From: Prostheceraeus crozeri
Lineage: Eukaryota; Platyhelminthes; Polycladida; Euryleptidae
Assembly: GCA_907163375.1 (NCBI GenBank)
Contig: CAJQUW010011301.1
Coordinates: 1 to 64,000, forward strand
Reading direction: 5' to 3'
DNA length: 64,000 nt
The notes under the pieces are model-generated. The model had not been told where the DNA came from, did no database searches, and worked only from the letters and a program-made list of their open reading frames with translations. The number at the start of each line of letters is the position of its first letter. The stretch's first letter is position 1. Of the stretch, positions 1-64,000 are shown piece by piece. A program made the position numbers and the translations under genes.

Positions 1-234
1 ATGTTCCTATTTATTTCAAGTTGAAGTCTTCATACTTGATTTTTTGTTTCAATTCAGTTATTGAACATCATTAATAGTAAATAGTTATTCCCCTTTCCCA
101 TTCAGACCTTAATTGAAGACCGATTTGTGAAATGATAAAACAAGTCTGTTCATATATACAAATGAATATTAAATAAAGAGATTAAGAAAAAACACACTAA
201 ATGTCATCAAGGTAAGGAAAGGGTACAAGTTTTT

Positions 235-657
235 TCAAGTCCACTTGCACATGGATCCTGGTCTTCTTGGCGCACAGGGACAGCGACGTGGTGTGTCAAG
301 GTTGATGACCGAAAATTCGAGAGCGGTTGTGAGGTTCCGCTCGTTCGGCTCCATCCTCATGAACACCCGTTTGGTGTGATACTTTTTCGGGGCGTTCTTG
401 ACTTTGACCGTGACCCGTCCATAAAGTGGCGTTCGCATGGACTTCTTATTCATGTGACGCATCGTCTCGATTGATACGTCACTATCCTCATCACTCGAGT
501 AGTCGGGCGATGCAGGGGCTTGGGTGAACACCACCGGCTCGTTTGGTGTTGTCGATCGCTCCATCGGAGATTGGGGAGGTGTACTGGTACTTTCCACTGG
601 CGAAGTGGTACGATCAGCAGTACCGTTCTCAACTGCGGCTTTCTGTTTGCGATCCAT
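235..657 (-). CDS. Polinton right-end gene A, copy 1 (unknown function)
   Basis: A 140-residue frame starting at an ATG (657-655). The N-terminal ~65 residues are rich in Ser, Thr, Pro and acidic residues. The C-terminal half is basic and looks folded (RVTVKVKNAPKKYHTK at about 81-96). Comparison with the second copy at 55950-56416 shows that this copy has lost one base near the C-terminus (about position 272): copy 2 continues for about 20 further residues where this one ends after CKWT. It is divergently transcribed from the gene at 886. I do not recognise the family. An early regulatory or packaging accessory role is conceivable but unsupported. Confidence 0.6.
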   Translation of the reverse strand: MDRKQKAAVENGTADRTTSPVESTSTPPQSPMERSTTPNEPVVFTQAPASPDYSSDEDSDVSIETMRHMNKKSMRTPLYGRVTVKVKNAPKKYHTKRVFMRMEPNERNLTTALEFSVINLDTPRRCPCAPRRPGSMCKWT

Positions 658-885
658 TATGACTTGTAGATCTAAAATAATTGTAACTTGTAAACGTGAG
701 GATTAGAACCTTTGATAAGAATTGGTACAAACCTCGGACTTATATACTTTTCTTTTTAACAAAGGAAATCCTAACAGCCAATCAGAGAGGTACCGAACTT
801 CCCTAAAGAATATATATAACTATATAAAGGATGACATTGTTCCAAACTGTTAAGTACTTATCCTCAACGTTCCATAACAAGAAGC
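658..885. promoter_or_regulatory. Divergent promoter between Polinton right-end genes
   Basis: The 228-bp gap between two divergent genes has a TATA box for each direction: tatatac at 741-747, read on the minus strand as gtatata, and ctatataaagg at 820-830 on the plus strand. A CCAAT motif lies between them at 778-782. The same arrangement is kept in the other copy (56417-56637), which supports function as a shared promoter. Confidence 0.6.
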
Positions 886-1176
886 ATGTCCTCAAAACCA
901 CTATTTTATTTTCAAAATGACAGCCAAGTCATTATGGGAGGTCAGTTGGACATGACCATGCATCTGTCTTGCGGCTGCAAAGTGGCCCTGTGGAAGACCT
1001 TGACTGTCTCTGCACTTCAAAGGCGGAATGGACTATCAGTGAAGTGTCCGGTACACGAGTGTGACCATGACTTTAGTAAAAATCAGACTTTTCATGAGTG
1101 GTGCGATGACTTCCTGAAGATCATGGAGTCGCCTGAGGGACGTGATTTGCACCCGTCATTTATTTTTCACGCTTAA
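886..1176 (+). CDS. Polinton right-end gene B, copy 1 (Cys/His-rich small protein)
   Basis: A 96-residue frame with an ATG at 886, about 60 bp after a TATA box. It contains a CGC motif (residues 29-31), then KCPVHECDHDF (53-63) and a final WCDDFLKIM segment. The spacing of Cys and His resembles half of a RING or MIZ zinc-binding fold, but no full consensus is present, so zinc binding is inference. Copy 2 at 56638-56926 has the same protein broken by a 2-base deletion, so this is the intact version. Cellular role unknown. Confidence 0.6.
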   Translation: MSSKPLFYFQNDSQVIMGGQLDMTMHLSCGCKVALWKTLTVSALQRRNGLSVKCPVHECDHDFSKNQTFHEWCDDFLKIMESPEGRDLHPSFIFHA

Positions 1177-1312
1177 ATTAAACTTACATTGTAAATCTCT
1201 TGTCTTTTCATTTTAAACATAGTTCTGGAATTGGTTTTCTTATTGGGGAGCAACTAAATCATAACTGCACAGTAAAGTTTCACATCTAAATAGTGCTACA
1301 TTAAAAATAATT

Positions 1313-1637
1313 GTCACAATAGTCGCAATTGAGCAAACCCATTCAAAATCAAACAACGGACGTCTATCGGTACGTATCCAAGTGCTCAGAACCAAACCAC
1401 ACAAGTTCGATCATAGACGTTCCGAAACACAGTGTACCAAACACATGTACCTATCCAGTAAAACAGATCTCATACAAGTTCTTATTCATAACACTGAATT
1501 ATACATGTACCTATCCATGTGCCTATCGATAACTAAAGTATACATGTACCTATCCATGTTCCTATTGATAACACTAAACTTTACATGTACCTATCCATGT
1601 ACCTATCCGTGGCAAGTAGGGCACAGTTTTCACTACT
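1313..1637 (+). repeat. Polinton right terminal inverted repeat, copy 1
   Basis: Matches the right terminal repeat at 57064-57363, but is 325 bp rather than 300 bp. It has one extra unit of the internal tandem motif (tacatgtacctatccatgt..., about 1503-1540) and lacks about 14 bp near 1432. The terminal arm contains degenerate ~37-bp units built on tacatgtacctatcca. Confidence 0.85.
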
Positions 1638-2229
1638 TACTAGCTGTTACCTTTCAACAACAAAAAATCGCAATGCATGTTTCAAAGGGTTGTGTTGTTG
1701 GAGCTTTTCAATTACGTAAGTCGGACAACTTGACACAGAAAAACTTTTGACCATTTAAAATTGTCACTTCGCATTACGTGAAAAACATCGAAGTAGGACT
1801 ATTTGTCGCAAATAAAATTATTGAACTAAATTGACTCATTGACTCTGGAGTCTCAGGGACACATTGTCAGCTGCAGGGGTGTCTCCTCAGCCATGAGCAC
1901 TACATAGCTCTTAGGGGCCAGGAACCCAACAAGAACCAACCCTGACACCAAGTAACGCTACCCCAGACACACCTATCAAGCAACCGCTCCGACTTCCTTG
2001 CTCCCAGAAGGAATCGCCGTAGTAGGCCTATTGTCTTTGCCTGCCAGCCGTCAAAGAAAGCTATTCTCCATGGTCACCAGTGGGGTCAGTGTGGTTATTA
2101 TTACGACCCCAATGATGTGATAATTTCCCAAGCATCAGAGAAATATTATGCGAAGTTACTTCTAAAGAGAAACAACGACCGACATAATGAATGTAGTTTA
2201 CTAACACTATCTCTTAGTTGATGTGAAAG
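1638..2229. other. No gene recognised
   Basis: Flank of the second Polinton copy. A relatively GC-rich stretch (about 1850-2110) has no long frame in either strand and no terminal repeats that I could pair. It may be an old repeat. Confidence 0.3.
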
Positions 2230-2311
2230 CTATTGGTTCACTTGAAACATACATGTAAATTGAATGCAGTGTAGATGATAAAAATTCACATGGTGCGGTA
2301 TAATCTTACCT

Positions 2312-2516
2312 ACAATTTCAAGCACCCGTCCTTTGTGTACTTCCCAACCAGATGGTGGCTTGGTTGTTAAACAGCCGGTCCAAGTTATATCTCCTGAACG
2401 ATTTTTATTCGAAAGCAACCGAGGATCGCGGACAGAGCTTTCTGGCTCGATTGACAATTGAGGTTTGAATTCCGCCGACTTTTCTTCCCATTGTATTATC
2501 ACATAACGCATATTTC
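2312..2516 (-). other. Possible internal exon, minus strand
   Basis: A frame read on the minus strand beginning around RYVIIQWEEKSAEF and ending in KGRVLEIV is bounded by a good splice acceptor (tttatttcag at 2517-2526) and a donor (tag/gtaaga at 2311). It lies 0.5 kb beyond the 3' end of the EnSpm transposase on the same strand. It may be an exon of a second protein encoded by that element or of an old host gene. No partner exon could be joined with certainty, and I do not recognise the domain. Confidence 0.3.
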
Positions 2517-2794
2517 TGAAATAAAATGCGTATCAATTTTAATATCATGGGATGACAGCAATAGCTTGCGTTCTCCTTTGAACTCACCTATTCTATTTTT
2601 GATGTACAGGCTTCTTAGAGATGATAATTTTTCAGACAAGGATGTGATTAAAGCAAATCTTTGTCCTAAACATGGAAATTATTTGCTTCAGGTTGTGCTG
2701 ATTGTAATAAAATTACTTTACAATGCTAAGACTAGACTAATATAGTAATCATGAGATCATTGCGATAGGCTATGTAGTGTATGTTCAAATCAAC

Positions 2795-4989
2795 TTAAAA
2801 CGCCGGATCTGATCGAGGCACAATGGATAGAAGTGTCTTTCCATTTTCCTTATAAACAATCATTTGATTGAATTCCAATTTCGATAGGTCTCTTACTATC
2901 ACATTCCCAAGCCTCAGGACTCTTTTGACATATGAGCTTTGGCTTTCGTGCTCTACATGGTATCCAACAAGAAATATGAGATTACACCATTGAATGAAGA
3001 AGGATGTGTATAATATCATTTCCTCATTGTAGACATAGCATCCGCATCTTCTCGATGTTTTACAAAACATCGACCCCGTTAAAGTTCTACCATTAATTGT
3101 AACACTCTTTATCACCTCCATGTTCTTCTGGCATGAAATGCCACTTAATCGTAGAGAATGTAGATAGCTTCATCTAGTTCGAATATTGAACTTGCTCCTA
3201 TGTGAATAGGGCTATTTGATCGCATCTCTTCAATAATAAAATCTTCAAAAATGCTTGGCATGTATTTTGATTCACACGTGTTCGTGAAATGCCACAGCAA
3301 ATTGAACCGCTGGAGAATTTGTTTACTAATTTCTTGATTGCCATTAAACAATTTAGATAACAAACCATTGAAGGATTCAAACTTGTACATGTAGTACAAC
3401 GGAAAGATGCCATAGTTCTTCAAACAATTGCATACATGCAGTAGCTGATGTACATTATAGGTCATGCATTCCTTTCCATAATACTGTTCATATTCGTAAA
3501 CAAATCTGTTCAAATTAACATCAATTTTCTCCAAATCAGTGTCATGTTGTTGCAAAATATCATTGAATGTATCACTAAGCAAAATAAAGTTTTCAAAAGC
3601 TCGTTCTGGTAGATATTTAGTCAATACTAGTGGTCCATAATAACGCAAAAAATTGTGGAATTCCTGAGCCTTCCAAAATTTGAGAAATTTCAAAGATCTA
3701 GGTACACGTGAAATTGAAGAAGGAACTTGAAACCGCGACAACTCAGCATCGATGTTATCCTTATATTTCGTAATACAGACTCCCTTATCCATCAAACTGC
3801 TTGTTGAACCAAACCAAATGTCCAACAGACACTTCATCACTCCTCGGTCCAGGCAATGCATTAAATCGATCGTGAATCCCTCCACAACATCAAAAAATGG
3901 AAATTCATTCAGACAACTAGCACCTTTGACACCTAAGTGGGGTTTACCACTAGATTCAGCCTTCGCTGCGTGCAAAGCAACGCTATCACAAGTCCTTAAA
4001 TACTCTTCAACATCTGAGTATGGATATACATTACTATAGCCCCTGCCTTTACGGACGCTTTCCGATGGGTATTCACACCAATTACATCCATTGTATCCGT
4101 TAAATTGCTGTACGTTTTGTAACTGACACCTTGCCACTGAATCACAAGTGCAATTAAAAAAAATGATTCTGTAGCCACTGACTTCGATTCCATGCTCAAA
4201 TAGAAATTTTACATTGTCAATGAACGGTTTGAACACGACTGCTGTATCTGGCTTACTACAACCATTATAAAGCCCACAAAGTATCATATTATTGAACTTT
4301 AGATGGTTTGGAAGCTCATTGATGAAAGCCAGTATGGGCCACACTGAATTTTTAGTAGATTTGAATATCGCCACTCCATCAAAACAGAAGCTTACGGTCA
4401 AGACATTATTTGAAAACTTTCTATACAGATCTTCGAACCTTTTGCCTTTTAATGGTAAGAAAGCTTTCTGATGGACTTCGATAACTCTTTTCATCAACTT
4501 TTGAATATTTGTCATATAAAACCGATGTCCCTGTTTAGCAAGTTGCTTTTTAGTGAACGATTTCTGACACGTTTCGCAATTGAGGCTTGGCAATAAAACT
4601 TTTGCACATTCACCACAATAGTGATATTCAGTGAAGCCATCGGATGATGAGCTGAAATATTTCTTGAATCTATATTTAGTTTTAATCACGTTATTAGGCT
4701 GCGGAAGAATCATGCTCGTAAATTTCAAGATGGATTCTACACATGAGAGAGACAAATTGCAAGAGATAACAATGGACAAAAACGTCGTCATAAAAGTGGA
4801 TATTGTAATGTTAGATCCTTCATATAATGCTTCACTTTCCTCTCGATTGAATTCATTGAACAATTCCGACTCGCTCTCGGTATCATTATCTGTCGAAACA
4901 TCATCGTCCAACAGACTAACATCGGACGCCAGCATAAATTGAGATGCATCAAAAGTTTGCTCAGACATGGAAGAAATCTGTGCATCCAC
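2795..4989 (-). pseudogene. CMC/EnSpm (CACTA)-type transposase, frameshifted
   Basis: A 614-residue open frame (4989-3145) followed in a different frame by a further ~108 residues (3121-2795) that look like the transposase C-terminus. N-terminal acidic Ser-rich segment; zinc-ribbon-like cysteines (YCGECAKV...CETCQ, about 124-143); then the transposase core with FCFDGVAIFKS, CGLYNGCSKPD, NGCNWCEYP, IDLMHCLDRGVMK and TYNVHQLLHVC. This order matches transposases of EnSpm-like elements common in invertebrates. The frame shifts near 3145-3125. A possible earlier start in another frame (MPRKRDYLTWLRP, from about 5084) suggests a second shift near 4990. Terminal CACTA repeats and a target duplication were looked for and not found. 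Confidence 0.75.
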
Positions 4990-5410
4990 TGTCTGTTGGG
5001 AAATGAGTCTATTAAATGTGGTTCTTGGAATTTCTTCTCCAGATTAGGTCTTAGCCAAGTCAAGTAATCTCTCTTTCTAGGCATTTCTATCGAATTCAAT
5101 TGAAAAAATCAAACTGAGAAATCTGTTAAGTGATCTTTCTAATGAGATCAGCTAATGAAAGTCGTTGGAAATTTCTTTATCTGTAAATACCACACTCTAA
5201 TGCAAAAAAGTTTCAATATCTGCTTGCCTAAATAATAGTGAAACTCCTTTTCAATGGTGCACTTGCTTCAAACATAAGGCTTTATATTCATAACATTCTG
5301 AAATCGTTTTCTTATATAGACAGATAGCTATTTGACTCTTTTCGGTGTAACAGCTTAGGTTGATGGATTGCAAACTACTTAAGTATATCAAACATAAGAT
5401 AACACTCACT

Positions 5411-5562
5411 TGTAATTCTTCGCTGCTCGAATGCTGTGAAATCACTTGTCCGTCATCAAAAGCACCAACGACGAAAATGTCCTCTGGTATGCGTTCCTCT
5501 GATGAAATTCACAATACAGTACCTACCTTGATCCAATCAGACGATGATGAGCTATGACTCAT
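5411..5562 (-). pseudogene. Possible first exon with in-frame stop, minus strand
   Basis: From an ATG at 5562 the minus strand reads MSHSSSSSDWIKVGTVL, a TGA, then in the same frame ISSEERIPEDIFVVGAFDDG and on to SSSEELQ, ending at a strong donor (caa/gtgagtg at 5411/5410). The coherent sequence on both sides of the stop suggests a real exon that acquired a nonsense change. It lies upstream of the EnSpm transposase on the same strand, so it may be the start of a second gene of that element. Unrecognised. Confidence 0.3.
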
Positions 5563-6282
5563 TTACTTAGTGCACTGTATATCATTATCAACCATCCCAC
5601 TGAATTCATTAATAGGATCGTTGATAATCTCCACGCTCTTAGTTACTGAGAAGTTAAGGAGGAAGACTTCAATATTCGCCCTACGGCCATTATTCGTAAA
5701 GAGAAAATTCGCATTCGCTGTAAGTTAAAGTGAACCCGTCCTACATTCGCCTCAATCAGCTTAAATTCTCGTTAATTCATCATGAGATTCACCATTTCGC
5801 TGTAAGTTTTGGAGAGTTTGAGGAGAAGTTAGTGAGGTATTTTCATGAGGGTCAAGGACATACTCGTCGATGGGAATGGGAAACAGGATTCAATTGATCT
5901 CGCGTAATTGGAGACGAAGATTCAGTGGATTCAGTCATGTCAGGGGTAGATGAGTCTGTAAATTCGTCTTCGGTGTAGAAGTACAGATGCGTCAACTTGA
6001 TCTCGGCATGGAACATTCATGCGAGCTAGGACGACGTCGCTTTGATTTTGGGAATTATGCAGATTTTCATATTGTTTACGTGGTGATCAACATGCAAATG
6101 AAGTTCGAAGCAATTTAGAAAATGAAGAGGATGGGTGGAAGTTGAAGAAAATGTAAGATGTCTTGGTGTTTTGAGAAGGCATAAAATACCAAACTGTAAT
6201 TAGAAGAGCGCACACACTGAAATTCAAACGACAGTAATTGTTATCGATGAAATAATCTTTTTACCATTGGCGGTCGGTAATA
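5563..6282. other. No gene recognised
   Basis: No frame with recognisable similarity and no clear repeat. The right border of the EnSpm-type element should lie near or within this stretch but could not be placed. Confidence 0.3.
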
Positions 6283-7932
6283 CAGATTGTTTCATAAAAA
6301 ATGGATCACCCTTAAACATCGCCTTAACTTCAACTTTGTCTAACTACGCCAAACTTCAACGAATTTCTATGAAATTTGGAAGATATGTCAGTTGTGCTTA
6401 CTAATATCATTGTTGGAAATTTCAAGCATGAATATTGAGTTGTTTTCCTGTTATAGATAAAAAAAGTAGTAGATAATTTGATCTTCATTTAGCAATGTTA
6501 CACAAAATCATACCTCACTCTTATAAAATTACATTTGTTTCCTTTGTTATGTAATATGTTGTTCTACAAGCCAAAAGCTATCAAGCAAAACAAAAATAAA
6601 GAAAATCGGTCAATCAGAGCCAGTATAGCACTATTATTCATCAACAATAATGTAACTGCTACATGTGATTAACTGGACTTCATGTTCCATAGCTTCCTGA
6701 CTTCGTTGCAGTGGTGTTGGCAGCACTCCTGATTGCTTTCAGCTAGAAATCTATCTCTTACCGGTTGAAAACAATACAAAGCACAAATGAACAATAACGA
6801 GATCGCATTCACAAAAGGCAAAGTGTCAGCCTTGCTAGAATTAGAGTTTTCTTTGCGAGCTACAAGCAAGCGACTAAATGTCCTTTACACAAATGTGCAT
6901 CGATGGCATAATGATGATTTTCGACTATGTCGTAAAGAGGGCTCTGGCCGTCCACGCAAAACATCCAAACGTAGAGACCGCCTAATTTTGAGATTTGTTA
7001 AAGTTGATCCAAGTCTCTCGTTAACTGAGATGGCTGCACTACTCGTCTATTCTCCACTATTCGTAGAAGAGTTATTGAGTCGAATTTCAAGAGCTGTAAG
7101 AGGCCCTCTCAGATCGAATTATCAGATCAGCATACAAAAAGACGTCTCAGATGGGCAATGAGTCATTGTCACTGGCGAAATCAATGGGATCGGGTTGTCT
7201 GGTCTGATGAGGCATCAGTCCGTCTGAAGGATAGTGATGGTCGATTGAGATTATGGATAAAATCTGATCAGGAAATTCCGAGACATTTACATCGTCCCCG
7301 GGTACAAGGTGATGCGACTCTACTGATTTGGGCTGGCATTGGGACCAATGGCCGCTCTGAACTTCACATACAGCAAGGAACCATGAATTCTGAACGCTAT
7401 GTAAATGTTTTACGAATGAACATTGGCCAAATGACAGATCAACTTGGTGATCCATCGACTTGGTTATTTATGGATGATAATGCTACGTGTCACAGGAGTA
7501 GTAGAGTCAACTTATGCAAGTCTCAATTAGGGCTTCAGACATTATCTTGGCCAGCTCGTTCTCCTGATCTGAATCCCATCGAAAATGTATGGAGTATTCT
7601 AAAACGTAACGTTCGTCGTTCACTGCTACCTACAGATGGCGTATCACAACTTACGTCACTGTTAAAAAGAGAGTGGAAAGAGTTAGATCAGTCAAAAATC
7701 AACGATATCATCGAATCAATGCCTAGACGAATTGGTAATGTCATTGACAATAAAGGTAGGGCCACAAAATATTAGCTTCTTAAGAATCGTTACTGTATCA
7801 TAGCTTATCAGATTATATAAGGACATTTAAATATATTAGTGACATGAAATAACATGAAAAATGCTTTCTGTATCATACTTATGTTTTATTTAGTCAAATT
7901 TTAGGATGATCCACTTTTTATGAAACGGACTG
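6283..7932 (+). mobile_element. Tc1-like DNA transposon, TA duplications, inactive
   Basis: Terminal inverted repeats of about 29 bp: the left end (cagattgtttcataaaaaat, 6283 on) matches the reverse complement of the right end (ctttttatgaaacggactg, to 7932). TA dinucleotides flank it at 6281-6282 and 7933-7934, the expected Tc1/mariner target duplication. It contains one transposase gene on the plus strand, broken by a frameshift. The 1650-bp length is normal for the group. Confidence 0.85.
6787..7775 (+). pseudogene. Tc1-family transposase (DD34E), frameshifted
   Basis: The N-terminal part (from about 6787) is a helix-turn-helix region ending in GSGRPRKTSKRRD. The catalytic part reads VVWSDEASV (first Asp), LFMDDNATCHRS (second Asp) and SPDLNPIENVWSILKR (Glu). 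Counting from the second Asp to the Glu gives a spacing of 34, the Tc1 DD34E signature. The frame changes near 7060: past it the first frame loses sense, while another frame reads coherently (KRRLRWAMSHCHWRNQWD) into the catalytic domain. One frameshift therefore disables it. The protein would cut and join DNA at TA sites. Confidence 0.8.
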
Positions 7933-7934
7933 TA

Positions 7935-9502
7935 ATACGCAGGGCATTCGGTGAATATACGTTCCTAAAAGATGTTGCGAAATCGGCTACAGCATATTTT
8001 AATTTCGTTTGTATCCGAATCAGTGATAACTACTTATGAAACGCTGGTGTTATCTGTTATCTGATTTAATTCCGATCTTGCCTGATAGGCAGTCCAATCA
8101 CTATAGTAGGGGTCATTGCAACAAATGTCATTCTGTGCGGCTTTCGTAAAGAAAGCAGAAGATTATTATGAAATATGAGAATTTTGCCAGCTGATGTCGG
8201 CTTTGATGTCGGCACTTACAAAATTGCACAGGAGAGCAGTAACAGCCGCTTACGACACTTGCTCTTTTATCAGCTGATTCTTCAACTAAAAATTTGCTGA
8301 TCCTGCATAACCGGCTTATTATTTGTTGCATCTAAGTAGCCTTGCGTGAAGTACATGTAGCTAGTGCCGTGTTATTGATATGACATGAACTTAACAGAAC
8401 TTTCAATGTAGCTGACGAATTCGAAGAGATATCACAAATGCAGTGACAGTGGCACGGTTGGTGATACACTGCGATAATGCTAAAATATTAAGCATTTAAG
8501 CATGTGACAAATACCGTTAATATCTTCAATTTTATCTTCCTTCAAGAAAAGTTGCTGGAGTTATAGCGATAGATTAATATTCTGCCATCACAAGTTTTTG
8601 TGATAGACAAATTACTTGCACACTGAAGGTCTAAGCCGTCAGCTACCAAATGAAATAAATTTCGCTGCGAAGCCAATTCATCAAAAATAACTAACATTTC
8701 TTCCCAAATGAAGATGGTTTGGCCTTCCTGGCCACCAGACTGTGTTGATCTGGTAGCAGTGCATGAATGAAATCATAGTAGGTAATTTGCTACCAAATCT
8801 TAATGCGGACACCAGATCACCTTGGATTTTATTGGTTAAAATGTATTCATTTCGCAGCATTGATGATTTGTCACAAGACTATGTGATAGCCATGATCTTA
8901 AATTTTACTGGAACTTCTCATCTTTATTTCAAGTTGAACACTTCTCGTAGATTAGCAGATCAGTAGTTGCTTTGCTACATATTTTCGAGCGGAAGCAATA
9001 ATATTCAACATATATGGTGTATTAAAGTTTAGAAGTCATGTGAAGTAGAAGTCGCTTTTGCTTGATTACTTCCACATGACTCCGAAAAACCTCAACTCCA
9101 TTTACTAAACTGACTCAAATCATTTGAATGGAGCGATGATGTCACTATTGCAACCATGTTGATTTATATATCTAAAACATGATTTTTTTTTGACTTTGTG
9201 AATTATACCTATATATAATGTGCTAATATCATTATGTGTTGCACTATTACATGCAGCATTACTACGCAACCAAGAAATGTAATACATGAATATTCAATCA
9301 GAGAAAACCTCCTTTAGAATACTTACAATTTCACAGGTGTCGAAAGTGTTCACGATGGACAGTGACACTTAAAATCACTGATGTAAACATTGTAACACGA
9401 GATCGCGTTAAAGAGTAATGTCTTATACGTTCTGTCTATAAATCATTGATTCAAGTCACATGATAGCAACACCGTTTCAATTCGATTGTAGCTCTACACG
9501 CT
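7935..9502. other. No gene recognised
   Basis: Only short frames without recognisable similarity. No paired terminal repeats found. Confidence 0.3.
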
Positions 9503-9838
9503 TTGGTGAAGTTTGCATGTGTCGAGCGAGGTAAGCAAACAAAATTTGAAGATTTATGGATCTACCTCAATCCTCATTGGATGCGTGATAACAACGCTCA
9601 AGGATTGTCAAAGGTAGCAGTGTGGTGTGGGTCTGGTTTATGGAGAGCCCGTTTCATAGGGCCGTTCTTCTTTCATGAGACTAAACGGCTACAGATGGAA
9701 CATTGCAAAAGCATCTATTACCTGAACATGATAAAGAGGATGCAAGCCTACTCTGTTTCAACTAAATGGAGCTCCGCCTCACTATGCCATCAAGGAAAGA
9801 AGTTAGCTCAACTAAACATTGATGCTAATCGGTTGTAG
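9503..9838 (+). pseudogene. Fragment of a mariner/Tc1-superfamily transposase
   Basis: A 111-residue frame containing KVAVWCGSGLWRARFIGPFF followed by a region around IYYLNMIKRM. This resembles the VWCG...GPFFF...Y...ML block between the first and second catalytic Asp of DDE_3-type transposases. Upstream and downstream catalytic motifs are missing or degenerate, so it is an internal fragment. Assignment rests on one block only. Confidence 0.4.
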
Positions 9839-9876
9839 AGGAACAGTTGAATGGGCTCCAAGGACCCTTCAAATGT

Positions 9877-10215
9877 CTAAAGAGCATTGACAACTTTTGA
9901 ACAATTGGAGTCAAAGCAACACACCAACACCCTTGATTCTCCGACTGCACTCGCCCGACCTAGGAATTGAACCGAAGTCCGCGGTGGAGACGAGCTCTCA
10001 CCTTCTTTACTAGGCCACGCTGACGGTTCAAAAGGAATGCGAGTGAAGGCAGACATCATCTCTAAGTGATATCGACAGCCTATTGTCCTATTGTTATTGA
10101 CAGAACGCTGACAGCGTTCATATTGTAGCGAGACAGTGTGGTCGGGGAATCAAGGGTGCTGGTGCCTTGTATTGACTTAATAGCTGTCATTCTCTTATGA
10201 TATTCAATGAACTAC
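9877..10215 (-). repeat. tRNA-derived SINE copy with inverted tail fragment
   Basis: On the minus strand the sequence carries an A-box-like tggcctagtaaag (10017-10005) and a B-box ggttcaattcc (9973-9963), spaced as in tRNA genes, followed by a tail through gggcgagtgcagtcgg and caagggtgttggt. A second copy lies at about 22040-22215 on the plus strand. Here an oppositely oriented tail fragment follows at about 10140-10215 (gggaatcaagggtgctggtg). The acceptor stem does not pair, so it is not a functional tRNA gene. Confidence 0.55.
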
Positions 10216-11404
10216 GACAGACCCTTTACTTTTAAGGTCCCTTTACTTACCTCAGGTAAAAGGTGTGTGCCAAATCAGAATGCGATATTTGGTTCACTTG
10301 CAAGAGCAAATCCTAGAAGCATGTTCAGAAGTCCGCTTAAATGAAGCCATGTCGCAAAATGTGCAACATGGAATTTCAGTTCGATTTCAGAAGTGTCGCG
10401 AAGCTCATGCTGAGAACTTGTAAATCGAAAGTATTCGAAATGATATTTTCATTAACTTTTGGTTACATTGCATATTTTATCCCCTTATTATCCCCATGGT
10501 TCCAGACTTAATGGACACCCGTCAGATGTGTTACCATTTCGGATAATTTTTGGTTTCTGATCAGTGTTATTCATTCATTCTAATCGTTCACCGGTAATAG
10601 GAAAAAATCATGTTCGTTCGTTCGAATTCATTATTGAATGGAATCCTCCCCCTCAGGTTATTCCAGCAGTTTATGGATGAGGCTATATTCTCTCCCATCA
10701 CGGCCTTTGCTGCTCTCGACTTCGAGCTTGCTTAATCATTTACTGCATGTTACTCACTCTGATATAAATACATTATTCATCTGAATCATCAACTCACCTT
10801 GGCCGTTCTGACATGATCCAGATGTGAGGGAAGCTCATTTGCTTTTCTCACTGTATCTGGATTTTATATAACTTCCTTTCTAAGTGTTACATATCCTCTC
10901 AGCTTTCATTTTACCTTCTTATCAATCAAAGAAAGGTGACGTTTTTATGAGAAAAAATGAACGGAAATCTATTGCCGATAGATATCAATCAAACAGAGCG
11001 ATTTATATAACATCCAACAAATTAGTGTGACATTTGAGGCTCCAGCGATTCACAGGATACGAGTAAGAGCAAGATAGGACAGTATACGTATTTCCTTCAA
11101 TGGTTCTAAACTAGCAACTTTTGACCTTTGACGCTGAATGCACTTTTCTGGGGGCGTTCTGCATTTTAACTCAAGGCAATTCTTGTCGGTTAACCCCATT
11201 TTGCCGGAGAGAAAAATTACCCACTTGATGCTTTTGCAATCGTTGCTGGTTTATGTGTTGATTGTAATGTTATTGGGGTTTATAGTTATGTTATTGAGTT
11301 TGTAGTTGATTGTGTGTATTCAATATTAGGTTGTTTTCAATTAGATTGTGATGTTGTGTTTTGTGAAATTATAGTGTTCTTGTAGCTTAACTTCGATTTC
11401 AGTG
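10216..11404. other. No gene recognised
   Basis: No supported frame or paired repeat in this stretch. Confidence 0.3.
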
Positions 11405-11740
11405 TTACCCGAGTAAAATTACCGTTGTCAGTTTAACAAATACTTACCAAGTACTTGGCATTAAAGTCCTAAACATTTAAGAAATATTTATCAAACCTAG
11501 TACATTTCCTAAACTTTTACTAAATATTTAGCAAACTTTCCAAACTTCCACAAAATATTTGGCAAATTCTCTGAACTTTTACGAAATGTTTAGTAAATAT
11601 TTTGTAAATTTTCCAAACTTTTACAAAACATTTAGCAAATTATTTCTAGCTTTTATAATATGTTTAGCAAATAATAAGCAAATTTTATCCTACTTCATAG
11701 ACGATTATGAAACATTTGCAAATTTGAATTCATGAAAAAT
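11405..11740 (+). repeat. Left member of a distant inverted repeat, internally iterated
   Basis: Begins ttacccgagtaaaa and continues as many degenerate ~25-35-bp iterations of the type aacttttacaaaatatttagcaaa. A related stretch in inverse orientation lies at 21280-21545 and ends ctcgggtagttaac. The two could be subterminal ends of one large DNA transposon of about 10.1 kb, or two dispersed copies of one repeat. Confidence 0.45.
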
Positions 11741-12884
11741 ATCTTCTTGTATGAAATGTTTTATATTTATCAAATAGAGAACCAAAACAATCATAATTCG
11801 GCAAAAAGATAGCTAGCAAAACGCTCTGCTCGAATAATTTATGCTCAAAGTCGTTCAAAATCCGTACGGCATATAAAACTGCATGACTAGAATAAAATGA
11901 CTGATCTTGCTAAAATTATGCTTTGTACGATAACATTCATAGAGATTACAAAAACTGAGCCCTGCTCCCCAAAGTAAACAGCAGAAGGAATGGATATCCT
12001 TCAAAAATACAATTTTTCATACGTATTTGGAAAATGAACAGAGTTTTATATAGTAGCACTCATCGAACGATCCGATACAAATAATTTTTATGAATATCAC
12101 TTTTATCAACATAAAGGAAATTTCTCTATCCGGATTTGATCATTCTTCATTTGAAAATCCTTCCAACCGGAAAGCATGCCCACAGCCCGAATACGCATTT
12201 CACTTCATCTGAAACACTGTCATTTCGAGTCAAACACCGTCGCGCCGTTATCAGTTACATTTTTAAGAATAGAGGTGATATCACGAAAAATTCACAGTTC
12301 AACGGAGAAACAGTCACTACCAAATGAAGTTTGAAGCGATGATACAAGGTCACTGAAAAAAAACATCTTCGCGGTTGGACCACAACACGGTTGTCCGAAT
12401 CTGATGATGGCTGGGACGTTGCGAGTATGAGAGATTTATGGATAAAGGATAATTCTAGTAGTTTTCGGGGTTAATTAGCTCACAAGACAAGACGGAAAAG
12501 CAGTCGAATGTAGGTCAGGTATTGAGTCATCGACGGACAGATACACAGCCTCAGCAATCAACACCTGTAAAAAAGAAGACAAATCTTGTGCTGATGTGCA
12601 GAGCAGAATTATCAAACTTAACGGATCTTAATTAACATTCTATGGGTAGGCCTACTCAAAGTTCAGAAGATAAATCATTTATAGTAATTTTAGGTGTTAC
12701 AGTAAAGAGAATTAAGAAAACTGCTTTTGGATTATTTCATCTCTGACAATGTGGGAAGCGATATTCTTAGGAATTTTGATAGCAAATGAAGATATTCAAG
12801 AGTGGTTGAATTGTGATCATTAACAATTTATCAATTATTTTTTTAATCAACACTCTTATTATTTATCAATAATTTTATTTTGAC
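11741..12884. other. No gene recognised
   Basis: No frame with recognisable similarity. It lies between the inverted-repeat arm and the hAT element. Confidence 0.3.
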
Positions 12885-13105
12885 ATTCAAGTCACGGCTG
12901 TGGAGCCGATGCGTTATCTCATCGGCTCCGGCTCCACGACACTGATGTGAAAGGCTCCGGCTCCGGCTCCGACTTCAAATTCAGGTTCTATCTATGCTGG
13001 TTATCCTGGATCCGTTGAACGGGTTTTTTGGATAACAGTGTGGCCTTTAGAGGCTTGCTACAATCATCAAATTAGTTTTCATTAACAAGCAACGACTTAA
13101 GTTAA

Positions 13106-15557
13106 CACTAGAACTACGGATGAGGTCAAAACGAACTCAAGTCACATTTTGAAATTTCATACTTGGTGAACAAAGCTTCTCTAGGAATTGATATTTACCG
13201 ACTTTTAATATATTTTGTCTGTTCTATCGTAGATGAAATTTCATTTAAATTGGTGATTCCCTTCACACTTAAATCCACCTGTTACCCTACAACTACGGAG
13301 TGATGTCATTTTGACCTCTCTTGTGTGAGAAAATTTTCGCAAAACTGAATTGCCTTTCAAATTAGAAATCTATGACAGCCGGATGTATATAATTGATAGT
13401 TCACGATCTACAAAGATTTCTATGATTTATGGCAACTTGAATTTCACTTTGAATGACATACTGTTGTTCAAAACACTTTTCGTATTGTAGATCTATGTTC
13501 CGCTCTCCATGACAATGCCATTGATTTCTTATTTGTCATGGTATTGCTTCTCATAAGGCCACTGATATTCAACACTAAGTATCAAAAGCCTGAAGAGTGA
13601 GTTCATACGCTATGAAACGTCGGCGACATTCCGCAGAAAAGCAGCAATACTCCTCGCACAATTGAGCGATAGTGGTTCTAGTTGTGAATCCAACAGTGAA
13701 GACGAGATAACACAAGCAAACAATGATGAATGTGACTCAACATCATCTGACACTGACACAGGATCTGTCAAAAATATCGAGCCACTACGAAAGCGGTTGA
13801 ATGTTCATGTGCATCCGGAAATCGGCAGTGGTGGTGATGAACTAGCTGCACCTATGGTTACCCAGGGTGACGATAACTTGAAGCATGACGTACCGACTTT
13901 CACCAGTCGTAGTGGCAAAGTGTGGCAAGAGCACAAGTCGGTGGGTGTTGGACGCTTGCCATCACATAATATCTTTCGTGCGAATGCGGGAATTACCACA
14001 AAGACTCGAGCTGCCGTAAATGATTCCAAACAAAGTGCTTTTTCATTATTGATGGATGAGAAGATGCTCAGATACATAAGAAGCTGCACTGAGATGGAAG
14101 CTAAGCGTGTGTTAGGTAACAGTGATTGGACATTTACACTTGATGAATTAGAAAAATTTATTGGATTATGCTATTTACGAGGCGTTTTTGGTGGGAAAAA
14201 TATACCTCTACATAGCTTCTGGAGCAACAAATTTGGGTTGCCGATTTTCAAAGATACCATGTCCAGAGACCGCTTTTCTGCAATTATGAAGTTCCTTCGC
14301 TTTGATGTAAAATCCTCTCGCAAAGCTCGACTTTCTGCTGATAAATTTGCACTAGCTTCAGATGTATGGAAACCCTTTATTCATAACTGTCAACAATGTT
14401 TTGTGCCATTTGAAAACTTAACAGTAGATGAACAATTACTGCCCTGTAAATCAAGATGTCCGTTTACACAGTTTTTACCGAACAAGCCTGATAAATACGG
14501 CATCAAGTTCTTTCTGCTTGTTGATGTCGAGACCAAATATTTGTGCAACGGGTTTCCTTATCTAGGAAAATATGATCCAAATTCTCGAAAGAAGCCTTTC
14601 GGCGACTTCGTTGTTCTTGAGCTGATGAAGCCTTATTATGGCCTTGGATATGGTGTCACAACCGACAATTATTTTAGGTCTCTAAAATTATGCGACGATT
14701 TGAAGTCTAAAAACACCAGCTTGGTTGGAACAGTAAAGAAAAGCAGACGTGAGTTACCCGACGTGCAAAAAATCATGACAAAGAATCATGTATATGACTC
14801 TAAAATTCTTCGCTCGGAATCTGGGTGTACGTTGACAGTTTACAAAGCCAAAAAGACCGAAGTTGTCGCTTTGTTGAGCACTTGACACGATAATGTCAAC
14901 ATCTCAGACAGTGAGAAGCGAAAACCAGAAACAATCTTGCATTATAACACAACAAAGGTCGGCGTTGATTGCATAGATCAGATGGCTCGGTTGTATTCCA
15001 CCAAATCTGCTTCGAGACGCTGGCCAGTCGATGTATTTTTCAACATACCCGACATGGCCGCTATCAATGCTTGGATTTTGCTCAGGTATGCAAACAACTC
15101 ATTCATCAGCCGTCGAAATTTTATCCTTGATCTCGGTAAGGAACTGACAGGCTTCAACACTCAAACAACAAGCCTTCCGTCTACTCCTTCACAGTCACGT
15201 CGATTTTGTGCTGAGCGTGGATGCCGAAACAAAACTCAAAATATGTGTGTTTCCTGTGCTTCTCACGTCTGTGGTAAACACGCTGAAAAAACCATAGTTT
15301 GTCTACACTGTAGAAAATAATGATGTTTTTTCGTTCATGCTTTGCCACTGTTCGTGCTCCTATTTCATACTCTTAAATTTTTTACATGTTATAAATATAG
15401 TCTACATCCTCAATCAAGTACTAGAAAGTTTTGAATACATGTATATTAGCTTATGGAAAGCAATTCCGACAATTAGATGATAATATTCTGTATGTGTGAG
15501 GTCATTTTGACCTCAGTCCGTAGTTTTAGTAATACATTTTCCACCGTATTTCTAGTG
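13106..15557 (+). mobile_element. piggyBac element, TTAA-flanked, inactive
   Basis: The left end cactagaactacgg (13106 on) and the right end ccgtatttctagtg (to 15557) are inverted repeats with one mismatch. TTAA flanks both ends (13102-13105 and 15558-15561). Subterminal motifs of the form aactacgg...gaggtcaaaa / ttttgacctcagtccgtag repeat near 13117, 13289 and 15500. It holds one transposase gene with two lesions and sits inside the hAT element. Confidence 0.92.
13612..15320 (+). pseudogene. piggyBac transposase, frameshift plus nonsense
   Basis: An ATG at 13612 opens MKRRRHSAEK. The frame then has to shift by one base in the A-run near 13637 to reach the long frame that continues from QLSDSGSSCESNSEDE. 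The body carries the DDE_Tnp_1_7 hallmarks NLTVDEQLLP and GVTTDNYFRS. A single in-frame TGA at 14883-14885 interrupts the text (ALLST, stop, HDNVNISDSEK), after which VGVDCIDQMARLYS follows in the same frame. The C-terminal cysteine-rich domain is complete (CAERGCRNKT...CVSCASHVCGKH...CLHC). About 550 codons in all. These two lesions inactivate it. Confidence 0.88.
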
Positions 15558-16667
15558 TTAATAATAAAAATGATAATAGCCTAATATAATGACAAATAAC
15601 ATACTTGTCATATATTTTTGCATGAATTGACTATCTCTGAAAGATAAAATAAAGTTATAGCCAGGATTGGTTAAATTAGATAAAGATCTCCCGCACTGGC
15701 TAAATATAAATTGGCCTAGCCTGCAACCAGTCTACTACGAGGCTACATTAAATAAGACCACATGGGTGTATGATATACCTAATTAGCCGTCACAGGGGCC
15801 GAATAGTAGTATAAGCTTTTTAACAAAGCTTGAATATGAAACTGGATAGCGCATGCCTCTAAATAGCTTATAGGGCCTGTATCTACTCGAACATGGAAAG
15901 GGTATCGGCTATATAGCCAAATATACCGTATCAATAAAGATATCAATTGCTTTATTGAATATTAAAGTGTATATAGGCTAGCTTAGGCTGTTATTGTTAT
16001 CTGTTATTGCCTTTATTCAATAGTCTGTTGGTCCATGAATAATATGATCGGTGGGTAGCCCACGACTCATCATCTGTAAAAATTGTAATTTAGATAGCCT
16101 CATTGCAGTGTAGGCTAGAAATGTACAATTGAAAATTATACTTGAAAAAATTAAAAATATCTAATTTAGGACAAGTTTTGTAATTCTATGCAGCATACTT
16201 AATAAGTTAAGGCCTAACTTACATTATATTAATTTCGTATTTTTCATTATGGCGTAAAGTTGCACTAAATAATTCATCAATGATTCATGTATATTATTAT
16301 ATTCAATTTATGTATAACACATTACCACTATTCCTCTGATGATGGTTAGGCTGATGAAACTGAACTCGGAGTATCACACAGTATGTTGCAGCGTGCTATG
16401 CATAATAAAAATTTGACTGCGAGCACCGAGCAGAAATCCCATTTACTTTGCTAGCTTTCGAATGCACGTGCGGTTTAATGTCACAGACAATAGAAAAGGG
16501 AGGTCAAAAGGCGCCTTTATTGAGAGCGTCTCAGTCTTTTTTTATTGTTTACATATAATTAGTCAGCATGATATCAGCATAAAGTGTTGACAGACGGAAA
16601 AAATAATAATGAAAATTCTTGAAATCCACAGGTCTATGACATTTGGGGAAATATTATTACACGATAC

Positions 16668-17078
16668 GGCTCTTGTGCAGTCCTCCCCCCCCATTTTTTC
16701 TCTGGTCAAAAGATGCAGCACCATTGGATGTCCGTTTCAGCATCACCGGTTTGAGTGAAGCATTCCGTGCTGTTGTAAAAATCTACGTGGGTAATTGCGA
16801 TGTCATGGTCGCAAACTTCGTCAGCAAGTCAACATTGTAATTTGCCTTCGGGTTTTTCGTATTGAAATATATCCTTTGAATTTTGAAGTCAAAGGAAATT
16901 CATTGTGAATGAGATACCTTTAAAATAATAGGGCGCTACTAGAAGTGGCTGGGTCGCTTATTGCTATAGCCATGCGGTCATTCGTGTGAGTGTGAAGAGT
17001 TATCCCTCCAATCAAAATTGATCAAATTGAATAATCGATTGTTTTGAAAAATGTAGGTGGGGGGACTGCACAAGAGCC
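16668..17078. mobile_element. Small MITE inside the hAT element
   Basis: An inverted repeat pair of about 22 bp, ggctcttgtgcagtcctccc at 16668 and ggggggactgcacaagagcc ending at 17078, encloses 411 bp without a coding frame. TA follows the right end (17079-17080). On the left, TA is separated from the repeat by one base, so the border is slightly uncertain. This fits a non-autonomous Tc1/mariner-type element. Confidence 0.55.
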
Positions 17079-17661
17079 TACAATACAATCTAAGGAAATT
17101 GGCATTGTCACGGATGCCAGTAGTTTCTGCCAGTAGCCATACCGATAGATGATAGCCTACATAGTAACCGTATTATATTTAAGACATTGCGCAAGAAATG
17201 TAGCTATATTATCTTTGCTGACTGAACTGGAAATGTGTACATAAATGACTGGCGACTTGTCTCTAGGAATCTACAATCATCTAGTTAGCATGCATATAAC
17301 AAGTCTTCAAATTAATGGATTTTGGAGAATACGTTGTCAATATGGAAATTAGTCTTACGAAACATATGCAATGCAAAAATATTACACATGTGTGTAAATA
17401 TATAATAAATATAATACAAAAGAAGGCGGCAACTGCAAAGAAAGATATCGTGGAGGACAGATCATTGGTATACTTAAAAGACATATTTTTAGGTTTCAAA
17501 TGATTTAATTTTTTTATGATGCCAATTAATAACTTTCAAAATTCTAGATTTATATCAAAGCTCAAACTATCGGAGCCGGAGCCGGAGCCTTTGTGATAAA
17601 TCGGCTCCGGCTCCGACCAAAACCATCGACTCCGGCTCGGCTCCACAGCCCTGATTCAAGT

Positions 17662-19443
17662 ACCGGTAACTGTTTTTACAAAAAATGCAATCTGCAAATT
17701 AAAACAGAGCCTTACCGAGATGTAGCCTATTACCGACTGCTTGTCAACCGTTCATGCGATGAAGATATTCAGGAATGCTTGAATTTTTATTATAGTATTT
17801 AATACCGCACATGTAATTTTATTTTGATATCTTATTTTATTTTAAACAATTTGTTTAAAATCTTAATCTGCAAACACATACACACGTAATGTCATCTTGT
17901 TTACCGCTTATATGACAGCATCTCTGCAGGTAATTCATGGTGGGCCTACAACTAACATGTGACCATAATAGCTAGGCCTACGATGATATTGAAAAGTGCG
18001 AAGCATAATTTGTAATAAGTAAACACAAATTGAATAAAAGAGTAGCAATGAGTTTGTACTTTGATTGTTTTATATTTATCGTAAAGCATGAAAAATTATT
18101 GATTTTGCAAAACTAAACCTATTGTTGGACTGCAACGCATGACTGATCTTTATTACAGTGTGCATGTAGCCTACAACGTGCAGTCCGTCGTGTAGCATCT
18201 ATGCCTTTTGTGTGCTTGATCATTTTTCTTAAACTACTCGAAATGTCAAATTGATACCATTTTTCTAAAATGTGGCAATTCTGAAAAAATTAATTGAATA
18301 TCATAGGCGGTAGCTACAGGTTTTCAATTCAACATATATAAAATGGAAATAGTGTCCTATTTAAACAAGCTTCCTTGATGGATCCATCTTTCAGAAAATA
18401 GATTAAATTGCATAACTTAAGCAGATATCGAATAGCTCACGTACAGGAATTAAGGGGCCGAAACGTGAATCTTGCTCAAGTTCCTGCTGATGACCTCTAT
18501 TGCTTTTGTCCTCATCAACTTTATCTCAGCATATATCAATTATCTGTTTTAGTTGCACTTCATGTAACCTGTGGGAAAGCCAGATCGGTCCTTTGGAGGG
18601 ATCAAATTCTTTACTTTTCATTATCTTCAGCTTCATCTTCTCACTTCGATTGAAGCATTTGCGTAACACCACACGTGGTTGACCAGTTATCCGCATTAGA
18701 AATGACAGGTCTGTTTGTAATTGTATTTGACTGATAGCAGATTGGGATTTAGATAAGTTACAAAGTTTGAAGTATATAAGCAGACACACAAGTGTCATGT
18801 CTATAATGACTCCTTTTTAGACGCTAATGTCATAAGTAAGTTGTTAGATTAATAATTTTGTTTAAAACGCAGTAATAAGTTATATTTTTTTCTTCTTTCA
18901 GTTTTTAGTTAGGCCTATAGTATTATTATTTTTCTTTATGATCTACCGGAGGTTAGCCTCAACCAATTTAATCAATAGTTTGTCCGCATTGATAAAAACA
19001 TTCTCCATCTAAAATTTTTGCAGTCCTGAAATAGAACTTTATGACTTATAGCATGTTTGACTGTTTCAAAAATTTTTTCAATTATTTGTCATCCAAATAT
19101 TGATACTATTGCACAAGTATACTACATATCTAAATATTGAAGTGCTAAATTAAAATGGTTTTAATGCGCTAATTAAGTTCTTTCGTGCTCATAGTTTCTA
19201 AGGTTTTTGGAATGCAACTATTTTGTCTCAACATAACCAGATGTTTGTGCTATTTTCAATGTAAGCAATCAGAAATTACGAATTTGAAAACAATATATTA
19301 CCATTTCAACATATTCCAATTTGATTATGATTCTTTTGACGACACAATCAACTTTTGATCGATTTTTCAACGAGAAACGTCGTCGTGAAAACTGATATAC
19401 ATGCACATTCTCATATTAAATTCAAAGTGAATAAGCCTTGGGC
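17662..19443. other. No gene recognised
   Basis: AT-rich, only short frames, no recognisable protein or paired repeat. Confidence 0.3.
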
Positions 19444-19582
19444 ATGTGACATCATTTGTGTGATGAAAAACCCAAGTAAAACGATGTGTTTCTTGATAGC
19501 TATAATATTTATATATAAATAAATATTATAGCTATCAAGAAACACAACGCTTTACTTGGGTTTTCGATTACACAAATGAATT
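19444..19582. repeat. Long near-perfect hairpin (inverted repeat)
   Basis: The left arm (about 19452-19512) containing aacccaagtaaaacgatgtg and tttcttgatagctataatat is matched in inverse orientation by the right arm (about 19520-19580) with very few mismatches and a loop under 10 bp. It could be a palindromic MITE or a fold-back RNA source. Confidence 0.7.
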
Positions 19583-21279
19583 CAAAGTATTGGTAGGACT
19601 CCTAAAATGTGATATGTCTGCTATGAGGAACTAAGAGGAATTGAGATATTTTGTTATCAGTGAATTAAGTATGACGCTAGTAGCTCTTTAGTATTTGTAA
19701 AATTAAGAGCAGATATAGCAGTAGTCAATAATAGAAGTGTCTCTACGTGTTCATGGTCAATAAACCCAAATCCATGACCAAATCTCTCCTTTGATTTTGT
19801 TTTCGGGATTTCCAAATACATGTACCAATACTTGCAGTTAAATGCTGAAACTAAGTTGACAAAATAAATTCAGAAACATTTAGAAGCTTACCATTTTTCT
19901 GTAGTTTGATCCAAGAGGTGCATTTTTAATTTTGATGCAAAAATCAAAGGAACTTGATGACTTCATTGACTGGAAGAACTCACTGACTACATGCGAGTGT
20001 TCATTTTCGAGTTGTGCTCCATTTTGTGCATGATAGCTAAGCAAGATGATGAAAAAACGTAGACGATCAGAAACCGACGATGAATAAATAAAGGTGTGTA
20101 AGTAGAAATATCCTCTTGATGCGCTGACTTTTGTAATATTAAGCAGTTAACGTAAACGCGCGTTCGACACGAGAGTGAAGAGTGCACAAGCTAATGCGCC
20201 TTGCACAGCTTTCTGTTCCACGTGATGGGCGGATAATAATTATTAAGCAGGGACGCTGAGTCACAGCGCAGCTAGAGAATATTATCGACCGCTCATTGCT
20301 CCCGAATGCGGCCACGACCAGGCTGCCAACAATGTGAACGAACTTCCTCAGCTGCGTGCGCGTGGCGAATTTCCTTAATATAGTGACGGAAAATTATAGA
20401 AGCGTAATATGATTACGCAGACTGAGCGAGATGCTTATGTAATTGTTTGGTTGTTCAGTTGCATACTGATTTAATATCACTAGCTAAGTAATTTAGCGAA
20501 CACACGAGCAAACTGATCAAAGTCGACTTGCTGATGGGCATGGTATGGAACTTAGAAACTTCAATAAATGCTTTAATTTGAGAAGCAAAATGTGTGCCGA
20601 TAGAACTGCTTAGGCTCCCTTAATAATGAAAATATATGACTGATGTTGCTATTGTAGCTACAGTGTACATGTAGTGAATGTGAAAGATGATGAAAAATGA
20701 GTAGAAGAAGAAGAAAAGGGGAACGAGTGAGTGAGTGAGAAAGAGAGAGAGAGTAGTGATGAAGTCACCTGAATATTTATTTTATACACACCATTTCATG
20801 AAATATAAATAGGCATATATAAAATACTCGAAATAATAGTAGACATGCACATTTCAGGCCCACATGTTTCATATGTCGATATCCATGGAAATGACATAAT
20901 GCACTCTCTTTAAGATTTGAAAGAAATTGTTGGTGCCATCATAGAAAAATATCAACAGTTTCCTGACAATTATTCCATTATTCAATCATTTAATTAAGTT
21001 TCATGGCAAAAAAATCAGCCATTTATCAACGACGCAAAACTGTGATATAGTACAGACTTTATTATTGGGTATTTCCTGTGACGTTGCATTTCTATTTTAT
21101 TGAGAGATGATTGTAATCAGAGTTTATGAGAGCTGATGATCATCATTGTGATATGCATGAGTTCAAAAAATTGTACGGGTGAAGTTACCGCACATTGAAA
21201 TCACCATGCAATTAAAACCGGCTTTTACGACAGTTACTCATAAGCGGATCCTGCCTATTGCAAGATTTTTCTTTCATCA
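19583..21279. other. No gene recognised; purine microsatellite at 20700-20757
   Basis: No supported gene. A purine-rich simple repeat (gaagaagaag, gagtgagtgagaaagagagagag) lies at about 20703-20757. A GC-richer stretch at about 20180-20390 has no frame. Confidence 0.4.
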
Positions 21280-21545
21280 AACTTAGTAAATGCAAAAAAT
21301 CATTTGTTTGGATAACCAAACAAATATTACCTAGGCATTTGATAAACGTTTTCTAAATTTCGCAAAATTCGTTAATATCGACTTACATACAAAATGTAGC
21401 AAATATTTGTTAGGCAATTGTTACACATTTCCTAAATTTGTTAAATTTCCAAAACGTTTGTTAAACTATTCAAATCTTATAAATTTTCCAAGTAAATACC
21501 AAATATTTGGTAAAGTTGATAATTTTTTTTTCTCGGGTAGTTAAC
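21280..21545 (-). repeat. Right member of a distant inverted repeat
   Basis: Read on the minus strand from 21545 it starts ctacccgagaaaaaaaaatt and continues with aaatatttggtaaa-type iterations, like 11405-11740. The two are in opposite orientation, 10.1 kb apart end to end. Confidence 0.45.
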
Positions 21546-21954
21546 TGAGTAGTAAGGCCTCCGTCAATTCATGTAGATGGCAAAATGATGGTATTGCTAC
21601 ATTTAGAATCTATGCAAGAAGATGACAAGCGGCAAGGGGAAAAGAAGATGAGGAGAGAGAAGGATAAACGATTGACGGCTTAAGAATTCAGCTGACGTGA
21701 ATTTTATTTAGAGACAGTTGAGTTATTTTACATTGCTCCCAAACTATAGTAGCTACGGGTCTAACCTTTGTATGACTTCTACCTTGCTTGCATTTTTGAT
21801 ATCCAACCCAACTTTTATCAATGTGCACCATTATTTTTGTCATTTATTCAATAGCGACTTTTGAAGTAGAGAAATTTTGTCAATTTCGCAATAGAATCAT
21901 AAGCAATGCTGTCAATTTTGAATATCTTAAGAGACTGAAAATTATTGAGTCAGT

Positions 21955-22215
21955 AAAAGTCACCGACACCTTTGATCCTCGACTGCACTCGCCTGATCCA
22001 GAAATCGAGAAATCGAACAATCAGCTGTCGACACCACTTGGCAATGACTACTGCTTTCACTCGCATTCCCTCGTCAGCGTGGCCTAGTAAAGAAGGTGCG
22101 AGCTCGTCTACACCGCAGACTTCGGTTCGATTCCTGGGTCAGGTGAAGTAATTTCGGATCAAAGGTGTTGGTTTCTTTTATTGAATTATTCGCTGTCAAT
22201 TCAACATATTACGAC
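21955..22215 (+). repeat. tRNA-derived SINE copy with inverted tail fragment
   Basis: The A box tggcctagtaaag (22080-22092) and B box ggttcgattcc (22124-22134) are 31 bp apart, then a tail follows through atcaaaggtgttgg. An oppositely oriented tail piece (gacacctttgatcctcgact) lies just before it at 21964. The head matches the minus-strand copy at 9877-10070 closely. Confidence 0.55.
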
Positions 22216-24451
22216 AAAAAAGGGTTGAGCAACTATTGTGCTTGGACTGGGAACATTTCGTCATTTTAAAAATCTTCAAATAGCATTTGAAATTCCATGA
22301 AACAGTAAAGTGCATCCAATTCACAGAATTAGATTAGCCGCTTTTTCCCAATACTTTTTTGCAGCTTTTATCCAATAGGCCTACTAACTGCTTGGTGTCG
22401 ATTGTTTGTTTGTTATTATAGCATACTATATTAGCTATACTACATGTATATTACATTATAACATGCAATGTGCGACTCTTTCCCTCCAAGAAATGAAGAC
22501 TGAAGCGAACTATCTAATTCTGTAATTCCATGCCGATGCAAATAGGAGCCTACTAACTGTGCGTGAATTAAATGAACCCATTTGGCTGATATTGTCGACA
22601 CACTGCTTATTGTTCGATCGAATTTCGTCAAGTCATCAACCGTACAAGATGCGATTCCTTTTTACAATTGAAGTAGACATTTTTGCTATGAAAAGCAGCA
22701 CAAAGTTAGAACTTGTTATTTTGTTGGAATTTATGTTAGCTGCTTAGAAGTAACATATTCAGATTGTGGTGTCTATGAAATGCTATTCAAATATTCGAAA
22801 CAAGTATCTGAAACTCAAGCTTATATCGACGGCAGAGGTTCTGAAGCTACCATCAACAAAACAGCTGTTGTTCATTTCAACCGAAAAAGCGAGAAGTCGG
22901 CTTAACCGCATTCACTATCGACAACTCAATTTGTATGAATGCGCTTTTTTGACGGAGCATAGAGACGTGACGCATATTGTTTTATTCATGTACTACATGT
23001 ATTTGCCCATGATTACTTTTTCCTAAGAGCTGAAGGACTATCAATATTTTGGTTTGATATCGATCTCAGCTGTTGAAATATTTTGAGTCGACCAAATTTA
23101 CAAATACTTGACTTGCTCGACTTTACAAAACTTTCTGTATAAGTATAACCCACTAGGTGGCTGCCTAGCATCCTTCTAGAAGAAAGAAGGTTTCTGAATT
23201 ATCATTTTTATTCATTATGTTGTATGTAGACCTAAGAAAATTTTAATGATCTTAATTCGCACATGCTCTTTTCAAATTACGTATCGGCTAAAGTCAAATT
23301 GGCTGGAATGAATCAAATTAGACAAGGATTGAAAATTGAAGCAAGTTTATAACTTAAATACAATTGTTTCTTCTTCGTTTCTAATTAATTCATTTCTTGT
23401 ATTCGACGTTAATGTAATCAATGCAGACATTCGATTAATTTATACTTCATTCCAATGTCGTTATCTGAAAGAAGATATTAATTTCAAGTACACGATCAAG
23501 TATGTCTATCATTGCATTGATTCTTATGCTTTCTCTATTCAGTAATTTTAGAGTACATTTCTATCTTCTTTTTCCGAGGGTCTATTCGGAAGTTGGCAGC
23601 TGTTTGAAATTGGAAAACGAACTCAAAGCTCATCGATAATTTGATACAGCAGAATAAATATCATAAATGTGTTAAAAAAAGATGATACGATTTTCAAAGA
23701 GTATCATTCAACTGTGAGACAGAATATAGCTTTGAAAGCAGAGATTAATATTTCTTTGATCAGCTTATTGGAACACTGATTCTCTACCAGCTAAACAAAC
23801 TTTCAGATTAATCAATTTTCACTTTAATCAATCTCAATGTATTCGAGCGAGAAATGGGAAGATATATGAAAGTTAAGTAGTTGCTACGCATTTGAAATGG
23901 AAAATCCCTTCTTAATTAAATATCGGAGAACTAATGAAAACTTTTCATGCTTTTGCAACAAATTTCAAGGGAACAGAAATAATTGGTAATTTCCAATTGT
24001 TCCCTCAGAAAGAGCGAAATGTCGAGAAAAGAACGAATAAATGTATGACAACTTATGAGCAGCCAAACAAAACATTTAATGAAAGCGTCACAAGCTGTCA
24101 AATAAAACTAGTGAAATTAGGATATATAAACAAAATTCGAATACTTTGATGAACTCCTGATGTTCACAGATGCTAGCAACGGACGAATGCAAGCAGGAAT
24201 TTTTGCAAGAGCGTCACTAGAAAAATGTGCCATTTTTATGAAAATCTAACCTTTCCTCACTTCTTGGACTGTAATTTTCACATTCGCAACGCTATTTCAT
24301 CGGAACAAACTTGCCAACCATCTGTTGATAATTATGAGGAATGGCTCTTGATTATTGATCATGTCTATACGTTGTAAAGGGAAACTATAATGAAGGCATA
24401 TAGACTGCAACTTATTGTCGCACAGTAGCGGTGTAAGAAGTCACAGCCCAA
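22216..24451. other. No gene recognised
   Basis: Several frames of 60-86 codons without any recognisable domain. Treated as non-coding. Confidence 0.3.
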
Positions 24452-25235
24452 AACAGAATTAAATTGTTCAAGCGTATCACTTTGCTAGAAGTACAAACTA
24501 ATTCAAAACGATGGCACATGAGGGAACTTACTAAGTGGGCAAAAAGAAATTTTTAATGTCTTGCAGAGATAGGAAAAATAGTCGTGCGTCGCTTGCGGAT
24601 TGGTAAGAATTCCCTCAAAATGCTCCGATCGCCACTTTCCTTCAGATTCGAAGAATTCAGATTATTGCGCAAACGTTTTCTTCATAGTGTTGGCCCTTTC
24701 GATTATTAAAAAAAATGACAGGCGCACGAAAAAAAACGTTCACAAACTTCACTGTGGAACTTGACATCGACTGTGTCTCTTTGCTGTGTGATCCAGCTGA
24801 TAACAGTCACTGAAACACCGAACAATTTGACGTGGTTAATGTTGAACTGTCTCCTCAATGTTCGATTACTATGGTATTATGTCAGCAGATTGCGAAAATT
24901 CATCAGCGTTACATGTTCCCATAGAAATAAACTGTTTATCTGAAGTTCGCTAGAATGAAAATTGACTCAAGGTCGCGGCACATCCGAGGGAACTAAGTTG
25001 GGGCATGAAGAACCAATGAAAAGCTTAGAATTTCACATGTGACTGATTCTAACCCAATGATGCAGACGTTGGCAGGTGCATCTAAGTGAAAATGCGCGCG
25101 ATTTATGTGCCGTTATTGTGCATTGCATGACGCTTAATTTCCATTCTAGAGGTTTTATTGTTGTCAATTTCTATGCATGTTCCAATGTTTCCTTTCAAGT
25201 TAAACAGAAGAAGAGACGATCTGTCTAATTCTGTG
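24452..25235 (+). mobile_element. hAT-like MITE, longer copy
   Basis: The first ~480 bp match, in inverse orientation, the MITE at 27734-28255. Its right end (gatctgtctaattctgtg, to 25235) matches that element's other terminus. Candidate 8-bp duplications are cagcccaa (24444-24451) and caacccag (25236-25243), 6 of 8 identical. It is 784 bp against 522 bp, so one copy has an internal insertion or deletion of about 260 bp. Confidence 0.6.
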
Positions 25236-25763
25236 CAACCCAGGGTGTTCTAATTCACTTGCACCCATAGTTGTTCCGAGACTGACAAGTGAGACTTCTT
25301 TGCAAGTGGGATGCACCACATTGAACCGATTTCTATGTAATTGCTGAAACTTTACCGGGAACTTTACCTTAACAATTCAACAATTAGATTCAAAAATTAA
25401 TGAGTTTCAAACATTTAGGTCTTTTAACCTTGTTCCCTGATGAATAGCGGTGAGATGAACATTTCAAAGATTAGAGAATATCCAAGCAGAAAAGTTCTTG
25501 GGTTGCGATGTCTAAAGAGAAAACAGTTAAAGACGTACTCCAGTTGATCATTTGAAGTCATAGAAGCCCATTCTCTCTATCACAATGGCAACTGAAGTTA
25601 GCTACAAAAAGAATAGAAAACACAACAGGAGATAGAGAACATACGGGCAAGTTGACAACGAATGCCTCCAACGTACTCGTAAGTCATGAATTTCTATCGA
25701 AATGCAACAATCTTGGGTAGAAATTGAGCGTTCGTACTTCGCGCTCGTGTAATCACTCGTAGT

Positions 25764-25944
25764 GTAGCCTCTAATTATTGTCACAATGGGATTATTAAAT
25801 TCTGTAAGCGAAGAAGTCGTCAGCTCGCGTCAACAATTCTTTATTAAATGACATGTGCAGTGGAATGCGTGTCGAGCAACAATCAATAGCCGTTATCAGA
25901 CACAATAGAACAAGACAACAACAGTTAAAGCATACTACACCACA
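25764..25944 (-). repeat. Candidate 3' LTR of the Gypsy element
   Basis: On the minus strand a polypurine-like aatgagggg is followed by TGTGGTGTAGTATGC (from 25944), a normal LTR start, and an AATAAA occurs about 100 bp in. It lies downstream of the Gypsy integrase on the same strand, where a 3' LTR belongs. No second copy was found to the right of 29.2 kb, and the far border is a guess. Confidence 0.35.
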
Positions 25945-26145
25945 CCCCTCATTTTTAAAATGAATAATATCACAGAAATTTACATTCTTTTTTTCTATTG
26001 CCTTTCACTATTTCGGCACAGCCGTCATGGACCCGCGACACTGTCCATCCAGGCTAAATTTTGAACGAAGCTTATGTGGACGAACAAACGAGCGAACAAG
26101 AATATCATCTCCTATTTTTTAAATTTTGCGCAATATTCGTCTGTT

Positions 26146-29100
26146 TCAGGATAATTTTTCACCGCTTTGGGCAAGATCAACGTCGTCCAATATATTCAGC
26201 CATTCAGATTTCGACGGAAATGATGCAACTTCTGAAGAAAATACCGGGGCTTGCGGAAATTCACGCACAAAATATAATAATGCTGGCGTTTTTTCAGTAG
26301 CGGAACAAACGGAAGATCGATAAGCCATCAAAACCAAATCAAGATTGTCAACCCAACGGCCATTTCGAGAGTAGTGACTTAACATTTCTAATAATGTTCG
26401 GTTCATCCTCTCTGCAAGTCCATCACATTGAGGATGACAAACAGAAGTCCTGCTTTTTGATACGCCGAAACAGCTCAGAGCTTCATACATCAGATGGCTC
26501 TCAAAATTTGATCCTTGATCAGTCAAAAGTCTACGCGGCACCCCAAAGCAAGAAAAAATAGTTGACTAGATGCTTGACTATTAAGGGAGATGTTATATTT
26601 CTCATTTTGAAACCAACTGGGAATCTTGAAAATGCGTCAACAATCCAGCTCCCCAGGAGCGGATGCGGAATTTGCCAAATTTTGAACAGGTGGATGATTA
26701 GCTTTTGCCTTTACAACCTGACAACTTTCGCAGCAGTCAATATAATTCATTACTGAACGCCTTATTCCAGGCCAATATCCGGACAAGAGTGTCCTAGCAA
26801 CAGTTCTATTGACTCCCACATGTCCACGATGTTGAGGAGAATGATGTATTCTTATAAATTCATTTTGCATATTATCTGGAATCATGCGCACAGGTTCTTC
26901 GTCAGACCTGTTTGTATCGTCTCCAAAGTATGCCATCTCTTAAACCAGCTGATTGTATAATTATTTCCACCTTTTAAGCTGACTGTTTGGCAAAGTAGAA
27001 GGCAGACGATTCTAGGGATTCTTTCAATGATAAAATAATTGGATCTTTGGTTTGATGATTAATTAAATCAGTATCACTGTAATAAGGTTCGACTTGTATG
27101 GCATTGACAAACTTCCCTGACACCGCGTCAGCTGAAATATTACCACAGCCAGCGATATGCGAAATTTGAATATCATACTATTGTAGCTCAAGAGCCCATC
27201 GACCGAGTAAACCGTTTTGTTTCTGTTGCTTAAGCTACACTAGCGGTTTGTGATCGGCTTGTAGATGAAAACGACGTCCAATCAAATAATGTCTGACCTT
27301 TCTCAAGGTTCCAACTATGGCCAAGCATTCTTTTTGAATGGCGCAATATTTTTTCTCACTTTCTTTGAATTTCCGGCTAAAGAATTCAACAGGGCGATTA
27401 TTCTGCATCAGTAGGCCTACCCCTGCGATATCGCCAGTCTGCACCATATACATGTAGGTTTCGTCAGGATCAGGAACACCAAGACATACATCATTAGTAC
27501 ATCCTAACTTCAGTCGTTTGAAAAAATCCAAAGTATCTTTTGTGCATAAAAATTCGCTGTTCCTCGCAGACATTCGATACAAATGTGCGGTATATTCAGC
27601 AAAATTAGCCACAAAACGGGAATCATAGTTACAAAGACCCAGGAAAGAAATTTACTGACGCTCACTAGTTGGTAAAGGTCAATCAATAATAGTCCGGAGC
27701 TTCTCTTTTGACATTTCCACACCTTGTCTGGACCACAGAATTAGACAGGTCGTCTCTTCTTCCGTTTGACTAGAAGGGAAACATTGGAACATGTACCGTT
27801 AATGAAATAGCACAATCTGCTGACTAAATACCATAGCAATCGAATAATGAGCAGCCAGTTCAACATAAAACACGCCAAATTGTGCAAAGTTTCAGTGACT
27901 GTTATTAGCTGGATCACACAGCCAAGAGACACAGACGATGTCAAGTTCTACAGAGATGTTTGTGAACGTTTTTTCATACGCCTGTTAACTTTTTTTGAAA
28001 TGATCGGAGGACCCAACATTATCGAGAAAACTTTTGCGCAATAATCTGAATTCTTCGAATCTGAAGGAATCGTGGCGATCGGAGCGTTTTGAAGGAATTC
28101 AGAGCAATCCGCAAGCGACGCACGACTATTTTTCCTATCTCTGTAAGGTATTAAAAATTTCTTTTTGCCCATTTATTAAGTTCCTTCATGTGCCATCTGT
28201 TTGAATCAGTTTGTACTTCTAGCAAGGTGATGCGATTAAACAATCTAATTCTGTGGTCTGGACACTCTTCTGTCCAAAATTTCAATTTCGTCCTGTCCGA
28301 TGAAGCACTTGTGACCTGAAAACGTCAAATTCAAAGACAAACAGCGCTCGGAAAACTGGCAGAAATACTCTTGATGCTGAAGAACGCAGCTTGAACCGAT
28401 GAAAATGTCATCCAAATAAGTATTCACGATCGGAAAATCCAAAAAAGGCTTTGGTCATTTCTCTATAAAAATGACTGACCGCATTGCAAAGTCCGAATGA
28501 TAACACTGTCCTCTCCCAAAGACCAATTTTCGGCCCTGGACTGAATGCAGTTTTCTCTCTTGCAGATTTTGATAAGGCAAGTTGCCAATAACCAGATCGC
28601 AAGTCAAATTTTGAAAATATCGTTGCACCACACAATGAGCCTCCAACTTCTTCAAAAGTGGGAATCGGCGTGCCGTCCTTTATTGTGATTGAATTCAATC
28701 GGTGATAATCGCACGCAAAACGGATGTTCCCGGTTATCTTGGGAACCAACACCACCGGCGCACAGTAAGGACTTTGAGATCGACGAATGATTCCAAGTTG
28801 CTCATACTCTTTCAGCAATGAAGAAACTTTGTTTGTATAATGTATAGGAACACGTCGAGGGGAGCATCGAACCGGATTTGAAGAAGTCAATTCAATCTGA
28901 AAATCACCATGAGTACTCCACTTAATGTTGTTAGTGAATAAAGTCTGGTACCTCATAATTGGATCATTGAACTCCGAATTTATATCTTCTGGATAAGTGG
29001 ACGATATGGACTTTGGTAATGGTGCCTCACACGAACACTCCGCACTACGAAACAATCACTGGGAATGGTCTGCAAGCTCAGATTGACCATGTCGGACAGA

Positions 29101-29216
29101 TACTCTATCAACAAATGAGGATAAGACCTCCAGAAATCCCAGCCCAAAATACCACCAATGTTCATGCTAGGGGAGGGGGTATGTGTGTGATATGATGAAG
29201 CTTCCAATGATAACAC
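26146..29216 (-). pseudogene. Decayed Gypsy (Ty3-type) retrotransposon pol
   Basis: Minus-strand order, in several frames. Protease end: GGILGWDFWRSYPH near 29150. Reverse transcriptase: 29055-28408, with PYCAPVVLVPK, FDLRSGYWQLAL and SFGLCNAVSHF, then TYLDDIFIGS near 28420. RNase H: 27612-27235, with GVGLLMQNNRPVEFFSRKF and LQADHKPLV. Integrase HHCC zinc region: 26936-26637, with HHSPQHRGHVG and CCESCQ. Integrase core: 26541-26146, with LLTDQGSNFES and HPQCDGLAERMNR. The text between the YLDD block and RNase H is interrupted by a 522-bp MITE. Multiple frameshifts; gag and the 5' LTR are absent. In life it would copy its RNA into DNA and integrate it. Confidence 0.88.
27734..28255 (-). mobile_element. 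hAT-like MITE inserted in the Gypsy element
   Basis: The ends cacagaattag (27734) and ctaattctgtg (28255) are inverted repeats. The perfect direct duplication gtctggac lies on both sides (27726-27733 and 28256-28263). The 8-bp length points to hAT. Removing it rejoins the reverse transcriptase and RNase H parts of the Gypsy element, so it is younger than the Gypsy insertion. No transposase inside. Confidence 0.85.
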
Positions 29217-29278
29217 CTGCTAACCAAACCGAAGTTAATTTCACTGTTTCCGATACAAGGAAGATATTTACCTGAAAG

Positions 29279-29282
<4 letters not shown>

Positions 29283-29374
<92 letters not shown>
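29283..29374. repeat. (AT)n microsatellite, about 92 bp
   Basis: An uninterrupted dinucleotide run next to the truncated 5' side of the Gypsy remnant. Confidence 0.98.
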
Positions 29375-29375
<1 letters not shown>

Positions 29376-31063
29376 TGAAGATATGCTGGAAAATTTAGAA
29401 GGAAACGACTACATTGAAATTTTGAAGCAGTATTTAGGAATATATTCCATAGTTATACTATGATCGAAAATCTCAGGCAAAAAAGTGCTTTTCTGATTTA
29501 GTGCCCCCTGCCCCTTTCATCGTCTTCCGCGGTCCCTGGAAATGAACATTTATTGTATTATCTTATTACGGAAGAAAGGACTCCAAGGCTAAACATCAAC
29601 TTTTGAAATGAAAAACATATATTATACAATACATTCTCAATGTTTCATTTAGAAAGTGACTCAATGTGAACCATTTATGCGGTCTTTTGCGTCACATTGT
29701 AAATAATTGCGAGTTAATTGAACCATTTAGAACATTTTCCCTCATCTTTGAAAAATTCAGAGTCGGTATGCAATCGAAATAAAAGGACTTATTGATGCAC
29801 TTGGATTATAGAAGAGTATTATAGATAGTTTTGAATATTATGAAATATTGATTTGGCCCATCAGTCCTTCTTCAGCCGAAATTAAAAGCAAAGAGGTAGG
29901 ATTTCTTAAGTGATGCCCTCCATTGCAAAGCCCCTCTTGAATTGCTAGCATATGTACATCCTAATTAATTGTGAATCCTAACTTCTTGCAATCATCAAAT
30001 AATAACCTACGATTGCTTTGTTTCTATAGCCAAAAACAGGATCTTTGTTTGACAATTTTTTTTGTTTTGACAACTCCCTGATATAAGAATGACGCATCGC
30101 ATCGACTACTTAGAGACATCATTGAGGCTTGTTGTTCATAATCATAGTGCATAATCATAGTCATAAAGATCGTTGTTCATAATTGTTAATAATTAATGAA
30201 GTGTCTGTTTTAGCTATATATGAAAATACATTGAACGTTATGTGATCATCTAGTGTTTCTCAAGCGTTTTTCCTCATCGACCACTTTTTATATCAAATTT
30301 AATAATCGCCCCTCGCTGATCATATTATACATAGCAGTACGTTTGGTGGAAAATACAGCAGTTCATCTACCATTCATTTTATAAATTTTCATTTTGACCG
30401 GGTGTAACTCAATAGTGACCGCAGAAATCATTTTGTCAATATAACTGACATACATATGACATATAGGCCTGTAGTCTTTCTTGATAAATACTTGGTGAAT
30501 AATTTCTAAAAACACACATTCGAATAGTCATCTTTTATTAACTATCACAAGTCGAAAGCATGGAATTCATGCTAGATTTTTATTCAGTGCAGGCAGTGTA
30601 GGTAAAAAACCCACCCCATTTGAAAAGGTTTATTTTCAATAGGTGGGTTTTTTAATAAATATATTCACCGACTGATAGACGTACGATCGAATTTGAGACA
30701 GAGATTGATAGTAGGTTGCGTCCGATATCAAATCGTAAGCTCAACGATGTATTCAAATTTAAGTATCAAACTCCTCAGAACATAATATTTCTTCATTAAT
30801 TGTAATAGACGTCTCATTCTTTTTATATCTACGTCTTATTCTTATTAATATCAAGTGTATGATTTCGTCATACTAAAATCAATGATCCTAAAATGCTCAT
30901 AACAAAAAGTGTGGCTATTGCAAAAATTACTGAAAAGGCATGGAAACTCCTACGATCGTGAAAATTAAATGACATAACAAACTGATTAAAGCACCCAGAA
31001 ACATCAATATAGAATAATTATAAAATTTTACTTATCAGAGAAAGACATCCATCTCTACAACTA
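29375..31063. other. No gene; possible single hAT end
   Basis: No supported gene. At 30252 agtgtttctcaagcgttttt followed by tcatcgaccac resembles the end of Charlie-type hAT elements, but no partner end was found. A small hairpin built on aaaaaacccacc / ggtgggtttttt lies at 30605-30655. Confidence 0.3.
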
Positions 31064-32557
31064 CACGGTGCCCATTAAAAAAGGTAACAATTTAGAAAAA
31101 CACATTAAATTCAAAATTTATCAAATTTCTATTGACTATCAACGCATGATAATAGCTACCCTAGGTATTCAAAGTGACCACCGTCGACATCGAAGCATTT
31201 TTAAGTCTTCCAATCCAAGAGTTTGCAGCTCTTTTTACCGTATCCATACGGATGGCATCCCAAGAATCAACAAGACAAGTTTTCAAATCATCAATGTTCT
31301 GAATTTCAGTTCGGTTTCTTTGCACTTCTGATAGGAGTAAAGACCAGATGCAGTAGTCCATCACATTCAAATCAGCACTTTTCGCTGGCCAAAGATCAGG
31401 GGAAATGAATTCAGGGTAATTTTCATCTAACCATTGAATTGTTCTGCGTGCTGTATGAGCCTTCGCCCCATCCTGCTGTCACCACCAGGAATCACCATTC
31501 ATCACATGATTAATGTCGTCGAACATTTGAGGCAACATCTCTTGCGTGTAAGTCTCTTGATTCACGGTTTTCTTTTTCTTCGATATGCAGGTAAATGCTC
31601 TTGTCCTTCTGCATAACCTTCGACGAAACGCAGTTCTGTCTTCCCGCACCAGGACATCGCACCGTAACACATAATCGTTTGTTGCTGCTTGTCTGACTCC
31701 ACAACGAGATCTTCAGGAGGAATGTTTGTTTTGCAGGTGACAAAATATTCTTTCATTTTGATTGTTTACAGCAGGATGCAAAGAAAAACTGGCTTCATCT
31801 GAGAACCAACAGCATCGACTTCTGCTTTCTGGAACTTCTGTTCGTCTCGGTTAACCCTTGACACCGAACACGCTTATAGCATTTCAAAGGAGATTCATCG
31901 AGTACGTTAAAAACTGTACTTTTCGAAATGTTCAGTTCATTGGCAATTTGTCGCTGACTGAAATGTCTTCTGCTTTTATCTGGTGGAGTAACTGCTAAAG
32001 TAACAATGGCTTCTCTCGTTGGTGAGGCAATGCATCGGCGTCGTCCACTTCCTTCTTTTCGACATTCTGCCACAGGAGATCCATATCTTTTAAGGTTAGA
32101 AACAACGCGGTCCATTTGTCTTTTTGTGATGTTGCTGAAGAACCTAGGAAGCACTTCAAAGCATTTTGTTAAGCCCCATGTCGGATTTTCTTCTTTAAAC
32201 AACACTATTACTTTGCGCTGGAAGTCTGTTAGCTGTTGCATTATTGCGAATTCGACTATTAATGATTTCTAGAACTTCAGTTCGCTGCTATAAATTTCAA
32301 TACTTATCAGTTCTCTGTTTATTGTGTCGTCATAGGCCTAATGGTTTGATGGATATCTATAGTGACAAATTATTGAAAAATTTGAATGCACGAGAAATGC
32401 TTGGTTACTTGGTTGGATATCTATGATAGTAGCAATTCAATCACGCTTTGAATACACGAGAAGTGCTAAGTCCGAGATTGTACACAATAGTGATTTTGAA
32501 TGAATCAAGGACATGATAAGTAAAAGCAAATTGTTACCTTTTTTAATGGGCACCCTG
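31064..32557 (-). mobile_element. Mariner/maT-like element, TA duplications, inactive
   Basis: Inverted repeats of about 28 bp: cacggtgcccattaaaaaag (from 31064) against cttttttaatgggcaccctg (to 32557). TA flanks both (31062-31063, 32558-32559). Total length 1494 bp with one transposase gene on the minus strand, which is degenerate. Confidence 0.85.
31161..32241 (-). pseudogene. Mariner-superfamily transposase (DD37D), degenerate
   Basis: The N-terminal 148 residues (32241-31795) form a DNA-binding region with KEGSGRRRCIASPTREA and RQIANELNISKSTVFNVL (helix-turn-helix). The catalytic domain is spread over several frames around 31760-31370. The second Asp lies in QQDGAKAHTARRTIQWL, and the third position in SADLNVMDYCIWSLL is Asp. 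Counting between them gives 37, the DD37D pattern of maT-type elements. A TGA at 31476-31478 just before QQDGA, plus frame changes near 31760, disable it. Confidence 0.75.
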
Positions 32558-32559
32558 TA

Positions 32560-33290
32560 CTAACAAAAGTCTGAGACCACGCCCATTCTTCACATGGAGT
32601 TTCAAAGTTGGGTGGGCTATATGTGATTAAGACGTAACAAGTAACAACAACAGTAAAACACAAAAAGATCTTGTGAAAAGGGGAACAATATAGCAGGCTA
32701 TCTCAAATATACAAAAAACAGTAGGATTATACGGAATACTAATAACAGATTACGCAATCAGAAAAGTGGAAGTAGAGAGAAATAAGTACTATCGCCGAAA
32801 AAATGTGATTTCTCATGGATACGAATGCTCCGTAGCCGCTCCTCTAGAACTGTATTCAGGCTAGAGACGTAATTAAAACGATCAATTAAACGGTCGTTCA
32901 AATTGAAGTTCCGACCTGATGATATACAACTTGCATTTAAAATCCTGGCTACTACGAAACAACCCAGCCAGCCTCCTATTTAAAAAAAACCCCAAAAAAC
33001 GCGGGTTTTTTAAATGGTTTTTAAATATGCCAACCCTGAGTACAGGTAATAAAGGTAGTTTTGGATTGTCTTTACTGCTATTCTCTAGTACATTTGACTT
33101 TCTGACTTAGTTGTCCATGATTACTAGATTATTTAATTCTTAGATTACTACTTTGTTGTGTAGTCATCTCCAAATTTAATTTTTCTATAATTTATTTCTT
33201 TTCTTTCAATTCACTCCTGCTGGGGGACTCCTTTAGTGCAGAGGTGCGTCCTTTTCCCCATCCATTCATTGAAAAAAGATTCACTTCACA
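32560..33290. other. No gene recognised
   Basis: No supported gene. A short hairpin-like stretch occurs at 32980-33020 (tatttaaaaaaaacccc / gcgggttttttaaat). Confidence 0.3.
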
Positions 33291-33513
33291 AATCATAATT
33301 GCATGCTTTCTTTACCATCTTTAGCATCTCTTTTTTGCACAATTTAGCACTGTATTTTGTTAACATAACGGGTAATTTATATATTTTACAAGCTTCGAAG
33401 TACTACAGAACTATGATAGAAATCATAATTGTATGCTTTCTTTACCATCATTAGCATCTCTTTTTTGCATAATTTAGCACTGTATTTTTTTAACATACCG
33501 GATAATTTATATA
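33291..33513. repeat. 130-bp tandem duplication interrupted by Tc1
   Basis: The unit starting aatcataattgcatgctttc at 33291 is repeated from 33421 with few changes. The second unit stops at 33513, where the Tc1 element begins. Its expected continuation (ttttacaagcttcgaag) reappears after the right end of the Tc1 at about 57746, which confirms that the intervening 24 kb is inserted DNA. Confidence 0.75.
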
Positions 33514-33665
33514 TACTCATTGACAAAATTTTTGAAACATTTGCTTCTTTAACTTCTTTCCTTCTGACTGGTATATATACATGTATGTATGATACCTTGA
33601 TAATTTAGTCACAATCTCCACCACGTCGCTGACATAGAAAAACAACGCATGTAGCAGATTCAACT

Positions 33666-34565
33666 TTAATAACGCGTGTGCCCCCCTCTAGCTCCATTAC
33701 ATTCCGTAATCCGAGATGGCAGGGATTCACAAAGTTTCTGAATGAAGGATGTTTCAAGGAGAAGCCACTGCTCTGTCAGTCTTTTAGAGAGAATCTTCAG
33801 GGACACTGGTGGAAGTGAATAGCGGTCTCTCACTCGCTGCCCAAGCTCGTCCCAGACTTGTTCAATGGGTGACAAGTCAGGTGAGCGTGCAGACCAGTCA
33901 AGGGTTTGAATGTTCAATCTCCTAACAGTGGCAATGACACCCGAGGAGCGATGTGGTCTTGCGTTGTCGTCTTGGAAGACGAGATCCTCCACCCTGACCA
34001 CTGGGGAAACAACAGGAAGCACAATTTCATTGAGATACCTCTCTCCAGTCAACGTGCCTTTGATGATGACTGCTGTCGTTCGTCCGCCATGCCAAATGCC
34101 ACTCCATAGCATAACACTTCCACCACCATATATGTCGTGTTCTTTAATACAGCATGGGGCAAAGCGTTCACCTGGAAGACGATGCACTCTGACACGACCG
34201 TCATTGAAATCCAGAGTGAATCTCGATTCATCGGTCCACAAGACTTTCTGCTAGTGATGGTCATTCCATGAGCGATGAGCATCACACCAGGCAACTTGTC
34301 TTCTGCGGTGCTCAAAATTCAATGGAATTAGGACAGCCGGTCGTCGCGATTGAATTCCAGCTTCTCGCAATCTTCGGTAAGCCGTTCGAACGCTACAGTC
34401 TATATTTGAGGCACTCTTCCAGTGTACGACTAGCTTTGGGACTGACACAACTCTTCCTCTTTGCAGCTAAAAGTACATGTAGACGTGCGTCTGTCCTTCC
34501 TGCAGACTTTCTTGGTCGACCAGTCTTCTTTTTTAACATCTCCTTCTGCTTTCCATCGACACCAC
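33666..34565 (-). pseudogene. Tc1 transposase (DD34E), main part
   Basis: From the Polinton junction the minus strand reads RWWCRWKAEGDVK, the second half of the N-terminal DNA-binding domain. A frame change near 34445 leads into RTAYRRLREAGIQSRRP (34448-34251). A TAG at 34251-34253 follows, then the same frame gives LWTDESRFTLDF (first Asp), VFQDDNARPHRS (second Asp) and SPDLSPIEQVWDEL (Glu), with a spacing of 34. The C-terminus is at 33666. At least one frameshift and one nonsense codon, in addition to the Polinton insertion, inactivate it. Confidence 0.85.
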
Positions 34566-34571
34566 CACCTC
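34566..34571. repeat. Polinton target duplication CACCTC, left
   Basis: The six bases cacctc directly before the Polinton terminus (agtagtgaaaactg) are repeated exactly at 57364-57369. Six bases is the characteristic Polinton/Maverick duplication length. Confidence 0.9.
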
Positions 34572-34704
34572 AGTAGTGAAAACTGTGCCCTACTTGCGAG
34601 GGATAGGTACATGGATGGGTACATGTAAAATTTAGTGTTATCAATAGGAACATGGATAGGTACATGTATAATTCAGTGTTATGAATAGGAACATGTATGA
34701 CATC
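34572..34704 (+). repeat. Polinton left TIR, outer 133 bp
   Basis: The reverse complement of the last 133 bases of the Polinton (57231-57363), nearly identical. Ends at gtatgacatc, where the LINE begins. Confidence 0.92.
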
Positions 34705-36881
34705 CGACTTGCCTACCGACTTGCTCGAACAAAATTTGGGACTAGCGCAGATTGTTGAAGTAGCGACAAGAGGAGGAAGTATTTTGGACAAGGTTCTTAT
34801 CGACAATCACATGAAAGAAAATTTTTGCCCTGCTATTATTGGGCCTAATTTTGGCAATGCTGACCATTCGACTGTTTTTGTCAAGCCACTAAATGCCAAG
34901 TCATATTGTACATCTATCGTCAAATTGTATGATTATCGCGAGACATTCGTGAGAAGATTCTGTGACTTTTTAGGATCAATTAATTGGAGCTACTTTTACA
35001 AACTGGATGTACCGTTACAGCATAAAACTGATTTGTTTTATAAGATAATTAATGATGCGCTGAAAGAAATCCCTTTCAAGTACGTTGAAATGATGAGTAC
35101 AGACAAAGCATGGGTAACTCCTCTTTTGAAGCACCTTATAAACTGCCGATATCAAGCTTACAGGAACAACGATCTCCCTCTGTACAATCATTATAAAGTA
35201 AAAGTGAAGTCAGAGATCACGAAAGCCAAATGTATTTGGTCCAAACATCTGAAAATAACAAAGGTAGTGTTTGGAAAATTGTGAGGACGGAAAATCCAAA
35301 TAATTCGCAAGCTGGATTTAATCTAGATAAATTACTGCAGCAGTTTCCAAATTATCAGTCAGCAGCAGAGGCTATTAACAGCTACTTCTCGAGGGTGTTT
35401 TCAGCTGCACCAAGTTGGAACGATATTGAGTCCCACTTTCCAACCATCACTGACCCATGGCTACCAGATATTATTGTTACAAAGACATATGAAATGTTAC
35501 GCTCTTTAAAAGTCAACAAGTCGTCAGGCTGTGACTCTCTTTCTCCTCGACTTCTGCGAGAGGCTGCAGGCATACTATCAGGCCCTGTATCTCGCATGTT
35601 TTGTCTCTCCGTCAGTGTAGGTGTTGTTCCTACTCAATGGAAATTGGCGAACGTAATCCCTGTCCCCAAAAATCCCAATCCCACTGTCAACGAACTGAGG
35701 CCTATATCTGTTCTTCCAATTTCGGCCAAGCTTCTAGAAAAGTACGTACTAATGTCAATCGAAGAAAGACTCTTGTCCCTGTATGGTGATAACCAATTTG
35801 GTTTTCGTCGCGGATCATCGACTTTATGCGCTAATATTCAATTACACGACTTCATAACATCTAAATTGGATCGTGAAGATATATCAGGAGTGGCAGTGAT
35901 ATCATTCGATCTCAGCAGAGCATTTGACCGCCTACAGCATGAGAAATTGTTTGCTTATCTGACATCAAAGCATTTGCCAACTAAATTTCTGGAATGGTTA
36001 GCAGATTATTTCAAAGACCGATATCAGCGAGTTTGTGTGAAGCATATAGCAAATAGCAATTTCCGTCAAGTGACTTCAGGCGTTCCTCAGGGGTGCATTT
36101 CACCACAAATGTTTGCTGCTTACATGGGCTCCTTAAACTCATTCTCTAATGACACGATGCTTATCAAGTACGCAGATGATGTTTTAGTTTCAATTCCTTT
36201 CTCTACAAATGATGATGTAAACCATGCCATTCAACTGGAAGCAACCAACATAAAAAGCTGGTGTCGTGATCATGGTCTGATATTAAATGAGCAGATAAGT
36301 CAAGAGTAATGATTGTCAAAAAGCGAAATACTCCCATCATAAACGTATTGTGTATGCCGCAAGTTGATAATCTAAACTGCCTTGGTGTAACTTTCTCAGG
36401 AGATCTCACTTGGATTAAGCATGTTGACTCAATATGTAAAAAATCGAGCCGTCGTATCTTTCTCTTAAAACGTTTAAAGAGATATTCTGGACTTCAGAAA
36501 GCCGATTTGATACAAGTTTATCATAATATGATTCTTGGTATACTTGAATACAATTCCGCTGTTTTTGTATCGCTTAACAATAAAGAATCAAATAAAATTG
36601 AGAGAATTCGTCGACGTTGCCATAACATCATATGTGGCTTTAATTGTGACTGTGGTATGTTTCCATCTACTAGGGAAAGACGCGTTTCGCAAGCATTAAA
36701 GACATTCAAGAAGCTTGAAAACCCGAATAACATTCTGCATCACCTATTTCCACAGCGACTCACCTATTCTGGTTTGCTTCGCCAGCCTATGTATAAAACA
36801 CATCGTAGAATCAAATCATTTGTTCCGTATTGTATTCCTCTCTATAATACTTCATTTTCTGGATCAAGAAAACAAGGATGA
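34705..36881 (+). pseudogene. Non-LTR reverse transcriptase (Jockey/CR1-like), frameshifted
   Basis: Starts within an AP-endonuclease C-terminus (SILDKVLIDN... NFGNADHSTVFV). The reverse transcriptase carries LANVIPVPKN, NELRPISVLPISAKLLEK, NQFGFRRGSST, ISFDLSRAFDRLQH, TSGVPQGCISP and KYADDVLVS (the catalytic Asp pair). A C-terminal segment with LNCLGVTFSGDLTWIKHVD and RRRCHNIICGF follows. The frame shifts near 35260 and again near 36305, so it is dead. It would have primed reverse transcription at a DNA nick. Clade assignment within the Jockey/CR1 group is uncertain. Confidence 0.88.
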
Positions 36882-37046
36882 CGTCCATGATGCTGTTATT
36901 GTGCTACTGAAGTGATTTTCGTTTATTTTGCTAAATGACTTATGCGAGTTTGTACTTGTACTATTTTTCTTCACTTATAACCTGTGTCTTTTTGCTCAAA
37001 GCAATGTATGATTTTCATTCTGAAACAAATATATACGCTTATTATT
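34705..37046 (+). mobile_element. 5'-truncated LINE inserted in the Polinton left TIR
   Basis: The sequence departs from the terminal repeat after gacatc (34704) and rejoins it at atctgtttta (37047), so the only duplication is 3 bp (atc). It encodes the end of an endonuclease, a reverse transcriptase and a C-terminal region, and ends in a short attatt microsatellite, as CR1/L2-type LINEs do. With it removed, the left repeat is 133 + 167 = 300 bp, exactly the length of the right repeat. Confidence 0.9.
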
Positions 37047-37216
37047 ATCTGTTTTACTGGATAGGTACATGTGTTTGGTAGACTGGGTTGAGTACATTGC
37101 GTTTCGGAACGTCTATGATCGAACTTGTGTGACTTGGTTCTGAGTACTTGGGTACGTACCGATAGACGTCCGTTGTTTGATTTTGAATGGGTTTGCTCAA
37201 TTGCGACTATTGTGAC
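37047..37216 (+). repeat. Polinton left TIR, inner ~167 bp
   Basis: The reverse complement of 57064-57230, continuing the terminal repeat after the LINE. Similarity stops after gcgactattgtgac (37216). Confidence 0.9.
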
Positions 37217-37305
37217 TATTGCAACCATGGTAATCAAGATGACAGTCACATTGATTTTCCTTTTTACGTAGACAAACTATGCTATAAATATGAGATAGTT
37301 GTTTG

Positions 37306-37815
37306 ATGACATACATAATGATGACTAGTATCCCAACGTCGTGGGTTGTCGCAAGAGACCTTGGATATTCGTTCAAAGCTATAGAAACTGTAACAAATCT
37401 CAGTGAAAATATCAACGCTGGTGATTTAGTTGATCGACTAATGGATCTAGATGAGCATGTTATGAATCACAATTTGGATCGTAGGTGGATAGAGGATTTC
37501 TCCATGCTACACTGCAATGATAGTGAAATTAGGAGGATCAAATTGGAACGATATGGAAAGAAGGAGACATTTGACAGTGTTTTAATAAAAAGTTCTCCCA
37601 ATAAAAGTGACTTCAGAAGGAAATTAGAAGAAGAGACATTTAAATTATTATGTGAACGGAACTCCGTTAAATGTTTTAAAAAGGAACGATCCCTTCTCTT
37701 TTTACCATGTTCTCATAGCGTTATGTATTCTACATGTTATGTACCCTTTGAAACTTCATCTTGTCCCCTTTGTGATGAAGAAATATCTTCAACAGTCACT
37801 GTATATCGTGCATGA
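37306..37815 (+). CDS. UBA-like plus RING finger protein (IAP-like E3)
   Basis: About 169 residues. Start chosen at the ATG at 37306; another lies at 37318. The N-terminal ~45 residues (VVARDLGYSFKAIETV ... DLVDRLMDLDE) resemble a ubiquitin-associated domain. The C-terminal ~55 residues hold a RING finger: LLCERNSVKC, FLPCSHSVMYSTC, CPLCDEEI, ending TVTVYRA. This layout and ending closely resemble the RING tail of inhibitor-of-apoptosis proteins, which are ubiquitin ligases. No BIR domain is present. A TATA box lies at 37282-37289. Likely a captured host-interaction gene; the suppression role is inference. Confidence 0.7.
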   Translation: MTYIMMTSIPTSWVVARDLGYSFKAIETVTNLSENINAGDLVDRLMDLDEHVMNHNLDRRWIEDFSMLHCNDSEIRRIKLERYGKKETFDSVLIKSSPNKSDFRRKLEEETFKLLCERNSVKCFKKERSLLFLPCSHSVMYSTCYVPFETSSCPLCDEEISSTVTVYRA

Positions 37816-37880
37816 TGAGTCATCATGCACGTCTGTGATTGGTCACTATTGTGTCTTTGTGTGGCTTTTCTATATAAGGA
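37807..37880 (+). promoter_or_regulatory. Palindromic AP-1-like site and TATA box
   Basis: A perfect 25-nt palindrome (cgtgcatgatga g tcatcatgcacg, 37807-37831) centred on TGAGTCA, an AP-1 consensus, is followed by an inverted CCAAT (attgg, 37838-37842) and tatataagg (37871-37879). It serves the gene at 37926. The palindrome overlaps the stop codon of the preceding gene. Confidence 0.55.
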
Positions 37881-37925
37881 GGACATTGTACCGTTCTATT
37901 TCAAGCATAATTTGAGGCTAATACA

Positions 37926-38532
37926 ATGTCAATCAGCATGTCGTTCACTACCAACATTCCCATTTCAATAATTTACCGAAGTCAACTCTTCACCGGCAAT
38001 ATATTTTATTCTGCCGTATATATAACTGGCTATAAAGCGGATTTGGTGGATCTGATGGAGGAAATAGTGAAGTATTTCCGCTGCGGAGAGGACGTTGTGA
38101 GACGTAAGAGAGGACGCTCTTACGCGAGTTGCAAGATTTTGGCTCAATGAAGTATTTCGCCCACTAGCTCAAACTGAGATTGTACCGGAATACTCTCGCT
38201 GTTGCGGCAGCAGTATCCAACGGAAACACAATACATGTCTCCATGACATTATCACCTCCATATACTTTGACGAGACGGGTGAGAAATGTAAACTGGACTT
38301 GTTCATTGGACCGCCATCAGTAAGCATCAATGTGGCTGCTCAAGGACATTCTGAGGTGATCAGTTTGCGGGCATACTATGCCAATATTTTAAAGACTTTC
38401 CATTTAAAGCCCTGCTGTATGTGCTGTCCTATTTCAAAACATCTAATGAAAGACATTGAGCAGCTCATAACTGCTACAAATCAGACTCTAGCCGATGTGA
38501 GTGTGTATCAGTTTCCCTCTACAACTTGTTAA
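37926..38532 (+). pseudogene. Polinton gene of unknown function, frameshifted
   Basis: An ATG at 37926 opens a frame reading MSISMSFTTNIPISIIYRSQ through KYFRCGEDVV. Near 38100 the sense passes to another frame (EDALTRVARFWLNEVFRPL), which continues to DLFIGPPSVSINVAAQGHSE and KPCCMCCPISKHLMKD and stops at 38532. About 200 codons in all, with one frameshift. Cysteine pairs late in the protein could bind metal. Family not recognised. It is preceded by a good promoter. Confidence 0.5.
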
Positions 38533-38667
38533 GTGTTTTATGTAATTTTATAAGTACCAGCAACAAACTCTGCGTGATATGTGAATGCTTGTAAACTTTT
38601 GTGTATAATGTTGTAAGTACTAAGCAAAAATTGTAATTGTACTATCTATTTCCATATTAGAATAAAA

Positions 38668-39060
38668 ATGTCTGTAAAACGGAAGGCATCTTCTCGTCAA
38701 TCGAAACGGTCCTTCAAACCTTCAATTCAGTTTAAAAAGGCGTTGCGAAAGTTAAACAGCATACATGATAATAAGAAGAAGTGTAAATTGATTCAAAATT
38801 CAAGTGATGATTTCATTCGCGATTTAGCTTTTGCAATACACATATGTCTACCTATTTACAAGCCTCTATTAAATGCTGGCTCTTTGAATAGCATAAAAAA
38901 GTTTTCAAATCCAAGGAGTAGTGATAAGAAAAGGCGAAACTTAATTCAGCGCGGTGGTGGTGGGTTTCTAAGTATGTTAAATGATATTGGAAATAGTATT
39001 AATGGTGTAATCAATAGTCTGCTTGGAAGGATTGCAGCAACTGCCGCAATGTTAATATAA
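38668..39060 (+). CDS. Basic pX-like Polinton protein
   Basis: 130 residues with a clear ATG. The first ~100 residues are strongly basic (SVKRKASSRQSKRSFK, RSSDKKRRNLIQ), followed by a glycine run and a hydrophobic tail (RGGGGFLSMLNDIGNSINGV). This basic-then-GG-hydrophobic form occurs in small adenovirus pX-like proteins of Polintons and adintoviruses and could be a protease-processed DNA-condensing or membrane-active virion component. Assignment is by composition and motif only. Confidence 0.5.
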   Translation: MSVKRKASSRQSKRSFKPSIQFKKALRKLNSIHDNKKKCKLIQNSSDDFIRDLAFAIHICLPIYKPLLNAGSLNSIKKFSNPRSSDKKRRNLIQRGGGGFLSMLNDIGNSINGVINSLLGRIAATAAMLI

Positions 39061-39080
39061 CGTTAACGAATCATAAAGTG

Positions 39081-39130
39081 ACACGTCATCACTTTGATTG
39101 ATGAGTCATATATAGGTGTATATAAGGAAG
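39081..39130 (+). promoter_or_regulatory. TGAGTCA site and double TATA box
   Basis: acgtcatcac (39082), gatgagtcat (TGAGTCA at 39102-39108) and tatataggtgtatataagg (39108-39126) lie 85-130 bp before the ATG at 39212. The same site combination precedes the gene at 37926. Confidence 0.5.
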
Positions 39131-39211
39131 ATGCTTTAATGATATTTCATCACTTTCAAGTGACAATTCATTTGCGCTGGTTGAAAACTCCGAATTAGTA
39201 CTTGTTGAAAC

Positions 39212-39874
39212 ATGACTCAGAAAATGTATTCAATCAGAGAGGAAAGTGACGCTTTTGAGCAAAATTTCTTGAAGCTTCGTCCGACACGAAAGGTGCAAGG
39301 GATTGAAAATACATTCTACTTTCAAACCTTGAATTATGGTGATGATCGCTTTTATCTTCAAGTTCAATTCTTCCACAGTAATGGCATGTCTACATCAGGG
39401 TATAGCAATATGAGACAAATGCGAGTGACTTTTCCAAAATGGCAACAGGTGATTCTTAAAACTATTGACTCTTTCGCGAAAGAATGTGTTGAGCTGCCTG
39501 AAAGTGCTCCTACTCATTGGAGAAAGGCATTTTAGGAAGGAGTTGGTTACAAGGAATTGCCGGAATTCGATACACTGTTTTTAACACTATCGGATCATTT
39601 TCAAGCATTCGATCTCTTTACAAACGCGATGGAATGTGAGGTTCTCAAACGGGGCCGCTATATGGGCTTATTGCACGTTACCGGACTTTATATTGGCTCA
39701 CATGGTTCGACTGGTAAAGTCGCATCTTTACAAATGGAGGTTCTTCAACTAGTCTATGAACCACTACCAATTGATGAATGCTTAATTAACATTGATAAGA
39801 CTGCTTCAAGTGATGGGAAGGAAGAGAGCAAAAAAAGCGAGGGCGGAAATATAAAGATGGGAATCCTAAATTGA
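39212..39874 (+). pseudogene. Polinton gene of unknown function, in-frame TAG
   Basis: 221 codons from a clear ATG, interrupted once by TAG (39533-39535) between HWRKAF and EGVGYKELPEFDTLFLTL. The text on both sides is coherent and in one frame. The first half contains NTFYFQTLNYGDDRFYLQVQ and MRVTFPKWQQVILKTIDSFA; the second half ends in a Lys/Glu/Ser-rich tail. Either a nonsense mutation or, less likely, readthrough. Not recognised. It lies just before the packaging ATPase. Confidence 0.55.
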
Positions 39875-40073
39875 AGTTGAAGCGCCAAGATGCTGACTTG
39901 AAAACTTTCTATAATCCTAATTGTGATGAGGAAACACAAATGTTTTAATTTGTAAATGTAACTTGAAAGTTTCTATTCTGAATGTAAATAAACGTGATCT
40001 GGAACATGTGTCTGCTTTGTTGTTCTAAGCAAAATTAGCGGGATGATGAGTTTAATGTTAATGGAATTATAAG

Positions 40074-40709
40074 ATGACAGATTTTGTTCTATTCACTGAT
40101 CGCACAATGTGTGTCGCTGGACCAAGTCAGTCCGGTAAAAATACATTTGTAACTGAATTGCTACAATATAGAAATGAAATGTTTAACAAGGAAATTAAGA
40201 GAGTCAAATGGTATTATGGAATATTTCAACCACAACTACATTCGGCACTTCGCCAGAAAGGTTATGAGGTGAAGCAAGGGTTGCCATCAACTGAGGATAT
40301 CAAAGCAGATGACTTACTAGTATTAGGTGATCTATTACGTGAAAGCAAATCTTCAAAGGATATAACTGAAATGTTCATTCAAACTACACATCATAGGGAA
40401 GCTTTTATTATCTACATCACCCAAAACATCTTCGATGGAGGGAAAGAGCAAAGAACTAGAAGTTTGAATACACATTATTTCGCAATATTTAAAAATCCAA
40501 AAGATAGCAGTCAGATATATCATCTCAGTAGACAGATATTACCTCAACAACCTAAAGTACTTTCAAAAATATATGAAGATGTAACAAAGAAACCACATGG
40601 CTATCTATTTATTGATCTAACCCAGGAATGTCCGGAACGACTTCGATTTCGAACAAATATCATACCTAATTCCGCTGAACCAATGACAGTTTTCTCGGTT
40701 CACAGTTAG
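40074..40709 (+). CDS. Genome-packaging ATPase (FtsK/HerA, A32-like)
   Basis: 211 residues, intact. The Walker A motif is at residues 15-24 (AGPSQSGKNT), in the form typical of Polinton ATPases. The Walker B candidate is DDLLVLGDLL (about 79-88), where one of the usual paired acidic residues appears as Gly. A Gln/Asn-bearing sensor region follows (IIYITQNIF) and then the region RSLNTHYFAIFKNP. These proteins pump DNA into preformed capsids. It precedes the conserved gene at 40719. Confidence 0.88.
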   Translation: MTDFVLFTDRTMCVAGPSQSGKNTFVTELLQYRNEMFNKEIKRVKWYYGIFQPQLHSALRQKGYEVKQGLPSTEDIKADDLLVLGDLLRESKSSKDITEMFIQTTHHREAFIIYITQNIFDGGKEQRTRSLNTHYFAIFKNPKDSSQIYHLSRQILPQQPKVLSKIYEDVTKKPHGYLFIDLTQECPERLRFRTNIIPNSAEPMTVFSVHS

Positions 40710-40718
40710 TTTTAAGCA

Positions 40719-41399
40719 ATGTACTTTGTTGCCTTATTATTTTCAAACATGTCGTATTCAAAGATGGTAGTCATTCCTCAAGAGGAGTATGTACAATGGA
40801 CTACATTACAAAGTGCACAGGAAGTCAAAAATATAGATCAACATATTACGAATCAACTTAAGGAACTAACTCAAAAGGATATGGAAATTAAGAAGATTAA
40901 GGATCCCTATCGACGACTGCAGTTAGCAGCTGAAAACATTGATGAGAGGCGACAGATTCGTGACAAGTTGCGACGATTTATAACCTTTTCAACACCTCGA
41001 CCATATCGTGTGCGCGCTGAGCGATTATTTGACTTCATTGATCCACATGTGATGTTCAATGAGAGAGGGGAGATAATAGATGAAACAACTGGTGATGTTA
41101 TTAGAAATAGTCACATAGATGACCTTCTACAATATGCTGTCAGAGATGTAAGGCGAAAACTAGGTGCACCAAAATGGTGGACATGTTTTCAGAAAATTTT
41201 ATCTGATCAAAATGTACCTCACAATATTATTGGAGGACCGACTGTGAATGAGTTGGAAAAGGGTCACTTACAAGATGGATTAAAAAGTAAAACACCCACG
41301 ATGGCGGTCAAGCGAGAGCTTCATGATCCCGATGATCTGCAACCAAAAAGAGCTACTAGGCGCTCAATGCGCGTTGCGAAGGAGTATAGTAAATATTAA
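40719..41399 (+). CDS. Conserved Polinton protein, probable virion component
   Basis: 226 residues from the first ATG, but ATGs at 40749 and 40764 are equally good, the last giving MVVIPQEEYVQW, the form I would expect. Charged helical N-terminal half (KELTQKDMEIKKIKDPYRRL), then RPYRVRAERLFDFIDP, FNERGEIID and IDDLLQYAVRDVRRKLGAPK. The basic C-terminus is KRATRRSMRVAKEY. Proteins of this pattern recur between ATPase and integrase in Polintons of marine animals; function is not established. Intact here. Confidence 0.65.
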   Translation: MYFVALLFSNMSYSKMVVIPQEEYVQWTTLQSAQEVKNIDQHITNQLKELTQKDMEIKKIKDPYRRLQLAAENIDERRQIRDKLRRFITFSTPRPYRVRAERLFDFIDPHVMFNERGEIIDETTGDVIRNSHIDDLLQYAVRDVRRKLGAPKWWTCFQKILSDQNVPHNIIGGPTVNELEKGHLQDGLKSKTPTMAVKRELHDPDDLQPKRATRRSMRVAKEYSKY

Positions 41400-41564
41400 G
41401 CAAATATGAATTAAGCCTTGCCTCTCATATCATGTCGTTACAAAAATTTTGCTGTTGTTTGAAATCTGCGCTCGAAGGCAAAGGAGAAGAGGGCGTAGAG
41501 GTTGATATCAATTGTGTTGGCAGTTTCTGTGCGAGTAACACGCGTGTAAATCAGAACAAAGACG

Positions 41565-42651
41565 ATGAGTACAGCAGTGAAACTCAGAAAGATTTATTAC
41601 GACTTAAATCACCCCGCAAGTTTCAGTCGTCCGGAGGTTCTAGCCCGTGCAGCAGGTGTGGGAATAGAGAAAGTCAAGAAGTGGTTAAGGAGTCAACCGA
41701 CTTAAACTCTTCACAAAAATGCGAGAAAGCGGTTTCCAACGAGAAAATATGTTGTTAACAATATAGATAGTCAATGGCAGGCGGCCTTGGCTGACATGCA
41801 ACAGATATCACAGTACAATGATGGCTATAAATACATCTTAACAGTTATAGATATTTTATCTCGCTATGCTTGGGCACGTCCACTGAAATCTAAACGAGGA
41901 CCAGAAGTTGAAGCGGCTTTTCAGAGCATTTTCGATGAGGGGCGTGTTCCGCAAAGAATACAGACAGATCAAGGGAAGGAATTCGAAAACTCTCATGTTC
42001 GAAGTCTCCTTAAAAGTCATAATGTGGAATTGTTTAGTGTCAAAAGTGCTTATAAAGCTGCCATGGTTGAGAGGTTCAATCGCACACTGAAGACAAAAAT
42101 ATGGCCCTATTTCACTGCAAAAAATACACATGTTTGGGTAGGTCAGCTGCAGAAATTTGTTAAGAATTACAATGAAAGCTACCATCGAATCATCAAGATG
42201 AAACCAGTTGATGTTACCCCAGATAATGCGATGGATGTATGGCTTCGATTGTATGATAAGAAAGCGAAAAACATTTCCAATGAAAAGAAAATTAATGTTG
42301 GTGATTAAGTTCGGATTTCAAAGGTTAAGTCTACATTTGAGAAGGGGTATCTAGCTAATTGGACTGAAGAAGATTTTTTTGTAGATGAAGTAAATACAAA
42401 ATTCAGACCCACCATGTATAAATTAATAGTTACCATGGCAATTAATTGAAGGAAAATTTTACTCTTATGAATTGCAAGTATTAGACAGAAGTGAAGAGGT
42501 GTATATGATTGACAAAATAATTAGGAGGAAAGGTCATGGCAATCAAAGGAAATATGTAGTTAAATGGAAAGGATATCCTGATTCATTCAATAGCTGGATA
42601 ACGCACCAGGATCTACAAAATGTGGAGGTGGGAGACACTCGTAACTTTTAA
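41565..42651 (+). pseudogene. Polinton integrase with chromodomain, broken
   Basis: From an ATG at 41565: N-terminal helical region (KLRKIYYDLNHPASFSRPEV), in-frame TAA at 41703-41705, then the retroviral-type catalytic core with ADMQQISQYNDGYKYILTVI (first Asp), RIQTDQGKEFEN (second Asp) and AAMVERFNRTLKTKI (Glu). A second TAA at 42306 follows INVGD, where the SH3-like region RISKVKSTFEKGY continues. At least one frameshift near 42420-42460 precedes a chromodomain (RKYVVKWKGYPDSFNSWI) ending at 42651. It would insert the element DNA with 6-bp staggered cuts. Two stops and a frameshift disable it. Confidence 0.88.
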
Positions 42652-42691
42652 ACTAATGTAGCATGTGACTTCTTCCATATATGAGTTTTAC

Positions 42692-44195
42692 ATGTCTACT
42701 AACTTCAACATCATTCTTCCAAGCAATTGCAACCCAGAGGTATTCCCAAGTAACAAACCATCTCTATACTCTGTTGAATTCGCTAATCCAATTACTCTGC
42801 CTGGACCCCATGAAGTTGCTCTAACTGAAATTACTTATTACAACGATATCAGTTTGCAAAAAAACAATTATTTTGAATTACATAAAGAAGTACGAGAGAA
42901 GGATGATTGTTTTCGCATATTTCACAATAGTCTACATGGTACATGGGCTTTTCATCATCTTACTTTACATCTTTTTTCAACATCTTTACCATCTGTCCAA
43001 AACATGATTAAAATTCAAAAGGCATTTGCAACGTCAATTTTTGATTCTAAGGTTCCCTCAATGAGCTTGCAAGATACAGAAAAGGAAATCGGTAAAATGT
43101 TTGAACGAATAAATGATCTCTTCAAGCTGACTTTGAATAAATTCTACAAACCAGTCATAAAGGGGTCAACAAATTGATGAAGGAAGGGAAGCATGTTCTT
43201 CTTGTATTAGGTAAGGATTTGAGTCATACTTTTGGGTATTCCAGAACAACTTTCTCATCAAGGTATTGGTACAATGGACGTAGGCGGAATTCGGAGAGGA
43301 AAGTCACTGATTTTCAATGTAGAATTGTGCCATTGTATTCATTACAAAAAAGGAGCATCCGAGTAAAAAATCAATTTGAGGTCATTAGAAGTGTTGAAGA
43401 CTTTGCAAGAAAGTTTCAAGGATCAGTGCCAGAAACGTTAATGACTTGTGAATACAAGAAAGAGAAAGTAACTTTATGTTATTGAATTCGGATCTGAAAT
43501 GATTGGGATGTTTAAGGGCCTTGAAAGCGCACCTTGGTTGACAGAATTAAATGATACATTCAAGGTTGAATTGGCCTCTTCTAAACTCAAAGCATCAACA
43601 AATGTTTCATGGGATATCCACGTATACAGCGAAGACATATTGGGCGATGATTTGTCTACTTCCAGTGAACTTGTAAAAAGAGTTAATTTGAACATTGAAA
43701 GCTTGAAAACGCCATCTGAATTGTGTACAAAGTTAAATGAGTTTGGTGTAGATTACCTTGATGCAGATGAATATCACTTTTCTTATGATCCATAAGAAAC
43801 GCATGATTCTAAAGGTAGGGAAGAACTCACTTATCAAGCTGGATAGCGTGTTAACGACCACATTGGGATTCTCAAAATCAACTATTTATGAAAGCACATC
43901 AATAGGCGATACAGCCCCATCACTAGAGCGTGATATAAGTAACTTATACGTCTATTGTAACATTATTGAATATACAAGGGTTGGCGACATTGAGGCCCCA
44001 CTTCTGCGCACATTTCCTCTCTCATCCGTAAGGAAGCAACTAATCAATCGAGAATTTTTTAACAAAATGTATCTACCAATCAGCCAAAATTGCATCAATA
44101 GAACTGACATATCAATTCATAATGACGCAGGAGAAGTAGTACCGTTCTGTGGTGGTGTTACTGTTTTGTCCCTACATATTAGGTCACGAGAATAA
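42692..44195 (+). pseudogene. Minor capsid (penton-like) protein, frameshifted
   Basis: ATG at 42692. It opens MSTNFNIILPSNCNPEVFPS and continues with ITLPGPHEVALTEITYYNDI, the N-terminal pattern of Polinton penton/minor capsid proteins. The frame changes near 43175, 43490 and 43770. Middle parts include FGYSRTTFSSRYWYNGRR. The C-terminal segment (43758-44195) has NLYVYCNIIEYTRVGD, PLLRTFPLSS and a final VTVLSLHIRSRE, matching the family's ending. It would form the capsid vertices as a single jelly-roll protein. Three or more frameshifts make it non-functional here. Confidence 0.75.
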
Positions 44196-44238
44196 GGCTT
44201 TACGCTACTGTGACTTCCATAGTTACTCAATAGTCATA

Positions 44239-44721
44239 ATGACAGGCATTTACAGTAGACCATCATATCAGAGCGGTTATCCCGTGTTTGTTGGAGGTAG
44301 ACGACAAGTTGGAGGAGGCATATTTGGTGCACTAAGACGTATGGTTCTTCCAACACTCAAAAAGTATGGCGTACCAATCATGAAGCGTGTTGGAAGAAGG
44401 GCTTTAGATTTTGGTGCAAATGTTGCAGCTGATGCGCTTCAAGGTGAGGATATCGGTGAATCTATGAAAATGCGCGCGCAGCAATCTGCCATAGACGCAT
44501 TAGATGATTTAACAAAGACGAGACGTACAGTTCGGAAGAAGCGTAGGAAGTCAAGACAAGTTGGATGCGGTCGAGTTACTAAGCAAAGACGCAGGAAAAG
44601 TAAAAAGCCGACTAGAGCAGTACGTTCTAAATTTAGACGTCGAGTGAAAACAAGAAAGCGCAAACGAAATTCCACAGCGACTAGAAACAAGTCAAAACGA
44701 AGTAAGATAACATATTTGTAG
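44239..44721 (+). CDS. Basic glycine-motif virion/core-like protein
   Basis: 160 residues from the ATG at 44239. The N-terminal third holds RRQVGGGIFGALRRMVLPTL, a possible adenain-type processing site followed by an amphipathic helix. The middle has RALDFGANVAADALQGED, and the C-terminal third is almost continuous Arg/Lys. This resembles adenovirus pVI/pVII-like core or membrane-lytic precursors in layout. The role is inferred from composition and position between penton and major capsid. Intact. Confidence 0.6.
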   Translation: MTGIYSRPSYQSGYPVFVGGRRQVGGGIFGALRRMVLPTLKKYGVPIMKRVGRRALDFGANVAADALQGEDIGESMKMRAQQSAIDALDDLTKTRRTVRKKRRKSRQVGCGRVTKQRRRKSKKPTRAVRSKFRRRVKTRKRKRNSTATRNKSKRSKITYL

Positions 44722-44731
44722 AGCTAATACG

Positions 44732-46009
44732 ATGCAGAGTATCAATTCGGCTTTGTGTTTCTTCGATTCTCCCCCTCATCAGACAGACATCATCTCCTCA
44801 ACAATTATAGTCCCCACAACAAATATCGATGGTAACCAACAGCCTATTCAGTTTGATATACCTGCCAATCCTCAAGATTATATTGACTGTCAATCCATTG
44901 ATTTGGAGTTGTGCATACAAATTAAGAAGACTGATGGTACAAATATTGATTCATCCAAGGATAAAGTGGGATTAGCAAATCTTACTATTGACAGTCTGTT
45001 CTCAGATGTGTATCTAATATTGAATGACAAACAGATTGAAGGAGGGGATCGAGCATATCCATATCGAGCATACATACATACAATGACGCAATTTCAAAAG
45101 CAAGCTAAACAGTCACACTTGCAAGTTTCTGGGTGGTATGATGATCAGCAAGGGAAATTTGATGATGTCTCAAATGCAGGGTCAAAAAGACGAATGGATT
45201 TAACAGCGGATTCAAGGGAATTATACTTGAAAGGACCTGTCTATCTTGATTTCCTTCGTCAATCTAGATATCTGCTATCACAGGTTAAAATGCAAATAAA
45301 ATTTATTCGTGCAAATCCTGAGTTCGCGTTAATGGCTTTTGGAGCTACAAACTATCAAGTCAACATAAGTAATGCCGTGCTCAATGTAAGGCGAGTAACA
45401 ATGAACCCGTCAGTCATCAACGAGCATGCGACAGGATTGAGGAAAAACAATGCAATATATCCAGTTAATCACAGTGTGTTGACAAACTTCACAATTGGTG
45501 CGGTATCATCCTCACATGCCTACCCAAATCTTTTTCCTACTGCAATGCCAAAGGCGGTGTATATCACATTTGTGGAAAATGAGACATTCATTGCTGCTTT
45601 TGAAAAGAATCCATTCAATTTCCAACACTTTAATGTTAGCAAACTAGCACTCTACCAGGATGGGAAATTTGTATCTTGCAAAGCATATAAGCCTAATTTC
45701 AAAGATGGTAAATTCGCACGTGAATATGGTTCTACTTTCACCGCCCTCAACATGTTTAATACATATGATTCAAATGGAATTACAATGGATATGTACAAGA
45801 ATGGATACTTCTTCATTATGTACAACCTCACAGCAGATGCAGATCTAGGTGGTGAAAGTGTAGGAGTTACAAAGCCTGGAAATCTACGACTGGAGGTATC
45901 ATTTGAGTCACCTTTGAAGAAAACGATTACTTGTCTCATTTATGCTATCTATGATAGCAAAGTTGAGATAACAAGAATGAGAGACGTGACTGTCAGCTAT
46001 CAGAGATGA
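44732..46009 (+). CDS. Major capsid protein, double jelly-roll
   Basis: 425 residues, uninterrupted. It begins MQSINSALCFFDSPPHQTDI, a form characteristic of Polinton major capsid (hexon-like) proteins, with FSDVYLILNDKQIEGGDRAY, KGPVYLDFLRQSRYLLSQVK and AYPNLFPTAMPKAVYITFVE further in, and the C-terminal LRLEVSFESPLKKTITCLIY. It would trimerise into capsomers of an icosahedral shell. Its stop overlaps the protease start (ATGA at 46006-46009). One of the best-preserved genes of the element. Confidence 0.9.
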   Translation: MQSINSALCFFDSPPHQTDIISSTIIVPTTNIDGNQQPIQFDIPANPQDYIDCQSIDLELCIQIKKTDGTNIDSSKDKVGLANLTIDSLFSDVYLILNDKQIEGGDRAYPYRAYIHTMTQFQKQAKQSHLQVSGWYDDQQGKFDDVSNAGSKRRMDLTADSRELYLKGPVYLDFLRQSRYLLSQVKMQIKFIRANPEFALMAFGATNYQVNISNAVLNVRRVTMNPSVINEHATGLRKNNAIYPVNHSVLTNFTIGAVSSSHAYPNLFPTAMPKAVYITFVENETFIAAFEKNPFNFQHFNVSKLALYQDGKFVSCKAYKPNFKDGKFAREYGSTFTALNMFNTYDSNGITMDMYKNGYFFIMYNLTADADLGGESVGVTKPGNLRLEVSFESPLKKTITCLIYAIYDSKVEITRMRDVTVSYQR

Positions 46010-46471
46010 GTAACTTAAGCAACATAGAAATCTTGAGGAAAATGAGGAAAGCCCATCCCTACTCCAAGACAATATTTCTCAATGTCTTTTCTAGAGATAA
46101 TTTACCTGATTCAATTCCGTTCTATCCTTGTTCGCTTATTATCAATACGGATACCAACAATCTTCCCGGAAAACATTGGATTGCTATATACATCAAATCG
46201 TTATCAAGTGGCCGAATATTTTGACTCTCTTAATCAACCTCGTTTACATGATATCGCATTATGGATGAACAGGTTCTCCTGGACTGTTAGGAAAGTGACA
46301 TCGTTCCCACTTCAAAGTAATACATCTCTAATGTGCGGTGGCTATGTACTCTATTTTCTCAACGAGAGACCATTGAAAAATAACTGTAAAAGTGCTTTAG
46401 AACTATTTTCAAAAGACTGTGATAAAAATGATGTAATTCTTACTAAATATGTCGAAACATTTTTTAAATAA
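46006..46471 (+). pseudogene. Adenain-like cysteine protease, frameshifted
   Basis: The start codon overlaps the capsid stop (ATGA). The first frame carries the catalytic His in LPGKHWIAIY, then breaks near 46185-46200. The other frame continues with VAEYFDSLNQP (acidic partner), FPLQSNTSLMCGGYVLYFL (Gln and nucleophilic Cys) and ends at 46471. About 155 codons, short but normal for this group. It would process virion precursors. An AATAAA overlaps the stop (46467-46472). One frameshift between His and Asp disables it. Confidence 0.82.
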
Positions 46472-46578
46472 AGTTTTATGTTGTATCATTAACTTGCTCT
46501 CTTTTTTCCAAAACAAGGGTTTATAAGGAAAACAAAAACATGTTCATATTTTATTATCTATTCACATATATATAAAAT

Positions 46579-47509
46579 CTACAATTTGGTTTTCATGAAA
46601 CATTTTTTCAAATCACATATGATTGGAGGCACATCACTTATGTCTTTAATGCCAGTTATTACAATCTTTCCATTATGGAACACATGAACATGATATGGAT
46701 GCCAGTTAGTTAATTGAGCTGCTGGAAATAACTCCACTTCATAAGTTAGATTATGTGATGATGTAACTTTACGGAAGTCATAGTGATAGTGCAATTCACA
46801 TAACACGGTCATTGTCTTCACTTTCCAATCAGATAATGAATCACCAAGTAAATGTTCCAAAGTGAAGTGTAGATATGTGAGATCACCCTTCATGACCCTT
46901 CCAATACATGGGATTGTTCCATTTGGAAAGAATAGGATAGTGAGAGATTTATCCTTCCTCTGAATCCTCCATGTTAACATTGAGGGTCTTCCAAGATGTA
47001 AGCTCGTTGTCGGATTCAATTTCCGTTTTATCAGCAACCATTGTTTTCGGTTGGGTATATTCCTCTCGATCTCTTGTAGATTGAGTTTTGAGTTTACTTT
47101 TGTAGTTAACATCCGATTTACAACTTCCAACCGTTTGATGTCCTCCATCTTTAATGAATGACGTTATCTGTGGTAGTATCTCCCTTGTAAAGGTTTCCCA
47201 TGTGACGTCACTGAAACCAAAAAATCGATATTCAACATCTTCCCGTTTTGGTGAACAGACGTATAGTTTCACTGATGAATCACACTTTATCCATACCTTG
47301 TCATCGAGAGGAATCTTGATCCGAGTTTTATGGTTGCCAATGAGATCAGCAAAGTCTTTCAGTGAAGGCATTGAGTCAATACTAATGCAAACGCCACGAT
47401 GTTTTCGAACACTATTTGCTATTGAATGACGAAATGCTATTCTTTTAGAATTTGTTATGTGAACGTTTTGAACGTCACTAAGTTTCCATGTTCTAATGTA
47501 ATGAGGCAT
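46579..47509 (-). pseudogene. Polinton protein with TBP-like C-terminal domain
   Basis: Two minus-strand frames overlap. The first (47509-46949) begins MPHYIRTWKLSDVQNVHITN and contains VWIKCDSSVKLYVCSPKRED. The second (ending 46579) contains KSLTILFFPNGTIPCIG and then YEVELFPAAQLTNWHPYHVH with FHNGKIVITGIKD. The last block closely follows the TATA-binding protein repeat pattern (Y-E-x-E-L-F-P ... F-x-x-G-K-[IV]-V-x-T-G-x-K). The join near 46955 reads as one gene with a frameshift, although two overlapping genes are possible. A role in transcription initiation of the element is inference. Confidence 0.6.
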
Positions 47510-47945
47510 GTTCCGAAAGCTATGTTTGAAATTTAGGTTTAATGTTTGCCTAAAGTTTGTTATTTTATTAGCTCAGCATATCGGAATGATGTTGAGTACA
47601 AATTCTTCACATATTCATTGACATTAGGACTACCTATTTATTAGTAATCATTTCTACATATCGGAAAGATGTAGAAATTTCAATTATAGTAAGACTACTT
47701 ATGTATTAGTAGGTGTTGCTACATGTCGGAAGATGCAGCAATCGCAAGATCTATTACAAGTGGAATATTATATTGTTTTTGTTTAGACTTATTCTACATC
47801 ACCTGTGACAGGAAGGCATCTCCTTCTCTTCGACGGTGGGGGAAGACCTAGGCTGTAGTGTCCATATGGTAATGATAAATTTCTATCCAGCCAACAGCGC
47901 TTATCCTCTCAAAGTGAAAGACCTCGCTTCCTAAATGATTTTGTG

Positions 47946-50900
47946 CTAACTATGTGATTTTTTTGAATTTATAATTGTCATATCTTCAGTTGTATCATTC
48001 TCACTATAATACACACTCCTATGGTCATTATGTTTCAATTTTTTAACTGCTGCTCTTTGAATTCCTTTTGCACGTTTGATGCTATGATTCGTAGAGTCTA
48101 GATATTTCATTGAATACATTTTCGGTTTTAGTAGGATCATTTCCTCAAGCAACTTTCCAGCACACACATCTTTAAAACAACCTAATCTAGCTTTGTTTGT
48201 AGTTAAGTATAGTCGGTGATGACTGTCATAGTTTGAAGAGTCAAACTTTTCACCGAAGTATAGAAGTATATCTTCCAGACGGACAGATGGTGATGTGTAT
48301 AAACATAGGATGAAACTGTCGGTATCACCTCCACAAAGCTGCGTTCTATTTATCAGTGGACATCCTTTTAGATCTTAGTAATATAATTGATACATTTCCA
48401 ACTTACTATAGTCAAGTACTGCCTGACCAACATATATTAATTTATTTAAAACTATTGAAGGTTTGTACATTTCCATACCAACCAGATCTTCATCAAATAT
48501 TTTGTGTTGAACATAGAGAGGATGATTTGACAATTTCAGTAGTTGTTTCTCATTGTTGACTAGTTTAAATTTTTTCCTTCTCCTTACATTTTCCATTGTT
48601 TTACCATATAAAGAATTATTTTTCAATTTGTAGAATGACTTTTCGAAGTCAGTGCTTGATTGAGCCGTCTTTTGAGAGTTTATATCAATGTATGTTTTTA
48701 ACCAAGGCTTTTGTGTGAATTTTATGCCACTATGAATCTTCTTGATTCTCATGGCCATGGTCAAGTAAAATTTTAAAGTTGAGTAGTGGACTACATAATT
48801 TCCCTATCAAATTGATGGACCAGAAGTTTCCTGATAGACGAAAAATGTGTATTTGGTCTTACTTTTTCATATAGATTTTTCATATAGTGTGAAAACATTC
48901 TCTTTTCAATCATCTGCATTTCTGGAGCTAATGGGAAATCGGCAGTGTCATCATGAATGGCTTCAGGATACTCTAAATCAAAATAAAAAATGTAGCCGAT
49001 TTCACCATCATCATCTATATTTTGAACATTTTCTTCATTTAAAAAAATTATCTAATTCACTTTCATTCAACCATTTGAAATTTGAGTGGGGTAGATTCCT
49101 ACTAAGTGAGGAACCGTAAAGGTTATTGACATCTAAGTAGGCCAAGTGTCGACTTTCATGTGTATTATTTCCTAATTCGTCAATGCGTGCACGCGCTCGG
49201 TGAATGTTGGTGAAAGTGATACCCCCTCTAATTCCTCGTTCAAATAGATTGTACATATTTTCATCTTGTATGTAGTGTGGGGGATCATTGGAAGAGAAAT
49301 TTAGTGCTGAGGTAAAGCTAAGATGTGGGAGACTAACAAAATGTACAGGGTCGATTTCTTCCTCACGTTGACTCAATGCTCTAAACACTTCAATTATGTC
49401 TGCCAACAATAAAACATCTAACTTAAAATATGCCAGGATGTAATCACCAAATGTGCTACAATTAAATTCAATCCATGCCTTGTTAGCGTGTTCATATTCA
49501 CTATCGGAACAGTGCTCACGAGTAAGATCATTATAGAATTCAAATTGTGGTGGTAGACAGTCTTCCATCAACGTGTTTAAGTTTTTGAAGTATGAATATG
49601 GAAACACTCCCTTCTGATATAAAACATTATCACTTAATTGTGGAAATTCTACCCTTAATGTCTCTACATGCTCATACGTTTGCAAGCCCTTGGCTAATTC
49701 ACTCAAGGATGCACTTAGAAATTGATATGAGTATAAGAATTTGAGTTTAAAGTATACTGTCTTCTCTTTGTATTCAATTACAGGGACACTGGCGGATAAA
49801 GTTATATATTTTTCAGCAGTTGCTGCTACAACATCTAATTTCCAAGATTTCATTCTTCCAATCGCTTTATAGCAAACGATGTGACTGTCATGATTTTTAA
49901 AATTGTGGAAAAATATGGGGAGCTCCCGTCTGTTAAGTCTTAACCGGAGATTGCATTTCCTACATAATGTTTGCCTATATTGCCTCATGATCACGAACTT
50001 TTATGACTTCATCGCTGAATTTCGATTTACATTTGTTGCAACATTCTGCATTCTCATGGCTTGCTTTTTCATCCGCTGACAGTGTCATTGGCTGCCTAGT
50101 TATTGCACATTGGTTGTCATATAAGTCTTGGGCTACAGTTTCAAAGTGGTGCAAGAAACTAATAATGCAATTTTCTCCCTCAAAGAGGTAATACTTGTTT
50201 TCAAATTTCGATTGAAGGGCATTATGCCAGACATGATAAGCTCCAATGGCCGCAGGTTTATGTATTTTATTATCAATGTAGCACTCTATATCTGCATAAA
50301 TTACTAAAAGAGGACTCAGTTGATATTCCATGCTACTTGTTAGTACTTTTAGATCTGACGGCATTTTTTCTATTTGTGCTTTTCCTCGAATGCAAAACTG
50401 GAAGTGTTGGTCTAGTGTTGTCTTATATGTGAATGACTGAGTGCATCTTTCGCAGAAGTATTTATGTCTTTTTAAAGTTCTCCTATACAATCTTGACAGC
50501 TTAGGAATTCCACAATAGTGTGCTGCTCCATTGTTTAGAATTAGCAAAATATTAACCGTTTGCCTACCAGTGAAGTTACTATTGTAACGAACACCTTTGA
50601 GTCCATTTTCATAAAAGTGAATGTTAATTTTAATATCATTATTTTTCTCAAATTTTGGAATATCTTTGATTGATACTGGTGTGGAAATGCCTTCCATATT
50701 TAGCTCAGATGTCCACTTACTATATGATTTTACTTCATTCCTTGAATAAGGTACTTCATTATAATGCAATATTGATAAAACTGAATGTAGGAAGCAATCG
50801 TTTGCATTTGAATTAACATTAATGACAGCTCTAGAGTTTTTTAACTTCTTTGGTAGAGGAAATGATTGTCCACCTGACAGTATTGGACTTGTTATTGCAT

Positions 50901-51633
50901 TAAACTCTATATTTTGTAATTCATCTATAATCCAATTGCTACCCTTTTTGTGAAGGCTTCAATATGATTTATTAGACTATTTAGATGATCCTGAAACCAA
51001 GCATCATAGTCATAAATATAGTTTGAGGATGATGAGGTAAAGTGTGCAAGAAAAGTTTCTTCTTCTTGAGGATTAGAACGGACATATCGAATTTTTGCAA
51101 TCAGACGACCGCGCAATTGATAGCTCCTTAGTAAGTCAGACACTAAATTCCCTAACATGGAAAGCATGCTTTCTAAGAATGATGTTATGTCCAAAGTAGG
51201 TGTTGTTGGCGTGATATCATATACACGTGCATGGCCATTGAGTGCGCTTTCGCTGAGACTAACAGTTCCATAGTTATTATGCATATTCATCTCACTATTT
51301 GTATTATGTACATTCATATGCTGCCGAAATCTACTTATAGAGTTATACGTTTTGCCACACCGAGAGCAGTATTGCATAAAGTTTTGTATGTTAGTTGAAG
51401 CGCTGGTTGTTGGCTTAGAAATTTCTATTTTGATTATTTGAATTTGACTCTGTTATGCTATCATTCGGTTTGTTATTGCATATAAGTTTATGCCTCTTAG
51501 GATTATCTATCCTATTCGTCTTATATGGACACTTGCTACATTGATACGTTTTTCCTAACTTACAAAATTTTTCATGACGTTGCAAATTGCCTATGAGAGT
51601 GAACACTTTTCCACACTTGGTACAGACAACCAT
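47946..51633 (-). pseudogene. Protein-primed type B DNA polymerase, multiply broken
   Basis: Minus strand, about 1230 codons. N-terminal zinc fingers: CTKCGKVFTLIGNLQRHEKF (51630 on), CSKCPYKTNRIDNPKRHKLI and CSRCGKTYNSISRFRQHMNV. Then NWIIDELQNIEFNAI, an exonuclease motif with VIYADIECYID, FFHNFKNHDSHIV and YFKLDVLLLADI. Polymerase motif A is YLDVNNLYGSSLSRNLP, motif B is KLKNNSLYGKTMENVRR, motif C is GGDTDSFIL near 48320, and the C-terminal part has LLKPKMYSMKYL. Lesions: frameshifts near 51420, 50935, 49985, 49050 and 48805, and a TAA at 48375-48377. It would replicate the element. Confidence 0.9.
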
Positions 51634-51663
51634 GATTATTGTTGAGGATTGAAATTAGCAAGC

Positions 51664-51713
51664 CCTTTATATACATCTATCATCCTATGACGTCAACGTT
51701 ATCACTAGCCAAT
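51664..51713 (-). promoter_or_regulatory. Polymerase promoter: TATA, CRE, CCAAT
   Basis: Reading on the minus strand towards the polymerase start at 51633: a CCAAT box (ccaat on the plus strand at 51709-51713), a palindromic tgacgtca (51688-51695, a CRE consensus) and tatataaag (51673-51665). Same design as the plus-strand promoters of the element. Confidence 0.5.
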
Positions 51714-51888
51714 AGCTTATGTTCCCATCTGATGCAAAGAGAAAACATAAAATGTTTGATAATTTCTTTTTCCTAAATGAAGAAAGATAAAAGTTAAAGT
51801 TTGGCACACTTTACAATACCGCTGTGATTCAGCTTCAAATGACTGCATCCTTTTGTGCAGACGCTGAAATCGTTCATGTGAGTCAGTC

Positions 51889-53940
51889 TCACTTTACATT
51901 GTTCATGCACTCAATGTGAATTAAAGTTTCCTTTTCATGAATACGGCTGTTTGAAACCTGGGAGGCCAACAGGAGATTGGATTGTGTTAGGTTCCTCACA
52001 GATTCAATTAAGCCTCTGTTCTCCTCCTTCATTTTCTTCTCCCGCTCCTCTGCTTGCTGTAGGCGCTCCTGGCAGAGACGCAACTTGGTCTGTATATCCT
52101 CTTCTGTCGAGGTTGCGTCCAAGTCGACGTTATAATCCCGCACTGGGAGAGGAGCCGTCACATCCGACGTTGGTAGAGCTGCAACTGGGGGAGGTGTTGT
52201 GGGAAGTAGTACCGGGGAGGAAGGAGCTGCACCTGGCGTCGGTATTGGTTTCGGAGGAGATACCGGCGAGGGAAGACGCACGGGGGATGATGGAGCCAAG
52301 CAGATCATTGGGGACGGCGGCAGGCGGACACTCCAGCTCGGGGATGCCCGGATGTTACTGAAGGAGACCTCCTGTAATGCATGCATCACGGAGTCCTGTA
52401 ATCGAAAAGAAACAATTGTTTATGAACTATTTACAATTGTTAACATTTATCAAAATTAAAATTAACACTATGTAAATTCGATTACATAAATTAAAATTAA
52501 CTTGTTGACATTTATTAACTCCAAATGTGAATTTCTCATACCTTCAGCTCGATTGTCCTTCGATTGGATCCACCTTCATCCTCCGAAAGAACCATCGAAT
52601 CATTCTAGAAGATAAATCGATCTATTGCAGATTAATAAACTTATACTCAAGTGGGTTTCTAAATTATAATGGAAAAATTCTCTGCTCATGCATTCATCTA
52701 AGCATTATACTTACATTTGCAACCGAATTATCGGATGAGGATGTTAGAGACGACGTGGTGGAGACGTCATCAGATGATGAGGAATCCTCGGACGTTGATG
52801 AATCGCCCGATGATTCATGAATGGAGTAGGGCCTCTCCTCGTTATCCTCTATTGATGTGGTGGTCGCCGGCGTAGACAGAAAACTCCGCTGACGTCTCTT
52901 AAGGGACAAAGATCGTACAGCCTGCAGCGAAAATGTGATAATATTTTTTATAACGAAATAGATATTAATGAGAATTAATATAGACATGGGCTATATACAT
53001 GTACAGTTTTTTTCCAGATATTGTTGTCTCATATCAAATCGTAGACCATGAAAATCACACTTACAGGGCTTGAGATGGTTTTCTTTTCCGGCGAATTCAA
53101 TCGAGGTACTGCAGGATACCTTTGGACACTTGGAAACAGCTGAAAATAGAAATTCATGTTCAATTTCACATTAAGAAGTAACAAGCAAATTAATTTCTTA
53201 CCTTTCGCAAGTTTTCCACCGCATTATTGTCTTCGAAACTGACTTTCGGCGGTCGAGGCACCTCAGACTGAAATATTTATGAAATATTGATTTAATTTAT
53301 GCACACGATTACTAACCTGAGTAAATAGAATCTCACATCTTTAACGACCAGTTTCTTCTGCACCAACACCTTGGCTTTCTTCGGTGGGGGCATCACCATG
53401 TCCTGAAATGTGTTAACAAAAAATTTATTTTAGTCTAAAGGAAGTAGTACTTTTTGTCAACTGTGAGTCAGCTGTCCGTTCAAGTTAGCATTTAGAATTG
53501 ACTGCACTTACCTTAAAATCACTCAGAGTCTCATCAATAAATTCTCGAGACTTGGGGATTTTCTTAGGTACTCGGGACTTGGGGGCTTTCTTTGCCTCAG
53601 GCTCGTCCACCTGTGAGAGCACGCCTTCAGTCGGCCTTTCTTTGGCAAATAGCCTCTCCAATTTCTTTTTCTCTGCCTTGGAGGTAAGGTTGATGCCTTT
53701 CCGGCCATTCTGTTGGGCACAGGGTGTATGTTTGGCAATAAAGGCCTTTGCTGAGTCGCTGTTTACCTTGTCGTTGCTCCTCTCATATGTCTTGCGGATT
53801 AAGCAATAGAGGTACGTGAAATCCTGTTTGAATATGCAGTCTTTGTGACCACTCTTGTTGGCATGTCGAACAGGCAGTCGGCATGTGTCACAGTAGTGAA
53901 AGATCAGCCGTTGTCGCCCAAAGCTTTCATGTCGGAACAT
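51889..53940 (-). CDS. Seven-exon gene of unknown function inside the Polinton
   Basis: Exons (minus): 53940-53512, 53402-53337, 53267-53202, 53139-53065, 52921-52715, 52604-52542, 52395-51889. Every intron has GT at its start and AG at its end, and every exon is a multiple of 3 (429, 66, 66, 75, 207, 63, 507 nt), so all six introns are phase 0. The product is 470 residues without a stop. The N-terminus has a zinc-knuckle-like CDTCRLPVRHANKSGHKDC. The middle is Lys/Pro-rich and then Ser/acidic (SSSSDDVSTTSSLTSSS). The last exon has a proline-rich stretch and a coiled coil (about residues 410-450). A further acceptor (tttttttcctatatag) just before the ATG suggests a 5' untranslated exon. Looks nuclear and regulatory; family unrecognised. 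Confidence 0.75.
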
Positions 53941-55750
53941 TTCTATATAGGAAAAAAAATTGATTATAATTTAATCTCTTATTAAACGAGAAGTCATTTA
54001 TACACCATCAACAAAGCTCTATTAAGTGCTACTTTCATATTTGAGAAATCTGAGAAAGAAATAAAATTTGAAGTTGAAATTGAAACCGAAAGTCGAAAAT
54101 TAGATATTTATTCGAAAAGGGGTTGCTCATAAGAAGAGTTGAAATTTGGAAATAACTGATTTACAATTATTTAATTTCGAAATTAATATAATGGAATTAA
54201 AGTGAAATTTCGAAAATATCAACCACTGCTCAATTTGTTTAATTAAACAAGCTTGAATTTTATGGAAGCAGCTGATTTATATTTATTTAATTTGAAATAA
54301 ATATAATGGAATGAAAGTGAGATTTCGAAAAAGTTAAACCGTTACTCAATTTGTTTAATTAAACAAATTTGAATTTTTTTCTTTAGAAACAATGTGTGAA
54401 AATACGGATGTCAATTGCACTTTTATTTTGACTTATACAGTCATGTCTCTTCTGGATGATTTAATATAGAAAGAAAATAAAAAAAATATATGGTTAATAA
54501 TGTAACATAAAGTGTTCCTATCCTAAAACCCAAGCTTCTATATTTAAAGCTATTTGGTCATAAGAACTTAATAATGTTCCTACTCCCGAATATCCTATAA
54601 AGTAGCACAACATGGCAATGAAACTAACTTCAGAATTGTAGTATGAATCGGAGAACGTGAGGAATGGAGAACGACGACTGCTATGAACACTGAATAATTC
54701 AAAAATGAGTAAAGATCTGATGTGTACAAGTTCTTTATAAAAGAAATTGACAAAGCAACTATGAACAAAGACTTTATGACATCACATCATCGCATTTGTA
54801 CAGTTAAACAAAATTGATAACTCAAACAAGAATTGGAACAGCTGGTTTATTTTTAACCTTAGAAATGCAAGTGCATCATATGTGTTGAAAGATTTCTACA
54901 TGTAAACAGTAGAGTGAATTCAAAGTAATATGAACTGATGGACTGATATATTATTTTGATATACATGTTATTATTAATAGTCATATAATGATTCATATTT
55001 GAAGATATAAAACGTGTGATTTGAATAGAACATTAAAATTTGAATTAAGAGCTAAATTTCAAAAATTCAAATTTCGCGCCAAAATTCGAATAATGAAATT
55101 AAAATACTAGGGTTAGGAAAGAAAAAAAGGTAGCTATGGCACCCGGACCCCATGGGGCGCTACGCGCACTCGAAAAATTATTTACCCTATAATCCGAAAA
55201 ATTTCGAGGGCGCGAAGCGCCCGAGAAATTTTGAGCCGCCCCTCCGTGTATGAAGTGTATGAAGGTCAAAGGTCAAGGTCAAGTGTAGAGGTTTGTATAT
55301 TATGGTCATTTTTAGTTGTAAACCTTTAACTTTGAAAATTTGTAAACTTAGTCATTTTTGTAAAAAAACTTGGAATTTTTCAAGTTGCATACAGATGCAT
55401 ACAACTAGGATTTTGTCATCAAATGGGTACATACAATATATCATTCGAATGCTCTTTTCATTCTGATTCTAATGGTGTATTGTATGACACATGTATATTA
55501 TATAACTAGAGAGCTACATACCTTTAAAGAATGGGCTAAAAATTTAGTGATTTTAAAAATCTAACATTTGTCTGCTTGCATACAGTTGCATACAACTAGG
55601 ATTTTCCCATCGAATAGGTACATACCTTATATTATTCCAATGGTCTTTTCATTCTCATTCTTATGGTGTCGTGTATGACACATGTATGATATCATCCTGG
55701 ACTGCTACAAGCATTTTAAAATTAACAACATAACTGTTTCTTTAAAAGTT
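53941..55750. other. Intergenic Polinton segment with hairpins and a duplicated unit
   Basis: No frame of note. A TATA-like ttttataaag on the minus strand near 54740 could belong to the seven-exon gene. A GC-rich stem (gggcgc gaa gcgccc, about 55208-55222) sits in AT-rich sequence after a ccccatgggg palindrome. A unit of about 120 bp (gcatacaactaggattttgtc... to gacacatgtat) at 55386-55497 is repeated at 55582-55690. Confidence 0.45.
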
Positions 55751-55949
55751 ATATGTTCCTATTTATTTCAGGTTGAAGTCTTCATATTTGATTTTTTTGT
55801 TTCAATTCAGTTATTGAACATCATTAATTGTAGATAGTTATTCCCCTTTCCCATTCAGACCTTAATTGAAGACCGATTTGTGAAATGATAAAACAAGTCT
55901 GTTCATATATACAAATGAATATTAAATGAAGAGATTAAAAAAAAGCACA

Positions 55950-56416
55950 CTAAATGTCATCAAGGTAAGGAAAGGGTACAAGTTTTTTCAAGTCCACTTG
56001 CGCATGGATCCTGGTCTTTTTGGGCGCACAGGGACAGCGACGTGGTGTGTCAAGGTCGATGATGGAAAATTCGAGAGCGGTTGTGAGGTTCCACTCGTTC
56101 GGCTCCATTCGCATGAAGACCCGTTTGGTGTGGTACTTCTTCGGCGCGTTCTTTACTTTTACAGTAACCCTTCCATATAGTGGCGTTCTCATGGACTTTT
56201 ATTCATGTGCCGCATCGTCTCGATTGATACGTCACTATCATCACTCGAGTAGTCGGGCGATGCAAGGGCTTGGGTGAACACCACCGGCTCGTTTGGTGTT
56301 GTAGATCGCTCCATCGGAGATTGGGGAGGTGTATTGGTACATTCCATTGGCGATTGAGGTGAAGTGGTACGATCAGCAGTACCGTTCTCAACTGCAGCTT
56401 CCTGTTTGCGATCCAT
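55950..56416 (-). pseudogene. Polinton right-end gene A, copy 2, frameshifted
   Basis: The counterpart of 235-657. ATG at 56416. The first ~72 residues match copy 1, with a small insertion that duplicates part of the TTSPQSPME region, then one base is lost near 56198. The second half (MRTPLYGRVTVKVKNAPKKY to LVPFPYLDDI) follows in another frame. Its C-terminus is the unshifted version, longer than in copy 1. The two copies therefore carry different single-base lesions in the same gene. Confidence 0.65.
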
Positions 56417-56637
56417 AATGACTTCTAGATTTAAAATAATTGTAACTTGTAAATGTGAGAATTAGAACCTTTGATAAGAATTGGTACAAACCTCGGACTT
56501 ATATACTTTTAAACAAAGGAAATCCTAACAGCCAATCAGAGAGGTACCGAACTTCCCTAAAGACTATATAACTATATAAAGGATGTCATTGTTCCAAACT
56601 GTTAAGTACTTATCCTCCACGTTCCATAACAAGAAGC

Positions 56638-56926
56638 ATGTCCTCAAAACCTTTATTATATTTTCAAAATGACAGCCAAGTCATTATGGGAGGTCAGTTG
56701 GATATGACCGTGCATCTCTGTTGCGGCTGCAGTGGCCTTATGGAAAACCTTGACTGTGTCAGCACTTCAAAGGCGGAGTGGACTACCAGTGAAGTGTTCG
56801 GTACAAAAGTGTGAGCATGACTTCACCAACAATCAGACATTTCATCAATGGTGTGATGACTTCCTAAAGATCATGGAGTCGCCTGAGGGACGTGATCTGT
56901 ACCCATCATTTATTTTTCATGCTTAA
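56638..56926 (+). pseudogene. Polinton right-end gene B, copy 2, frameshifted
   Basis: The counterpart of 886-1176, with the same start context (aagaagcatgtcc). A 2-base deletion near 56731, within the CGC motif region, throws the frame. From about 56732 the original frame resumes with ALWKTLTVSALQRRSGL and ends SFIFHA. Confidence 0.65.
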
Positions 56927-57063
56927 ATTAAACTTACACTGTAAATCTCTTGTCTTTTTCACTTTAAACATAGTTCTGGAATTGGTTTTCCTATTGGGGA
57001 GCAACTAAATCATAACTGCACATTAAAGTTTCGCATCTAAATAGTGCTACATTTAAAATAATT

Positions 57064-57363
57064 GTCACAATAGTCGCAATTGAGCAAACCCATTCAAAAT
57101 CAAACAACGGACGTCTATCGGTACGTACCCAAGTACTCAGAACCAAGTCACACAAGTTCGATCATAGACGTTCCGAAACGCAATGTACTCAACCCAGTCT
57201 ACCAAACACATGTACCTATCCAGTAAAACAGATGTCATACATGTTCCTATTCATAACACTGAATTATACATGTACCTATCCATGTTCCTATTGATAACAC
57301 TAAATTTTACATGTACCCATCCATGTACCTATCCCTCGCAAGTAGGGCACAGTTTTCGCTACT
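57064..57363 (+). repeat. Polinton right terminal inverted repeat, 300 bp
   Basis: The reverse complement of the left repeat (34572-34704 plus 37050-37216). Its outer half contains degenerate iterations of tacatgtacctatccatgttcctattgataacact. The terminus is agttttcgctact, one base different from the left end. A direct cacctc duplication follows at 57364-57369. Confidence 0.92.
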
Positions 57364-57554
57364 CACCTCCAAACAACGACTCTCGATAGTTGCAGCTCTT
57401 CGGCAACACTCGCAAAACTTCTACCACAACGAATCATTCCAATAGCCATCTCTGGTAAATTGATCGTGTGCCATTTTATTTTACAGAAGCTGGATTTCAG
57501 TTCACGTTTATGTTCAATCTGTAAAAGCAATTGTGACAGTTGTATCGATATCAA
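57364..57554 (-). pseudogene. Tc1 transposase, N-terminal piece beyond the Polinton
   Basis: The minus strand reads INLPEMAIGMIRCGRSFASV then AEELQLSRVVVWR, the first half of a Tc1 helix-turn-helix domain, and stops exactly at the Polinton junction. The remaining transposase continues at 34565 in the matching frame. The true start is blurred by a probable frameshift near 57480. Confidence 0.8.
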
Positions 57555-57711
57555 AATTTGAAATTAGACCATCATAGATCTTTCTCCATTCTCTAATGTG
57601 TTGAATGGCAATACATAGAAAGCGAGATATTGCATCATACCTGAGAAAAAAATGAAACAAACTTCAATTTAAGCCAATAATAGTTTGTTTCATTAATTAT
57701 GTCAATGAGTA

Positions 57712-58294
57712 GTTTGACTGTGATGCAATGTTTTAGATCGAAGGACTTTTACAAGCTTCGAAGAACTGTAATATGATAGAAAACTACAAAGGCAATCATG
57801 AATTGAAACAAAGTTATTGGCATGGAGCATAATATGTGAATGTGTCCACTGTCTCGCAGGACGTTGTTTGATAAGCTTGTTTAGTCTATTTCTCTGCTTA
57901 TTCGTAAGATAAGTCACTGCAGAAAACCCTTTCTCAACTAAGTATGATGTAGGAAAAGATAGAATCCTTATTCTTGCTTCATCCCATAATATGGGGTATA
58001 GATCGCTTAATCTGCAGCAAAAATTCTCGCAATTCTCGGCTTTGAAGCAAGCTTTAGCGTCGAATCGGTGATATGTTCTTGGAGGTGAATCTCTAAAGTA
58101 GCAAGATCAGCATCGAATGATCGGAGCATCCACTGCGAAACATATAATTGCAGCAGATCCTGGCATCGCTCTTTCAAATTATCAATCAACTTTCGTATGT
58201 GAAAGGAATAACAAGAACACTCTTCTTCTAAAATCGTGTTTCCGCTTAGGTTCATGAAATGGTGATACTCACCCCCTTGCCATTTTTTGCCCAT
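57712..58294 (-). pseudogene. hAT transposase C-terminus (ZBED/SCAND3-like), degenerate
   Basis: Minus strand. 58294-58007 contains IRKLIDNLKERCQDLLQLYV and DADLATLEIHLQEHITDSTL. After a frame change near 58010 it continues IRILSFPTSYLVEKGFSAVT and YLTNKQRNRLNKLIKQRPAR. The block SYLVEKGFSA...KQRNRL is the hATC dimerisation signature of SCAND3/ZBED/FAM200-type proteins. The Tc1 element is inserted directly after it, so this is the outermost and oldest layer of the nest. Confidence 0.72.
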
Positions 58295-58386
58295 AAATTA
58301 TCATACGATGATGAAAATCATCCCAGCAGCTATTTATAATAGAATACAATGCTTACTTATTTAGATTATTAACCCATTAGGTGCCA

Positions 58387-58406
58387 ATGTTCCACTTGTG
58401 GAACAT
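58387..58406. repeat. Subterminal palindrome atgttccacttgtggaacat
   Basis: A 20-bp palindrome with a mismatched centre, repeated at 58750-58769 and, as a perfect version with catg centre, at 60485-60504. Each is adjacent to a ggcgcc or ggtgcc motif also found in the element ends. Candidate transposase binding site. Confidence 0.6.
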
Positions 58407-59191
58407 AGCCAGATTTTGGAAATATGTCTTATTGAATGTGGGACATATGATATTTTACAGTAAATAATTACAATGTTTGGCAACCTTGGTGTGTCTTGGT
58501 GTGATCTGACTCATTAAAATATCATATCTCTAAATTTTATGAGTACAATTCAATAAAAAAAATTGGTTATGTTTTTCAATGTTCAATTTGGTTACAGCGA
58601 TTTTTCAGCAGATCTAATTAAGCAAAAGCAATTGATTGGTTTTCAGATTTTAGCTACTTATAATATGTATAGCTCTTCATATAGGCATGCTATATACAAA
58701 AAATATTTCATTCCTATTATATTTTTCGAAATATAGTGACAAATTCAAAATGTTCCACTTGTGGAACATTGGCGCCTTGGGCCTATGCAAATTAGATCGC
58801 TGACAAAATATTTCGGAAGGATTTATAATGAAATATCTTGGTCTGCCTGTCAATCTGATATGAATAGTAATGTCTGCTAGCTTGATAATCAGAATTAAAG
58901 TTTACCATTTTACATATTTTGTTTAAATTCAAAAAATTGAAAAGCAGTGAAAGTTTTGTTTTGATCTGAATAAGAACGTCCGTGACAAATATTTTGCTGC
59001 TTTACATGGTAAGTGTAAGATGTCTGTCCAACCTTCCTTCTAACTAATGCTGCCAGAGTTGATATATAGTCAGTCTTGTGATTTCATTCTGCTTTATTTT
59101 ATCTATAGGCTTATGTAAATAAAATATTCAAGTAAACTTCAAGTAAACCGTCTACGTTGTACTGGTACTGTCAGGCGCAACAGAATAGAAA

Positions 59192-60213
59192 AAATGCCCT
59201 CTGATATCAAAAGAGGCGATGGCAAAATCTCAGAGAGGATTTCATGAAAGTTACAGTGATTGTTCAGTCGTGGTCTGCCACTGGAACGATAATACTCCCG
59301 TTATAGTTATCAGTTCAAATGAGGGCGTTACTCCTATCAGTCATGGAGTCGTAGTGATAGGAAGAGAACTGCAATTCAACAACCAGCTATGTTGTCACAT
59401 GGGCGGAGTTGACCTATTGGACAGGTTTCTTTCGGATTATCGGCCTAAGCTGCGATCAAAGAAATGGTGGTGGCTATTATTCGCAAATTTCATCAATATG
59501 AGCATGGTGGCTGCTTGGAGGTTACAAAGACACATTCAAGTCAATAGGCCTACATCTCATCTGGATTTCCGAAGGTTAGATCTATATTTTGTATTATCTT
59601 ATATTTTGAGTTAAAACTTAAAGATTTTGTTGTGTTACAAAATAAATAAATAAATAAGATGTTTATTTCAAAAAGCCGAATAGAAATCGTTGGGTTTCAA
59701 GACATGAATATGAACATCAAATCAATTAATAAAATACTAGAACTTAACATAGTAATTGTCATAAATCAATCAGAAAATATAAGGTCGTCAGAAAGTAGAT
59801 GATATATACACATAACTTTACAATGTAAATCTGTCATTCGATAATTTGGTTATAGAGATGAAAAAGCTGTTACCGCTTATCGAAGTTGAACACAAATTGC
59901 TACAACCTAATAATAATGCATATAGATTTTTTAAGTCATCTTGTGTTTAGTCAATTATGCTCTCATTTTATCAAAATATGTACGTGAAACATTTGTTTTC
60001 TTTCAGAGAAGTTGTGAGATATCTTCTGAGTCTTCCGACTGTTCGAGAAATTCGACCTGGACCTTCACGAACACCTGCCCTCTCCACAAGACTTGGAAAT
60101 GTTGGTCATCTTCCAATACCAGCCGGTAAACAGGGCCTCTGTAAATTCTGCATTAAAAACAGTGACACATGTAACACTTTGTTGTATACAAGTTGCTTCG
60201 TCCAATACCATCT
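59192..60213 (+). pseudogene. piggyBac (PGBD-like) transposase C-terminal part, with intron
   Basis: Exon 1 (to 59574) includes RGFHESYSDCSVVVCHWNDN and then MGGVDLLDRFLSDYRPKLRS and KKWWWLLFANFINM, the C-terminal catalytic and insertion region of piggyBac proteins. A frame change near 59215 separates it from MPSDIKRGDGK. An intron is predicted at 59575-60006 (gaag/gttaga ... tttctttcag/agaa), joining DFRR to EVVRYLLSLP. Exon 2 carries RPGPSRTPALSTRLGNVGHL and a cysteine-rich end (CKFCIKNSDTC) that is incomplete. The first two thirds of the protein are missing. Confidence 0.75.
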
Positions 60214-60637
60214 CTGAACTCTGAAAGATGTTACTGTTACCTAGTTTCAAAAAAAATACATTGGTGATTACGTCTGTATTTTTCCTGTTTCGTTTACCAA
60301 AATACATCAAAATTCTTAATATACTACTTTTGCATAAAAATTAAAATTAACGTATAAGCACAGAATATTATTTTAATGTATAAACAAATATATCAAATAT
60401 AAGCAATCTGTCAAGTGTAAACAAATATACAACGGCTTATATTCTTCAAAAATTCTTAAAAAAATGTATAGTCTCAAGGCGCCAATGTTCCACATGTGGA
60501 ACATCATCAAAAACGATGAAATGAACATTTATTTTCGGTAAGATCGCCATAAAGTATCAAAACGTGATTGAATAATATGGTTCCATTCAAATTTTTGATT
60601 ATTACTTTCAAAAATAATTCGGCGCCTAATGGATTAA

Positions 60638-63600
60638 CTGAAGTAGTCCTGATGAGGACTGATGGCGTTCTCCTATCCGCAAGTGTACAAATGCAGTGGA
60701 CACGTATTTATATTGATGTTGCTCTGTCGACGTCTGCTTATTTGCAATCTCTTTTCCGATGGCAAGTTATGAAAAACAAAGATGCAAAGAAACAGCTCTG
60801 TCAAAGCATCATTTCCTTATCACAATCACGTTGACATGAGTGTCCAGTTGATAAATAGTCCATCACAACCGCTTGCATGCCCTTATTTTACTCAACACTG
60901 CTCATTCTTGCTGTTAATATATTAATACCATAGATTCCAAAGACTACCGCATACACGTTCAAAACAGACGTCTAATATACTGTACCGACTACAGATGCTG
61001 GTAGTGGAAATAGAATAGCACAATGGTCACCATGAGTTAAGGAAATTAAAAATGGATATTATAAAATAACAGGAAAACGATGGATGAAAAGTGGAGGTAA
61101 ATCACAGAACTACAATAATACTACTACACCGATTCAAGTGAACTGATACTACACTATATCTGAGACTACACATGGTGGATAATGGAATGTGGATAATGGT
61201 AATAGTGGACAAGTGGAAAGTGGATAATGGACGTAGACAATAAGAATATAATGACACTCTACTATACCGAAAGCAATCGAACTATACCTAAGACTGCACA
61301 TGGAAAACACTATTTCTTCACTTGAATTTGTTATCGCTAGTCTCTTAATCCGCCTATAATACTTCATGGAATCCAACATTTCTTCTTCATTTGTCTTCAT
61401 CCACAATCATATGACTTGAAATGCAATACCTCGACCACTACTTCAGCTGCGGATTAAGGGATATAAAACATTATACTGTAGTCCGTCAGTTATCAGTAGG
61501 TGCTCGTCTAGTTGTGTTTCGACCCTTAACCTGAGCACTCAAAACCAGACGAGCGGCGTCCCACACGTAGTGGCTGACAAAATACTCAATAGGTAATGAT
61601 ATGTCTGGAAAGATATGCCAAAAGATAAGTCAGACATCATGCACATGCTACGTTTCCCACATGTAAACTCATCCTGTCATTAAAGGTGCAGTTCGGTCGA
61701 ATTTTTGAGTTTGTCTCAATCTTAACTGTCTCCTCCTTTGTTAAACAAGACACCTGTCGCCATGCCAAGTAGCGCAGTTTGCGCACAGCAGGCGAAAACA
61801 GGACTGATGATGACGTCACTAAGGACCGACCAATCACACGTTGCTCGGTGCTGCAGAGAAGGAGGTTACAGCCAAGCTTTGAAATGTGCCTTGAGACTGC
61901 GCGTGGGAATAAAATTCACTTACTCAATGTCCGTCGACATTCGACTACCACAAAGGCACATTGTTGCGCGCGCCTTTTATTGCAAGAACGAGAGTGATAG
62001 CAGTATTAGTAATGTATGCATCTATAAATTTCAATTAGACATCAAAATGCGAAAATTATAGAGTGATGAAGTTGTATTTACTCCGTCAATACACTTCGGG
62101 CATGTAGTATTCATTTTACTATCAAAAACAAAGTGAAAAATCTACGATATGCTCCATTAACTTATTTGTATAGCTGGAAACAAACTTCTCTCCACTTGAA
62201 AAGACAGTTGTTCCCACCTTGAATTTGGGAAAACAATCATTGTTTGCGAAATTTAAAAAACGACAGTTGTAGAGGAATTGAACGATAGCCGATCATCCCT
62301 CGATGTCCCTTTTTCGTCGGATGTTTCATTTGCTGGGACTTCGCCAAATTGCTCTACCCGATAATGACAGCCGTCAGCCATTGAAGCACCAGCTAACGTT
62401 ATTATGTGATTTAATTAATATGTGTGGAATTTTGACGTCATTGTACTGGAAACTATTTTATTTTTCAGCTCATTCTGCATCATGTCAGTCAAGAATCTTT
62501 CAATACCGCACACTTATAATTCGTAATGCGTGTCTTCTCTCGAATCATTCCACAACACTTTGTTGAAGTATGTGCCAAAAAAGTTAAATTTCCCATATCT
62601 TCTTCAAAAAATGTGAGATATGTTGGCGGTAATTGACAATAACCTGAATGCAGACCAAGATGTAGTAGTTGAAGAATACATGCCGCATAGGCAAGCTACA
62701 AATTAAGAGATGGGTTGTAAGTCGTCGAACTTCTGGGAAAAGTATGTGTTGAGAATTTGCGTATTGGTGATAGTTATAAAGAAGAGTTGGATTAACTCTT
62801 CTTATAATTTGTTGAGTATATTAATATATACTGGTACTGTCAGTTTGCTTCATATTTTAACTTTAACTCTACAAATATCATATGATGGGAAAGGGAAGTT
62901 CCTTGCATGATGCACGAGTTGCGCATGTGCCTGTGATGAATATGTAGGCTATATACTTGCATACATGATGTCAGCAAACGGGAGGATCATGATTACAGAG
63001 TTTTAAAACTCTTTTTTCTGTATACTTACGGATTTGCAGAAACTCAAGGGAGTTTCGTTTCTCGATTACGATCGTGCAGCCTATAATACTTGCATTACAT
63101 TAATTTCGTTGACATCTTAATATATTTGCCCGATTTTCAAACGCTTAGTGTATGGATTGACCTATTCATGAGTATCTGAATCTCAAAATACCAATCTATT
63201 TTGTGGAAATTTAGCTATGTCTTAAAACTTACTGTACTTTATCAAATAAGACGACTTCGCTCGAGTTACAATTCATTTATGAGCAATATGTTTTACATAA
63301 TGCAGCACAGATAATCACATTTATTGAATGAGATTCATCTCTATAATTCGACATTTCAATTGATGAATGATGCTTGCATCTTGCGTCTGTCATTCATTTC
63401 TGCTTGAGAATGTATAAGCGTTATGTGGTCGAGGCAGGTCAATTAAACTTCATGTCAACGACGATGCTGTCACCGCGAACAGCATGCATGGTGAGCCAAT
63501 CTCTCTCTCATTGGAGAGTTGTTGGATGTGACGTCATCAAGAAACTTTGCGACGCTCATGCGATTCAACGATGATGAATAAGATGAGAACAAGTGGAGAA

Positions 63601-64000
63601 TAGTGATCAAGGATGCGGCGAATAAAATCGATATGTAAAATTGGCCGAACTACATCTTTAAGTTCATCCCATGCCTTTTGCGATCCGCACATGTAGACAA
63701 ATCCTGTACATCAATCTTTGCCTTTTTCGATTCCCACAGGTAAACAAACCCTGTTCATCCTCGATTTCCGTAAATATGAAATCCGCCTTTACACAAACTT
63801 CGCCTCATGCATCGTGACTTAACAATGGGAGCTCTCTCATCTCCCGTAAGCCACGCTAGGCCCTCTGAATTCTCTTTTCACCAAACCCCCCTTTATGACT
63901 CATAAACTCATAAAGAATGAGTCTTTCAGTAAAACTCGCGATACCATTTCTGCGTTCTATGAGACTGGACATAGATCCCTGCAACTTTTTAGTGATCTCA
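60638..64000. other. No gene recognised
   Basis: Several frames of 60-107 codons (for example 61738-62061) show no domain that I recognise. A low-complexity ggataatgg / gtggataatggacg stretch lies at 61170-61240. A GC-richer stretch (61740-61990) might be an interspersed repeat but has no identifiable ends. Confidence 0.35.

Follow-up and report, generated by a model that had tools for sequence, protein, structure and literature searches.

The genome of the flatworm Prostheceraeus crozeri contains a Polinton that appears to carry a gene of seven exons. Such a gene could be a chance chain of open reading frames, the property of another transposon, a captured host gene or a standing part of the Polinton itself, and we asked which of these it is and what its product might do (general background in PMC6431247, available to us in part). 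Throughout, the window is the whole 64,000-nucleotide stretch of DNA that was analysed. A preliminary description, made from its letters, had placed seven minus-strand exons between 53940 and 51889, with six GT–AG introns in phase 0 and 470 codons free of internal stops, and all of this was borne out.

The surrounding element has the features of a Polinton. Its terminal inverted repeats (TIRs) are bounded by a 6 bp target duplication, CACCTC, at 34566–34571 and 57364–57369, and Pfam searches recognized an rve integrase (PF00665, E 2.1e-13) and a Polinton-type DNA polymerase, PolB (DNA_pol_B_2, PF03175, E 1.3e-12), which has its own TATA box at 51673. The insertion is young, since the TIRs differ at only 2 of ∼304 positions. 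Open reading frames at 40062–40706, 42662–46006 and 46046–46468 produced nothing above the Pfam cut-offs; they are candidates for a packaging ATPase, capsid proteins and an adenain-like protease. No relatives of the PolB, the integrase, the TBP-like frame or a 432-aa capsid-like frame were found in IMG/VR. The left end of the element is AGTAGT, the commonest end motif among vertebrate Mavericks in the available text of PMC8097293, and the likeness to those elements extends to TIRs, a 6 bp target duplication, PolB, integrase and extra genes beside the core.

Several other features were observed in the window. A 2.3 kb reverse-transcriptase element (34705–37046, plus strand) sits in the left TIR, whose halves overlap by 3 bp, and just interior to that TIR is a RING-finger frame (37294–37812, plus strand; PF13920, E 8.3e-08). 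Near the right TIR, 55951–56415 (minus strand) holds a short accessory gene or gene pair, with two reading frames overlapping at ATGA and a TATATAA box at 56505. Other transposon genes lie at 13566–14885 (plus strand; DDE_Tnp_1_7, E 3.5e-54) and 3145–5043 (minus strand; Transposase_21, E 2.5e-07).

Table 1. Positions in the window of the Polinton, the seven-exon gene and associated features.
Feature	Position	Strand	Remarks
Polinton/Maverick element	34572..57363	.	22.8 kb; TIRs, target duplication, integrase, DNA_pol_B_2
Left TIR	34572..37220	+	two parts, 34572–34704 and 37047–37220, with insert between
TBP-like protein gene	46582..47163	-	PF00352 E 1.2e-12; PDB TBPs E 1e-4
PolB gene	47949..51633	-	several frames in window copy; adjoins spliced gene downstream
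Exchange block	51700..54200	-	classes A and B differ between near-identical flanks; pairwise alignments
Exon 7	51889..52395	-	507 nt including stop; Pro-rich and heptad (coiled-coil-like) region; premature end, Cys/His tail absent here
Exon 6	52542..52604	-	63 nt; exon most different between A and B, 29% aa identity
Exon 5	52715..52921	-	207 nt; Ser/acidic, variable length
Exon 4	53065..53139	-	75 nt
Exon 3	53202..53267	-	66 nt
Exon 2	53337..53402	-	66 nt; PPPKKAKV, NLS-like by eye
Exon 1	53512..53940	-	429 nt; N-terminal Cys/His domain and basic stretch
TATAAA box	53997..54002	-	62 nt upstream of start codon
Right TIR	57060..57363	-	inverted repeat comparison

Within the window, GC content is 50% in the exons and 21–33% in the introns. 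The splice sites are of mixed strength, the donors ranking among the best 0.03–3% of all GT, and the acceptors among the best 1–17% of all AG, on the minus strand. A scorer of splice-site and open-frame chains assigned 40.8 to the 2.6 kb gene region, whereas none of 100 dinucleotide shuffles exceeded 12.4, and two of 96 window stretches outscored it, one as a one-exon and the other as a two-exon open frame. Because the scorer chained only exons 1, 4 and 5 and most of exon 7, to which it added a spurious last exon, support for the short exons comes from the comparison of copies described below. The introns are indeed all in phase 0, but this is less striking than the preliminary description had supposed, the expectation being 0.5^6, or ∼0.016, if half of introns are in phase 0.

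That description had also held the spliced gene to be intact while other genes of the element are broken. This does not hold: the window copy is without one conserved Cys, the last of a CxxC pair in exon 1, which all six other full-length database relatives possess, and a short deletion close to the 3′ end has cost it the C-terminal Cys/His tail. Selection on the window copy after insertion is unsupported, as the copy is damaged and little decay would be expected with the TIRs differing at so few sites. A tandem duplication of ∼116 bp lies upstream of the gene, at 54147–54377, where most other regions align as though they had a single unit.

We then turned to the rest of the genome (2.05 Gb in 14,165 contigs). 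Exon 1 was found at at least 150 places, these being the best 150 of 1,935 first-look candidates, and in 131 of the 150 it has no internal stop. Around other copies, 20 regions, each 9.9 kb long at most, were fetched. Homology is continuous into PolB in all 20, although in L022 this amounts to only ∼50 nt before a rearrangement, and 15 of them extend to the right TIR (57,320 or beyond). The five that fall short comprise L010, which overlaps the L011 array, L013, which meets a contig end, L019, which meets the edge of the region, and L022 and L025, which are rearranged or truncated. The gene thus belongs to the Polinton family as a regular constituent and not to a nested element, a possibility that the preliminary description had entertained. 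In some copies the gene region forms tandem arrays within the Polinton: L010/L011 (C5869) has three copies of exon 1 repeated every 3,911 bp, and L019 (C9165) has two, 2,160 bp apart.

The copies most like that of the window, which we call class A, were compared in 35 rows from L009–L048, representing 34 different genes (one is covered by both L010 and L011). Among mapped sites, the donor is GT at 200 of 209 and the acceptor AG at 192 of 207. Exon lengths are kept in most rows: 429 nt for exon 1 in 35/35 rows, 66 nt for exon 2 in 33/35 and for exon 3 in 31/34, 75 nt for exon 4 in 33/35 and 63 nt for exon 6 in 32/35, with exon 5 a multiple of three in 27/35. Exon 7 reads ∼35 codons further, to a Cys/His tail of pattern C-x3-C-x-H...H...C, in 24 of 33 rows, and nine are without it. 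Open copies encode 502–506 aa, and the window product is thus a shortened version. Decay is widespread: of 22 rows in which every exon could be mapped, only five are free of internal stops under the class-A model.

Substitutions were analysed in exons 1–4 and 6, using the 30 of 35 rows that are clean (five with odd exon lengths were left out) and the window; merging of identical sequences left 30 distinct ones and 435 pairs. The pooled dN/dS was 0.255 (jackknife SE 0.036), with values of 0.184 for exon 1 and 0.456 for exons 2–4 and 6; mean divergence in introns 1, 3 and 5 was 2.7, 5.0 and 3.8%. We conclude that the spliced gene has been under purifying selection and is resident within a high-copy Polinton family. 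A chance chain of open frames is ruled out by the shuffle scores, the splice sites across copies and dN/dS.

From N- to C-terminus, the product comprises a Cys/His domain, a basic stretch resembling an NLS, a Ser/acidic segment, a Pro-rich segment and a heptad region whose periodicity was equalled by 0.2% of 5000 shuffles. The preliminary description did not recognize it, and it had no significant match in Pfam or PDB sequences; searches of these and of PHROGs gave sub-threshold matches only and no recognisable DNA-binding fold, leucine-zipper matches (E 0.12) were at chance level, and no catalogued Pfam zinc-finger family exceeded its cut-off for exon 1. The whole 470-aa product had no relatives in the protein database. 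Exon 1 alone retrieved eight unnamed relatives, 59–91% identical, of which six are full length and two are fragments, and a profile search returned the same eight. The full-length relatives share the pattern CxxC...H...HxxC...CxxC...HxxC. In seven of the eight, E-V-S at the end of exon 1 is followed by 5–8 residues, as expected from read-through into a GTAAGT donor; P0003 goes out of frame earlier. No relatives of exon 1 were found in IMG/VR, GTDB genome contigs or INPHARED.

In the same genome, at least four classes of exon-1 sequence can be told apart, here named A–D. Class A accounts for 142 of the best 150 places, at 87–100% identity to the window exon, and the other eight belong to class B; class B itself takes all 150 of its best 150, at 95–100% to L030. 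Class C occupies 135 of the best 150 places at 82–90% to P0003, with the remainder at 72–79%, and class D all 150 at 85–100% to P0006. These counts are lower bounds, because each covers the best 150 places only, and our knowledge of C and D comes from exon 1, whereas A and B were compared over the whole gene. In class D, 12 places match P0006 without a difference over 150 aa, and 34 rows share a single score at 85%, which may be signs of recent bursts. P0006 may itself come from the same species, because it is identical to those 12 places, and the database relatives are accordingly not all independent of this genome.

Class B retains all six intron positions and phases. Five of eight copies follow the plan 432/69/66/66/219/63 plus exon 7, all with GT–AG borders and exons 1–6 open; the remaining three deviate at one, two and three exons, and exon 7 is in frame to the tail in three of the eight. 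The divergence between classes is deep: comparing L013 (class A) with L030 and L032 (class B), protein identity is 82% in exon 1, 65–66% in exon 7, 41–45% in exon 3 and 29% in exon 6, and with pN at 0.20–0.21 and pS at 0.70–0.71, synonymous sites are saturated.

This divergence is limited to a block that includes the gene. L028 and L026 combine class B with a window-like backbone, and their flanks are 98–99% identical to those of class A. Between L013 and L028, differences number 8 of 351 sites on the PolB side, 664 of 2317 in the block and 4 of 691 upstream; between L013 and L026, in which the 3′ end of the gene is also lost, they number 8/350, 567/2036 and 11/691 respectively. In the A–A control L013–L009 the corresponding figures are 5/351, 47/2477 and 8/691, and three A–A controls gave 1–6 of 351 on the PolB side, 40–50 of 2460–2477 in the block and 6–22 of 683–691 upstream. 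One border of the block, near 51.70 kb, falls between the end of the spliced gene and the TATA box of PolB; the other, near 54.2 kb, is upstream of the gene's own TATA box and gradual across ∼300 bp. The converse arrangement is seen in L027, whose backbone has diverged (36/350 and 65/679 from L028; 32/350 and 65/679 from L013), although the class-B blocks of L027 and L028 are close, with only 136 differences in 2362 sites. PolB flanks were measurable in seven of the eight class-B copies, which are those most like class A and not a random sample: six are 96–97% identical to the window and L027 is 88%.

Right-end DNA of the L027 type (type 2) occurs at at least 40 places, L027 included. At two of these, C10291 and C10706, exon 1 of class A lies 2.8 and 3.2 kb away and is oriented alike (the distance in L027 being 2.6 kb); 37 L027-type places have no neighbour among the class-A and class-B places listed, and one of these 37, C6024, has an exon-1 neighbour of unassigned class among the places listed for P0003. 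All four combinations of backbone and class are thus present, namely type 1 with A (the window and others), type 1 with B (L026, L028), type 2 with B (L027) and, by position only, type 2 with A (C10291, C10706), a pattern that normally points to recombination. Backbones have traded the A and B versions as a block, and the saturated A/B divergence between flanks differing by ∼1–2% shows that Polinton genomes recombine by modules.

What, then, might the gene do? On balance, we favour the view that this resident accessory gene encodes a host-spliced nuclear regulator and passes as a cassette from one Polinton lineage to another. Transcription from the TATA box by host Pol II is likely, because in 33 of 34 class-A and seven of eight class-B rows TATAAA precedes the start codon by 60–63 nt, and the host spliceosome would then remove the six introns. 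Exons 2, 3, 4 and 6, together with exon 5 in most copies, have lengths divisible by three and are bounded by phase-0 introns, so that skipping any of them keeps the frame, and isoforms may arise in this way. The product would enter the nucleus by its basic NLS-like stretch and dimerise by the C-terminal coiled coil, leaving the N- and C-terminal Cys/His modules and the Ser/acidic and Pro-rich middle to regulate transcription of the element, in a manner resembling that of early regulators in small DNA viruses. Polintons replicating together would recombine and so trade versions of the gene. As no DNA-binding fold was recognisable, we infer this regulatory role from composition, the NLS-like motif and position.

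Adenoviruses, which likewise have a protein-primed PolB, encode early regulators of the E1A type; these are spliced and combine zinc-binding with acidic and proline-rich parts. The Polinton product would share this make-up, although the exon plan differs and the likeness is one of description, not of sequence comparison. A second parallel, also by description and not by sequence, is with the ‘Ziftr’ early-region zinc-finger genes of an adomavirus from a clam dataset and of some adintoviruses (PMC11071296), which lie in the non-structural region of related viral genomes and are Cys/His-rich predicted regulators; the available part of that account describes them without splicing or exchange.

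A different function is conceivable and should be kept tentatively in mind. The product could be a counter-defence or host-interaction factor that would block silencing or an antiviral pathway in the host, in which case an arms race would keep the deep classes in being. Two deep classes between near-identical flanks and the low A/B identity of exons 6 and 3 would be in keeping with this, as would the accessory regions that adjoin Polinton core modules in vertebrates, according to the part of PMC8097293 available; yet dN/dS within class A is below 1 in both exon sets, and no similarity to a known inhibitor appeared in the libraries searched. By analogy with the repressor/operator pairs of temperate phages, the gene might instead be a compatibility or immunity locus at which each class acts only with its own class, a proposal that we regard as rather doubtful. 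Were it true, the elements of one genome would fall into self-regulating groups, and exchange of the block would let an element escape repression or become compatible.

As to origin, an intron-bearing host gene could have been taken up as DNA and carried as cargo. Spliceosomal introns are unusual in Polintons, and nematode Mavericks do bear the cargo genes wosp and krma (PMC10680173, in the portion available), which likewise are extra genes carried by Mavericks. Those, however, belong to host gene families, whereas the spliced gene had no cellular relative in the searches made, and none of the 20 flanked regions held a copy outside Polinton DNA. The searches cover the best 150 places per query, and a host gene present in one copy may lie beyond them. 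Any capture must be old, since both of the anciently diverged classes share the six introns and lie within elements, and we consider it quite unlikely that capture explains the gene. That a nested transposon brought its own gene into the Polinton is extremely improbable, for despite the tandem repeats in some copies (the 3.9 kb unit of L010/L011, and L019), the sequence continues into PolB and the right TIR as described, no inverted repeat of ≥ 14 nt lies on both sides of the gene, and the ends and target duplication of the Polinton stand far outside it.

The same element encodes a TBP-like protein of 189 aa. Its frame is open in all four other copies fetched (L049:679–1248, L050:670–1239 and L051:679–1248, all on the minus strand, and L052:947–1516 on the plus strand), with PF00352 at E 4.3e-11 in L051; no paper title in the Polinton and TBP literature surveyed names such a protein. 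A second frame of 186–193 aa, at 46952–47572 on the minus strand, shares ∼200 nt with the start of the TBP-like gene. It has no Pfam match and is shorter in L049, and it may be a true overlapping gene because it is open in the other three copies (L050, L051, L052).

In intact vertebrate Mavericks no introns were observed, and the accessory regions lie on the flanks of the core (PMC8097293, available text); here, a gene with six GT–AG introns exists in deep classes that have been swapped. The absence of introns is reported for vertebrate elements and is not part of the definition of a Polinton, and the window element departs from it. Polinton-like viruses have introns of another kind, the self-splicing group I introns (PMC12220804, available part). 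Among the titles and abstract openings surveyed, a partial coverage that is not proof of absence, none names a gene of several spliced exons as a conserved Polinton component. The conserved multi-exon gene thus contrasts with the intronless state of intact vertebrate Mavericks, as far as the available text of PMC8097293 describes them, and the modular recombination of these Polintons resembles that of viruses meeting in one cell. With a spliced gene and a TBP-like protein encoded by the same element, the control of Polinton genes becomes testable.
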